In this document: in pieces, positions 1 through 64,000 of the stretch
Position numbering within the stretch: position 1 is the first letter of the stretch
How the letters are laid out: each line of letters opens with the position of its first letter
The notes under the pieces: generated by a model
Told to the model about the DNA's origin: nothing
Seen by the model: the letters and a program-made list of their open reading frames with translations, nothing else
The model's database searches: none
Translations under genes and position numbers: made by a program
DNA from: Sabellastarte sp. h YS-2021
Taxonomy: Eukaryota > Annelida > Polychaeta > Sabellida > Sabellidae
Reading direction: 5' to 3'
Assembly (NCBI GenBank): GCA_964017235.1
Contig: OZ024928.1
Coordinates: 2,604,001-2,668,000 of the forward strand
Length of the DNA: 64,000 nt

Positions 1-2051
1 AAAATCTATTTCAAACCTTTGCTTTATGGAAGTTTTAAGCAAAACAAACCCAAGTTATCACACACAAGACAAGCACACATAAGGTTTTTATGGTCAAACA
101 GTGCAATGTTGGGGCTTAGTTTCAGAAAACCTTCCAAATATTTCTCATTTTGACTGTAGTTTTGTCTTATTTAGGCAAATCAAGAAGTAAGTAAAGAGCA
201 ACAATAACAAAAACATCATAACAGACTGTCTAATGTGTGATCTTTTAACCCCGTCATGCCCAGCAGAAATGAAGACAGATGCCAGTAAGGTGACATCAAT
301 AGCATATTCATCAAGGGGGGATATCCGGTTCAGACAGGAAGTTGTCATATTGATAGGAACAAAATATACCGCAAAATGTCCCACTGGCTCCCGAATTTAT
401 GTTTTGTACTGAGCGAAAATGGGGGAATTGTATAAGCATTAATATATCTTCACATGATAACCAGCTTTATATCAAAAACAAATTATCATAAAACTGTGAA
501 GAATTCTTGGTCATATTTCTAATATTTATTATTATGACAATTGTTGGTCTCTTATTATTATATGCAAGTGTAAAAACAATATTAATTTAAATATAGAATA
601 TTTATTGTTTCATATATCCAATGATATTGATTGTTAATTGTATATTTTAGGAAGAATATCAAATAAAGTTTTTAGTGGGTGGACAATAGGCCATATACAG
701 TGTGTTAACCTAGAGAGATTTTGTTCCTGTTAAATTAGAAAGCATTCACAGAGTATAGGCGTCCACGAAGGTAGTTGTGTATGCAAATATATATTTTCAC
801 CCAAATACTTTTTTTCTATTTTTTTAAATAATCTCAACCATACACTCAGAATCAATAAAAATGGGACTATTAATTTTCTGTGTACAGATATTATGATCTA
901 GATTTTTTTCCAAACCTTAATCCCTTCTTCAGTTCGTGATGTGTTACCCAACTAAAAGAATTCATACACTTGTGTGTATGAATTTTAGACTTTTCTGATG
1001 AAGCAAAATGATGTAACTCCATGTACAAACATTCTTTTTTAAAGCTACATCATCTGTATGATTAGATGGACTTTGGATCCATAACACTGGTAGCAAGAAT
1101 ATGTTTTACACATTTTATAACTATCATGGCAAAATACGCTCTAGATATGTTCTGGTTTTGGCTGTTTTTAATCAAACAAGCAGTAATCGGTGTGTTCATC
1201 TAACTAAAGAATGGGCACAAGTCACTCTCAAGAGACATATAAGGCCAATAATCCCAGCTTGTGGGCTGACCTACATTAGTGATAAAGTGAGCCTTGCTAG
1301 TACTTTCATGAATTTCGATTCCATTGAGTTATCACTATTTGAAAATTATAAAGAAAACATAAACACTTCTGTTCACTTTGACCATCAATTCTGACTCATT
1401 AGGTTTGTCGGGTTCAACCAGAGACAGATTACAGTCAATCATCTGGAGAAGTGTGAATCCGTCATAATTAAAGACAGCACAATATCTAGTTGTAAGTCAT
1501 GTGTCTACAAAGGGTATTATTAATTAAGACAGAGGAGATCAAATGGACATGTTATACATTTCGTCTTGGACAAAAAGAGGTAAAAATTGATGATTCCATA
1601 ATGACTATGTGGGACACTGATTACATCCGTATCCTTATGATTGAATTGTAATCTAGAAGGATTAATTATCTTGCTCCCTGTACAAGGGGAGGGTTTATAA
1701 TTACAAAGTATAAGCTGTTTGACTGGGCCTTATCAAGACTTGTGGTCACAGGCCAAATCTATATTTGAGTTGATGAATGTTATAATACCAAAATGTATGG
1801 TTGAAATATTATAAATCATGAAATTATCACCTTTTAAACTCTTTCTTTGTCTTTCTCTTCCACAAATAACATATTACAAACTCATGACTTGTCATTATAA
1901 AACTTAATTTTAAATAAACAGGATATATTTTGACCTTAACTTATTTTAAACGTAACCACTTCAATAAATAAAGCACTAAGTTTATGACTTGATAAACAAA
2001 GCTAGAATGATTGAAATGGACTAAAGCATGTATTATATTCTTATCCTTATT
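1..2051. other. No recognised gene or repeat
   Basis: AT-rich sequence. The best open frame (145-384, minus) ends in a hydrophobic segment and a short tail, but it has no recognised domain, and the good acceptor upstream (CCCCCATTTTCGCTCAG near 406) puts a stop in its frame. Confidence 0.5.
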
Positions 2052-2860
2052 GAACTTTTATAGTGCTTAATCTTTGCAGACTGCAGGTACAGCAAATCAA
2101 AACCAGAGTCCAATTTCATATATCCTGGGATGTATAAAAAGGTCATAAACCACGGAGCCACCAAACAAAGGAAAATAAAGGATAAGCTTTTGAAAACAAG
2201 TAAACTTTTAATTTTGATTTAAATGTTTTCAAAGAGATTTCAGATCATATGTCACCAGGCAAATCATTCCATATGGTAGTTGCATCATAAGCCAAACTAT
2301 TGTCAAAGCATTTCTTTGATTGCTGAATAGAAGGATAAAAAGTAAGGATCCGTAGAAACATCTGTCAGATCTACTTTGCCTGGTATAATAGGAAGAGATA
2401 TACATAGTTAAATATGAATTGAGATATTTAGGATAGCCAGTATGAACCAAGGTAGCTGTTCTAAAATGGAGTGAAATATTGTAAATTCAACAGAAAAAAC
2501 CCAAACGTTGGTGCAATGGATATTTTTACAGTAGCTTCATCTCTGTCATAAAAGTGCTAAGGGCCTGGAAGCAGGTTCAGCTGCCAAAAACTAAACAGCG
2601 GTCACAAGACTGCAGAGACACTGAAAAAGAATCACCAATATAGAGGATATGCTTTGCTAAACTGATAAGTCTTTATATTATTTCTACAGGATACCAGTGA
2701 AGCTTTAGAACGAATGTCATCAGGCAACACATTCCACAAAGATGGAGCATCAAAGGCAAACCTTTATAAAATGGGATTAGGTCCCAAAGACTTATCTTTT
2801 CAGCTGTAAAACTTATTGTGGTGGTCGTCATTCACTTTCTTTTTGCTTAGCAAAAATTAC
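2052..2860 (-). mobile_element. Two LINE C-terminal fragments with a 3' tail
   Basis: On the minus strand 2695-2765 reads AFDAPSLWNVLPDD and 2229-2300 reads SLAYDATTIWNDLPGDI, both the conserved end of CR1/L2/Jockey-type ORF2 (compare FAVAAPGEWKKLP at 46.6 kb). The piece at 2052-2110 holds the tail motif GTGCTTAATCTTTGCAGACT in reverse. Heavily mutated, 5' truncated. Confidence 0.65.
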
Positions 2861-3493
2861 AGGGGCCGTATTCATAAAGAGATCTTAAGTCTGAGACAAA
2901 AAATAGTCTCAGCTTTGGGATTTGGTCTCAGCTGAGACCAAGTCTCAACTTTGTATTCACAAAGAAGTTCTCAGCTGAGACCGAGCTGAGACCAGTCTCA
3001 AGTCTTTCCAATGTAAACAAACAATAAACTGGCAAATATAGCCAACATTTTTTTTAAAGATCAATAAGTTTTGTGTGTTTTAATTCTTAACAAAATTATA
3101 CTGTCTATTAAAATAAAAAAATAAATATAGAAAATTGTGTTTTATTTTTATTTTTCATGTCACATGATCTACTTCTTTGTTGCTATGCAGTCAGAAAACA
3201 CTGCTGAAAAGTGTCTCAAAGTAAGGTACTTTTGAAACCGAAGTTTGGGCTATCCGTTGTTACAAAAGTTTAGGCCAAGTATTGCATATGTTGTAAATTA
3301 TTTCTACTTTACATTAAGCCATAAAAAGTAAAAACATGAATCTCAGTTAAGGTGAAATAATGCTAAACTAAATTTAGTGTCAACTATTTTGTGAATAGCT
3401 AACAAGTTTGAGACCAAAAACAGTCTCAGATTTGAGACCAAAACTTGAGACTTGAGACTTGGTCTCAGCAAGTATTATGAATACTGGCCTTTG
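2860..3493. mobile_element. 634-bp MITE related to the 40.3-kb element
   Basis: The left end CAGGGGCCGTATTCATAA is inverted as TTATGAATACTGGCCTTTG at the right. The subterminal region carries the same TCTCAGCTGAGAC motifs, including the 18-bp palindrome TGGTCTCAGCTGAGACCA at 2923-2940. No clear target duplication. Confidence 0.75.
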
Positions 3494-4269
3494 TGTTTTT
3501 CAAGTTTTCATAAGTTACTGGTTGTAGAAGTCTCCTCAGTTAGGGAGGTTTGATGACAAGGGAATTGGAAGTGGGGTAAAATGGCATGGGGAGCACCATG
3601 AAACAGGATCAATACATTTTCAAAGACATGCAGTGATGGATAAAATCTGTTTGTGTCTGATGTTCAAAACCAGGACGTTAAAAAGGCAAAGCAAAGTGAT
3701 GTTAGTAGCCTGTGCAAGTCAGCCTACTCATGACATGAGATTTCTGCACTTGTCTGATTTTTAAGTAACTTAATAAACATCCCAATGGCATCAGCCGTCA
3801 AAATGAGTAAATTATGAAAGATGAGAAAACACTCTTAAGGCTCCAGCCAGACTGATCCGTTTAAGGGGTATGCTGTGACATTGGCAAAAAGAATCATACA
3901 AGCAAAGACAAACTAACACGGGTAATAACATAATCTTTTTGGGGTAGATAATAATTTATTTTCTGTTTTGAGAATCACTTTGTAATGTTTATAATATAGC
4001 AATAATCCCCTCCAAACTATGGTATACGCAGAATTTTACCATAGGTTGAGGCAATAAACCCCTCAGGCAAAATTCCTATTCTAACATGGCAAATTAGAAG
4101 CTGAACAATTATCACAAATTTTACAGTAAAATAGTTATTGTTACAACATCCATAATGAGCGATAATTCAAACCTGAAAAGTTATATGGATTTTACCCTGA
4201 AATATTATTATCAATTAGCCAATCAAATTTACTGACACAAATGTGTCATGTCAACACAATAAGTAAGCA
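3494..4269. other. No recognised feature
   Basis: AT-rich sequence with scattered stops in all frames; I see no repeat family or splice-consistent coding segment. Confidence 0.45.
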
Positions 4270-4502
4270 AAGCCGAAAAAGGGGTTTTGGTTTACTAGTG
4301 TGAGTCGCAAAGCCATCAGAGACAAGAGTACTGCACCGAAGTAAGTCACCCATCCCAGTACTAAGGTAGCCCATTGCCACTTAACTTCAGTGAAGAGACA
4401 GGGTACTCATCATGTTACGCCACAATTCATGAAAGTCCAGAGACAAAAAAAACACAAAAAAATGATCTGTAGGTAGAAGCACGAGGCCCGCTAGAGCAAG
4501 CT
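4270..4502 (-). mobile_element. 5S rRNA-derived SINE, copy 1
   Basis: On the minus strand the middle part reads GAAGTTAAGTGGCAATGGGC, then TTAGTACTGGGATGGGTGAC. This follows the A box, intermediate element and C box of 5S rRNA (AAGCTAAGCAGGG, TTAGTACTTGGATGGG). A shared 5' unit (GCTCTAGCGGGCCTCGTGCT) and 3' unit (TCTCTGATGGCTTTGCGACT) flank it. Six copies with the same three-part layout are in the window. Confidence 0.85.
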
Positions 4503-5189
4503 CTTAAAAAGAATGCCCAGAATTGTTTGTGGTTTCCAGGAGGTTTTGTTTACATTAAGAAACATACTCCCTTTAGGATAAGGACTGTATAAAACTTACA
4601 CAGAACATCCTGTTCAATTTAATATCATATTTTAAATATTACAAAAAATATTCATTTTTTTATATTTGCAATTAAATTATATTTATACTTCAACATTTTT
4701 CTATGCATAGCCCTTACTTTATGTCAATTTGACCGGGTTAGTGAGACTGACCCTTAAGGATATCTCCTTTAAATGTCTGTCGCTGGTTCCTGCAAAAAAC
4801 TAGAACTAACAAAACAATGACAGAAAACTTTCCATAAAAGAGAATGGAAAATCTTTTTAAAAATATTTATTTATTTAGGTAATTATTTTTGACTGAAAAA
4901 GACGCAATTGTTCACTTGATTTAATGCTGATGGATTACTTCATTCTGTTAAGAGCGTGACCTTAGTTTTAATACATGAAAAGAAGCCACACATAGAAACA
5001 ACAAATAACATTTACTGTGATGAAAGTTGGGACATTTTCTTTTTTTTAAAAAATGTATCAGCAAGTAGACACTCAAAGGCCACACGTCTTCTTTCCCAAA
5101 TTGGACAACTCTGTAGGTGATCAAAATTAGTAATTCATTCAGAAGAGTTAATAAAAAAACATTACAGAATGAATTTCCATTGAAATTCT

Positions 5190-5400
5190 AGTTAAACTTT
5201 CATGGTACTTAATCTCAGTAACTACGGATTCTAAGGCACAACATATCATTAGATAAGATAAGATAAGATTTTATTTATTATAGTGACATGTAACAATAAA
5301 AAAGCAAAGAATAATACAACACAAAATGAGTTACAAAGCCCCCATGGGCTTATATGTCACTTAAAATTAAAAATAATAATAATAATAATAATACAATAAA
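5190..5400 (-). repeat. LINE 3'-tail fragment and AAT microsatellite
   Basis: AACTTTCATGGTACTTAATC and GATTCTAAGGCACAACA at 5193-5245 match the tail motif. A TTATTTATTATAG tract and an (AAT)n run at 5372-5395 follow. Confidence 0.55.
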
Positions 5401-5499
5401 TATTTAGAAGAAATAAAAGAACACTATTAATTTAAATTAATCGTTAGCCAAACTCTGAAAATCAGCAAACAGGGGACATAAAACCGTAAAGGGGACACT

Positions 5500-5690
5500 A
5501 ACCAACAAGTGATGAAGGGATTTTGCTGAAATTTTCAGTAAACAGATGATTTGATTTTTGCATTGATCCGGATCACCATCTAGAACAAATAAGTTTTTTA
5601 AAGAATTTCTTTATTATTATATTCATAAGCAATATTAGAAGTGTTGGGCCTTCTCGGAGGTTTCCATTCTCCAAGTGCTCTTGTATTATG
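5500..5690 (+). repeat. Dispersed TTTGCGCTC-type repeat, copy 2
   Basis: TTTTGCTGAAATTTTCAG, GATCCGGATCACCATCTAGA and CTCGGAGGTTTCCATTCTCC follow the family order. Confidence 0.65.
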
Positions 5691-5803
5691 TATCTGTTCT
5701 GCAATGAAATCACACAAAAAATGTAAGTGATTTCCAAAATTTGATCAATTGGAACAATTTATCTTTGTGAACAAGATTTACCAGAAAGCTTTATTTGTTA
5801 AGT

Positions 5804-6030
5804 GCCAGCTGCAGCGAGGCTTCTGCTTCTAGAGATCACTTCTGTTTTTTTTTGTCTCCGGACTTTCATGAATTGTGGCAAACCATGATGAGTACCTGTC
5901 TCATCACTGAAGTTAAGCAGCAATGGGCTACATTAGTACTTGGATGGGCGACTGTCTCAGTGCACTACTCTTGTCTCTGATGGCTTTGTGGCTCGTACTG
6001 GTATACGGAAAACCCCATTCAACCTTGTTT
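5804..6030 (+). mobile_element. 5S rRNA-derived SINE, copy 2
   Basis: Keeps the most 5S-like core: CACTGAAGTTAAGCAGCAAT and TTAGTACTTGGATGGGCGAC. It ends in AACCCCATTCAACCTTGTTT, which matches the 3' ends of the other copies. Confidence 0.87.
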
Positions 6031-6267
6031 TTAATGAGAGCATGGTATAAACGTAAAAGACTAAAATGAAACAATTTTTTGTTGTCTTATATAGCCCTTA
6101 GTAGGGCTAGGTAAAATATTTTTGATTAATTGTAAATTTTGTAAAATTGTTAAACATACTACATGTGACTTGTATTAATCTCTTGTATGAATTCGAGCTG
6201 ACTTCATAACTTGGAACAGGTGATCAAATGGAGACTTGTTAGCACTTTATATATGATTCATACTTAC

Positions 6268-6330
6268 TTACTTGGAGTTAGAACCCACAGAAGAATGGCT
6301 GTGGGATAGGAAAGTGAGACAGGGGATTAA
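6268..6330 (-). repeat. tRNA-like B-box fragment
   Basis: GTGGGTTCTAACTCC on the minus strand with flanking CCATTCTTCT resembles the head at 38010-38084. Confidence 0.35.
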
Positions 6331-7229
6331 CAAATTATACAATGGAACTATAAACAAACTGACAAAAGCCTCTCCTTGAGTAAAAATGCATTCACAGATC
6401 AGCATATTATCGCTCATCGAGCAACTATCATTAGATTACTTTAGCTGGAGTTTGTTGCATCATTCCTACAACAAACGAAGTTACTGTGATGAGACAATAC
6501 ACAAACATTGGTAAACTGAACTACATCTTATGAAACATGAAACAAGACATTAAGAACTGGTAACCCACTTGTTTCATTGCCAGTTGTCATTGGAGCTTGA
6601 TAATATAAGCTATAATCTGGTAGTCTGCAAAATATATAACTTTCCTATTGGTAATAACAAAATGCTATCAAAATATAAAATAATGAATTTGAAAAACAAA
6701 AATAATTTATATTATTTAGACAGGAAGTGTACAGACAACCCCCAAAACCTGAAGTATCCATGTTTTAACTATAAATCTGGAGTAATTAAGTACAGCAATT
6801 AAGAGCAATTAAGTACAGACAAGATATAGTACAGAAAAATTATTGTATTATCGTAATGTAATATATTCCTATTTCAACTGGCTTTTATAATAGAAATAAA
6901 ATCCTTATGGTGTTACTTTATGTGTGATGTAAAGGATGAAACTTCTGGCATTACACAGTTGTGCAGACTTGCTCATACATTTTTCTGTCCAAAGTGCAGT
7001 TCTGCAGTTAACACACACTTTTTCAAAATATATGTAAATTCATTCTTCTTTGATAATTTTTTTTAATCAATCTGATGTGATACACTCAGGTGGGGGTTTT
7101 CACTTTGGGTTAAATGGTGACAAATATTTTCAGCTGAACCGTAAATAAGGAGGTTACGTCCATTAAGTTGAAACATGCTGATGACACCCACTGACCTTTG
7201 TAAAAGTTGCCTAATTCTTCAAAAACAAC
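6331..7229. other. No recognised feature
   Basis: AT-rich spacer between two 5S-derived SINEs. The open frame at 6569-6802 has low-complexity composition and no domain. Confidence 0.45.
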
Positions 7230-7526
7230 AAGGCCAAAAGGTGTTTTGGTCCTTTAGTGCGAGTGCAAAACCATCAGGGATACGAGTAGTGCACTAGAAT
7301 TTACGAAAGTCTGGTGACAAAGAAATCCAACTCAGACACATCCCACAGCTGGTCTAGAACTCAGATGGTCACCCATCCCAAGTACTAATGTAGCCCATTG
7401 ACACTTAACTTCAGTGAGCAGACAAATACTCATCACGCTGCACCTCAATTCATGAAAGTCCGGAGACAAAAAAAATAAAATAAAAAAGAGTGATCTCTAG
7501 AAGTGCGAGCTCTATCGAGGCTTGCG
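7230..7526 (-). mobile_element. 5S rRNA-derived SINE, copy 3, with about 75 extra bases
   Basis: Same ends and 5S core, including AGTACTTGGGATGGGTGACC on the minus strand. Between core and 3' unit it carries an extra stretch (about 7296-7370) that repeats part of the 5' unit (CTTTGTCACCAGACTTTCGT), as if two copies had recombined. Confidence 0.82.
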
Positions 7527-8270
7527 TTTAAAAACATTTCTCGTTGGCTTTTTTTGTGTCACCTTTGTTCTGTATGGATAAAATGTGTTATAGCAATCCA
7601 ACCTCAGACCAGATTAAGTCACATTTAATCATTTAGTCAGTTTCAGGTCTTAAAAGTGAAAAATGTTAATTCTGTAACATGGTTTCTGGACCTGTTTCGT
7701 CAAGTTGCTTCATTATTTCCATGTTGACATGCTATCAATATATTCTCTAACTTAAATATCCAAAAAAATACTAAAATTAGATTTTTTTTTCATCAAGGGA
7801 CTTCTGTCCAACCCTAAGGTGGCAAAAATGCCAACATCAATTACTTGTTGCCAATTCCCAATAACAAGCACACATTTGGGCACATTTGATGCAATGCACA
7901 ATAGTAGAAAACATTGTGTTCAAATCAGAAATATGGGAACATAGATTAACTGTGAGGCAGGCTTATCACATTTCATTCCCAAAATATGCACATGGAGTTT
8001 AATAAAGCATATAACTCAGTTTGACAGTAAGCATTGATAAAAATCTAGTGTTGTAATCAAGTTTCCAATAGGGTTATAACAGAAGTTAATTAACACTATG
8101 AATATTCATGGGAACCTGTATGCAAATAACAAAGATATTTCAAGCTTGATTGTTTCTGCATGGATAGATATCTGTCATGTGAACTCCTAGCAAAGATTGT
8201 GCTCATGTTTTTTGGTTGCTTTTTAAAAATTACAATATCATTCCCAGTATATTTAACAATATACTGGGGA

Positions 8271-8302
<32 letters not shown>

Positions 8303-8674
8303 AGACTGGATTTCAATATTGTATAATCGCCTTTGCTATTAATGAGTTTTCTTTATTTGTCTAACTATTTCTAAAACTATATTTAACACAATAGATATGT
8401 TATAATTAAAAATTTTAAGCTAAACAATTGGCTTTTTTCTTGATATTCAAGGGTATATCTATGGATCACTTACTATGGATTCTTTCCGCAACTCTTTTTG
8501 TAATCTCTGGGTTAATATTGACTTATGGTATATTTTTACAAACAAAATGGTAGACACTAAATGTAAAAAATCCCCTGTAAGGCATATTTATAAAATTTGT
8601 ATTCCTCCAAAAGACAACAAATTACATCCATTTCCTCTAGACTCTAATTTTATCTTCCTGTTTTTGATACAATT
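7527..8674. other. No recognised feature
   Basis: AT-rich, with an A-rich run at 8269-8305 that might mark the 3' end of a decayed retroposon. No coding signal. Confidence 0.4.
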
Positions 8675-9003
8675 TCAAACTAGAATAAGTACTCCGAGAG
8701 CGCAAACCTCCAAAAGCAGGTTAATCCTACCTCTATTTTTTTCCCATTTCGTAACATAGTATCGGGAATATGCTGGGATCTAGACCCAACTTAGGTTTAC
8801 CATAGACACCACTGTGGGAGTATCCTGTATGTTATGGCAACCAATCTGAAGATTCTTTATTTATTATATCTAAATAATGAGAGATCCCATAAAGGATTTC
8901 TGGATCCAGGTGATGATCCAGTTTGTCCCCGAAAGCAAGTCTACTCCTTGTTCCATGTCAATATTTCCTGAAAATTTCAGAAAAATCCAAAAATAAGTTC
9001 TAA
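8675..9003 (-). repeat. Dispersed TTTGCGCTC-type repeat, copy 3
   Basis: On the minus strand: TTCTGAAATTTTCAGGAAAT, GGATCATCACCTGGATCCAG and TTTGGAGGTTTGCGCTCTCG, all in family order. Confidence 0.7.
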
Positions 9004-9035
9004 TAAGTTATTTTATTTGTGCACAAACAAATGTT

Positions 9036-9085
9036 ACCCCCCCCCCCCCAAAAAAAAAAAAAAAAAAAAAATATATATATATAAT
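9036..9085. repeat. Homopolymer C, homopolymer A and AT microsatellite
   Basis: A C run, an A run of about 20 and (TA)n follow one another. Similar low-complexity runs are at 8269-8305 (A), 10507-10529 (C), 12048-12063 (AAT), 42030-42055 (ATT) and 57249-57267 (G). Confidence 0.9.
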
Positions 9086-9835
9086 AATAAAAAATACAAA
9101 TCCTCCTGGGCGGAGATAAAGAAATGTACCTCAGATAATTTTGCCGTTGTAATTTTAAAAATGCTTGCTGAGACAAATCATTATTATTTCCCATGTAATC
9201 CCATTAACTTATTTCACACCCACAGCCCATCGTAATTTAGAGCAGAGTAAATCATTTTCTTAATCCAATAACCACAAAATTTCCGACCCTTCCTGTTTTC
9301 TCCTCAAATTGTTCATCAAAGTAACTGAAAAGACAATTGACAGCCAAACTTCCGCCTCCAATCAAAGAGTGGAAAAAAGATTAATGAAACTAACTGAACT
9401 CTGGTGGTCAAGATTTGTTTGGACACAATTAAATCTACAGTGCCTAATTTAATCAAAGTTAAATTGACCTTTCCCTCAACTCTTTAATTAATATCGTTCA
9501 CAGAAGTTTGGGGGTATTGCAACTGTTCGCCCCTTGTTTGTCTGTTGATTTGTGGGCTTAACTAAAACTGTACATAGGCTTGGGGGTCATATTTCAACAC
9601 AAGTTGGAATGTACCAATGCCTTTGTCCTCCACACAGATCATTTGGGTATTGTAGTGGGAAGGGAGAGAAATTATTGATTGGTTCTGCTGTGTCTCACAG
9701 CCTTCTGATTATACACAGAAATAAACACAAGTCTAGCTCTTTAATCAGCTGAGCTAAAGGGGAATCCCCGGAAGTCCAGGTATTAATAGAACTGATATAC
9801 ATGAGGACATTACAGTATGAATTTCTCTTCCATCT

Positions 9836-10140
9836 GCCACTGTGGCCTAGTGGGTAACACACTGGATTAGAATTACAGAGGACGTGGGTTAAAACCCAGG
9901 TACAGGCAGATACATAGTGGCGCAGATGATGGCGGTCCTCTGACATTGGGTCCTATCCCCAGTGGCAGGCTGAAGAACCTCAAAGAGGTTGATAAATGGA
10001 TACCCTTGAGCCTCTGTCTTTCAGTTAGGGGAACGTCAGTAACTTCAGAGTTGGACTGTACTTGTACAGTCGGATGGGTCTTGTAGCACTTTGAGCCATG
10101 TAGTACATGGAGGTATTGCGGTGGGTATAAATACAATGCA
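9836..10140 (+). mobile_element. Second tRNA-derived SINE family, full copy
   Basis: The tRNA-like head has A box TGGCCTAGTGGGTAAC and B box GGGTTAAAACCC, with body GTGGCAGGCTGAAGAACC and a tail (TGGACTGTACTTGTACAGTC, GTAGCACTTTGAG, GGTATAAATACAATGCA). The tail reappears without the head at 33241-33340. The head belongs to a different tRNA-like class from the 33.9-kb family. Confidence 0.8.
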
Positions 10141-10629
10141 AGTCCAGAATAGTTTTTTTTTTAAATTTTGTAGCTATATCTATATGCATGAGTAAAACTT
10201 TATTGATCTGATTAGAGTTGTATTATCACAAGAGGTGGTTTGAACAATGGTTTGGTTCTACTCAAAGGTGATCCGGATATAGATTAACAATCCAATCTCG
10301 ATCTGAAACTAAAATCCAGATTGTAATCATGATTTTCAGCAATATCTTTGGACCAGGAGTTTGCTCTCTTAGACAAAACCTGTTTAGATTGTAATACTGA
10401 TCACTTTTAGTCTGATTGTAAAGCTGGTATGTCTTTTGCCAGAATTTCATTCATTAATATAAAATTGTTATTTCAAAGACACTGTGGGAGTGGTACCACA
10501 GTGGGCATGACAACCCCCCCCCCCCCCCTCCAAGAAAAAAAATCCTGATTCCCAGGTTTTTCTTCCTGAGTGGATCTGAAGTAAGTCAGTATTTGCTTGT
10601 TATGCCTTGTGGGTTTTAGTGCAGAAACC

Positions 10630-10700
10630 TGACTAACTTGACTTTTATTGTGCTTAATCTCTACCAAAGGCAGACTGTAAGGCACAACAGGAGAAACTAA
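10630..10700 (-). repeat. LINE 3'-tail fragment
   Basis: TTGACTTTTATTGTGCTTAA and GACTGTAAGGCACAACAGG match the tail motif in reverse. Confidence 0.55.
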
Positions 10701-11939
10701 TTCAGTAGACATAGCAGGGTCGATACCATGGGAACACTGAGGTAATTTTTAAGCTATGGGGGTAAAGCCTTTGCAAAATTAGAGAGAAGATTTTAAACTT
10801 TTTTTTCTAAAACAGGCAAGACAGGAGGCAGAGTGAACACCATCAGGACATTCATTTCAAATTATAGGAACATTGAAGGCAATACTGTGACCGAAATGTT
10901 TACGGGATGGATGTACAGAGGGATAAAATTGAGGAACTTCCAAGAACTGGGCCAGCTATATCTTCTTATTTACTACTACAAATAAATAAACCTGGATAAA
11001 AATAACTGTTATAATTATTGTAAACCCAAATCAAGCAACCAATCAATCAGTAAAAAGCACTCCCATCCTTATAAGAATCAAAATTTGCCTATTACACAAT
11101 TGCTATCCAGCAGAGCTATAGGCCCTGCATTATGACAGACAAAATTCATAGTAACTATTAAATGTTTTAACAGCCATTGTATAATTTGCCATTTTCATTC
11201 TGATATTTAAAACGGTATAACAGGACCTAGGCTGGCATTGACGCCGACAGTATAAAGGCTATTGTATAGATTTCCAGTACTCTGTGTGTACATTCACTTT
11301 ATGCCACCTCTTCCCTTTCTTAAATTGTTAATTAAGAACTGGGTTGACAAGACACTGACAAATATCCTTTGCAATCAAAGAATGGTCAAAGATTAACTGA
11401 AGTAAATGAACTCAAGTGGTCAGCATTTAATTAGGATACAATCAAATCCTCGCTTCCTAATTCAATGAATCAAAGTTCAAATCTGATTTGCCCCCTTTTA
11501 ATTTAGACCTGGATGCTGATAATCTTTCCCTTGATTATAAAGTGTTCACACTTGCCTGATTAGGCATTCTGACGCAAACCCTTTTAATGTAGACTGTGAC
11601 TTGCTTGTTTGTGGATCCGTGAGAAAAGTCACCCAATAATGAAAGCTATTCTGAGGAAAATCCAACATTTGGCTAATTCCTGGCATGTCTCTCATACAAT
11701 GGTCACATTTTTGTACCTTTTGATATCTTAGGGGCCAGTTAGCACCTCTATTGTTCATGTACTAGCTTCTATCCAGGCGTCTCTGGTGTCGATGGTTTAT
11801 GTCTCAGGATTCTGATTTCTGACTTTCTCCAATTGTTGTTCTAATACCTTAGGGCCCATCAACTACCTAGCAGTGATTGTCTCCTTGGTAACAACCTGAT
11901 CATGTTTTACGACTTTCTGATAAGTGAATTACGATTTGG

Positions 11940-11990
11940 TTGGTGTGCCTTAGAATCTGCAAAGTCGGAGATTAAGCACAGGGATACCTG
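11940..11990 (+). repeat. LINE 3'-tail fragment
   Basis: TGTGCCTTAGAATCTGCAAA then GGAGATTAAGCACAGG is the tail motif in forward orientation. A near copy lies at 40215-40262. Confidence 0.55.
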
Positions 11991-13139
11991 ATACCTGGTC
12001 AAATGCTGGATATTATGTGTTATAAAAGTATTGAGTACATTGCACTGTAATAATAATAATAATATGCAAATGATCCCTACTATGCAGAGGACCTACTTCT
12101 GCGGATTCTTAAGTGATGCGTTTAAACATATGAGATCTACAATAAAATCTGCTTTCATTATGGAAATATATGAAAATGTGGACATGTTCAGCTGTGAGTA
12201 TGATCTGTTTTTCTGTAATATTTCCTTCCTGATTTTGTCCAGCTTTTAAAATCCTTTTAAAGCTATGACATAAAAGATAAACACATCAGAGGAATGTGAA
12301 CCAGGCCTTAACAATTGGAAATTGAATTTTGTAACAGCTTCTGTCCATCTTGCTTGTCCAAATATTCTTTAAAAACAGAGCTTTGGAAATGCCCCCCTTA
12401 ACATAGACATGTCATGGCTTTGAATCTGAACTCCAGTATTAAGTTAGACACGTGCCAGTTACCAACTTGATCAACTTGGCCGGGTTTTCTGAACTGCTAG
12501 AAAGCAGGATTAAAACACTGGTATGGTTCACTTGGCTTGTACCCCAGGAGTTTAGGTTTGAATCTAGATCATGCGAAGCACCTAGGGTATGTTCTACTTT
12601 GCTCAAGGTATTATAAAGTGCATCAAAATACAACTATATTGCTTCCTGTCATAACTTGGCATAACTTTTACGTAAATACCCTATTTTTGCTTGTTTTTTA
12701 AGTATAGTTAGGCGGATATGCGGAAGTGAGTGAGTTTGGTGATAAAGAACTGTTGGTAAATATTTTAACTTCCGTTTTGTGCCAATATGAGGTTTGTTCT
12801 ATGATATGGAGCAAAGCAGTAGCTACAAAAGGTGTAATGTCAGAACCACCAATCAAGATGAAACCTTTATATGTGTTAAAAGCCATGTCAATTACAATAA
12901 ATATTCACACACATTAAGCTTAATGTTTTATTGTTAGCAAAGGATCTACACCCTGGTCATCGCTTCAGTTATGCCGCAATTAAATCACATTTTAAGTCAT
13001 CAGTTTAAACTCTAGATATCCTGCACAGGAACATACTTTGCAGTATTTTACCTTATAACCTTTGTAGATTTAAAAAGGTATAGACTTTTCGTCAATATAC
13101 TGTAACATTCTTTTCACATTATCCATTACTATCCCAGCC

Positions 13140-13375
13140 AATGAGGTTATGCTTTCACAAAGATTTGTTTGTCTATCTGTGTTTGCAATTTGTCTAATCA
13201 ATACATCTTCTTAAAATTTTTTTATTTGTGTAGGGCCAGATCACAGGAAGAAATGATCAAGTTTTGGAAAAGATCTGGATAAAGAATCCAGAATTTTAAT
13301 TGGCTGAAACTGCAATCTGGAGATTATTGGCTATCTTGGAGGAAGTCGGCGCTGTAGGGGTGCTTTCTATTTAAG
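13140..13375 (+). repeat. Dispersed TTTGCGCTC-type repeat, copy 4 (diverged)
   Basis: Starts near GAGGTTATGCTTTCACAAAG with TTTGTTTGTCTATCTGTG, passes GGCCAGATCACAGG and ends GGAGGAAGTCGGCGCTGTAG. Confidence 0.55.
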
Positions 13376-13404
13376 GATTGCCTTTGTTATTGGTAAATAA
13401 ATCT

Positions 13405-13545
13405 CAATGTCTGAGTGGTTAAAAGGCTTTGGTCTTTAATAACTAACTCATTCATATGAGGTCTTGGGTTCAAATCTTATTTATGAGACCATGGGCACAA
13501 AGGGTCTGACCTTGATATAGCCCAAGTTGTTGTTAATATATAGAT
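13405..13545 (+). repeat. Degenerate tRNA-like SINE head and body
   Basis: A box TGTCTGAGTGGTTAAAAGG and B box GGGTTCAAATC are spaced as in a tRNA with a long variable arm. It runs straight into the hairpin at 13563. No closed acceptor stem is visible. Confidence 0.5.
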
Positions 13546-13562
13546 AATGGTTAAGTGGCGCT

Positions 13563-13627
13563 CCATTATGTAAACTTAATGACCTGAGGCCCTTTCAGGG
13601 CCTCAGGTCATTAAGTTTACATAATGG
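13563..13627. repeat. Perfect 31-bp inverted repeat with 3-nt loop
   Basis: The left arm 13563-13593 is the exact reverse complement of 13597-13627, separated by TTC. Weaker complementarity continues outward to about 13540 and 13652. The two ends hold GGCGCT and AGCACC. A fold-back inversion of a repeat end is the simplest reading. Confidence 0.95.
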
Positions 13628-13655
13628 AAGCACCACAAGCCAATTATCTTTTATA

Positions 13656-16600
13656 AAACCCTGTAAATTAAAACCAATTTATTAATTCAATAATTTAACA
13701 CCTTGTACCAAAATGATCAACCTAGGCAATCTTTGCAATGTTTCCTTTGGTGTGCATACCATATGGGGCTGTCACTAAATTAGTTCTATGGTTGTTTTTT
13801 TCATCTCAATACACAATCAACATTGCTTCCTTTATGGGAAAATATAATTTTGGATAAATAAGTTTTGTTGTGGTGAGTGTTTCATGTTACTTTATTAATC
13901 TGTGCTTATTTTAAGAGAGTAAGCTATTATGTTTGTGTTTCAGGCATTGAAAGTACCAGAAACTGGAGAATTACTTACTTGTCTTATTTTGTGTTGATGT
14001 TTTTGGGTTTCTCAAGATTTTTATATTGTGTGCTTCTTTTTCTCTTAATTTGGAATCAAGGAAAAATGCCTCCTGGAAAGATTGTCTTCTTGAAAAAAAG
14101 TCTCATTGAAATAATGCCTACTCCACATTTTGTATTTCAGTAATACCTCCTATGAAAATTAATCCACAATATTAAGAACAAAATTCAATACAACCACAAA
14201 ACAGTGTATTATTTTAGAAGTATTTAACAAACTGTAATAAGATTAATTAAAATATTTATTTTGAACTTAAAAACATTGAAAATTTAAATCAAATTTAAAC
14301 CCAGCAGTGATTCATTTCAGAACTGCATTTGTGCTCTACATTTTTTTTTCTCACTTTACTTTTGAGCCACTAAAAACATTCCTTTTAATATAGTATGCTG
14401 GGGTAGATTTTATCAGTGAGTTTGTTTGAAAGTTAGATGCTCCTTTGATTAAGTTCACAGAAGATTATTGTAAAGCCACATTGTAAAGAAATGCAAAGAA
14501 TTAAAAAATATCCAACTTTACAAATTAAACCGCTTGTCTTACATTTGTCAGGAGGTATTTTTTCAAGATAGCATTTTTCCATGATGTATTTTTCTATGAA
14601 TGCTGAATGTCATTCAGAATTGAAAATACTTTGTAAATGTACCCACTGAACTAATTAATATGAAAGAAGTTGTGAAAACATTTCAATATTGAAAATGTTG
14701 TGCTGAGGATGACTGGCAAATACTAAGTACTGTTTTGTTCATGGAAGACTGCCCATTGAACTGAACCTCAATCCACTGTAAGAAAATAATGTAGTGTTAA
14801 CTCTACATTATGCAAAAATAGTATAGAGTTTAGACAATGGAAGGGTGGCCCGTCTGGGTTTTACAAGGGAATAAAATGTCAGCTGTAGCTTTGATAAGGA
14901 TAGTGTATACTTTTTTTTTTCCAAACTCTTTATTTTCCCTTTTTTATACACAGGTGCAACAGTTTCTGGAGGGGCGAGGGAAGGATAGTGTGTACTTGTC
15001 TAAATATGGTCATATCCTTCAGTGTTTCATTGTAATTTTATATTGTTGTTTTCACAGCACTGTAGTCAGTTTTGAGGCAATGCTTATGAGGCATGCTTAT
15101 CATATCTCTAAAGGAAATTACCCCTGTGAAGGAAGATATAAACATGGTAAACATTTGAACAAGGGAAGTGATTAAAAGGGCTAAATGGTAGTTTATTGAT
15201 GTTATTTCCCTGTACTTGGCAAAAAAGAAAACTTTCTAATTTGTTGATGTTTTTAAGGAGGAAATATTACCATATTTAGACCTAATAACAGGAAAATGCA
15301 AAATCATAAAAATCAAAAATGAAAATAAGTAAATTTGACAAAACAAATCATGAGGTATCAAAAATAAATTAGTTCTTCAACATACAATGACTGCAAAAGT
15401 GACTTTTTGGTTTATGATCCAAACAGCTATAATAATATTTATTCTTTATACTTAGTAGTCTCAAAAGAAGGCCCACACATATTATAGTTATTTTGAATAT
15501 TAGGAGAGGATATTTTTTTCCTTAAATATAAGATAAAACCCTTTTCTGATTGGAAAGAATTCATTAAATTTTCAATTTAACAAAAGATAAAATCCGTTCC
15601 TGATTATGCTTTGAGTCTGAAATTGCACCTATGCTTGAAACTGTCTCACCTAGATATGAAAAATATAAGACAAATATATTGATAATTATAGCACGTATTT
15701 GTCCTGTTTACTGTAATGTAAAATAAAACCAATCCCTACCTACTTTAATCAAAATTAATACCTAATTATGACATTTGATAGGGTGATCTATATCCAACCC
15801 TTCACTTCAGACTGCTTGGTTAAGTGGACAAAAGCTTACTAAAGCAACTACCCCCATCAGAATATTGTAGCCTTAATAAAAGGGTTAATTATTTCATTGG
15901 AGAGCTCTTTCCTACCTCATTGGATTATTAAAACGTGACTAAGATATTGTGGAAAATTCCGTTGCATTGCCTTTACGTCCGAAATTTGACCATTTGTGAC
16001 ATGATCATGTCCTCCGGAATTTTCCTAATGGACTGCTCTTACCGCCGAAATTAATGCACTGCACTGTGTACTGGGATATAAGGGTGAATGTTTGGCACGA
16101 GTTAATACGATTACTGTTGATGCTAATGTATCATATTAAACTGTAATTATAAAAACAATATCAGATCATTTTCTCTAAAGCTCGTTTGGAGAAGTTTAAC
16201 AAACACATTTGAAAAGCCTGTTCAAAAAGACTTAAAATTCAACATGAACATATTTACATTTTTACACAACATAATTTTTTATGATGTTATATTCTACGAA
16301 ATATTGTGCAATTTTAATACTTTTGTCTTACATTTAAAAATGAAAGTTTGCAAAAGTATTTTTTAAAACAATTTTTTTTGCCAAAAAGAAAATTGTTCAA
16401 AAATAAGAACCAAAGAGAAGCATCAAATAGTGAAAGGATGGATATTTAAATTATGGGAAATCCAGGTGTTTTATAGGAACTAAGCTTTTTAGTGCTATTT
16501 TAAAGCTTAAGTTCAGTTTATCAAGAAAATCTGGTAAGCATACAAAAAAGATTTTAAAAAAAAGCAAGTCTCTAAATCTCCGTGACACAAGGTTACACAG

Positions 16601-17204
16601 GTCAAGACCAAAAAGCATGTCTGGTGCCAAAACAAAATCTTATAAACTACAAAAGCCGTTTTCTTTGTCAGTTTATGAATCATCTAATTTAATATTATTG
16701 ATAAAAACACCCCTTTCACCCCATTGGCATGTTTGGTGAGACTGTTTATAGGTAATACAAGTCATTACTCAATAATCAAACCTCTGTGAAATGGAAAACC
16801 AAAGTCTTTTGAGAGGCATTTTTTGTCAACAATGTAGTATCATCCTCCCTGTATGAACATAGTCTGCAGCAAAAACAACATGGCAAAATAATCCATCCAG
16901 ACCAAGGTTCATCTGCTGTTTACTAAATTACTAAAGATTCTTGCACCCAACGAGTGCGAAGATGTTCCAAATAACACTGAGTGACTTAGGTTTAAAATTG
17001 TTTCTATATCTTTAAAAATATCTTACTCTGTTCTATAGGCTTTAGGACGACTAATAGCTAAGGGGGTGGAGGAAGGAAGTGCATACAAGTCAGTTTACCA
17101 AGTTATATTGTCAGGAATAAGGCTGGACCTTCCGTAAATGGCAGCAATCAGGGGTATTGTTTGGTTCCATCATAACTCTCTCAGAGAGTGAGTCCCAAAT
17201 CACT
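13656..17204. other. No recognised feature
   Basis: About 3.5 kb of AT-rich sequence. A small hairpin, AATGTAGTGTTAACTCTACA, lies at 14789-14811. Open frames at 13877-14143 and 14837-15175 lack domains and splice support. Confidence 0.4.
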
Positions 17205-17812
17205 AATGCCCCCATTCACACTACAGTCAGTATACCCCCCACGGTTAGAAGTTTAACTCGGCGGCAGAACCCACTCCCAGGACACCTTATATCTTCCGAG
17301 GTTTTGAAACTCTTTCACACTACAGGCACACAACTACTGATTGGACAAGGTTTGTAAAAGCCAATAACAGTAGGCCCCACTGTACTTCAAGTATTGGTCA
17401 CTGAGAAGCAACCTCCATTAACCTCAAGTCACCCTTGGTAGCCGTCAGGTGAACACATCCTACTGAAATGAGACTGAATCACAATCTCATATAAACTACA
17501 GACCATGCCCTCAGTTACCGTATGAAAAATTGATCTGTGTAATACCACTGACATGGACTTACATGAATGGAGGCACACATATGTGGTACTGAAGGGGAAC
17601 AGTGATTGGCAGTGACTGACATAGTGATAGCCAGAGGTGGAAATTTTAAAGATTTTAAAACTTCCGTTGGGTGCTCAAGGAATTGGACGTTTGACCACTG
17701 TGTCACAAGCTCACATACAAACGTCAGACGGTACTTGAAGGACAGGGATGCTTTGGCCAATGCTTTGGCCAATACCGAGGGATTTTCCACCTGAAATGTG
17801 AAAGGAGCCCAC
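17205..17812. mobile_element. Non-autonomous element, first of two copies
   Basis: Begins CCCCCATTCACACTACAG and ends CTGAAATGTGAAAGGAGCCC, an imperfect inverted pair. It shares ordered segments with 25830-26340: CTCGGCGGCAGAACC, GACCACTGTGTCACAAGCTC, CTTGAAGGACAGGG. No transposase is recognised. Confidence 0.7.
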
Positions 17813-17814
17813 TC

Positions 17815-17905
17815 GATTCCATATCAGAAATTTATATACACAAACTACCAGATTTCCCAATTGAGGTCCTGCTGGGGTTCGAACTCTAACCGCAGAGGTG
17901 AGAGG
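17815..17905 (-). mobile_element. tRNA-derived SINE fragment (head and start of body)
   Basis: On the minus strand, CCTCTCACCTCTGCGG, then B box GAGTTCGAACCCC, then GGACCTCAATTGGGAAATCT match the head and first body part of the family seen at 33.9, 47.7 and 54.4 kb. Confidence 0.7.
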
Positions 17906-20339
17906 GGAATGTGTTGATTCTGGCAACTCAAAGATTGGCACAGGAGTCACAAAGCTTCATCAGAGAAGTCCATATTTAGAGCAGCAGTATTTTTCGGGTA
18001 AACTGTCACTAACCAGAGGCTTAGATACTACTCTACTAACTCTCTCCATTACAAAGATGTTTAATGTGATTCTTTACTTATAAAAGTTTTTAGAATCCCA
18101 CCAATTAAATCCAAACATTTCTATACAGAGTGTTATTTCATATGATATAATTTGCCTCTGTATTAAATTAATGTGATAGACTTATCTAGCCAGTGCAAAA
18201 AAACAGAGAAGATATTAACTGTTGCTATTTTCTGCACTGATTATTCCGGCAATCCTTCAGATTAGCGAGGTGATGGCAATTAACCTGTATGAAATAGAAG
18301 GTATTAACATCCCATAATATGCTATGTTGGTCACGCCATAATTGCTATGCATATTAGGTCAGTCATGGAGGCACCACATCAATTGGAAACTTATAAATTG
18401 CTGTAGTATCTTAACCTTAATACTATGGCTATTATGTTATATTTTGTCCTGGACATTATTTGTCAGACATTTTGATACTGCTGTCCCACTTTTACGATTT
18501 AGCCTAATACCTAGCTGATTTCTTTTATGATGCTGCTAGTATTGGTCAAATAAATGCAGGGAAACTGACAAACAACACAATATCTTTTGGTTGAAAATGT
18601 AAGTCTTATCACAGCAACGATAGGAATCACAATCTATTCCTGACTGGAAAAATGCATGAAGATCAGTTGTGACACTAAGTTCTGCCCACTCCTATGCTGT
18701 AGGACCCATAAGACAGAGTCTTTTCAATGGTTTTCCTGGGCTTTGGTTTGATGTTGACCCATCAAGATAAATAAACTGGAAAGTTCCAAAACTGGGGGTT
18801 GTAAAAAAGCTTACAGGTGGTTTACAAAACGAAGCTCAATATCCAAATTGTCTTAAACTGTATTACCATGGAGCATCAATTTCCAAGGAAGAAATGACAG
18901 ACTTATAGTTTATAGTATTTGCCATGTGCCGTCAATCCTGATATGGCCCTCTAAAGTATCTTATATTATGTTTATTATGAAAAAGTGTCGGATGAAAATT
19001 ATACAATTGTTAATGGTACCCAATAACTCTATATGTGGATAAGACATAGAGTTTCTGAATCTGATTTTCAAAGTTTACACTCTCTGTGTAATACAATAGA
19101 TTATTGCCTATTATGATTCTACCCATTTAAAAGACCATTTAAATGATAAAGTACACATATGGTATATATATATATTTAAAAAATTATGCAGGTTTCTAAT
19201 GTTTCAAGAGTAAAGGCCGTTCTGCTTTAGGGTCGAGGGTTATTTAAGCTGATTAAGCTCATTAAGCTGAATTTGTTTTTAAAGGGTCATGTGAACAGAT
19301 TTTAGCCAATCAAATTGGCATATTTAAGACTTGGGTGAATAGAGGAAAGTGTTCTGTCCATGTACCATGTAGGATGATTTGCATGGGCGATAATAAACTG
19401 TCTACACATAATTAGCACAGGGAACAGACATATGACCAATCAAGATACAGCTTACAAATAGTTAATTTTATATTAAAATGATTGTTTATTTCAATTTGTG
19501 CTAATTTAAGGGCTACGCCAAGTTACAAAGCCAATGAATGCTCACCTAAATAAAGAGAAAAACATCTAAAAATGAAATTCCTGTACGCAGTAAAATGCAA
19601 GTAATTGAAAAACAAAAAAAACGTAGTTTCTGCCGAAAAAGCTTCGTCTATTTTACAGAGCTAACTTTGTGGATATTTTCTTAAATCTAATTAAAATTAC
19701 AGTAAAACTCTCGAAGAAATAATGATGTAATTTTCTTTAAAATTAAAAACCGTTTAATTTAATGGACTTTAATGCTGTTATTTCCCTTGCCGCCAACTAA
19801 GGGTAATGTTTTCAACAAGTTGGTGGAACCCGGAGTATATTTTTTAAACTTGGATAACGTTTTTACCATCACCCTACAGTTGAAACAGTATTCTTTATAT
19901 AGAATAAATACTACATTACAAATACCATTTTATCCGACCTTGTTTTCAAATGGACGCATTATATTTATTGTTGTTAATGTGAGTTTTAGTTGGAAAATTG
20001 TTAAATATCAAGCAAGTGTAACTTTTGATATTTTCCAGCCCAAATGATTCAGGCCACATGTTCGATTGGGTATTTTCTGTTGCTCACTGTTCATTCTGCA
20101 TATGACTCTGGAACGTGAATAAAAAGTTCACATTTAAATGTAAGAAATAAATGTGAGTGACATTTCAGTTTACCACCTGAATACTCTCCTAATCAAATAT
20201 ATACCTTCCACAATAATTGCTTAATCGAATATACCTTTCTGAATATTTCCCTTATTGACTAACCAATGTTGAATACTTTCCCAATTAAACCTACATTTTA
20301 CTCTATACATTTATAAGTAATCAAACATGTTTATAACCC
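17906..20339. other. No recognised feature
   Basis: AT-rich sequence with an AT microsatellite near 19162-19176. No coding or repeat signal beyond that. Confidence 0.4.
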
Positions 20340-20655
20340 TAGTAACCACCAGCAAGGAGGTTATGTTTCTAGATGCATTTGTTTGTTCTTCTGTTTTTAC
20401 AATTGCCCCAAAACTAATGGGAGCATCTGTAGGAAATTGTTTATTTATGTATTGCCTGACCAAAGGCATAAATGGTTAGATTTTCTCAAATTTCCAGATC
20501 ATACATTTTCGGTAATTGTCATAGTGTCTCTATCCCATCTACCGTTCTGTGGGGTAAGAAATAGAAAAATCAGTATTGGGGTAAAATTACGATGTGAAAA
20601 TATTTGGGCTGCCTTGGTGGAGATTTGCGCTCTTGGAGTGCTGCCTAATTACTGA
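20340..20655 (+). repeat. Dispersed TTTGCGCTC-type repeat, copy 5
   Basis: Starts GGAGGTTATGTTTCTAG with a TTTGTTTGTTCTTCTG run and ends GGTGGAGATTTGCGCTCTTG. Confidence 0.6.
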
Positions 20656-22521
20656 TTAAAATGGTGTACACAGATAACTTGCTGTTTATAGTTAGGTGGA
20701 TGAAGGGTCTCCCAAAATCTCTTTGATGCTGTGGTTTTAACAAAGGTGCCCTCATTTATTACTTCGTAATCTTATGAAGCATTTCAAAGTAAGTTGGCCA
20801 GTCAGTTTGTATGTTTGTTTGTTTGTTTGATAGCACGTTCTAGGTGTCAATTTTAGAGCTAGAATTCTCATTTTTTTTCGTATAACATTGTTAGTAAACA
20901 AAATAGAGCACAACCTAATTTCGTCAAAATCGGAATAATTTTCACACAGCTATGGCCATTTTAGCTACTTAGCTACTGCATTTACAAATATGCGGTGAGA
21001 TTTTGAAGTTTACAACTCGAATGCATGGATTTATGTTATTTCTTGTTTATTTTCAAAATAACGCATATTTTTAACTTTGACTTTTAGTAAGTGCACATTA
21101 TAATTAAATAAAACCAAGTATTTTGTGTCCTGTGCCAAGTTACAATGGGGAGCAGAAGCCATCACCAATTACGGATCGCAAACCGAATACACATAAAGTG
21201 GGCAATCAAGCTAACAGTGACTTCCTGTCCAAAGGAGCAAACCAACAACTCTTAGTGCATTTATGTCCAGGAAGTGAAACTTACCAATGACCAGATGGGA
21301 CACTTTGCTTGGTGAATATATTAATCTCTCTGAAGTGCTGCATGTCATTTTCTCAAGAGACACTGTTTCAAACTCTAGCTCTCAGACACCGCAGTGTGTA
21401 CAGCGCGTTGTGTACCTAAGCATTATTTTGCCTAATATTTTACTTGCATTAGTGTGAAACAATATTTTTGAAAATATGTAATAATATATATTATACATAC
21501 ATTCAATTTATTTAGTTAAATGCATAACCAGTAGACTTATCTTAACATAACAAGGATAAAAAGTAGGTCTCAGCAATTCCCAGAATCCCTGTGTGAGGAT
21601 ACTGCATATCTTGATAATTTTCCAAATACCTTGAACTGGCACAAAATTGAATTTAATCACCAGCCAATCAGAATGGCTGACATAGAAAAGGGATATGTAA
21701 GGTGTATGTCTATTGGTTATATGCTAATTGGAGGAGACGATTTCATTGAAAACATGTTAATTTGTTTATAAGGGTATTTAAAAGGTTAACTTGTTTATTG
21801 CTTTTCATTTAATGTACAGTTATAATTTATTTGGTTAATGTTTATTGTTGTTAAAATCTATCGTTGTTCATCTAAAACATGTAAGATAACAACTATTTTT
21901 TTACAGTTGTGTCCAAGTATTAGATATAGCAGAACACATTAATATTTGCAAGGCAATTAGTTAATCTATAGCCTTTGTACTACTGCCATAGACAGATAAC
22001 TAGTAAAACTTTGTTTCATATACTTTTTTTAGTTTAATAATATAACAAAACAGACGGACTGGTAGGTAGACAGACTGGCAAACAGACTCAATCAGAATAC
22101 CTTCACACCTTACTTTCCAAGACAAAGGCAGCAAAATAAGAAAACAGGAAAATAAATATTTAGATCACATTACTGTAGTGTGAAGAGAAAAAATGTGTGC
22201 AAAGAAAAATACTGAATAAGTGAAAATAAGCCCAATTTAATTTTCTGTAACTTTGAATCAGTTACTATGAAGTAGGTTGTTTTTTTGTGACATTTTAGAC
22301 CAACACTACTCAGTAAGGAAGACACTCTGTTCTACGTTGAGGGAATCACATATAATGTGATAATACTTTAATGGCACAAGTATGTAACCATGGAAACCAC
22401 ATCCCACAATTCCCTGATAGCATCTTTCATTTACTCCAAAAGGGTTGTGGAGACAATGTTTGTAAGCCATTATATTCACAAAGCTTCTTGACAAAGTTAC
22501 CTAATCGAACAAGAACACTCG

Positions 22522-22700
22522 GGGAGGGCAAACCTCCGCCCAGTCCCAACACCTCCAAATATTAGTCATGGGTACAATGATGAAAATTCTCTGATCCCAG
22601 TTCATGATTGATCACTTCCGGAATTAAGTTATCAGCTCTGTATGCCATTCTCGACATTTCCTGATAATGTCATCAAAATTGGTTCATTATCTTTCGGGTT
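22522..22700 (-). repeat. Dispersed TTTGCGCTC-type repeat, copy 6
   Basis: On the minus strand: CCAATTTTGATGACATTATC, AGGAAATGTCGAGAATGGCA and GGCGGAGGTTTGCCCTCCCC. Confidence 0.7.
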
Positions 22701-24869
22701 ATTTTCCAAACAGATAAACAGATGCATGCTGGTAAAACATAGTCTTCTTCGTGTAGGTGGTTATGGTAGATCAAAGAAATATACATGTATATATTTTCAG
22801 TTTTAATATCATTGGTTTTGTTTATTACTAAACTATTAAACCTTTTAAAACATATATTGGCCAAAAGGAGTTATCCAGATATTATGTATACAAGTTTACT
22901 ACAGATAAATCAGAAGATTTGCAATACTTTAAGAGAAACTTAGTAACTAGTAACTTAATTCCAAAGTTTATGCTGCTGGTGTGTTCATGTGAAGAAGCAG
23001 GCAATCTTAATAACAATTTGTACTGAAACCTAGTTTGTTTAATCACAGACTGGGTTATGTTGTTTGTAACATTGTCTCTTTGTCTGTCAGTTGTTCAGGT
23101 AACAGCAGAGAGAATTGTAGTGTATCTTGTAGATTTATGTACCAATTTGTCACTAACCATGATGCTTATATTAACAATAAAAGCCAACCATGTTGAATTT
23201 CAATTGTTTTAAAATACTTTTCGGGACACAATATCAATAAATAACAAAATGCAAATTAAAAAAAACTTAAAAAAATTAAATTTATCAAAAAGTAGAAACT
23301 TATCTCTAAAAGGAAAAGTATTTTAACTATAACATTGGGTTTATAAAATTTCTGCTTCTGTCTAAAGTTATTCATATACATAAGAATATGAAGAAAGTAA
23401 TGAACTCTATTTTTATACCAATTTATCTAGAATAGCCACACAGACACAGTCAGTGGAAACATATACATGTATATGAAAAATTAAAATAATGGGGGATACA
23501 AAATGCATGACTTTAATGTTATACTTAATGCCACTAAGGTAATGTGGATAAAATATTATTCAGAAAAGACAAAAATCCCTGTGGATGAATTACACTTTAG
23601 AAAGTGCAGGAATAAAAAAAAACTTTTTCTTTAATAGTAAGTTCAGTTGGTAATTAATCCCCAAATTTCAAAAATTATTACATTTTATACTAAACATTAA
23701 ACAAACTGGAAAATAGTACATTATCAAGACACTGAAACAGAACTGGAATTATAATGGGTTTTGTGCAATTCAAGAATATTTGAAGATAGATTCTTTCAAT
23801 TCTTTGTGGCTCTCTATTTCAAACAGGTTTATCCTATATGAAATATGTAATGGATGAAAATGATACAATCATTCCACTCAACATCTGTTTGAAGACAATC
23901 ACACTACTTAGAGATTATTTTCAAGTGGAGGAAAATACTTAATGCTTCACATAACAAATTTTAACATATACCACACAGGGTTACAGAGTGACAGCAAAGA
24001 AACTCTTATAAGCACCGGTGTGCCAAAGCGAAAAATTACTTCGGATAAAATGCTCTCTAAAGATAAGTTGATGCTATATTTCAGACAATCCAATAGTATT
24101 TCCCAGATCTACATACTGAGACTCAATACCAAAGAGATTATAGCATTTAAAAATATAGAACAAGCTTGCTATCTTCTTTGTAATTATGTTGGTTGGCAGG
24201 TCCACTCTCCACAATGGAAATGGATTTATACTCTCTTTGTATATTTTCTAAGACTATCTCAAACTATATGGGCTGGTTAAAAACTGTGGTAAATCCATGT
24301 GTGTAATTGGAATGATATGATAGGGGTATAAGAAGCAAATTATAGAGGTTGTTGTTGTAAGACCTTTCACAAAATGTCCAAAAAATGAAAATCTATACTC
24401 TTAAAATATGTCTTAACCAAGATAGAATCCAAAATGATGGACGACTGGGAGGGGTTTTTTAGCATCTCTGAAGAGATTAGGTTTTAGACGAATTTCAAAC
24501 CTTCACCATAATCTGATGTTTTTAAGGGCATTATGCCTTGAATCAGCATTGCAAAAGCTAATGTCTCTAACACTCTTCCATTAAATGTAAAGGTAATTTT
24601 CCCAAAGTATGGCAGTAAAAGTCAATTAGTCAAGAGAGATATGGATGCTAACTTGTGGATGAATTGTATTTTAAAAGGATACACTGTTCAATTGGTAGCT
24701 GGTGAAGTCTGATAAAGTAAGATTAAACAGACGGGAAAATGTAAAATGTTCTTTAATTTTTACTTGAAGTGAATATGCAAATCTTTACCTGAAATTAGTG
24801 TCCCGAATTAGTACATGACAAAAGATACCGGCCAGAGTTGATGGCATAGTTACCTTTGCTAAGTAGATA
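22701..24869. other. No recognised feature
   Basis: AT-rich sequence. The 112-residue open frame at 23942-24280 has no recognised domain and no splice sites that fit it. Confidence 0.4.
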
Positions 24870-25215
24870 CGTTTTTTGTTGCAAAATAAGTCAAAAAGAT
24901 ATAGACAGATTTTGATGAAACTTTTCAGGCAGTGTTGGCTATGGCACAAGGGACCAATGATTCTGGATCACCATCTGGATCCAGGAATTTTTTGAGGGAT
25001 ACTTCTTTTTATTTTGAGACTGTGTCGTTTTCAGTGTATGTGTTTATACGTCCACAAATAATCTTCACATTGTTATACTTGAACTAACAGACACTCCCAC
25101 GGGTAGTTGTTATGTATACTTACCTTTGGTACAGATTCTAGCAAAATTCAGGGAAGAGAAATCGGGTAAAACTAGGTGTTTGGCGGAGGTTTGCGATCTC
25201 CATGTGCTTTATTAG
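24870..25215 (+). repeat. Dispersed repeat ending GGCGGAGGTTTGCGATCTCC, copy 1
   Basis: Order seen: GATTTTGATGAAACTTTTCA, GGATCACCATCTGGATCCAG, GAATTTTTTGAGGGATAC, then TTTGGCGGAGGTTTGCGATC. The same order occurs at 5500, 13140, 20340 and in reverse at 8675 and 22522. No inverted ends or coding sequence are seen. Confidence 0.7.
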
Positions 25216-25829
25216 CTTATTTTATTGGATACCAAATTACCACAGTAGTATCAATGTATAAGGAAACTGCATTTAATACAAGTGGCTTCTGTTATGTAAA
25301 GTAATATCTACATTGTCTTACATCGGCTATAACTTACTAGATTTTCTTTCTTGAAGTCTCAGTATACTGTGTAGTTTTCTCATTGTAACTTTCGTATTCT
25401 CTCTATGTGTGACCTTCTGTTGTTATTTTTATTCTGTTCTACTGTTCTATTATATTATCAATATGATATGTATTTTTCCTGGTGTATTATTGGTACAGAA
25501 TTAAGTAAAAGTAGCTGAACCTATGGACTGTTAAAATATTTTTATCCTGAGTTTAATACTAGTCCAAGTCATAACTTGGTACAGCATAGAAACATTTGTG
25601 CTTGTTTTGTTTATATAATATCAAGGATTTATATTGATTGTAATATGTATTGATACAAAAGCTAAAAATAGATTTTCAAACACCAAAAAGTAAAATCAAT
25701 TAACAAATTACAGTGCCTTTTAATGGATAATAATATTATTTCTACTCCCAAATGTGTCTTAATTTGTATATGGATATTCCTGAAACCAATTATTAATTTA
25801 TGTCCCTCGTCTCTGTAGTAATACCCCAT

Positions 25830-26340
25830 TCACACTGCAGGTGGTGTACCCTGTGGTTTTACTCGGCGGTGGAACCACCTTCCAGGATGCTTCCAAGATT
25901 GGGTGTATCCACAAGGTATAATGCACACCGCCACTGACTGGTCACAGAGTGTAATCGTAAACAACAGTAGGATTGCATTATGATGACATTAGTATAAACA
26001 TGTGTCACCAAGAGACAACCTACATTTGCCTCCACTCACCTTATGTTGCCGTTGCACTAACACTAACACTAAAGCACAGCCGAGTCACAACCATATGCAA
26101 ATTGCGGACCACACCTTCAGCCACCATATAAAAATTCTTCTGTCAATGTTCATGGTTTCAAAATCAGAGGAGGAAGTTTTAAACATTGGACAGTACACCA
26201 CTGTGTCACAAGTTCGCATATGGATGCCAGACAGAAGTTGAAGGACACGGGCATTTAGCTCAAGGCCTACTACCATGGGGTACATCCCAGATGGACAGAC
26301 AGAAACAAACTGATCACAATAACCCTCTCCTATCGTCGAG
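25830..26340. mobile_element. Non-autonomous element, second copy
   Basis: Starts ACCCCATTCACACTGCAG and follows the 17.2-kb copy through ACTCGGCGGTGGAACCACC, CACCACTGTGTCACAAGTTC and GTTGAAGGACACGGGC. The right terminus is not clear. Confidence 0.7.
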
Positions 26341-26529
26341 CGTTAATAACTGCCCTCTCAGAATCAAGTCATTTGATTACAGTTGATTATATGCTTATAT
26401 ATAGATAGATTTAGAAAAACTTCATTTACCCTTTATAATTGTACCAAATTACATCTACTCACTTCATTAATCGCTTACTGACTACTTAAATATTTTCAAT
26501 CCTGATCCAAATATGTGTACTCTAGCAAC

Positions 26530-26640
26530 TTAGGTTTGGAAACGGCCAGGCTGTTTTGAAACCAAGTGAAGCTTTGAAATGGTCAGATTAATTATTTGGC
26601 CGTTTTGAAACAGCCAGGGTTTTGAAATGGTAAGGCACAT
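26530..26640. repeat. Cluster of palindromic GGCCGTTTCGAAACGGCC units, copy 3 (diverged)
   Basis: GGAAACGGCCAGGCTGTTTT, TTGGCCGTTTTGAAACAGCC and GGTTTTGAAATGGT show the same alternating unit with more changes. Confidence 0.7.
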
Positions 26641-27169
26641 GTCTATTATATGTGACTTTAAAAGTTGGACAGTCGACTTAGCAAAATCAATTTGGCCCCC
26701 ATAGAACACAACCTGAAACCTGTCTACTTTGTCGCAAAGGAATATTATCCTACATATTAATGCTAGGTTGCCTCCTGAGCAGCTGGATCCTGTCACCAAA
26801 GTCATGATTTTAATATATTTAAGTGCCATTTAACAATAGAAAGACATTGTCGGGAACAAACTATTCACTGACCCAACACTTTACATAGCAATAGGAAAAT
26901 TTAATAAACAAAGTGTCTAAAATTTCAGTTTACTTTACACTGAAATCCTTAATTTACACTCTTTTAACCCATGTTCACACTTTACTGTTAGGCGTGTTTT
27001 GTACTCCACTTCAAACCAATCTAATCTAATTATTCAATAATAGATATTGATCTCTGTATAGCTGTATCACAAGAAGTGTGATTCAAAGGCACAATTATAA
27101 AATTATACTTAAAATTGATGAAGTAATTAGAACTATGCAAGTAGTTAATCGAAGATACTTCAGATTTCT

Positions 27170-27266
27170 TATTCATAAAAGGTCTTAGCCATGCCTTAGG
27201 CTTAACTTTTGTATTTAAATAAAGCCAACTTAAGCCTAAAGTTTGGCTAAGACCTTTTGTGAATAC
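27170..27266. mobile_element. 97-bp palindromic MITE
   Basis: TATTCATAAAAGGTCTTAGC at the left is inverted as GCTAAGACCTTTTGTGAATA at the right, and the arms continue through TTAGGCTTAA. The ATTCATAAA terminus recalls the 2.9-kb element. Confidence 0.75.
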
Positions 27267-28290
27267 AGCACCAAGAACTAAGGACAAATCAAGGTTGAAA
27301 AGCCCTTGCAACACAATGTAGCTTTGAACTAACAACGTGTTGTATGGTGTGTTATGAATGCAAGTGGACCAAAGCTATTTTGTATGTGCCCGATGAGGGA
27401 TGTTTAACTTTTATTGTTCATGTTATTCAATAATATTTTTAAGCCAATTTCACAGAAAAAAATCACCCACACAAGCGAGGGGCGCTGTGACAGAAATACG
27501 TGCCTATCTGTATATCTTGCCTATTTTAGATATAATACGGCCTTGAGTTGAAAATAAGTTTGCAAAGAGGACATTTACTAAACAAAACGTTATACCTGGC
27601 AGAAGAAGCAGTGATCTTTAATTGCTGTTTGGCCCCTCTACTTCAATACAATATCCACTGTTTAATTTTGTGTTTGTTTCAGCCCAGTGTTCAATTTTAT
27701 CAAGAACTTAAATATTTAGAAAATGGCACTCTTCAGTTTCCCAGTAAATTAATGCAACAACTTCAGTAACACTTGATGGTGTTGGTCCAAAATTATAATT
27801 ATAATTCCTAAAAAAAACCCAGTTAATATATAATAATAACCTGTACCCGATGGCTTCCCAGCTCTATTAGGAGTTGTTAGCACCAGGAAATTGGTTAAAG
27901 GTTCACTAACTTCAACATGGAGTCTACTTTTATTTTACTTGTACAAAACATTCACTTCCTGACTCAACTGACAGGTTTGAATGTGATTTTCTTGATATTC
28001 TTTCCTTTTTAACTTGGTTTACAAAATAATTCATTAATTGTAATCTTCGAGTGTTTCATAGTGTCCAGTCTATTTTTTTGTTGACATTAGATAACCTTAT
28101 TTGAAACGATTGTTATAATATAAAGACTTAAGGCATTCCTCTCACATTCAATAGATTATGATGAAATTTTATTTACTAAAATCCTTAACCAAATTTTACA
28201 TACCACAACACAAAAGTTTATTAAATTAAACAGAATTAATAGACATTAATAAAACATGTAAATTAAGTCAATAATAAATGAAGTACTTAC

Positions 28291-28335
28291 AGAATTTGTT
28301 TCCATTGCTCTTATAGATTCGTCTCCTAATTTATT
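28291..28335 (-). other. Possible 45-bp exon beside a promoter-like island
   Basis: The acceptor ACATATTTTGCAG and donor GTAAGTACTT are both good, and the 45 bases between are open in phase 0 (NKLGDESIRAMETNS) with an ATG five codons from the donor. It could be a first coding exon of a minus-strand gene whose other exons I could not find. No homology is recognised. Confidence 0.35.
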
Positions 28336-28399
28336 CTGCAAAATATGTAGAAAATGTCAAAAAGTTTCTGAAAAGCCCTCTTTCCTCAGTACCTTTTGT

Positions 28400-28690
28400 C
28401 AATCCACTTAGACTTCTGGGCAAGAAATGGCTGAATTTCTGCCAGTCTTCCGAATTTATCCTTCCTCGAGAAGCACCCCACACACCCCGCCAACACATAC
28501 ACAACTTCTCATATCCACGCCTAATTACTCAAAATCTTTCAGATCACGTGACAGCTCTAGCATTCAGAATGAGTTTCACCCCATGCTTCCGGGATGATGT
28601 CAACAAGGCCCTAATGATGTTATTTTCCCGCCAAAATAATAATTATCGTCTGCTGACCTCCAGACGTGACAAAAGCAATGCTTGTATCAC
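28400..28690 (-). promoter_or_regulatory. Promoter-like island with E2F, E-box and ETS-type sites
   Basis: The stretch is distinctly less AT-rich than its surroundings. It holds TTTTCCCGCCAAAA (28623-28636, a full E2F site TTTGGCGGGAA on the minus strand), ATCACGTGAC (USF/Myc-type E box), GCTTCCGGGAT (ETS type) and TGATGTCA (ATF type). The possible exon at 28291-28335 lies just downstream on the minus strand. Confidence 0.4.
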
Positions 28691-29504
28691 ACCCTATAGA
28701 CCCTTCTAACACCTGAAGATGTCATTCATTATGCTTACAAGGATCTCTGCTGTAAACCAAGTGTAAATGAGTGGGTTAATTCATTGTTTCTCGCAATAAT
28801 ACAACAAATGTCTTAAAGTGGCACAATCAGGAACTATTTATATAGTCTTTTACGTCATGTCTTGTTCCTTTATATTGGTTTAAGTATGACAGTCTCCACC
28901 CAAAAAGACACTGGTTGAGGGTTATAGTTTATTAATACAATTACATCAAGAGTAGATACAATAACTGCTAAAATATATGTACAGAACGTATATCACATGT
29001 TTTTCCAGTTTGTGTCATGTCAACCTTTTGCAACAAGATTCGCCACAGCATCGGCATGAGTTGTAAACTGGCTGACTCTTATGATGAGTCATACGAGGAG
29101 AATAGCAGTATCTGTAATACATACAAGCACAAACCAATCAGAATCACTGATACATAAATTATGCTTCCGTAAACTGTATATTGATTGGTTTTGCGCCCAT
29201 TTAGGATACTTGTAAATGTACAAACTACATGACTGTGATTTTAAACTTTCAGAAATAATGACTAAATGAGTTAGAAAAATGTTTGTCCTTATCAACCCTT
29301 ATCAATCTTGGAAAGATTAATAAGAGAATTCCAAAACTATTCCAATATTGGGGCAAGATCACTTCACTGCTGTTTTATGGATAGATAGATTGTATCATGA
29401 AAATAGTAGACGAGAAAGGTTGGAGTGGCAAAACCATCAGTCATAACACTCTCAAAGAAGTCAAAACATGTGGAATATTTTTGATGATTGTTTTAACTAC
29501 TCTC

Positions 29505-29720
29505 CTAGTATGTAAATCTGGTTTCAATCCCAGGTGCAGACAGACACAAAGTAGCTCAGATGACCACTTAAAGTTGTGGTCTTCTGCCATTGGGCCCCAC
29601 CTTAGTGGCAGGCTAAAGAACCGTAGTTACAATGGTAACTCTGTGTTTCATTTATTTTAATGTTAGTCACCAAGGCTTGAGCTGTCCTTGTGGTGTCTGA
29701 GTTTTTTAGTTATTGGGGCG
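29505..29720 (+). mobile_element. Second-family tRNA-derived SINE, 5' truncated
   Basis: Starts at the B box (GGTTTCAATCCCAGG) and follows the 9.8-kb copy through CAGACAGACACAAAGTAG, ATTGGGCCCCACC, GTGGCAGGCTAAAGAACC and a degraded tail. Confidence 0.75.
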
Positions 29721-30936
29721 AAATACAGTGAAATTGGGGAATAACGACTGACCAGTCTGTCAATATTTTATTCACCAAACTAAATGTATGGACAGTATAC
29801 AACAAGATTATTATAAACATAAACTGAACATAATGCTTCAGAAGTAAGACTTGCAACCTCCTACTTCCATCATTACAAAAACAAATGAATTTATTATGCA
29901 TTTTATGTGGCTTTGAAAAAATGCTTTCCGCAGTCAAGTGTTTTTTCACAAGTTAATCACCTGGGCCATCTATTTTAGAAAGTAATGCTTGTTCAAGATA
30001 TTTGATTTTTAGTATTTTGAAAACAGTAAATATTTAACTCCAGTTGGTTTTGTTAGTACACGTGAAAACATATCAGACAGTCATTTAGATGAAATTCGGT
30101 GATGCAACATTTCGTCTTGAGGATAATATCCCCGCAGAAGTTTTGTCACATCTCATTGTAATTTAACACTTTTGGTCATTTTAATATTTTTAAGCATTCA
30201 GTGAAATGATGACAACTATATATAGGAATATATCATCTTCATAACTGTAAAACATCAGATTTCATTCAAGATTCTGGGCCTGTTCAGGATTGACTATTAA
30301 ACCTAGATTACTAACTTGATATAGTCAAGGAGATTGAAACACCTTGTAAAACCTGCTAATCTCTTCATTCATTGCACACAACGGTGCCTGGGTACAATTG
30401 GTTTGCCTACTTGAAATTAGTTAATGCACACCTTTTCGGTATAATTTTGTTTTACATGACATTTAATGTTAAATAGCTGCAATTCTCGCCAGTATATTTT
30501 TCATCCTGTAAAAAAATTGAGATCACCCCCTCTGATAGATCAATAAAACCCATGACGTAAATATGACGTCACAATTAGCATGCAAATGCTGTTTTGTTGC
30601 ACAAGAAATCGATATTTTAAATGAACTCTGGGAGCTGTATTCAATTTCTTTTCATGTTTAAGTTACCAGTGTTGACTATCTACTGTAGGTATGACCCCCT
30701 TTGAGAAACCAAACATCACCAATTCCCTCATGATATTTACCAAAACTTGTAAATAAGATTCACTTATTTGTTGTTAGGTCTCATGTTTCTTTGTACCAAC
30801 TTCTGGCTGGGTTTTTAAACTTAAACAAACAGGAAGGAAATATCGTAAAAAATCTGACAGTCCAAAACATTTATTTAACATTTGAATGTCTTTACGCAAT
30901 CAACTAAAAGAAAATATTTGTCTTTGTCAATGTTCC

Positions 30937-31085
30937 CGGCCGTTTTAAAACCCTGGCCGGTTCGAAACGGCCAAATTATTTACTTGGCCGTTTTGAAACC
31001 TTCCTCGGTTTTGAAACAGCCTGGCCAGTTCAAAACCTGGTTTCAAAATGGCCAAATCAATAACCTGGCCGTTTTGAAACCTCAC
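30937..31085. repeat. Cluster of palindromic GGCCGTTTYRAAACGGCC units, copy 1
   Basis: GGCCGTTTTAAAACCCTGGC, GGCCGGTTCGAAACGGCC, TTGGCCGTTTTGAAACC and TCAAAACCTGGTTTCAAAAT form several diverged units in both orientations. Confidence 0.8.
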
Positions 31086-31446
31086 CTGATTTCTAAATTT
31101 TTCTGCCATAAAGAAGCCATGATAAATATTAAGTGTTAAATAGTTTTAAATTATGAAATTGAAATCATTGAAATAGTTGACAGTAAATCTTTGGATGTAT
31201 ACTTGTATATGTAATTAACATTTAACACATGAATAAATTCAACAGAATGTGCATGATGTATTCACTTCCATTTACAATATTTTTATAACTGTGGAGAAGA
31301 CTGTGCAGGATTAAAATTAACAAATGGGCTTAAGGTGTTATAGCATAAGCTATTGTTCTGCCCTGATCAGGCATACAGGGGTTAAATGTAATCAACTTGT
31401 CACCAGTAGCTGATCAACATGAAAGGAATGGCTTCCTATTAACATG

Positions 31447-31606
31447 GGTAATAAAGCCTGGGTAAATCTAATTAACTAATCATCATTCTAGAGAATAGCT
31501 GACCAGTGGCTAATCTGCATGAAAGGAATCATATGGCTTCCTATTAACATGCGATATAAAGCTGGGGATGATTAGTTAATTGGATTTACCTAGGCCTTAT
31601 GTTACT
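31447..31606. mobile_element. 160-bp inverted-repeat element with adjacent direct duplication
   Basis: TAATAAAGCCTGGGTAAATC and CTAATTAACTAATCATC at the left are inverted at 31564-31603 (GATGATTAGTTAATTGG, then TTTACCTAGGCCTTATGTTA). In addition, CATGAAAGGAATGGCTTCC with ATTAACATG at 31417-31448 is repeated directly at 31520-31552. Confidence 0.65.
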
Positions 31607-32269
31607 GAGCCCTCTTCAGTCTTATAATAGGAATCCATGCCCTTTATGTTGATTTGTTTGTTAACTGATTACTTTTAACCTTGATTAGACTGTGATCAGT
31701 CAGTTTTTGTCATAACAATAAAGGGGGTAAATGTTATGACATAAATTTAGAAAAGTTTTAGTCATTTTAAGTCCTATTCTTTCCATACATCATCTTATAT
31801 TTATACTTGTTTTGACAAAACTCTTTCAAATAGGAAAAACTTCCTGCAATACTCTTTTCAAATGACACACATATGTCCCACAGAAGGTTTACAAGGTCAA
31901 AAAGTATTGAGCTGTAAATATATTAAAACTACATTTTATATAAACATTTAATCTGATTCCCCATAGTCTATACTTTGTACAGGATTGTAAATGGAAAGCA
32001 AATACATAATTAGCGTTGTATTGAATACAGTCATATATTGCATATTCATTACATATACAAGCAAAATATAATCAAAAGATTTATTTTAAAACCTCCCATA
32101 TAGTTTTCTTTTGTATGCACTAATAAATGTTGTGATATGTTCTGTTTGATATATGTTTCACAATAAACCAAATGCAGTTCCAATAAATATATAAGTTTTT
32201 ATTGTATAACAACTGTTACACTTAAAAGCAATAGAACAAACCTGTCCACCAATGTTAAACTGGTGAGGT

Positions 32270-32425
32270 ATCAAAACAGCCAAGAGAAATAGTTGGCCGT
32301 TTCGAAACGGCCAAATCTATAACTTGGCCGTTTCAAAACGGCCAAGCCATTTCTAAACCTTGCAAAGGTATCAAAACGGCCATGGCCGTTTCGAAACGGC
32401 CAAAGGTTTTGAAACGGCAAGTAAC
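32270..32425. repeat. Cluster of palindromic GGCCGTTTCGAAACGGCC units, copy 2
   Basis: Best-preserved cluster. Perfect palindromes lie at 32293-32314 (22 bp) and 32383-32402 (20 bp), with near-perfect ones at 32324-32344 and further half units TATCAAAACRGCCA. Confidence 0.9.
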
Positions 32426-32944
32426 ATCAATATAATAATTGTAACAAAAGGAGTTTTAGTTCATTCCTACAGATGTTCTGGACTCTCTTGGGTTTATTGT
32501 GCTGATTTAGGTCTACTGATGAAATTTACAATCTACCATTTGTCAACCCAGCTACCAAGAAAGACAAGTCGGTGCCTAAACATACAGTTAGTCAACACAG
32601 GCTTATTATCAAGTTTAAATGCACTCTCTCTTGGTTCATGTCACTGGTGCCTTACTTCCTTGCATTGTAAAATAATATTGTGGATTTTTATTAACATATT
32701 TATTTTGATTAGAAATGAACATGTATATGACCCCATAATGCCCAGCCCACAAAATTAATACTGTTGGATAAAACTGAAAATGCTTTAAGGGGAGGGTCAA
32801 TTTTACATTCTATTTCTAATTTGGCTTTCAGAGTACTGAATCGCCCCCTTTATTAAGTGGACAATGTCGCCAGAATGGTCAACCAATATCAGTATCCAGG
32901 GTCAGAAAGGGGGTCAAGCACCACAGAAAACACTGGGGAATATT

Positions 32945-33190
32945 CTAATTCTAATTTTAATTGGACTTTTATAGCGCTTGTTCTCCCCAAACAAGAGGAC
33001 TCTAAGGCGCAACAAAACAAAAAGCAGTCATCAAAATTTCTGTATCCAGGGACATAAGAGAATATGAAAAATATGAAAACTAAGGTGGGTATACCTTGGT
33101 GTAGAGATAAGTTTAAGCTTCTTTCGGAAAGAGGCACTAGAGTGGGATGCACTAGTCTCAGCAGGAAAAGCACGTTAAACAGCAGGAGCA
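32945..33190 (-). mobile_element. LINE 3' end, 5' truncated
   Basis: On the minus strand, a SFRKKLKLIST-type ORF2 end (33080-33140) is followed by TTGTTGCGCCTTAGAGTCC and AAGCGCTATAAAAGTCCAAT, the 3' tail shared by many fragments in the window. Confidence 0.65.
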
Positions 33191-33235
33191 TGCTAGATAC
33201 ACTGCTTTGGATGCATTGTAATTCACCTAGATTTA

Positions 33236-33340
33236 CCTAGTTGGGCTGTACCTGTACAGTTGGATGGATTTAATATGGCTTTCAGTCCTGTCGTATAAGG
33301 AGATATTGCACTGAGTATAAAATACACAATGCATTACAAT
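33236..33340 (+). repeat. Headless tail of the second SINE family
   Basis: TTGGGCTGTACCTGTACAGT, AGATATTGCACTGAGTATAA and ACACAATGCATTACAA match the 3' end of the copy at 9836-10140. It joins the LINE remnant ending at 33190. Confidence 0.65.
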
Positions 33341-33866
33341 AGACTGAACCTAAACAGACTACTGGAACGTGATATACATTAATCCATCCAACTACTGACA
33401 AGAGAATTGGTCATAAGCGTAGAACCATCAGGGGCAAGAAACTGCCTGACCTATCTGAAGTCCCTGCGTTGCATGAAACAACTTTTGCAGACACTCTGTG
33501 AACATTTTAAGGCAAGGAAAAATCAGAGTTAAACCACACGTCTAGGTTCTTGACTAATTCAGTCTGACAGAGAGGACTACCCGAGATGACACTTGGGAAA
33601 ATCCTTTCAACCCCTCTCTCTGTCTTTATGAACCAAGGTATATAAACTCAGTCCTATCAGGATACTATCTTTGATAAGTTTTCTATAGTAGTCTGACTGA
33701 TCCTGTTATAGAAGTCACTAAGAAATATTGCTACAGAGTCTACTTCTATTAGGTGGATTATTCGCCCTTTGCCAAGTTTTCTTTGAAATTGACAAGTGAG
33801 AGACTTTGCAAGTCAATCAGAGTCAGACAACCAATCCACAGAGTCTTTCTTTATCCAGGTATTGGT

Positions 33867-34105
33867 GGCCACGGTGTCAGAGTGGTAACACTCTCGCCTC
33901 CCACCTCTGAGGGCGGGGTTCGGTTCCCGGCACGGCCTCAAGTGGGAAAGCTGGTAGTTGCTTGCCGTTGGTCGGCAGTTTACAGTACAGAACCTTGACC
34001 AACTGTATGTACTGGTTTCCTCTGCCCTTCCAACTACCCGTCGTGATATGACCTGTACAGTGTTGAAAGCGACGTAAATCACTAAATAAATAAAAAATAA
34101 AAATT
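33867..34105 (+). mobile_element. tRNA-derived SINE, same family as the copy at 47.7 kb
   Basis: The head has A box GTGTCAGAGTGG and B box GGTTCGGTTCCC, followed by the body (GCTGGTAGTTGCTTGCCG, then CAGTTTACAGTACAGAACC) and tail GTTGAAAGCGACGTAAA ending in an AAATAAAT run. It is not a tRNA gene: the acceptor stem is not closed and the body continues for about 170 bases. Confidence 0.9.
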
Positions 34106-34276
34106 ATTTTCTTACTATGCCAGATTTTTTTGCATCTGTTACACTGGTGTGTCATTTAATAATACATTGGTCATTCTCACGGTGCCTCCCTCAGTTGAAT
34201 TCCTTGGTTATACTGATGTGGATTTCAAGCGACAGTGGGTTATGAGTTAAGGGTTAAAGGAGGGAGATTTATCATG

Positions 34277-34976
34277 AATATTTAGAGAGTTTGCGAACAA
34301 CGTTTTTGATGCCCATATCTACTGTCCGTTACGTTACACATCATTGATTTCTGTGTATGATGCAATTTCATAAGGTTTTAGCTGCACAAGGTTACGTTTT
34401 TTACGTGGCAAATGACTTCGCCACGTTATTTGTTTCCCTTGTGGATTTATTAATTATTTGGCCAATAAAGTGTGTTATACATGTCAGTACAGAGTTCCCC
34501 AAGTACTATAGACTATATTTAGCCAGTGTATTATCTTTTAAAAAGTCCAAGTATACAACGACCAGCCTTTTTTTATCACCTGTCAGAAACTCTTCCAATT
34601 AAAGGAAACAATAAGGCCAAAGACATGCAATTTTTTGTTTCTATAAATCTTCTATCAATGGGATATCCATGTTAGTAAATAATTAACCATGATTTCTGAC
34701 AGTTTATTTTGATTTATGATGGATTAAATATGAATATTATATAAAACTGGATTTTCTTATAAAGTCTCATACATCTTAAACAATGCATAATAGTTTGCAA
34801 TCTTTGTGTAAATAATAATTATGTCTATTTTTGGTCTTAAAACCTCCTCTTTTCAAACGTTGTGCACAAACAAAAACTCTGCCCCATCTGATGGACTTTC
34901 GTATTGATTAATTATGTTGCGTTTTTTGTAAGGGGCGTTTATGAAACGTTGTTCGCAACCTCTCTAATATTCATTA
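34277..34976. mobile_element. 700-bp MITE with TTGCGAACAACGTTT inverted ends
   Basis: TTAGAGAGTTTGCGAACAAC at the left is inverted as GTTGTTCGCAACCTCTCTAA at the right; CGTTT and GCCC follow inward on both sides. No transposase. The AGAGAGGTT end recalls the 59.3-kb element. Confidence 0.75.
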
Positions 34977-36527
34977 CATCACTTACGGTCATTTCAGGGA
35001 AATCAAAAGTTTCAGGACCTTATTGGGTGTGGTTATGACGCACATGCTGTCTGATACAGCTTTCACAATTTAGAGCCAAAACTGTGTGCACTATTTTGTT
35101 GACCACCTTATCCTAAAGCCTTCATAATTGATCTTCTGATTTTCTTTATTTTTAATTAACTCTGCCAAACAGGTATTAAATTCATCCCTATTTATTTGTC
35201 TGTTTGTTTGTAGGATTATGCAAATACTACTGGTCAGATCTTTATGGAAAAAAGTTAGAAGATGATTGTGCTCCAACTTAAATCCCATTCCATTTTCAAA
35301 GTGATCAACATTACTGCTTGGTTAAAAACTCACTTCACTGGTGTTGCATTGTGCAGATTCGGCATAAGACAGTTTTATGTTAATTAGGCATGCACTTGTA
35401 CTGGCACCTACCTTTTATTTTACAGAATATTTTTTTTCTCAAGTAATTTCATATTTCTGTATCACTGCATAAAACCATGTTATAATTAACCCCCTCATAG
35501 TGTTCATGTATAGTATTTTTCACACAATGTGCTCGTATAGGTCAAGTCCAAATTCCTAAATTTATTTTCATTTCTTATACAGTAATCTTAAACTTAACTA
35601 GCCTGAAATTGACTTGATCTGTACATTTGTAAATTCTGATTGATGATGTTGTAATACCATTAAGTGTACTCAGACATATATTTAAAGTGTATTCTTGTGC
35701 TAATTTATGTATTGTGTGTGAATAACTCTTCATTGCTCTGGGGCATTCAGTTATTGGTAATTTTTAGTATGCATCACTATCGTATAGTTTTTTTACTGTG
35801 GAATATTACTAAATTACTGGTACTGACTGCGTACTGTGTGAGTGTCTTTTAGAGGAGGGCCTTATGGGGAAGGGGTGGGGGGGTTACTGAATAGTGACAA
35901 ACTTTTTTGAAAATCTGATCACAAGTATGAAAATTTCCACGTGAGCCTCTATGGCGCATACTTATCCAAGGATAGTTGGAAAATTCCGGAAATAAAATAG
36001 TTGTTCTGTATCATCATGTATTATATATGGTCTGTAGAACAGAATTTACTGATAATAAAATCTACAGTTATGTTGAACTATTTTTGATGACATACCAGCT
36101 ATGCAACATGGGGTTATTTACTCTTTTTTAATAACTAGTAAAATTATCATCATCTTACATTTGAAAATGAAGTTAATTTTAAGGTAACATTTAATGAGAG
36201 AAGACCATTAATTTTCTATGGAAAAGCACAACATTAAAAAAGGGCAGTAAATGAAAAAACGCATGATGTGTCCTGAGTGAAAATATAAGTCTTAAGACTG
36301 GTAAAATTAGTCTTAAGACCTTCTGCCGACTATTACAACTGATGGAGATTCATGTAATTGGTGTAACCGTACGACTTTTATGGATACCCTGCCGCATTTC
36401 AACAGGAGAGGGTCCAAAATTAGTCATAAACCATAAAAGATAAGTCACAGCAGAGTAAAGAAAATCTATAACAACTTATGACTGAGGTGTGCAGTGTAAC
36501 TACTCGAGACAGAAATGCAAAGTTTTA
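34977..36527. other. No recognised feature
   Basis: AT-rich intergenic sequence beyond the 3' end of the LRR-Ig gene. A CAAACAGACAAATAAATAG stretch on the minus strand near 35190 resembles the start of a dispersed repeat. Confidence 0.4.
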
Positions 36528-36762
36528 AAGCGTGAGCTCTAGTGAGGCTCGCGCTTCTAGGAATCACTTTTTTTGTGTTTTTATTTGTCTCCCAACTTTC
36601 ATTTAATTGTGGCATAGCGTGATGAGTAATTGTCTATTCACTGCAGTTAAGCGGCAATGAGCTATGTTAGTACTGGGATGGGTGACCGCTTCAGTGCACT
36701 ACTCATGTCTCTGATGGCTTTGCAGCTTCCGCTAGTAGACTGAAACCCCTTTCGGCCTTATT
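36528..36762 (+). mobile_element. 5S rRNA-derived SINE, copy 4
   Basis: Full layout: GAGCTCTAGTGAGGCTCGCG, then TTAGTACTGGGATGGGTGAC, then TCTCTGATGGCTTTGCAGC and a CCTTTCGGCCTTATT end. It lies about 100 bases beyond the proposed poly(A) site of the LRR-Ig gene. Confidence 0.87.
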
Positions 36763-36858
36763 AACCTAGCAGATAGTATATTCAGTTGCGGGCATCAAAG
36801 TTACGACAGAGTACATTTTATTAATATTTGGTCACCAAATATGAATCAAAATATAAAT

Positions 36859-36864
36859 TTTATT
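36859..36864 (-). terminator. Candidate poly(A) signal of the LRR-Ig gene
   Basis: AATAAA on the minus strand, 99 bases after the stop codon. Other copies lie at 36951-36956 (8 bases after the stop) and 36817-36822. A 5S-derived SINE follows at 36762. Which site is used cannot be told from sequence. Confidence 0.4.
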
Positions 36865-36963
36865 AATCTTTTTCTTCAACAATTCACATCCCCAATTATG
36901 TAATCCATAGTCTAAAGCATCCCCGAAATAATTGTCTCCTTGAATGATCTTTTATTTCTTTGT

Positions 36964-37235
36964 TTACGAACTGCCTCCATCCACGATTGGTTCAGTGCGG
37001 CCTGTTTTGTTTTTTTGTACAATGTGTTTCAGACCCAAGGCCAAGAGGGCACCAATGATCCCTATTGCAATCCCAACACTTCCTGAAACCAGAGCCACAA
37101 CAAGTGGGAAATCATCTGTGTCTGGTTCTCCTGCCACTTGGGAATCCACCACTGTTCCATTCATTGCACTGGTGGTGACGTCATCAGTTTGTGTGCTGGT
37201 GGTGATGCTTGTGGTGGTTGTTATAGGCACCGTGG
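36964..37235 (-). CDS. LRR-Ig gene exon 11: stalk, transmembrane helix, cytoplasmic tail
   Basis: The acceptor is GTTTTGTTTCAAG, entered in phase 1, covering residues 338-427 and the TAA stop. The Thr/Ser-rich stalk continues to about residue 360. A hydrophobic helix at about 382-406 rich in Gly, Val, Ile and Leu is followed by KHIVQKNK, a positive stop-transfer end, and a short tail ending in DGGSS. The topology is type I. Confidence 0.88.
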
Positions 37236-40200
37236 CTTGAAACAAAACAAAGACATAGAATATCATGGATTTGTTATGTCGGTAGGACCTTGTTAAATGA
37301 AGAAATTATTAATTTTTAGAAAATGGCATGATCCATTTTCAATGATTTTGGGTTTCTGTTGACAATACTCCAAAAGTAACGAGGGGATATATGGGTAGGG
37401 CATGGTCATAGGAAGAAGTATTTACCTTTTGGGAAAGATCCGGATCAGACTCTGGATAAAAGAAAACCCAAAGCTTTGTAAAATTAGGTGATTTTACACT
37501 TAAACCATGCAAAATTTAGCACAGTGATTCATCTTACCTAATCTAATTATACTTTTATTGCAATTAATCTCATTATAAGAAGAACTCAAGGTGCAAAGAC
37601 AAACTCATTGTTGATCATTCCTTAAATCATGGAGTGTGGGAGGTTCATTATCCAGAGGCACCTTAGAACCAAGGAAGAAACAGAAGAAGAAAAACCTACT
37701 TAATAAGAATGTGCTAATCCCTTCACCCACATAAGGGAGAGCAAACACCATGGGACAGTTCATGTCAAAAACAAGAACAAACGTATGCAAAGTGGCTGTT
37801 GAAATGAATCTTGGACTTAAATGAAAATTTAAAATCAGGATAGGTGTTCTGGGTCTAACAGATTATTAGGTAAAGTCATTGATTTGCTTGTTAATTTGGC
37901 ATATACATCAAAACTGGCACAGACAGGTAGTCAAAGTAAGCATTTACATTTTATGTCCCATTCAATTGTGAGGGTAATTTAGAAAGAGTTTTTCTGGAAT
38001 TGTCATTTGTGGGAGTCAAACCCACAGAGAAGTGACAGCCTGTGCTCACAGCAAACAACTTGCTGACCACTGGGTGACCGAGGACATTGTATAAACAGAT
38101 AGTCACTAGCATGTAGCCTTAAACCGATACAGGTGACTGAAAAATTGTGTGGTTGTAAAGAAAAGATCTTCTATTTCCTGAGACAAGCACATTACTCTGA
38201 GATTTTATCAGGTTATCTAAATCTTGCTAATCTTTTAAGTGAGCAATGTCACAAAGTAACAAACTTATGTCACCCCCTGGTAGTCTCATGTCCATTCAAA
38301 ACGTTCGTAAAGATTGCTTTAAATGATGGTAAAAGATCCATTTTTACAGTCAAATGTTAAATTAAAAACTTGGAGATTATCTTTGAATCTTTCCCCAGAT
38401 TAAAATAGGGTTTATTATCTTTAGATTCCAGATTACACTCTATTTGCAAATTCTTGTTATTGTGCCTAAATTAAATTATTTCTTACAGTGTCTTAGCAGT
38501 ATCTTCACAGGTGCATGATCTTTCGGTTAACTGATGTATATACTGTATCTTACTGGTTAACAATACATCCTGTGTTTGCAGGACATTCAGTGAATCCATG
38601 CTTTCACTATTAAAATTACAATTTATGTCAATGGAGTCTTTTTAGTAAATTCATATATTTATTTTCTACTGAGTAAAATTGTTATGTCAGAATTAGTAAA
38701 TCCAGTTATTATTACTACTAGTAAAACATAGTTCCATGTTTGCTTGGGATTTGGTTAAATTATGTTTTAGTTACCTCTGGCATGGAGGCCATATGGTATT
38801 TGAGTCGGTTTATTTAAGCTTCTCCTACATCCCAACGTACGTGTATACACACATAGGTGTCCTGCAAATATTGTTGAAAAATATGAGCATAGCCTGGTAG
38901 CGGGACATCAGAGATTTGCAGGTGCAAACAAGGTGTATTTTCCCAACAAGAGTGTCAGTACTTGAACACCAAAGAACAGACTGAGACTAGCTAAGGCCCC
39001 TCAGTAGGTTAAGCCTCCCTTGTTTGCATGTGCAAATCGCTGCTACCCCACTATCAGGCTACACTTGTATCTTTCAACAATATTTGCAGCACACTTACGA
39101 CGGGATGTAAGAGCAGCTTAAATATGGATGCAAGGTACACGAGAGTGTATCATACGGCACTTGCAAACCCTGCAAGTGAATGGAGAGACCTTGCAACACC
39201 AGCAAGGAGAATGCACTTGCGAAAGTCTCTCGTAAGTTACCCTTGAGACATGGGTGCATTTTTGCCATACTGCATGTACACAGAGAAAATGTGCATGCCA
39301 ATTTTCATTGCCGGTCTGTGCTACCATAATATTTTATACATATATTATATATAACCACAAGCGTAGCTTAAGTGTCCCTTGCAAGTCAGCCAAATTTTCT
39401 CTGCAACCAGGATATACTTGCATGTAGGATGGGATATAAGAGAGGCTTTCATTATGTGGCTGCAGGATCGTAAAAAAATACTGCTCAGATTTGCATTAAA
39501 TTTTCCAAGTATGTTGGTTTTAATCTAATGTAGTACTGATTTAATTTTAACTTAATCTAATAGACCTTGGTATGCACTCCCCAAGTGCTCTTGTTGTATT
39601 TATTATTAAATTACATGAAGATTAGATCTGTGGTCAAAATAAAGTCTTTATATTATGAAGAACGTTTACATGCTGATTTGAATGTGCACATTTTGAATAA
39701 TGATAGTGTTTTAAAACTGTCTGCATAAAGCCCTCATATATAGCATGCTGTGTATATACATGTGTACATTGCAAAATAAATGATGCAATCTTTAGCGTGG
39801 TTATTTGGCGCAAGCATAAAATTTCCTCAGAAGTTATCAACAAATTCAAAACATAGCCATTCAGGATGATTGCTATAAAATTAGTATTTATAAGTATTAT
39901 CTTGATTGATCATATGTATGTTATATTATCACCGCTTTTATCCTCTTATGTTCCTTAAGGATCCTATCCTCAAATCGTAAATTAAAAGTTCATTTTAAGC
40001 CCTGTTTGTCACACGATGCTTCACAACTATGGGGGGATTTTCCACTGCATATGTGAACTGCTTGCACTCTTTCAGGCTTCAAAAGGTGACTTAAAATTTA
40101 TCTTTTTCAGGCGTCTTTCTCTTCCTAGTGCTTGACTTTGGAACACCGATGCTTTGTTTGTCATGACCCCCCTTATCACGTTTCATGAATTCAAATTTAT

Positions 40201-43200
40201 ATCTCATGTTTTGTTATGGTGTGTCTTAGATAATGCTAGTTTGGAGATTAAGCTCTGGGATACCAGGGGCCGGTTTCATGAAAAGTCTCAGTTTGAGACC
40301 AGTTTTGGGCTGAGTCTGGGTCTCAAATCTGAGACTTTTGTCTCGGCTGAGTTTTTGGCTCAAATTGATTTCACAAAAGGTGACTCAGCTGAGACTGGTC
40401 TCAAGTCATAGTCTCAACTTTTAAATTTCATTTAAGATGCTTCCTTTGTTTGTTTTTTATGCAAGTGCATTTATTTCATCATTATTATCGATTTAGATTG
40501 CATTAACACTGATAACACATGAAAAAAATTGATATAATATTATTGGTAACAAGCCAATTGTTTGAGACTCAACTGAGACTGAGTTAAGCTTTGAGTCGAG
40601 ACTAGTCACTTGACAACGGTCAAAAAAGCATGTCAATTCCATTTACTTTTCTTATTATGAATATTGAATATGTAGTTGTAATTAGTAAGCAAAACAAAAA
40701 TATAATATTTCAAGATTCAACAAATTCATATTCATGCAAATTATATTGCTTTATACACAAGTATTGGATGACAAACTTTGGACTCAAAATTTGAGACACC
40801 TCCTTGGTGGGCTCAAAATTGAGCCCATGACTGAGCCAAATCTCAAGTTGAGCCTGTTTGTGAAATGCTTTGAGTCTGAGTCCATAGACTCAGCAAAATA
40901 TTTACAATATTTGAGCCCAAAGTCTCAGATTTGAGCCTGAGACCAGACTTAAGTCCTTTCATGAAACCGGCCCCTGATACTTTATATTTTAAAGTACTCT
41001 AAAAGGTTGAAGATTATAATTTTAATTTATTTTGTTTGTATGTAAAGTAATGATTGTACAAATTACAGAATAGTTGGGCTGAATAAAATTTCTTAGTCAT
41101 ACACAGTCACTCGATGCTTCGGAAGAAATAAGTTCATTATAATTAGCAAATGACATGCACATATATATATTTTTGTTATGACTGATTGCCTAGATAATAA
41201 GTAGTAATATGGGCACTAAACACATCACTAATAGAAGAGTTTTAAGTTATACAAGTGAAGCCTCTCTTACATCCCATTGTACGTGCACGTACATCCTGGT
41301 TACAGAGAAAAATCGGCTGATTTGCAAGGGACACTTAAGCTACACTTGCGATTTTATAACAAAATATCAAGGTTGCACAGACCCTGCAATGAAAATTGGC
41401 ATGCACATTATTCTCTGTGTGCACGCAGCATGTGTACAAACGCATCCATGCCTCAAGGGTAACTTACGAGAGACTTAGGCACGTGCATTCTCCTTTCTAG
41501 TGTTGTAGGTTCTCCACATTTACTTACATTGTTTAAACATACTGTAAGATACACTCACGTGTACCTTGCATGTATATAAACCCACTGTACGACCTGGAGC
41601 TAGTCGCAATCTGTTCTTTGATCTTCAAGTTGTGACACTGTTGTTGGGAGAATACACTCTGTTTGCACGTTTTGCACGTGCAAACCTCTACTACCCCACT
41701 AACAGGCTAAGATCATATATTTTTTTCAACAATATTTGCAGCACACTTATGTGTGTATACACGTACGACGGGATGTAAGAGAGGCTTGAATTTTATAAAG
41801 CTAAAATATAAAAGAACTGCATGCACTAAAAATTTCAGCCATTAGGTGCCTACTTTCAGATTGTCTCAAGCAAATGCTTAAAATCTTATGAATATGTAGC
41901 ATGTTCCTCATCGCAAACATCTCCATCAATGCTATCATATAATGATAATTTGGCCTGATAATTGTCACTGCCTTTCTGTAGTGTTGCGCCCTACTGGCTA
42001 ATTTAATCCACTTAATGCTTTAGAAATGTTTCAATTATTATTATTATTATTATTAATGCCTTGGCAATGTAAAATATATGGAAAAACATTAGTTGCTGAC
42101 GTAGCTGTACCAATATATTTGAATTAAAAAATGGGGAAGATTTATTATGTCTGGACAATTTTTTTATCACAGGATAAAAGACTCACTTGTTTCATTAATG
42201 GCTGAACTCGTAGGCTCGTATGTGGTTGTGGTAGTGCACGGTTCCCAGCAAGGACCACAGTTGCCTTCCATAGTCCATGATACAGCATCACTTGTAGACC
42301 TGAAACAGGTTAAAATAAATAAATTATGGTTTAAAATGTCATAAATAGATGACGGCCCATATTCACTAGAATTTTTTTTGGCAGTTTTAAAGTCACTTTA
42401 CTAAACAATTCTCCCTTGGTAAGATGATTTTTATAATGTTTTTTTACAAAGTGTTCCATTATGATTACCTTAAGCATGCAAACTTTGTTTTAGTTAAATT
42501 TGTGTAATCAATGCTGTTACTGCCCCAAATAACATCCTGTACTATTTATACATTCGTTTATCCAGGGAAAGTGTGACAGCCCCATTACCCTTCATATCCT
42601 TCTGCGTTGGCCTGTATAATTCCAAATCCAGTTGTGGGATCCACCTCAGAGACCAAGTGACCATAGGCAATGAATTCTCCTGCTGGCTATAAGTAAATAT
42701 ATATTCACTTTCTATTTACTTTAAACAGTCTCAACAAAATAGAATTTTTGTAAAATATGTGAAAATTACTACAACAGTAGCAAATTGTTTGGTCAGTTGT
42801 TGGCTCGATTACTGCAACATAATTTTCTATGGAATGATAAATGCCAACATGTGTCGCCTTCAGCATATTTGGCAACACACTGTTTTGTCTGTCCTTTGTC
42901 ACAAATTTCTATTCTAATTTGACTTGTATAGAGCTTATACTATCTCCATCAAGTAACAGAATATAAGACGTATCAACCAAGAAGACACTGAAAAAGGTTA
43001 AACAATTACAGTTCAAAGGCACAAAAAGAGGGTCTTATCAACAGAGATAACAAGAAGTGAAAATGAACCTAGGGTTGTTAGGCTTTTTGATGGGAGCAAG
43101 AGACAAAGTTGGTAGCTGGAGTTGTCCTGTTTCATCACCATCCAATTGGAAGAGATTGCCACTAGAAGTCAGGTCACTAACAACCAAGGCTTCTTTCAGA

Positions 43201-46200
43201 AACATACCAAAGACTCATCTTTGTAGACTTGCCTTCACAGTAGCATAAATGTCTCCTCCCTAGTGGGATCCTAGCCAGCCAAATAACTGTTTAAACCACT
43301 TTGTCCACTCTGTCTTGTAATTTGTCCAAAAATCTGACCGATATTCAATGACACTATTTGTCTCAATCCAAATTTTCAGTATATGCAAATTACTCTGGCA
43401 TTATCTTTGAGACGTCAACAATATCACCCATGATCACCAATCTGTTATCCTGTTTATCCACTAACAAAAGCCTGTTTGCTCCAGTAAGAATTTATTGCAG
43501 AAATGTATTTTACAAACAGTATATGTCGGCTTTACAAAACGATAAATAAATTGACAATTAAGTATAGGAAGCTCAAAGACCTCTGTCCATATAACTGAGA
43601 GCTAGGTATTACATATCTCTACAGCTTGAATCTTCAACTTGGATCGCTTTGGTGCCTACAGTATGGCTAATTGTAACATATCTCTAAACCAAACCTACAT
43701 CATATTCTATAGTGCTTTCCTCTTGGCTTCCATCTGGGAATGTTATTGTCATGTTCGGTGTTGGGTCTCCATAGGCCCTGCATTCAACATACAGTTGATC
43801 ACATATCTAAAAAATAAACAAATTAAAAAAAAAACACAAGAAAATGTCGCCAGATTTCCATGGATAGGCACGGTAGTTTCATCTGTTGCATTCTCACTCT
43901 TGTAGCTACAGAGATTAAGTTTTTCTTTCAAATTCGATAAGATTGTTCCCACAAGTAGTCTATAACCCATGGTCCTCTTTCACAAAAGACTTAGCTCAGA
44001 CCTAATTTGGAGATTTTTCCCTTAAGACTGTGGTCTTATACTTTGTGGGTTTTAGGCTGAGGTTTTAGACATAAAGTCAAGACCATATGAGAGTAGTCAA
44101 TGAAGTTTTTCAGTGACTCTTCTCCATGAGTCCATACTAGGAAAATATCATCAATGAACCGTTTCCAAGTAAGTGGCTTCTGTGGGAAGCCAGCTAAAGC
44201 TTTAGTCTCAAACCTTTCCATAAACAGATTCGCATAGTTAGGGGCTAGGGAGGTGCCCATAGCTGTGCCACCTGTCTGCAAGTAATGATCTCCATTAAAT
44301 GTGAAGTTCATACTGTGTAATACTAGTTTCAGTAGGTCTAGTATAAAGTTGGCAATGGGGGTTTTTGTAGGGTCATTTCTCAGTTTCTCTGCTACTGCCA
44401 ATATTCCTTCATTTTTAGGAATATTGGTGTATAGTGACGAAACATCCAAGGTGCACAGGATTGCACCTTCACGGATTGGTCCTAATTCTTTAATCTTTTT
44501 GATAAAGTCTTGGGTGTCCCTAATGTATGATTTGGTTTTGGTGACATAGTTTTTGATGTGTTCATTAACTAACTTGCTGATTCTGCTAGTGGGGTGGTTA
44601 ACAGAACTGCAAATAGGTCTGCCTGGTACACCTTTCTTGTGTATTTTAGGTAGCATATAGAACCTAGCCTCAGTACAGTTGACCGGGTTTAGGTGCTCGA
44701 AATTCTTGTCAGAAATCAAGCCTTTCTCTTTCATTAGTGTGAGGGTTTTTGTCACATTAGTGTCTACTTGCTCAGTAGAATCATGCCCTATTTTAGTGTA
44801 GAACTTAGGGTCGCTCAGTTGTCTGTACCCTTCTCTCAGGTAGTCAGTGGTATTCATGACCACTACTGCTGATCCTTTGTCAGCCTTTTTGATGACTATT
44901 TCAGGGTTTTCTGAGAGTTCTCTCAGACTACTCATTTGCTCCCTTGTCAGGTTTGGTTTCCTGACATGTTTAAGTTTACCATTAAGAAGGCCAATTTTGA
45001 AAGATCTTTGGAAAATTTCAAGAGATTGGTGTACTGTATTAGGTTTCCAAGTGCTTTTATCAACAAACTTTCTATGTTTTTTTGGTAAGGTGAGGTTTCC
45101 TCTTCCAAGTTCTCAGCCATGAAATTAATTAACTCAATTTCTTGGTCTGATAAATGATCAAATTGCTGGTTGTCATTATAGAAGTGGAATTTCAGACATA
45201 GTCTTCTGTGAAATTCCTTAAAATCAGTCCAGATCTTTGCATTGTTTGGGGGTCCTGGTGTAGGACAGAAGGTTAGGCCCTTTTCTAGGGCTAGCACTTG
45301 GCTTTCAGTTAATGAAATGTCAGACAGATTTATGACTGTGTGACCCACTAGGCTCTCCATACTTTTAACTTTGGGTAGGATGCCAGGTGGGCTATTCTAG
45401 CCTCCTCCTTAATGCGATTAAGTATCTCTTTCAAGTCAGAAGTTGCCATCATGATATATGTGGAACTCCACAGAGGGCCTAGTGTGGCCCCCTGAAGCGG
45501 AAAAAGCTTATCCGCTTTGAGCCTCTATTTTTAGAGGCTCATCCGCTAAGAGCCTCTATTTGTGGAGGCTCATCCGCTAAGAGCTTCCTAATTATGGATC
45601 GAGGCTCTGGAATTACAGAGATGTTTCAATAAAGTAAGTCCAATAAGATAGTTGGAAGTTTCAAAAAACGAGCTAATGATCTTGAGTAGGGTTAAATATT
45701 GTCCTGTCTACCCTTAATTTGTCCACAGTATCTTTTAGGTCCAAAAAGGCCTGAAATATTCATACCTTAAAACCCATAACGTAGAATGTGGAAATTATTT
45801 ATAACAGTAAATGGCCAAGTTTCCTTTTATAGCTCTAATAAATGATTTATCTTCAGCATTTATAAGGAATACACCATTCCTTATTATATTTTTAATTTGT
45901 ATCCATTATTTGACCAACAATAGTAGATTAAATGAAAAAATGACATTTTTTATGATTTTATCCTCCTGAGCCTCCTATAGAGGCTCTATCCGCCGGATTA
46001 CGGCTCAAATTTACGGCTCATAGCGGATAGGAGATTTGTACCTTAGGGGCAAATAAGGTAAAATTCTCAGCCTCTGATGAGAAAATACAACTTTATTTTC
46101 GAAATATTACCAACTATATTGGCTAATATAAGGCAGTAGTTATAGGTAACTGCACTAATAGTCACGACACATATCACTTATTATACTTTATGTAAAATGT

Positions 46201-49200
46201 GTGTTCCCAAAATAAAACATGTTAAACAAAAGATATATGTCATGAATAAAAGAAAAAGTCACATGATAAAGCAAATCTCTCTGGTTATTTAATTAAAAAG
46301 CTAAGATAACCTTTGTGAAATAAATTTATGTCCCAGATTTAAACAAAGGCAAAGGGATTAGATTTAATAATAATAATAATAGTAGGATTTATATAGCGCA
46401 AATTGATACAAATCCTCTAATGTGCTTGAGTCCAAGAAGGGAGAGTCCAGGGACAGGCATGGGTCGACATCTAAAAAGCGCCCGCCAGGGTATAACTAAG
46501 GTGGTGGGTTTCCCAGCCTAAACAAGTAGGTCTTTAGCTGGCTTCTGAAACCATCTATTGTTTGCTGAGATCTGACAGTCTGTGGCAGCTTCTTCCATTC
46601 ACCTGGTGCAGCTACTGCAAAGCCACGCCTGCCTATGTGCTTCTTAGGGCGGGTTGAGGAAATAGATATCCTGTTGCCGCGAGTGAGACTGCTCGATCTT
46701 ATTAAAGCCGAGAGATACGGGGGCTGTGAGAGATTAATAGCCTTGAATACCAAAAGATTATACTTAAAGAGGATGTGATGTTGAATTGGGAACCAGTGGA
46801 GTTTTTTCAAAAAGGGTGTAGCATGACTCATTTTGTCAAGTCTGAAGATGATGCAGCAAAGACCATTCTGGACTCTCTGTAGTTTGGCTATGTTGTACTT
46901 GCTTACTCAATAGAGTAAAGAGTTACAGTAGTCTAGACGACTACTGACCATAGCATTTGCCAGACGTATTGCTGTCTCGACTCCAAGGAATTTGCGAATT
47001 CATTGCAAATCACGAAGATGATAGTAACATGCTCTGCAAACCTTGGCAACATGATTGTCAAAGGAGTTGTCTGAGTCGAAAATAACACCCAGATTTTTTA
47101 CTTTCACCGACGGAGAGATATTGTTTTGGAGGAGTGGAACAGGGAAATTTGGTGCAAGCGACTCTCTGATGGCTTTTTGATCTATAATGATAAATTCGTT
47201 TTTTTTCTGGGTTTAGTTTTAGTTTGACACCATCCATCCACTCCTGTACAGACTTGAGACACTCGGTCAGCTGCTAGGTATATCTGGGTGTCATCAGCAT
47301 ACAGGTGATGAGTAACCTTGAATTTTGAAATAACTTCACTGAGGGGACTAGTGTAGAGGGTGAAAAGGAGAGGACCCAGCACAGAGCCTTGGGGGACTCC
47401 GAAAGGGAGAATTACCGCCTCAGAGAAACTATCACCTATTTTAATCTTTTGTTTATGGTTTGAAAGATACGATTTGATCCATGACAAAACAGTACCATCT
47501 AGACCAAACCAGTCATGGAAGCAGTCATATAAAAGAGAATGATCAATTGTATCAAACGCCGCCGAGAGGTCTAATAATGTTAGGGCCACTGCCTTTCCTG
47601 AGTCCACTGAGAGAGCTATAGCATTTTGAATCTTCAACAATGTGGTTTCAGTGGATTTGTTTATTTGGGGTTTTACGTCGCTTTCAACACTGTACAGGTC
47701 ATATCACGACGGGTAGTTGGAAGGGCAGAGGAAACCAGTACATAGAGTTCGCTAGGGTTGTGTACTGTAAACTGCCGACCAACGGCAAGCAACTACCAGC
47801 TTTCCCACTTGAGCCCGTGCGGGGATCGATCCCCGGCCTCAGAGGTGGGAGGCGAGAGTGTTACCACTCTGCCACCGTGGCCCCCGTGGTTTCAGTGGAG
47901 TGGGAACTCTTATAAGCAGACTGGTTGACATTTAAGAGCCCCTCGAGCAAAATAAATTCATTTAGCTGCTTTGCCACCACTTTCTCAATAAGTTTAGATA
48001 TAAAGCTGAGGTTTGACACCAGCCTGTAGTTTTTGACATATGCCAAAGTATATTTAAGTGCCAAAGTATGGCCAAAATTAACAACTTTTGAGAAACTAGC
48101 CCCCAAAAATATCTGTTCATTGTAACGTAAATAGAGATGGTTAAGCTATGGACGGTAGGCTTCAATGAAATGGCATGTCTTCATTTTGGGCATTTAACAC
48201 GACATAAAAACTACCATTTAGGTTCATAATGTTCATTCAACCAAATTAGAGCTTCAAATGCAAAGCTGAGGCTAATATTGTTTTACGTGAAATCTCTAGC
48301 AAGGCCCATGCTTCTAGAGATAACTTTTTTGCTGGATTTTTAAAATTTTTTTTTGTTTCCAGCCTTTTACGAATTGTTGCTCAGTGTGATGAGTATTTTT
48401 CTGTTCACTGAAGTTAAGTGGCAATGGACTGCATTAGTACTGGGATGGGTGACTGCTTCAGTGCAGCACTTGTGTCTCTGATGACTTTGAGGCTGGTGCT
48501 AGTAGATCAAATCGCCTTTCAGCCTTGTTTAATTTGCTCATTGAAGACAGGAAATGAGGAACCTGTGGGCACTTATTGAGAGGTTTCTCGCACCTGGTGT
48601 TGTAGGTTTATGATGTAGGCTAGTGCTGTAGAATCCTACATCAAGCCAAACCCCAAGGTCTCTGACACTCTTAGCAGGAAACAAAGAAGCAATTCTTTCA
48701 TCTGCATTGGAATGACTCATAGGCTCTCCTGTGAGCCAGTGCATTCGAATGTTGGAATAAAATGTCCTTTGAAACCAAAAAAGTTTCTAAAACAGACATT
48801 TTCGGATCATAGTTTAATTATCTTATATATTATTTTTTGTATATACGCTATAACATTCATATTAAACAAGATTTCAAAGCTTTTCAAATATCCATACATA
48901 GCCGGTTTCAAGTCATCATAAGGCTGATCATTGCACAGCAGACTAACTGCTGAAGGACTTTCCCAATCTGACCCAGGCTATTGAATGTGACGCAAAAACT
49001 CTAACTTTAACACTTGGCTCGTGATATCTGGACAGTGCAAACCTCTACCTAGTACAAATACATCCCCCACAAAGTTCACTTATGAATATTCCGTGTTTTG
49101 TGACAAAATTACAAAAATAGTACCTGGACTGTGACATTTGCTGTACATTCCAAGTGTGGTCCACTGCATTTGAAGACTTCAGGCAGTAACTGGATAACTT

Positions 49201-52200
49201 GCCAATCTTAAGAGAGAAAAATAGACCATTGTCAAGTAGTTGGGTCAGTTGTTCAAACAAGTACCTAGTTTGCCGATTTATAGTATTGAAGGTAGCAGGT
49301 TGTGAAATACCCTACAGGTTAACTTCCATGTACAGTCATCAATTATCTGACAGTCTATTGATGTGCTGTTATTTATGCTGACTAATAAGTAATTATTTCA
49401 CAAATATCTGGAACACCACCTTTTCAGGTAAAAACACTAAGTTATAGTTGGGTATGTACCAGTCTCCAGATGGAAGTTAATCGATCACATTGAGAGTATT
49501 GGATCGGAATGAATCTTTCTTTTTTTTCACTTACACCATCTTTGAGGGTAAGTTTAATTTAATTGACAATATTATTTCTCTTAAAAATTCTGGAATTAAA
49601 CGAAACTATTGTAGACCTGTTTGCAAGTTATGTCGCTTGAATCCTTGTACTAACTGATTCATCTTAGAAAATATTATATATTGTCTGGGGCATCACATTT
49701 GTTTTCTCCATAAAACTCCATCTATTTTGAAAGATGTTAAATAAATAAAAAACACAACGCCATCATGGTCCAATCTAGCCCTGTACCCTGCTTAAAATGT
49801 AAATTTGACTTACCGTGCAAATGAGCAGGTGTCAAGCAGTTGGCTGACACCGGAATCTGATATGCGGCCATCAAGTCGAAGAAATAAAACAGCCACTTCA
49901 GGTCACAGTTACAATGTAGTGGGTTACCAATGAAATGAACTCCTTGACTAAAAATAGAAATAACAAAGCTTACATCATGGAAATGTAAACAGACACTTTT
50001 GTATATCAGAAACTTTGCGTTGTTGTCTATTTTATTGTGTGTGCCCTAAACAACGTTTTGTCATTAAGTAGGGGGGCAGAGTGGTAACACTCTTTCTTAA
50101 GTAGCTTAAAACGTGCCTCTATTTTAGTTTTTAACTTTTTTTGCTATTGACTGGGGTAATGAGGAAAGAGAAAGGAGGGAAGAGAGGAAAGAAGAAGATG
50201 GATTAGAGGCAAGAGGTGAGGGAGAAGGAAGGTGGAGGAAAGGATGGAGGAAAGGACAGAGGAGGGTACAGAGGAGGGTACACAAGAGACTGAGGAGCGT
50301 TTGGAAGTTACTGAGGAAGCTTGCAAAGAAGAAGAGAGGTGTGAGGAGGATTCAGAGAGTCACTCGGCAGCCAATAGAGCCAGGTTCTGTGCTACATTCA
50401 CTGACAGCCAAGAAACTGCAATTGTGGAGTTTGTGAAGGAGCATCCAGAGCTATATACAATAAGGAGCATGCACGTTTCCATGACAGACAGAAGAAGGAG
50501 GCTCTCTGGGCAGAAATCTCTGCAGAACTGAAGCTCCAGCCCTTTGATGTCAGAAGATGGTTCGAATCCCAGAGAACACGTTATGGCAAGCTCTCCAAGC
50601 TACAATTTGGCCAAGCACCAAGGGAGATGACCAAGAGACAGTCCTGGGTCTACCAGCAGATGGGTTTCCTTAAAACCCACATCGGACTAAAGGGGGTCAG
50701 CAGAAGTTCAGGGTTCGAGGCCAGTCCAAATACCAGCAAGCAGGATGAATCTCGTGGCTCTACTACTGATACAGAACACCTTGAGTCCAGTGTCCTGAGG
50801 GAGAGTAGGAGTCCACCTATGTTCACAGTGGCCTGCCTGGCTAGATGTGGTTCCAGTCTGGTCTTTATCATTTCAAAGAATTCTGGGGTCATCCTCATAA
50901 TATTGGTGAATCCTGGAATGTCTGTGGCATACAGTTCAGCCATAATGTTGTGGTAGGCCCTCCTCTCCTCTCTCTGTAGTAGCCATGGCCTGACCCACAT
51001 GTTGTGCCTTCTTTTAGATCTCTGTATGGGTGCTGGTGGTGGTGGTTGCTGTGGTCGACGTAGGAATAGCAAATACATCATTATATGTAACTGAATAAAA
51101 ACCAAAAAAGCCCTAAGTTGTTGTTGAAGCTGTCTTCCATTAAAAGGTGGCATCCTCTGTCTTCCCAGAAAAGTAATGAAAATTAGATCGTGGATTTTAT
51201 ATATATATATATACCCAGAAAATCCAGCTTCTCTGCAAAACAAGAATCAGCGATCATGGTCTGGGGAAGACTGAGGAGGCCTGAGGACGCCGGGACTTAA
51301 TCGGGGCTTAGTCCCAGGAGGCTGGAGGCGACCTGGGACCCAGTTGGTATGTGTACGACTGGATCGTGGTTGAAACCGACCAGAAAAGGGCTTAATCGGT
51401 TCTTAGTCCGAGGCTTCCTGGAGCCGATCTGTACTTAATCCCAGACTTCAATACCGATTCAGTATTCCCGCCCATTTTACCTTGTATTTCACGGACTGTC
51501 CATGATGAAGGGTCGCCGACAGGATCGCGGCTTAGTCCTTTGGTGGAACAGGGGCATTAGAAAAAGGGAAGATTAAGAGCTATTAAAGTCCAATTGGGAA
51601 TAGAATAGTGGTTAAAATGGTCATAAAAGCCCTAACTGTGATATTTACTGTCATGACTGAAACATGTTTTATGTATGTACTAGGGTATTAAGTCTCCTTG
51701 ATCAACTGATAAGATAAAACTATCTTAGCTTTATCTTACAAAATCAACATAAATTTGTATTTATAATTAGGTATTTTTTTAGTTTGATGTACATAGAGTT
51801 TTGTAATTAAAATTTTGTATTCAAATTGCCTATGTATGACACATTATTCTGCTATTGTCTAAAGGTTAACATCTTGGATTATATTTCAAGAAACTTACCT
51901 CATAAACAAGACCCAATAGCGGTTCACAGGAGTAAGCTGCTGAATCTTATTGAATGACAAATCACAAAAAGTCATGTACCTGTTGAGAGAAAATGAGTTG
52001 TAATCATATCTATACATTTTACATAGAATCTACATTCCAAACTTACAGATTACTTCATACACAGATTTTAGTTTGCATTATTCACTTTGAGTAGTCTAAA
52101 TTTGAGTTTTTATGACCTTCCTGTTTGTGCCAATTTGAGGTGTGCCAACTAGGTTTACCTATCGAGAATCTAAAATCGCTACTACTACTACTACTACTGC

Positions 52201-55200
52201 TCTTGCTGCTGCTTCTGCTGCTACTACTACTAGTGCTACTGCTGCTACTACTGCTACTTCTACTACTACTACTATAGATTTTGCATAAAGATTTACCACA
52301 TAACTAAAATAGTAACTTCTACAGCTATTGCCCATTGTGTGTTATATTAAGATTTAACATAAGGTTGTCATGTAAAGAATTACTCAATAGAGACATATTT
52401 TGAGAAAATTTTCACCCTGTTAAGACACTTTTAACAGAGTAAAGCAATCTCTGTACTATGTAAGATTTTATATGCGCATGATTAAACAAGTGAAAAAATA
52501 CTTATGGTCTCCATGCAATAAAATACTATCATATACATTCCATTCCTCTATATCTGTAAATATAGAAATTTATTTTTCAGTTATGTGGTATTCAGTTCAG
52601 TACAATGCAGTGTGTACTGCAATATATCCTGATAATCTTTGACAAGCTTTGCTGGTTACAAGGTGACCACCAGTCATAATTGTGCCATATTACAGTTAAA
52701 AGATTATTTTTTTCACGTGTATGAGAAGCTTAAGTATTTTTTTTATTTGCAAAAACTGAATAAATTGCAATGGAAAAATAGAAATTACCTCAAAACGTAG
52801 TCTATGTATCATTTTTTAACCCAAGAAGGTGATTTTGGGACAGAAAGATCAGCAATTTTAAATTTATTAATTCTAAGAAACACTCATAGCGCTCATTATT
52901 AACATTGGAACAATGTATGCACCCAAAACATACTTCAAACAGGCTACCAGGCACTGGTGAACAATTATACACTGATCCTACTACTGGGAGTCCGTGCCTT
53001 AACCTCCTATTAATAATAATAATAATAATAATTGTACTTCTAATTGAACTTTCATGGCACTTAATCCCTGCTGACTGCAGACTCTAAGGCTCAACAAATT
53101 AAAACCAGATTCCAATGTTATGTATCCTGAGATTTAAAAAAGGAGGGGAAGCTAATAACAATAATAATAATAATAATAATTTATATAGACATTCTCATGC
53201 CAAGTGTCACAGTCCAAAAAGGGACAGTTTGATTACCAATAAGAATCTGTCTGATATGTTACTATCAGATAGAGAAGAAGAAAATGATGAAACTGTAGTT
53301 TAAATAGTTAAGCCTTCAACTGTCGTCTAAATACAGTAAACCTATCCTGGTTTCCATTGTTTCGAGGAAGTTTGTTCCATCCCATATTTATGTTGGGTTT
53401 GATCGAAAACAGACAGGTTTAGTAACCCAATGTGAGGCTAGATGTAATTCCAGCCTGGAGAAAGGCTTGTTAACTACCTTTCAGTCTACAGCAGTATACC
53501 AGTCATAATAACATTCCAATCTAAATATGTATGGGAGTTACAATCAATCAAGAATGTACAATTGGGGTATAATACACAAACCTACCCTAATCCTTGGAAC
53601 TCAGTCATCCAATCAGATATACTGAGGAGGTTGTTGTGGAGTCTAATTTCTATAACACCCGGAATCGCACTAAATGTACCTGGCCTAAAAGAAAATGAAA
53701 CAAAGCTATAACAAAGCACTTACAGAGTGCAACCCTCCACCATGGCGCTAATGCAGTAACTTTGGAGACTTTATCTGTTGTTCTATTTTCTGTGGTCTGA
53801 ATCATTTCCAAAAATATAATCACCTTTTCCTTTTGCATCCCCTACCAAATTAACCTTTCATTAGGTTTGGAGTAATATGAAGCAGAAAGCAAACGTTATT
53901 AAAAACACATTGAAAATGGGACCTCGGAAAATTCAGCATTTTTAGTGACAGATGTGGACGTTTAGCTTAAAATGTTCCAAATAGTACTCTCACTGGTATC
54001 CTACTTCCGGTTTGTGTAGGAGCAAGTAACATGAAGGGCTGACAAAAAAAATAAATAAAAATATGTTTTCTGCATATTTAATTGTGTACAGCTACAAACG
54101 CAAGTGATGATATTTATTTCTTTTTATTTAGACTTTGATAATCTGTATTGAAATATGTAAGATGAAGATTAAAATAAGCAGGGGTAATAGTGGTATATAA
54201 TGGGTTAACACATCCACCCCCCACCTCATCAGCAGTTTGGATCCTGCATTACCAATGCCAGGCAGTTTACAGTGCAGAAATTTGACCAACTAGTAAATAC
54301 TGGCTTTTGCTGCCATTATTACTACTGATAGTTCTATCAAAACATTTAATCAACTATAATGTTTTATACAAACAACCAGGGGGCCACGGTGGCAGAGTCG
54401 TAACACTCTTTCTTCCCACCTCTGAGTCCGAGGTACGGTTCCTGGCACGGCCTCATGTGGAAATGCTGGTAGTTGCTTGCCGTTAGTTGACAGTTTACAG
54501 TACAGAACCTTGACCAACTGTATGTACTGATTTCCTCTGCCCTTTCATAACATGCCCTGGTGATATGACCTGTACAGTGTTGAAAGTGACGTAAAACCCC
54601 AAATAAATAAATAAATATACAAGTGACCATGAATGATTCAACTTAATTTTATGATTTGTATCAAATCTGCAGGGGAAATTTACTGATTTCAAACCATAAT
54701 TATTGCATAAATCATCCCAATTGGGCTGAAAATTGTTGAATCCAATGGGTTTTTTTTTACTTTGCATTGATCGTGAGGAATCTGCCTCCTTACAAAGCAA
54801 TAAAATTATAAAAAATATATATTGGGGGCTTATCTGTTATAGTTACTAGATTGAACCCATCTGAAGCACTCACTTGGTTTTAGTTGAGTGCTTGCTAGTA
54901 TGCATCTGGGGGAACAAGATTATTAAAGACTGTTTTTAGACGTACCAGGAGATACAGTCAAAATCTACAATACAAAATTTTTAATCAACATAAAGAATAG
55001 GGATATATATATATGTGTGTGTTGTAACCAGGTCAAGTTGTAAACCCAGTCTTTTTAGAAAGCTATCATGTAAGATTTCTATGAAATTTAGGATTAGATA
55101 AAACTCTGGTGAATGATCAAAGGTACAGAATATACTTTGTTCACATCTTGCAAAATGCTACAAATTTATGACAGATTACATGTACTGAAACAGTGAGACA

Positions 55201-58200
55201 ATTAGATCTATTCAGCCCAAGTGATCCCTGCTGTGCAAATAGTTATTTGATCCGCTGATCCACTTATTTGATCTGATCTTGATCTGATCATAATATGTGT
55301 CAGTAAGTACTGCCTCAGGAATGTTCTGGAGAGGTTCACAACATTACAAAATAACTTATGAACCTGATAGCAACTTGTTTCGCAACATTTGTATCTCATT
55401 CGAGTTGTGAATTTGGAGATATGGATTGGAAGTAATTAAGGTTGAATAGGCTAATGAAATTTAAAGTTTGGAATCACAAGTAAAGTGGTAAGGAAAACCC
55501 CTATCATTTTTGATAAGTTTATAGCTCATATGACTACAATATTGGTGCCAACCAGCAAGTTGTTACTACCTGGTGCCTGATGGCTTTTCAGTGAAGAATC
55601 AGGAACATCTACTATGTACTACTCCCATGCATTCCACAACTATCTGGCATGATGTGATCCATACAATGTGTTGAAAAACATCATTTAAAACAAATCAGTC
55701 AATTTACTGATACATAAAATGGCTTCAAAGTATATCACATTGCTGCTTATTGGAATGCTACTCACTCTATGTATTCCAATTGGGAATAAATGATGGTTAA
55801 ATTCCAGAGGGTGGGGTATGACACTAAATCCCAAAATGTCAGTCCATAGATTGTGGCTCCTTGCTGCAAGATAGAACAAAAATATAACACAGACAACAGC
55901 AGAGCAACAGTTCTAAGTGATGAACATATAACCAAAATATATAACACATTTAAATGTATTACAAAGTTCAAAGGTCAAAACCTTGGTTTAAAATCAATAT
56001 TTACAGCTATGATCATGTAAGTACCAATGTATATATGTTATAGTGAATATATGTAATTAGGGAATATGCGTATTCCCTAAAATGGTCAGGGAAAACATGT
56101 ATTCCCTAAAATTTTCGGAGAATACGCATAAAACCAGGGAATGCACATATTCCCTAATTATATATTATGGAGAATACAACTTTGTATCCGTATGAAATAA
56201 CTTTACTGTGTTTATGGTACTACAGCCATTAAAATCTCCCAACATGATTGGATAACATAAGATTTACAGTACCATAATAAACACAATTTTGTCAAAAGCT
56301 AGCATTCATGTCTCGAGTTCTTCAACTGAATCATCGGCCCCCAGAAAAAAGTATCGTAGTCAAACAAATTAAAGCAAATTGCACTTAAAAGATCACAAAA
56401 GCTACAACGTCGTTTAATATCTAAGCAGAGGGATTAGAAACAAAGGTACTGATAAAACAGTACCATATTAAAACCCAATTGTTCTTAAAAAGATAAAAAA
56501 AGTTATGATCCCATCTGCAGAGGCTATGCATTTAGTATAATTGCACTTTTAATAATTCTTACATAACCAAGTATGTAATGGATATAGAAGAAAGAAAAGC
56601 GTTGATTATTGAGTGCATTATAATCAGGATAATAACCATTAAGAATCACTCTAATTGGTTGAAGCCAATGGGGGCCGGGGAGTGTAATTTGGATATCCAG
56701 CTCAACTCATTGCGCTTTCGTTTGGAAGTGTTGGATGCTTCAAATTTTGGTGTACACAACTCTAGCATAGAGAACTACAAGTATATGTGGTTGCGTCCGT
56801 CATTCTTGTAATGACGTGATCAATGTGTGATTGTCCATCCTTTTGGACAAATGGCTTATATTCATAAATTCACTTTATAAGTGCGTTTGACACTTGTAAT
56901 ATGTAATGGATATAGGTTAAAGAGATTGATTACAACATTCAATTATGTTTCACGTGTGTTAATCATACTTAGTTAAAGTTCTCACCATTATATATAATTA
57001 TACAGAATTATCCCCAGCCCTTTAGTCAGCATTTACATGGACATGTTTATAATTCAACAGCATTTCTGACAAAACATGCAGTTTTTGTTGAAAATTACCC
57101 TTATTTTTTCTGTTTTAACAATCCTCAAGAAATATCTTTATCAACCCTCTCGAGGGCTTTAATTTTTAATTACAAAAGTTGTCAGCTTGGGGTCGATTTG
57201 TCCCGGGCCAAATCTTTAGGGGACCGGTTTGCCGAGGGCCGACTTTTTGGGGGGGGGGGGGGGGGGCTGGTTTGTCAAGGTCCGATTTGGCAAAGTGCCG
57301 AGTTGTCCAGCTCCCATTTAACTAACTTAAAAATACTCAGCCTTCAAAATAAAATTCTTGTTATTATTTTGTTTTTATCACTAGTTCCTTTTTAAGTCTG
57401 TTTGAAGCTTGTGTATACATTGTATTACACTGCTTAAATGATTAGCAATAACCACACTGGAAATGATTGAGACAGTACAGTTATATATACTTGTGACAAC
57501 AGGAAAAGTTGAAATTGATTTTAAAACCTAAGCTAAAGGAAGGTTTCTGATTATAGTATCTTTTTGTTTTTGTAAATATTAAATGATGTTTTAATTGAAA
57601 TTGCATATCGACTTTAAAAATGCCCAGTATATAGGTGAATACCACACACTGATTAGTTAAAGGGAATTTCAGGGAATATTCAAAATATTCAGTATTCCCT
57701 GATTACACATATTCACTGTAACATATACAACATATATCATGTAAACGGATACTAATGAACCAAAACTGATAGATTTTATTTGATTAATTTTAACACGATA
57801 TAGAGAATAAGGAACAGGTATAATATTATAACGTTGTGAGTATAATAGAACATATTATAAATTTGGTGCACATTCTACCTGACTTGGTTATTCTATTCAC
57901 TCCATTAGCAAGAAGTAAACAATCCATTCAATTTTTAACCAGTTAAGATAGCTGATAGAGAATGTAAAGCATTATTCACTAAAATATAATTTGGTTTTGT
58001 GATACTGCTTTCATTTACGACTTGCATTATCTCCATTTAAAAAATGCCCACAGAAGACCATTTGTAATACCCCTGTTCCATAACTAGGAATTTGCCTTGG
58101 CACCTGTCTGGCAATTTTGTTTTGAGTGAGATCTGGAGCATAATCACTGTGCTTATAGATGCCTATAGAATATGTAAAACATTATGTTAAACGTTTGTAA

Positions 58201-60902
58201 GTGAGTATTCAGGCCAAAGTACTGAAGACCAATTGTTTTTTTTCTGTAAGTCGGTCACAAGTAATCTTTTTTTATAATTCAGTGATTTATCTTTATAGTT
58301 TCATGACTTTTCTGGGGTGGGGGGTGGGGGTGGGGGGTGACTGTACTGATTGACCTTGTTCACTCCTCTGTAATATTTCGTCCACGTATCACTTTCAAAG
58401 ACAATACAAGTTGTGTCCTCTGAATACTGTATAATAGAAATCTAGACCAGGCTTTAAAATGTCAGTCTTATCACTCAGGTGAATAACCCTTTCTGCAAGG
58501 ACATATCACCCAGTTTGTCAGTTTTTCCTAAATTTTTTCAATAGTGTCAGTGGTGTACCCACTTTAAAATTGGCTAGGCCTTCCTCAAACTTACAAAAGC
58601 GAAACAGTGATGTTACTTTTTTTATATAAAAAGTCAGTTCAATAGCTGCATATATACTTGGATATTCAAATCATAATCAAGTCAGAACTTAAAACTTAAA
58701 AAAAAAAACAAGGCTAAAGGGGGTTTTGGTCTACTAGCATGAGCACAAGCCATCAGAGACACAGGCAGTGCACTGAAGCGGTGACCCATCCCAGTACTAG
58801 CATAGCCCATCCCGCATAACTTCTGTAAAATACAGTCATTGTGGCCACACCACAACTTCTGTGAAAGACAGACATTCATTGTGGCCATGCCACAATTTAT
58901 GAAAGTCCGAAGACAAAAAAATTCCGCTTAAAAATTCACTCTATTTCCACTTTGTACATAACTCCAATAAACCTGAGGTCCATTCCATCATACATACAAT
59001 ATGCAGCTGTCCAAGGCTTAATGCGAATGTGTCTGGTACACTATACATGTCGGTTGGGTTGATACAAGCGGCATTATAGTCATCACAATAGCAGCTGGGT
59101 ACAGCACATCCTAAACTGGTTCCTGGAAAGGCTGACAGCATTATGAGCAGCAAGGGAACCAGCTTAACAGAGCAGTGATCTGTTGTATAATATACATGTT
59201 ACAGTTAATCTTGGTACTTGGTAAGACACAACAGCTTGTACTTTCAGTTATTTCATGAAAAGACTAAAATCATGGTGAGTAGAGAGGTTTAGTGATACGT
59301 TTTGGCTATCAAACCGTAAAGGCAAACCTATGTCTTACGGAAATTATTTAATGCTACGTGCCTTTTCAAACGTAGTACTAAACCTCTCTAATCTTGGTAC
59401 CTGGTAATAAGACCCAAAATCTGATACTTTCAGTCATTTCGCGAAAAGACTAAAATCATTGGTTAATCTTGGGGTACCTGGTTATAAGACACAAAAGCTG
59501 ATACGTTCAGTTATTTCATGAAAAGGCTAAAATCATGTGATAATGAAACTTTTGCTTAGTGACTGAAATTTATGGTTTGTTTTTGTTCGTTTTTGGACTG
59601 ATAAGTTTCAGTTTATCTGTGTAATGCTTTGAGTTGCTTTTAATTTAAACAAGTGAAATAACCCTTCTTACTTTTAGCGTTAAACTCAATTTTAATATAC
59701 ATGTATGTGATTATATAAAAGCTAACCCTTATATTATCCATCATAATTTTTATTACAGTTTGTTACTCGTAAATTCCTTGTACTGTTTTTATGCACTCAA
59801 GGGCGGATCCAGCCCTTTAGTAAGGTGGGGGTTCACATCGAGTAAGCTGGGGGTTCACATCGAGTAAGGCGGGGGTTCACATTGAGTAAGGTGGGGGTTC
59901 ATCTCAGACATATTATAACTAAGGGAGTGGGGGCATGCCCCCTGGGAAAAAATTAATTTTTGGTAAAAATATAGTGCATTTCCTGTAAATTTAATACCAC
60001 TCTCAAGAAATAATTTTGTACTTATGGGTTAAACCCCTTTACATTATTTTTCAAGGGGGGGGGGGGGGTCGAACCTCCGGAACCCCCCCCCCCGGATCCG
60101 CTAGTGGCACTCCAGTTTATTATTTAGCTTGTAAATAGGCATAAATAGGAAGTGAATAATGAACTCAGTCACGTGCTGTGTGCTTGTTCTAGAACCCGGT
60201 ACTTAAATTCAGCTTTGTGGCTGTACACGTTCAAAGTCTACAGATTTAACCGTAACTTAGTTAAATCTTATTTTTTCATGTAAGTTTTTGATCAAGTCAA
60301 AATTCATTGTTAAAATAAAATTTAAGACAACTTATTTTACCAGTCAATCAACCTTTGCTAGAATTTTATTTCGAATATGAGTTTGAAGTTCTTATCTGTT
60401 ATAAATCTCAACGACTGGCTTTACTAAATATCTGAAATATGTGCCAAAAGTCAGCTTAACTTTGTTTTAACAGTCAAGGATGTGTTTAAGTTGACACTCT
60501 CATAAGAAAATGATCAATTGTACAAAAAGAATGCCAATGGCTGAGATGAATCAAAACCTTCAGCATCCACAGAAGAAATTGTAGGACTGTTTGTAGACTG
60601 TTAAAATTGTAAATAGATACAAAGCTGAATTTTCAGCTTTCCCATGACTGACGAATTTCAATGGCTTTAGATTTCTTAATAGTTCTTTAGTCCTGAATTT
60701 TCAGGAACATGAGCGGTTGTAGACTGTGACTGCTTTTCAGTTAGTTGGTTGTATTATGTGAAATATACTTTCAAATTGCTCTTATATCAATGGATATTTG
60801 AATCAATGGACACCCACAGCAGTATACATTTTTAACAAACCCAAATTAAAACTGTGTTTTAAAAATATGCAAAAAAACACACTTACCCATATTTAGCCAC
60901 AT
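36964..60902 (-). CDS. LRR-Ig single-pass membrane protein, 11 coding exons, 427 aa
   Basis: Seen: joining 60887-60902, 58998-59179, 55766-55863, 53586-53684, 51899-51979, 49814-49947, 49124-49206, 43699-43806, 42589-42686, 42187-42299 and 36964-37235 gives 1281 coding bases plus a stop, with no internal stop. Every intron is GT-AG and every phase matches. Domains by residue: signal peptide about 1-29 (KLVPLLLIML core); LRRNT 30-66 with Cys 30, 35, 37, 44; LRRs about 74-165, including LHNNLLSI and DLSFNKI; LRRCT 166-217 starting at NPLHCNCDLKWL (Cys 171, 173, 196, 217); Ig-like domain about 220-300; CxxCxxxC at 314-321; Thr-rich stalk 322-360; transmembrane helix about 382-406; 21-residue tail. 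N-glycosylation sequons lie at 87, 227, 249, 335 and 363. Family knowledge: LRR-Ig proteins act in cell adhesion and, in amphioxus and bivalves, form expanded immune-type LRRIG families. The tail has no TIR domain or obvious signalling motif, so it probably works through ligand binding or a co-receptor. The ligand is unknown. Confidence 0.87.
37530..37605 (-). repeat. LINE 3'-tail fragment
   Basis: AATTATACTTTTATTGCAAT, then GAACTCAAGGTGCAAAGAC is a diverged tail motif in reverse. Confidence 0.4.
38010..38084 (-). repeat. tRNA-like SINE head
   Basis: On the minus strand, A-box-like TCACCCAGTGGTCAGCAAG and B box GGGTTTGACTCCC are spaced as in a tRNA. No matching acceptor arms are seen, so it is read as a SINE head. 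A related B-box fragment is at 6268-6330. Confidence 0.55.
38817..39450. mobile_element. Composite fold-back MITE, AAGCYTCTCYTACATCCC ends
   Basis: The left end AAGCTTCTCCTACATCCC pairs with GGGATGTAAGAGCAGCTT at 39105-39122 and with GGGATATAAGAGAGGCTT at 39431-39448. Both outer parts also carry CAATATTTGCAG or TGCAAATATTG. The 38817-39122 part looks like two right ends facing each other. A second element of the family is at 41257-41789. Confidence 0.65.
40205..40262 (+). repeat. LINE 3'-tail fragment hosting the 40.3-kb MITE
   Basis: GGTGTGTCTTAGATAATGCT and GGAGATTAAGCTCTGGGATAC match 11940-11990. The MITE at 40264 is inserted at its end. Confidence 0.5.
40264..40976. mobile_element. 713-bp MITE, CAGGGGCCGG ends with ATAC duplication
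   Basis: CAGGGGCCGGTTTCATGAAA at 40264-40283 is inverted at the right end (40957-40976), and ATAC flanks both sides (40260-40263, 40977-40980). The ends are packed with TCTCA/GAGAC motifs. No coding capacity. It is inserted in a LINE 3'-tail fragment (GGAGATTAAGC just left of it). Confidence 0.88.
41257..41789. mobile_element. Fold-back MITE, same family as 38.8 kb
   Basis: AAGCCTCTCTTACATCCC at the left and GGGATGTAAGAGAGGCTT at the right are exact inverted copies, each next to GTACGTG-type sequence. Length is about 530 bp, with a possible TGA duplication. Internal sequence (TTGCAAGGGACACTTAAGC, GTAACTTACGAGAGACTTAG) is also found, inverted, at 39229-39395. Confidence 0.75.
42187..42299 (-). 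CDS. LRR-Ig gene exon 10: juxtamembrane Cys cluster and Thr-rich stalk
   Basis: The acceptor is ACCTGTTTCAG and the donor is GTGAGTC, phase 2 to phase 1, residues 300-338. The exon carries NCGPCWEPC (Cys 314, 317, 321) followed by a run of threonines and a sequon at Asn335. The stalk is likely O-glycosylated (inference from composition). Confidence 0.84.
42589..42686 (-). CDS. LRR-Ig gene exon 9: second half of Ig-like domain
   Basis: The acceptor is TATTTACTTATAG and the donor is GTAATGGG, phase 0 to phase 2, residues 268-300. TGFGIIQANAEG aligns with the F strand (D-x-G-x-Y-x-C-x-A-x-N-x-x-G), but the cysteine position holds Ile290 and the tyrosine holds Phe288. The canonical Ig disulfide therefore cannot form. 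Confidence 0.84.
42905..42985 (-). repeat. LINE 3'-tail fragment
   Basis: TTCTAATTTGACTTGTATAG and AGCTTATACTATCTCC match the tail motif (GCGCTATAAAAGTCCAAT) in reverse. Confidence 0.5.
43057..43250 (+). mobile_element. LINE ORF2 C-terminal fragment
   Basis: PSNWKRLPLEVRSLTTKASF, then PKTHLCRLAF is the terminal motif of CR1/L2/Jockey-type ORF2. A 3'-tail fragment in the other orientation lies at 42905-42985, so two insertions meet here. In intron 8 of the LRR-Ig gene. Confidence 0.7.
43699..43806 (-). CDS. LRR-Ig gene exon 8: first half of Ig-like domain
   Basis: The acceptor is TTTATTTTTTAG and the donor is GTAGGTTTGG, phase 0 to phase 0, residues 232-267. LYVECRAYGDPTPNMTITF matches the B to C strands of an I-set Ig domain, with Cys240 as the B-strand cysteine and the usual G-x-P-x-P turn. 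The C-strand Trp is Phe254 here. Confidence 0.87.
43976..44062. mobile_element. Short inverted-repeat element beside the Penelope fragment
   Basis: CACAAAAGACTTAGCTCAGA faces the inverted CTTAAGACTGTGGTCTTATA-CTTTGTGG. It resembles the 27.2-kb element and lies at the 3' break of the Penelope RT, so it may mark the truncation. Confidence 0.4.
44036..45452 (-). pseudogene. Penelope-like element reverse transcriptase, truncated and frameshifted
   Basis: An open frame from ATG at 45452 breaks near 45360 and again near 44945-45000, then continues to 44036. The N-terminal part (44947-45360) has LSLTESQ-type spacing before LALEKGLTFCPTP. The main part contains IKKADKGSAVVV, CTLDVSSLYTNIP, TGGTAMGTSLAP and RFIDDIFLVW (the D-D of the catalytic box), all characteristic of Penelope-like RT. 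The frame ends just after the catalytic motif. The rest of the thumb and the GIY-YIG endonuclease are not visible, and a MITE-like inverted-repeat sequence (43976-44062) lies at the junction. It is a dead copy in intron 7 of the LRR-Ig gene, same strand as the gene. Confidence 0.9.
45484..46034. repeat. Hairpin-rich element with GAGCCTCTA repeats
   Basis: The left end holds a tandem of hairpins built from GAGCCTCTA, a short A/T loop and TAGAGGCTC, alternating with CATCCGCTAAGAGC. The right end (about 45966-46034) repeats GAGCCTCC-TATAGAGGCTC and AGCGGAT in reverse. The ends are roughly inverted, so this is probably a non-autonomous inverted-repeat element. The hammerhead starts about 36 bases to its right, so both may belong to one unit. 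Confidence 0.5.
46070..46134 (+). ncRNA. Type I hammerhead ribozyme motif
   Basis: Seen: the catalytic box CTGATGA (46074-46080) is followed by a perfect 7-bp stem II, GAAAATA paired with TATTTTC around a 6-nt loop (46081-46100), then GAAA (46101-46104). Stem III pairs 46104-46109 with 46124-46129, then, past one bulged C, 46110-46113 with 46119-46122, closed by CTATA. The cleavage triplet is AUA with the cut after 46130. Stem I pairs GCCT (46070-46073) with AGGC (46131-46134), so the molecule is open at stem I. The G-C pair closing stem II next to A9 also follows the consensus. Family knowledge: such motifs occur in Penelope-like elements and in small retrozymes of invertebrates. It lies in intron 7 of the LRR-Ig gene on the opposite strand, so it would not act in that pre-mRNA. 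The short stem I is the weak point. Confidence 0.8.
46366..48170 (-). mobile_element. Non-LTR retrotransposon (CR1/L2/Jockey-like LINE), 5' truncated
   Basis: Minus-strand RT pieces in order: 47886-48106 (KNYRLVSNLSFISKLIEKVV, then NVNQSAYKSSHSTET), a SINE insertion, 47182-47641 (LLDLSAAFDTIDH, GVPQGSVLGPLLF and HHLYADDTQIYL, RT motifs 3-5 with YADD), a shifted stretch 46832-47181 with LDYCNSLL, and 46496-46831 (LHWFPIQ, FAVAAPGEWKKLP, LKTYLFRL), the conserved C-terminal end. The 3' UTR ends in GCGCTATATAAATCC and an ATT microsatellite at 46366-46380. No endonuclease domain is present; the copy is 5' truncated near 48170. Frameshifts make it inactive. The exact clade needs a tree. Confidence 0.88.
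47656..47885 (-). mobile_element. tRNA-derived SINE inserted in the LINE RT, with 14-bp target duplication
   Basis: The minus strand starts with the tRNA-like head (GGCCACGGTGGCAGAGTGG A box, GGGGATCGATCCC B box region) and ends in the GTTGAAAGCGACGTAAAAC tail. It is flanked by perfect copies of GTGGTTTCAGTGGA at 47642-47655 and 47886-47899. Removing one duplication and the SINE restores the LINE frame between the HSTET and LLKIQNAI-type motifs, so the order of events is LINE first, SINE later. Confidence 0.92.
48287..48530 (+). mobile_element. 5S rRNA-derived SINE, copy 5
   Basis: Core CACTGAAGTTAAGTGGCAAT and TTAGTACTGGGATGGGTGAC, with the shared 5' and 3' units. It lies in intron 7 of the LRR-Ig gene, opposite strand. 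Confidence 0.86.
49124..49206 (-). CDS. LRR-Ig gene exon 7: end of LRRCT, start of Ig-like domain
   Basis: The acceptor is TTTCTCTCTTAAG and the donor is GTACTA, phase 1 to phase 0, residues 204-231. The last LRRCT cysteine is Cys217 in EVFKCSGP. The following ECTANVTVQ starts the Ig-like domain and carries a sequon at Asn227. One of the other two frames stops and the third reads through but has no domain match; only this frame fits the neighbouring exons. Confidence 0.84.
49814..49947 (-). CDS. LRR-Ig gene exon 6: LRRCT cap
   Basis: The acceptor is TTCTATTTTTAG and the donor is GTAAGT, phase 2 to phase 1, residues 159-204. The exon contains HFIGNPLHCNCDLKWL, the start of an LRR C-terminal cap, followed by the third cap cysteine at 196. 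It is one of the least ambiguous domain matches in the window. Confidence 0.92.
50068..50100 (+). mobile_element. Short SINE head remnant
   Basis: GGGGGGCAGAGTGGTAACAC matches the A-box region of the same tRNA-derived SINE; the rest is missing. Confidence 0.4.
50232..50800 (+). pseudogene. Harbinger-associated MADF/Myb-like DNA-binding ORF, frameshifted
   Basis: A Glu-rich leader is followed by FTDSQETAIVEFVKEHPELY, then, after a frameshift near 50455, by HDRQKKEALWAEISAEL and FDVRRWFESQRTRYGKLSKL. This is the MADF-type pattern (hydrophobic residues, paired Trp) of the accessory protein carried by PIF/Harbinger elements, which helps bring the transposase to the DNA. The C-terminal half is missing where the sequence meets the opposing transposase fragment. 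Confidence 0.82.
50821..51153 (-). pseudogene. PIF/Harbinger transposase, N-terminal fragment
   Basis: From ATG at 51153: MWVRPWLLQREERRAYHN, LYATDIPGFTNIMRMTPEFF and EMIKTRLEPHL match the N-terminal part of animal Harbinger transposases (family knowledge). The frame leaves the family near 50821, before any of the catalytic DDE residues. The remaining open frame to 50650 is the antisense of the MADF ORF. An internal deletion has joined the two ORFs tail to tail. Confidence 0.88.
51244..51560. repeat. Subterminal region of the Harbinger element
   Basis: GC-rich sequence upstream of the transposase with repeated short motifs: ACTTAATCGG, GCTTAGTCCC, GCTTAATCGGTTCTTAGTCC, ACTTAATCCC, GCTTAGTCC. 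These repeats may be transposase-binding sites (inference). It ends near GGGGCATTAG; a matching left terminus was not found. Confidence 0.5.
51899..51979 (-). CDS. LRR-Ig gene exon 5: leucine-rich repeat
   Basis: The acceptor is TTCTCTCAACAG and the donor is GTAAGT, phase 2 to phase 2, residues 132-159. The exon contains FCDLSFNKIQQL, a textbook LRR consensus. The phase 2 introns around single repeats fit the one-LRR-per-exon layout seen in many LRR genes. Confidence 0.9.
52180..52276 (+). repeat. Trinucleotide repeat, (CTA)n with CTG and CTT variants
   Basis: About 30 triplets of CTA, CTG and CTT in an uninterrupted frame. In intron 5 of the LRR-Ig gene. Confidence 0.9.
53030..53140 (-). 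repeat. LINE 3'-tail fragment
   Basis: AATTGAACTTTCATGGCACT, then TAATCCCTGCTGACTGCAG and GACTCTAAGGCTCAACAAAT is the tail motif in reverse. Confidence 0.65.
53150..53480 (-). mobile_element. LINE ORF2 C-terminal fragment with ATT tail
   Basis: On the minus strand, WNKLPRNNGNQDRFTVFRRQ followed by LKA and a stop matches the ORF2 end. The 3' end is TCTATATAAATTATTATTAT. In intron 4 of the LRR-Ig gene. Confidence 0.65.
53586..53684 (-). CDS. LRR-Ig gene exon 4: leucine-rich repeat
   Basis: The acceptor is TTTTCTTTTAG and the donor is GTAGGTTT, phase 2 to phase 2, residues 99-132. The exon carries IEIRLHNNLLSISDW, a standard LRR highly conserved segment with the Asn in place. An acceptor five bases further in (GCCAG) would bring a stop into frame, so the outer AG is used. 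Confidence 0.88.
54196..54345 (+). mobile_element. Diverged copy of the same tRNA-derived SINE
   Basis: Fragments such as AACACATCCACCCCCCACCTC and CAGTTTACAGTGCAGAAATT follow the order of the full copies, but the A box is lost. It sits directly before the intact copy at 54382. Confidence 0.6.
54382..54618 (+). mobile_element. tRNA-derived SINE, third full copy
   Basis: Same head, body and GTTGAAAGTGACGTAAAAC tail, ending in AAATAAATAAATA. It lies in intron 3 of the LRR-Ig gene, opposite strand. B box GGTACGGTTCC is slightly diverged. Confidence 0.9.
55555..55700 (+). mobile_element. 5'-truncated, diverged copy of the tRNA-derived SINE
   Basis: Resembles the 3' half of the family: TACTACTCCCATGCATTCC, GTGATCCATACAATGTGTTG and ATCATTTAAAACAAATC match the ordered tail features of the full copies with many changes. 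Confidence 0.45.
55766..55863 (-). CDS. LRR-Ig gene exon 3: leucine-rich repeat
   Basis: The acceptor TCTATCTTGCAG is strong and the donor is GTGAGTAG. The exon enters in phase 0 and leaves in phase 2, covering residues 67-99. It contains the LRR core LWNLTIIYSQLEYI, with an N-glycosylation sequon at Asn87. It joins the next exon at a Glu codon to give the usual LRR spacer form ending in GTF. Confidence 0.88.
56033..57726. mobile_element. 1.7-kb DNA-transposon-like element with 34-bp terminal inverted repeats
   Basis: The termini 56033-56066 and 57693-57726 are inverted copies with 31 of 34 positions identical. They start ATATGTTA and include GTGAATAT and AGGGAATA. Further inverted copies of AGGGAATA-TATTCCCT units lie inside each end (56056-56160 and 57661-57700). 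No transposase is recognised; the only notable open frame (56578-56811) has no known domain. It lies in intron 2 of the LRR-Ig gene. Confidence 0.7.
58314..58337 (+). repeat. G-quadruplex-forming tract
   Basis: Four runs of 4, 6, 5 and 6 guanines are each separated by a single T. This is an ideal intramolecular G-quadruplex pattern. It lies on the strand opposite the LRR-Ig transcript, in intron 2. Confidence 0.8.
58708..58925 (-). mobile_element. 5S rRNA-derived SINE, copy 6
   Basis: The core is diverged and holds a local duplication (ATTGTGGCCA repeated about 40 bases apart), but AGTACTGGGATGGGTCACCG and both end units remain. It starts about 70 bases into intron 2 of the LRR-Ig gene, same strand. 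Confidence 0.83.
58998..59179 (-). CDS. LRR-Ig gene exon 2: signal peptide and LRRNT cap
   Basis: The acceptor is TATACAACAG and the donor is GTATGT after codon ATT (phase 0). The exon covers residues 6-66. A hydrophobic run (VKLVPLLLIML) ends near Gly29. It is followed by a cysteine cluster at residues 30, 35, 37 and 44, which matches the N-terminal cap of extracellular LRR proteins. The only in-frame ATG inside the exon (59141) would leave a signal peptide of about 11 residues, which is why an upstream start exon is needed. Confidence 0.86.
59280..59393. mobile_element. 114-bp MITE with AGAGAGGTTTAGT inverted ends
   Basis: AGAGAGGTTTAGTGATACGT at the left matches the reverse complement of the right end (ACGTAGTACTAAACCTCTCT). 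It lies in intron 1 of the LRR-Ig gene. Flanking sequence shows related short repeats (AAGACTAAAATCAT near 59260 and 59445). Confidence 0.7.
59804..60111. repeat. GGATCC-ended element with minisatellite and G/C homopolymer hairpin
   Basis: It begins AAGGGCGGATCCAGCCC and ends CCCCGGATCCGCTAGTG, an imperfect inverted pair, with GCACTC on both sides (59798-59803 and just after the right end) as a possible target duplication. Inside are four copies of a 26-27-bp GGGGGTTCACATCGAGTAAG unit (59820-59905) and a run of G facing a run of C near 60055-60095. Confidence 0.6.
60887..60902 (-). CDS. LRR-Ig gene, first coding exon (start codon and split codon)
   Basis: The exon encodes MWLNM plus the first base of an Asp codon and is followed directly by a strong donor, GTAAGTGTG. 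It was chosen because the next exon needs exactly one leading base and has no usable upstream in-frame ATG. The ATG at 60902 has an in-frame TAA 12 bases upstream. A second ATG at 60890 lies in AATATGG, a better start context, and would shorten the signal peptide by four residues. The 1707-bp intron to the next exon is inferred from the fit of donor and phase, so this exon is less certain than the others. Confidence 0.68.
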
Positions 60903-60945
60903 CCTTAAAACTTATTCACTGAATGACCTAACATAAAAAATCCTG

Positions 60946-60954
60946 AATATATAT
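60946..60954 (-). promoter_or_regulatory. Possible TATA box of the LRR-Ig gene
   Basis: An ATATATA run lies about 45 bases upstream of the proposed ATG at 60902, which would place a start site near 60920. The local sequence is AT-rich, so the match may be chance. Confidence 0.25.
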
Positions 60955-62001
60955 CTCAGGTGCTCATGTTACAGCTAAAATTGATAAGCATGTCTGACTT
61001 CAGCCATTTGTATTAAATTTGGCTCTAATTTTGTTACTCATGATGTTAATATATATGTATATTTCTTATATTTCTATATACCATGCCATAATAATAATTG
61101 TATCATTTATATCAGCCTATCTAAACACTGATCCAGCTTTTTCTTTGAAACTGTCAAATATTAATATAACTGTTGTAATTATATACATACAGTTTTGAAT
61201 ACATCAAAGAAAAAAGTATTAGTTTGACAAACCATGTAATATGCGGTAATTACATGCATTTTGGTCTGGTTTTCACAATCTGTAAAATTATTTCTACAAA
61301 TTACAAGATATATATTATTAACAAAAAATAAGCAACCATTGATCTTTATCGTTCTTTGACATTTTATTAATAATTCACCACCGGCTAATAAAGGCACAAA
61401 ATGATATGTAATTGACAATGATAAGTCTATAACAATGACAGGACTGTAGCATAAACCAATATTGGTAAATAAAATCCCACGGGCAGTGAAGATTAGAGCC
61501 AATTTGCAAGCATATTCAATGATAAGCCTTTACAAGGGATGAATAATTGCATCAAATTCTGATAGTTCCAATCCTTATTCTCCGATGAAATTACAAGAAG
61601 CAATATCTAGTAATTGTTTGTATGATACGAAACTAATATGAAAAGGGAGTTAATAATATGAAAATGAAAATATTTATGATTCTTATGTACAAGAAGAAAT
61701 TAAAATTTGAAAATAAACTGATGCTTTGAACAGCAAAGAAACAGATACATATTATAGCAAGATTGTCAACAACACTCCCCCACCCCAAGCAAATGGCAAT
61801 AATAAGAATGTGAGGGCAGACAGATGAAAATATTCAAACCCACAACTACCGAGTTAGATATGACCACATACATACAGAGATCAAGGTTAAAACTTGACTC
61901 CAAATGATGTGGGATACAATTGAGCAATTAATGGGCAAAGATTTTATCAATAAATTTGGAAGGTAAAAGGAAGTTACAAGACATTTGAAATGCAAAATTA
62001 C
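60955..62001. other. Upstream flank of the LRR-Ig gene
   Basis: AT-rich. No other exon or repeat family is recognised; the open frame at 61179-61502 has no domain. Regulatory sequence of the gene probably lies here (inference from position). Confidence 0.4.
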
Positions 62002-62360
62002 GACCTTGGATTTAGGCAGACGAGGTGGTAAGGTGAAAACAAGGTCACAGCGAGGTCAAATCATAGATCTGAGTACTGAGAGTTGTGCATGGCACAAACA
62101 TGTTTTACGCAATAAAATTAACACAGGTCACAGAATCAGCCACAATTAGTGACCCGGAGTGTTCAAACCAGCTCGGGCCCAAGGTGAAAACAAGGTCAAG
62201 GACAGGTCAAATAGGTAACCCGAGGCACCAAGAGGATGTTTTATGCAATAAAAACTGAAAGATATATCAGAGAAAATCCAGTCGATTTACAGCCTGGATT
62301 TAGCCAAATCTGACCTTAAGGTTAAAACAAGGTCAAAGAGGGGGTCAAAGGTCACCCCAC
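62002..62360 (+). repeat. Imperfect tandem repeat (about 137-151 bp period) rich in AGGTCA
   Basis: Units begin with AAGGTGAAAACAAGGTCA at 62030 and 62181 and AAGGTTAAAACAAGGTCAAA at 62318. Each also shares TGTTTTAYGCAATAAAA and a GATTTAG-type segment. AGGTCA occurs several times; GGGTCAAAGGTCA at 62342-62354 is a DR1-type nuclear-receptor site. Confidence 0.7.
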
Positions 62361-62399
62361 ACGCCAAGGGTACTGATGAAACCAGGAAGAGAAACCCAG

Positions 62400-62764
62400 A
62401 ATGGGTTTTATATTTTTATTAATCTTTACATTAACATCTATAAAACTAAAAGTTCTTCGCAATTCATATAATAATTAGTAGTTGGCAATAATATGTCAGT
62501 GACTAGATATAACAACAATCATCAATTTGTAATAATGTACCCATACAGTGTGGCAGCACGCAGGGCTGACCCTAACCTTAAAGTATTATAAAATAAAATT
62601 CATAAAATGTTAAGAGAGAACTGCCACACATGTTATGCAATAATAACCCGCCCCAGCAGATTACCATAAATGTGTTAATATAAGAACTGGAGTTACTATC
62701 AGTACAGACCCCAAGCAGTGGGTTATTCCCAAATAATGGGCAAAATCACACAAAAAACGACCCA
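62400..62764 (-). other. 3' flank of the DIRS/Ngaro-like element
   Basis: No coding sequence is seen. A short inverted pair, TGTGGCAG (62549) and CTGCCACA (62618), lies here and could belong to the terminal repeats of the element, but a complete terminal structure cannot be drawn from one end. Confidence 0.3.
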
Positions 62765-63700
62765 TCAAGGGAGTAGATGTAGTTGGAAAGCTTGGGTTAG
62801 AGGAGAAGTGGAGGAATTACTTTTCTGTATGCACCTCCAAACACAGTCAGAGGACCAAGTACCCTGCTGCTTAATTACTTCAATTGGGACCCTGTGTTCA
62901 AAAGCCCAGGAGGCCCCAGACCTCCTAAAGGTGTGAAATGTAAAGTTGTGATGTTGCAATTGCAATAACAACAAAACCCTCTTCAAATGCTTCCTAACCA
63001 TGCTATCTGTATGAGGAGACCATTTGTTGGCCTTGAAGATGGCAAACAATGGATCATTATTTGAACCAGGGACCAGATGCAACATGTTAGATAATGCTGT
63101 GACTGGACATAATTTGGAACCTGGAAGTTTTGGAATGACCACATGAGCAACATTATCTCGTGATTGAATGGTCTTGGACCATTTTACTAGAACAATAGCC
63201 TCATTATCAGAAAAAATGATATCACCGTGAGCTAGATGGCGAGAAGGGTCAAAGCCATTCTTTGCATGTGGAACCATATTTGACAGTCTCAAAAATGAAA
63301 AGAATGCCAAAAGGTATATTGAAAGAAAAATTTCTGAGAACTTTAGTGTCTCTGTTGCTGCAATGATTCCAATAGGATTTTTTCAGTAAATATGGACTTT
63401 GTTTTGACCACAAGTGGTCTGTTTATTCTGACAGATTTAACAAACATTTGGATTTTTTCATCCCGAAAAGGGGAGTGGGAAGGTTGTGTATTATAAACAT
63501 GGTCCTGAGAGCTGCCAGATAACTGCAAATATTGGCGACAGATAATAAATTATCTACCAGATATTCAAGATAAGCCAAAATAATGTCCACATTTACCTGG
63601 CAGGGGGTCAGCCCAGTGACCACCAGAAAAGCCAAAAAATCAGCAACCATCCTGCTATAGGTTCTCTGAGTTGTAGGTCTGAGTGAATCCCGGAGTCGGG
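62765..63700 (-). pseudogene. Tyrosine recombinase of a DIRS/Ngaro-like retrotransposon, degenerate
   Basis: Three frames together make one recombinase. The SAM-like N-terminal part is at 63343-63650 (FLAFLVVTG; then RINRPLVVKTKSIFTEKILL). The catalytic part is at 62765-63310, with first Arg in FFSFLRLSNM, Lys in VLVKWSKT, the H-x-x-R in FHTFRRSGASW and a Trp in the second-His position (GTWSSD). The residue expected to be the nucleophilic Tyr in a WR-Y-I context reads Cys (codon at 62831-62833). With frameshifts at about 63430 and 63320 the copy is inactive. Enzymes of this type integrate circular cDNA without a DDE integrase. Confidence 0.88.
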
Positions 63701-63771
63701 CATACGCTCTGGTGGTCAGCTGGGCTGAGGCAACAGTGCCATCTGAAACTATATATCATAATTAAAACATG

Positions 63772-64000
63772 TTAGATCAATATGAGTGGGGACCCATAGC
63801 ACATTAGGAACATAAGCAATTCATAAGACTTTTGATCAAACTTAAACCTAGAAAGTAAGTCAGCAATGGCATTAGATTTTCCAGAAATATGCTCAATATG
63901 AATAGAAATGTTAAACAAGGCAGATAACATCCATATGTTACGGGCACATGTACCCAATACCACATCTTTTGTCTTGCCCGAGGTAAGGACCTCCACAACA
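63772..64000 (-). pseudogene. RNase H end of the DIRS/Ngaro-like RT polyprotein (partial)
   Basis: RNIWMLSALFNISIHIEH followed by GKSNAIADLLSRF is the C-terminal RNase H signature of DIRS-group polyproteins, including the catalytic Asp in ADLLSR. The RT lies beyond the window end. Only about 70 bases separate it from the recombinase start, leaving no room for the methyltransferase domain of classical DIRS1 elements, so the layout is closer to Ngaro-like elements. Confidence 0.8.

Follow-up and report, generated by a model that had tools for sequence, protein, structure and literature searches.

The hammerhead motif and its surroundings

The window analysed here is a 64,000-nucleotide stretch of contig OZ024928.1 of the sabellid polychaete Sabellastarte sp. 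h YS-2021, whose plus strand carries at 46070-46134 a 65-nucleotide motif in which all parts of a type I hammerhead ribozyme core can be read directly. Hammerheads share the boxes CUGANGA and GAAA and an NUH cleavage triplet, and are described with a conventional residue numbering. In the window the CTGATGA box (46074-46080) and the GAAA box (46101-46104) occur in this order, together with an open-ended stem I of 4 bp (GCCT/AGGC, 46070-46073/46131-46134), a 7-bp stem II whose first pair is G-C (46081-46087/46094-46100) and a stem III comprising 6 bp, a bulged C at 46123 and a further 4 bp (46104-46113/46119-46129). The cleavage triplet is AUA (46128-46130), invariant across 13 distinct copies of the motif, and the predicted cut falls at 46130/46131; the initial annotation had placed boxes, stems, triplet and cut in the same way. 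The three core-closing helices are borne out by the fold of the isolated RNA and by covariation, which is modest within the family and strong against a satellite ribozyme described below. A descriptor scan of either strand of the 64-kb window recovered no other hammerhead, even when stem III was relaxed to 2 bp or a single mismatch in the core was tolerated.

The minimum-energy structure of the isolated 65-mer is exactly the fold described above (z -2.8), and that of a 112-nucleotide RNA retains stem III and loses stems I and II. Over ten flank settings the mean pair probability of stem III was at least 0.71, that of stem II at least 0.57 in nine (0.007 with 20+20 nucleotides of flank), and that of stem I anywhere from 0.003 to 0.93, with the whole hammerhead fold ranging from 0.001 to 0.32. 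The predicted competitor is the 5' flank, which in these models acts mostly against stem I and in one setting against stem II. A candidate pseudoknot between loop II and the 3' flank, amounting to 4 bp in the window, is doubtful: swapped loops and flanks give at least 4 pairs in about 9% of cases, and the pairing is absent from the main subfamily (loop CAATTT, flank AGTAGTCATAGG).

Whether AT-rich hairpins might merely happen to flank two boxes was judged against 9.56 Gb of order-1 and 9.68 Gb of order-3 Markov sequence (19.2 Gb together). At least 17 contiguous pairs arise by chance in 2.4e-4 to 4.5e-4 of windows, or about 4 to 7 times per Gb, a rate that leaves some room for such a resemblance, and at least 21 pairs, counting beyond the bulge, in 3e-5 to 8e-5 of windows. 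Once U7 and the pair G10.1-C11.1 are also required along with the 17 pairs, the two simulations yielded 0 and 1 matches, that is, one in about 19 Gb. Real genomes are richer in hairpins than Markov sequence, and these rates are perhaps too low for that reason. The earlier statement called chance assembly very unlikely; the expectation is a few per 10,000 windows by pair count and far fewer with the canonical details.

The other point in favour of chance is the behaviour of the Rfam models, a scan with which had been proposed as a check, a miss being one of the three refuting results named: the motif was not matched at the gathering score, a search of 1.4 kb gave no match at E<=1, and in 121 nucleotides the sole hammerhead family reported was RAGATH-1-hammerhead, at 12.4 bits (E 8.6) as against a gathering score of 56.3. 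Such a curated threshold gauges detection and is no property of the molecule itself. As a yardstick we scanned IMG/VR with a pattern that asked for GTC and G10.1-C11.1; it matched at least 120 loci, and in 120 of them (L001-L120) a descriptor recovered 136 distinct hammerhead-like motifs, with stems I of 4-8 bp and stems II of 4-7 bp. A covariance model built from 60 phage hammerhead motifs (R1) returned the window motif as its best match (13.5 bits, E 0.068). Searched against 80 of the 120 phage loci, R1 gave 104 matches, which scored 23.6-69.1 bits and included many of the motifs it had been built from. With a second model built from these 104 matches (R2) the window motif scored 22.6 bits (E 5.5e-5 over 158 kb). 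Of the 30 loci L121-L150, R2 also matched 18 at E<=1 (20.7-23.3 bits) and left 12 unlisted; one of the latter, L125, has a 65-mer identical to that of matched loci such as L122, so that either the filters of R2 discard genuine copies or the score lies at the margin. On the strength of the R1 and R2 scores the window motif ranks as a recognisable but atypical hammerhead. It resembles the phage hammerheads, as presented in the available text of PMC3088659, in its core, in G10.1-C11.1 (which the pattern required) and in the 4/7-bp combination of stems I and II, found in 4 of the 136 motifs. It differs from them in having AUA where 129 of the 136, under a pattern that asked for GTC, have GUC, in its very AT-rich stems and in that the window's family keeps no loop contact between copies. 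Against chance stand also the copies of the motif, which keep the core while their loops vary, and the satellite, which retains the architecture through 10 double changes; taken together with the single match in about 19 Gb, these make a fortuitous resemblance so improbable as to be negligible.

The motif is flanked by splice-like exons on the minus strand, one at 49943-49813, which we take to resemble an LRR C-terminal cap (LRRCT), and another from 43807, which presumably encodes an Ig domain. A Pfam search of the putative LRR-cap exon gave no match, and that of the putative Ig exon gave Ig_3 below threshold; an LRR/Ig-like minus-strand host gene is hence a tentative assignment. The intronic position given by the initial annotation accordingly stays plausible on account of the splice-like exons, and is not firm in view of the Pfam results. 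Its description of the motif as antisense to the host gene holds as an account of where the element landed, with the gene itself depending on weak exon evidence.

Several other repeats and mobile sequences lie in the window. The 3' part of a LINE ending in a TTA repeat (~46349-48000, minus strand), which we assume to be CR1/L2-like, adjoins the insertion described below and has an RVT_1 match at 47182-47703 (E 1.8e-17). An open reading frame at 62765-63382 (minus strand) matches a tyrosine recombinase just below the cut-off (Phage_integrase, 26.9 against 27.1 bits) and perhaps comes from a recombinase-type transposon. A repeat of about 235 bp is present in three copies, 85-92% identical (33864-34099, 47655-47891 and 54374-54617), one of them inside the LINE region, and a second dispersed repeat of about 230 bp, 74-80% identical, occurs at 4278-4510, 5795-6029, 36523-36762, 48294-48530 and 58704-58829, the last match being shorter.

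A Penelope-like host element

In the 1.786-Gb genome (647 contigs) the ribozyme region has at least 41 matches and a longer query at least 44, these being lower bounds from scoring 40 of about 600 candidates. The segment 45669-46194 of the window is 90-93% identical to its four closest genome copies over about 510-525 nucleotides. Conserved copies, the lack of which would have counted against the motif, are therefore present, and the intact elements among them form tandem units of 6,034 bp, as given by the spacing on contig C3. Each unit reads, on one strand, hammerhead, ORF1, ORF2, ORF3 and the next hammerhead. In the intact copy L152, ORF1 (5744-6514) encodes 256 amino acids without a Pfam match, ORF2 (6885-9299) a protein of 804 amino acids with RVT_1 and GIY-YIG domains, and ORF3 (3682-4521) one of 279 amino acids matching zf-C2H2, with two C2H2 fingers. 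ORF1 and ORF3 are regarded as parts of the element because both are found in L158, a diverged copy of the window's subfamily, at 78% and 66-76% identity respectively. The 35 homologues of ORF1 recovered are all from ENA contigs and have no listed domain. Our literature search, which took in a few related papers, found no description joining Penelope-like elements with a hammerhead, ORF1 and a zinc finger.

Among ten 10-kb stretches (L151-L160) the ribozyme is on ORF2's own strand in all 15 ORF2 copies that have an upstream ribozyme. The upstream same-strand ribozyme of L157 is decayed, and L157 and L159 each bear an additional ribozyme on the opposite strand within an inverted terminal piece, as in the window. 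Three features that characterise Penelope-like elements are thus found together: a reverse transcriptase and GIY-YIG nuclease in the single ORF2 of the intact copy, tandem units forming pseudo-LTRs with the 6,034-bp spacing, and a hammerhead in the pseudo-LTR on the strand of the reverse transcriptase. A unit of 6,034 bp with three open reading frames does not correspond to a metazoan retrozyme, which is a short non-coding repeat of about 150-450 bp. In viral and prokaryote collections the stem II pattern was not found, nor, by a search method that detects close relatives only, any relative of the reverse transcriptase; phages yielded nothing matching window positions 45400-46400. From the sequence comparisons the motif is almost certainly a type I hammerhead ribozyme of a Penelope-like retroelement, with cleavage predicted. 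Such elements had been named beforehand as a known home of these motifs, and the Penelope family is indeed the host.

The copy in the window has two parts. A 3'-terminal piece (45669-46194, plus strand), delimited by the genome copies and by alignment to L158 and the canonical unit, carries the ribozyme and corresponds to the interval between ORF3 and ORF1 that holds the ribozyme in intact units. It ends in an insertion tail (46131-46194, plus strand) which runs from the predicted cut to the element's 3' terminus and has the AC-rich stretch TCACGACACATATCAC beside that terminus. The second part is an inverted internal piece (44092-45668, minus strand; canonical 1743-3347) made up of the N-terminal part of ORF2 and the ORF1-ORF2 spacer, the latter with 31-bp repeats. 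Within it lies a broken remnant of ORF2 in more than one frame (44093-45454, minus strand), comprising the N-terminal region and part of the reverse transcriptase, with an RVT_1 match (E 5.2e-8) and tblastn alignments to ORF2 residues 21-125 and 125-454; this is the nearby Penelope reverse transcriptase that had been correctly noted on the other strand. The pieces are fused head-to-head at 45668/45669 and share about 2 bp, by which amount the junction is ambiguous.

In L158 the equivalents of both window pieces are on one strand, about 830 bp apart, and L134 and L137 show similar inverted internal pieces ahead of the ribozyme-bearing end. The opposite strands of ribozyme and reverse transcriptase in the window are accordingly attributed to an inversion inside the copy. 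The initial annotation had left the host element unclear on the ground of these strands, a view we revise: the host is the same Penelope family, whose intact copies have both on a shared strand. The window copy may have arisen by an insertion with a 5' inversion resembling twin-priming or self-priming. No clear target-site duplication is seen beside the window copy. We also considered a MITE, that is, a DNA transposon with terminal inverted repeats, at ~45478-46058, and rejected it, the repeats being stretches of the Penelope spacer and 3' region that now face each other. The nearest parallel to the inversion is provided by the Penelope copies of Adineta vaga, for which the available part of PMC3846280 describes inverted pLTRs, head-to-head arrangements, tails, 5' truncation and palindromes; the window copy goes beyond the inverted pLTRs reported there in having an inverted internal coding piece.

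Two further arrangements were observed among the genome copies. Locus L154 contains head-to-head Penelope copies (83-4437 and 5646-10000) with arms 100% complementary over 4,355 nucleotides, and in L156 two ribozymes stand back to back, about 70 bp apart; either recent events or assembly artefacts could account for both.

The 526-bp direct piece might instead be an element of its own, a non-autonomous metazoan retrozyme or satellite monomer that abuts the Penelope fragment by accident. Several genome copies do match only ~45670-46196 of the window, and the genome contains a separate satellite with a related hammerhead. L125, L129, L132 and L136, on the other hand, extend upstream into the Penelope ORF3, and because of this continuation they are best read as 5'-truncated Penelope insertions; intact units, moreover, contain the same stretch between ORF3 and ORF1. 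We consider an independent retrozyme very improbable on this evidence. The element shares with metazoan non-LTR retrozymes, which in the accessible text of PMC7229834 are non-coding repeats of ~150-450 bp with type I hammerheads, the type I topology, the tandem repeats and a helix III, which is present in those of invertebrates, and departs from them as a 6-kb coding element.

A domesticated intronic ribozyme that processes the surrounding gene, in the manner of the amniote intronic hammerheads (RECK and others) mentioned in the part of PMC6155905 at hand, would agree with the possible intron position and with a core that is intact beside a broken piece of ORF2. Yet the motif is on the strand opposite the putative gene and hence absent from its pre-mRNA, it is one among many dispersed copies, and the exon evidence is weak, which together leave domestication with hardly any likelihood.

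Helix conservation and a related satellite

We compared 13 distinct ribozyme 65-mers, those of the window and 12 others, after dropping the misplaced alignment L176_+1591 from 14 distinct rows. They have 45 invariant columns, and the loops and the bulge are most variable. Pair 40-55 appears as A-U, G-U and G-C, and pair 18-25, which ends stem II, as A-U, U-A and U-G, or mismatched (A/G) in three sequences. Overall 98.5% of cells are paired and 6 cells are changed on both sides, and none of 500 shuffles attained either value. Double changes occur at two pairs, a number that does not exceed that of the shuffles (272/500). Two loci, L166 and L177, carry damaging changes at pair 10.1-11.1 and in the core. 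The sequences thus point to modest compensating changes in the helices among the Penelope copies.

A pattern of the form CCTCTGATGAG...CGAAAT...ATAAGG has 2,117 genome matches, a figure that counts all pattern matches rather than satellite units, and its reversed control has none. The matches listed are all on contig C1, from 139113 to at least 266477, mostly at a spacing of 1,157 bp, and mark a tandem satellite with a related hammerhead in each listed unit. The satellite ribozyme shares its core with that of the Penelope element and has three stem I pairs in the part shown. Its stem III, in the commonest version, follows the Penelope plan as well, with 6 bp and 4 bp parted by one 3'-side bulge and closed by a five-base loop. 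Between the two ribozymes, 10 of the 17 pairs of helices II and III have changed on both sides with pairing retained; when the letters were shuffled 200,000 times, only 3 shuffles formed as many of those pairs that the pattern left free. On the other side, the last two pairs of the satellite's helix II form only with a bulge, one stem III pair is broken in the first listed copy, and in both forms folded with RNAfold the 5' half prefers a different structure. We infer from these sequences that the satellite and Penelope ribozymes are homologous, the alternative being that their likeness arose by convergence. The 1,157-bp satellite may be nearer to retrozymes than the Penelope element is.

Insertion ends and the role of the ribozyme

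The ends of insertions were sampled in 39 of the 70 loci L121-L190, with same-place duplicates and 10-kb stretches dropped, which gave 42 alignments spanning the ribozyme. Of these, 24 run on towards ORF1 and 18, the window copy included, stop. All 18 stops fall at canonical 820-834, a zone of 15 nucleotides that lies 52-66 nucleotides beyond the predicted cut (canonical 768/769) and 10-24 nucleotides before the ORF1 start codon. The query included the tail, so that copies ending exactly at the cut were under-sampled and possibly missed. In the main subfamily the 23-mer just past the cut has 109 exact genome occurrences, in 102 of which the 7 bases that precede the cut are also present (counted as a 30-mer); at most 7 of the 109 could therefore begin at the cut, and some of them perhaps have mere substitutions. 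Because the stops lie past the cut and at most 7 of 109 copies could start there, self-cleavage appears not to set the ends of the inserted DNA within the sampled copies.

A close counterpart is the Poseidon_Ac element of the anole, in which a hammerhead is located at the pLTR-ORF junction and reverse transcription starts internally, 85-92 nucleotides past the cut, at an AC-rich stem-loop (PMC11167929). In vitro, mutating the hammerhead of this element leaves insertion unchanged, and RNA-seq shows no reads that terminate at the cut (PMC11167929). The Poseidon ribozyme depended on the element's protein. The annelid element is like Poseidon_Ac in its ORF with reverse transcriptase and GIY-YIG domains, its tandem units, its hammerhead at the pLTR-ORF junction on the strand of the reverse transcriptase, and in that its insertions end beyond the hammerhead, at an AC-rich stretch. 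It differs in that ORF1 stands between the ribozyme and the reverse transcriptase ORF, which in Poseidon_Ac starts within the hammerhead, in that the zinc-finger ORF3 follows, and in the distance of the ends from the predicted cut (52-66 as against 85-92 nucleotides). By analogy with the anole element, the end pattern fits an internal start of reverse transcription that leaves a tail. The template for insertion would be uncut RNA, within which reverse transcription would begin next to the AC-rich stretch that follows the ribozyme, and each new copy would hence carry a complete ribozyme and a short tail.

The ribozyme could cut transcripts of the tandem units at AUA^AGGC and so release unit RNAs whose 5' end is 75 nucleotides before ORF1; the chance that tandem transcripts are cut into unit RNAs in this way in cells is about even. 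In the window the ribozyme could act only in plus-strand transcripts and not in the RNA of a surrounding minus-strand gene. Reviews describe Penelope hammerheads, in the portions available, as minimal and usually without helix III or loop contacts (PMC6155905, PMC7761336). The present motif, in which helix III measures 10 bp and helix II 7 bp, contrasts with these review descriptions, to which the comparison is confined. Relative to the same portions of the reviews, a Penelope ribozyme with a 10-bp helix III in place of the minimal form would be new.

Based on these observations we propose, as a possibility to which we give clearly less than an even chance, a three-ORF Penelope lineage with a full-size hammerhead whose 10-bp helix III has a single bulged base in a constant position. 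This hammerhead would be able to work as a single copy, and its fold, rather than its sequence, would be common to a tandem satellite of the genome. The task of the ribozyme would be to divide tandem transcripts into unit mRNAs immediately ahead of ORF1, and not to define insertion ends, and the satellite would be a non-autonomous, retrozyme-like follower of the Penelope lineage. The odds of this reading are reduced by the lack of Poseidon_Ac RNA ends at the hammerhead cut.

The role of the hammerhead in Penelope elements is called a mystery in the available part of a 2020 review (PMC7761336). In the annelid genome the long helix III, the roughly 100 copies identical over 30 bases around the cut and the sharp ends make this role testable. 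Nothing in the genomic ends suggests that inserted DNA is shaped by the ribozyme, and what is left is a part in RNA processing or translation, or no function at present. If the satellite unit is derived from Penelope, it would link autonomous Penelope elements to retrozyme-like repeats within one genome.
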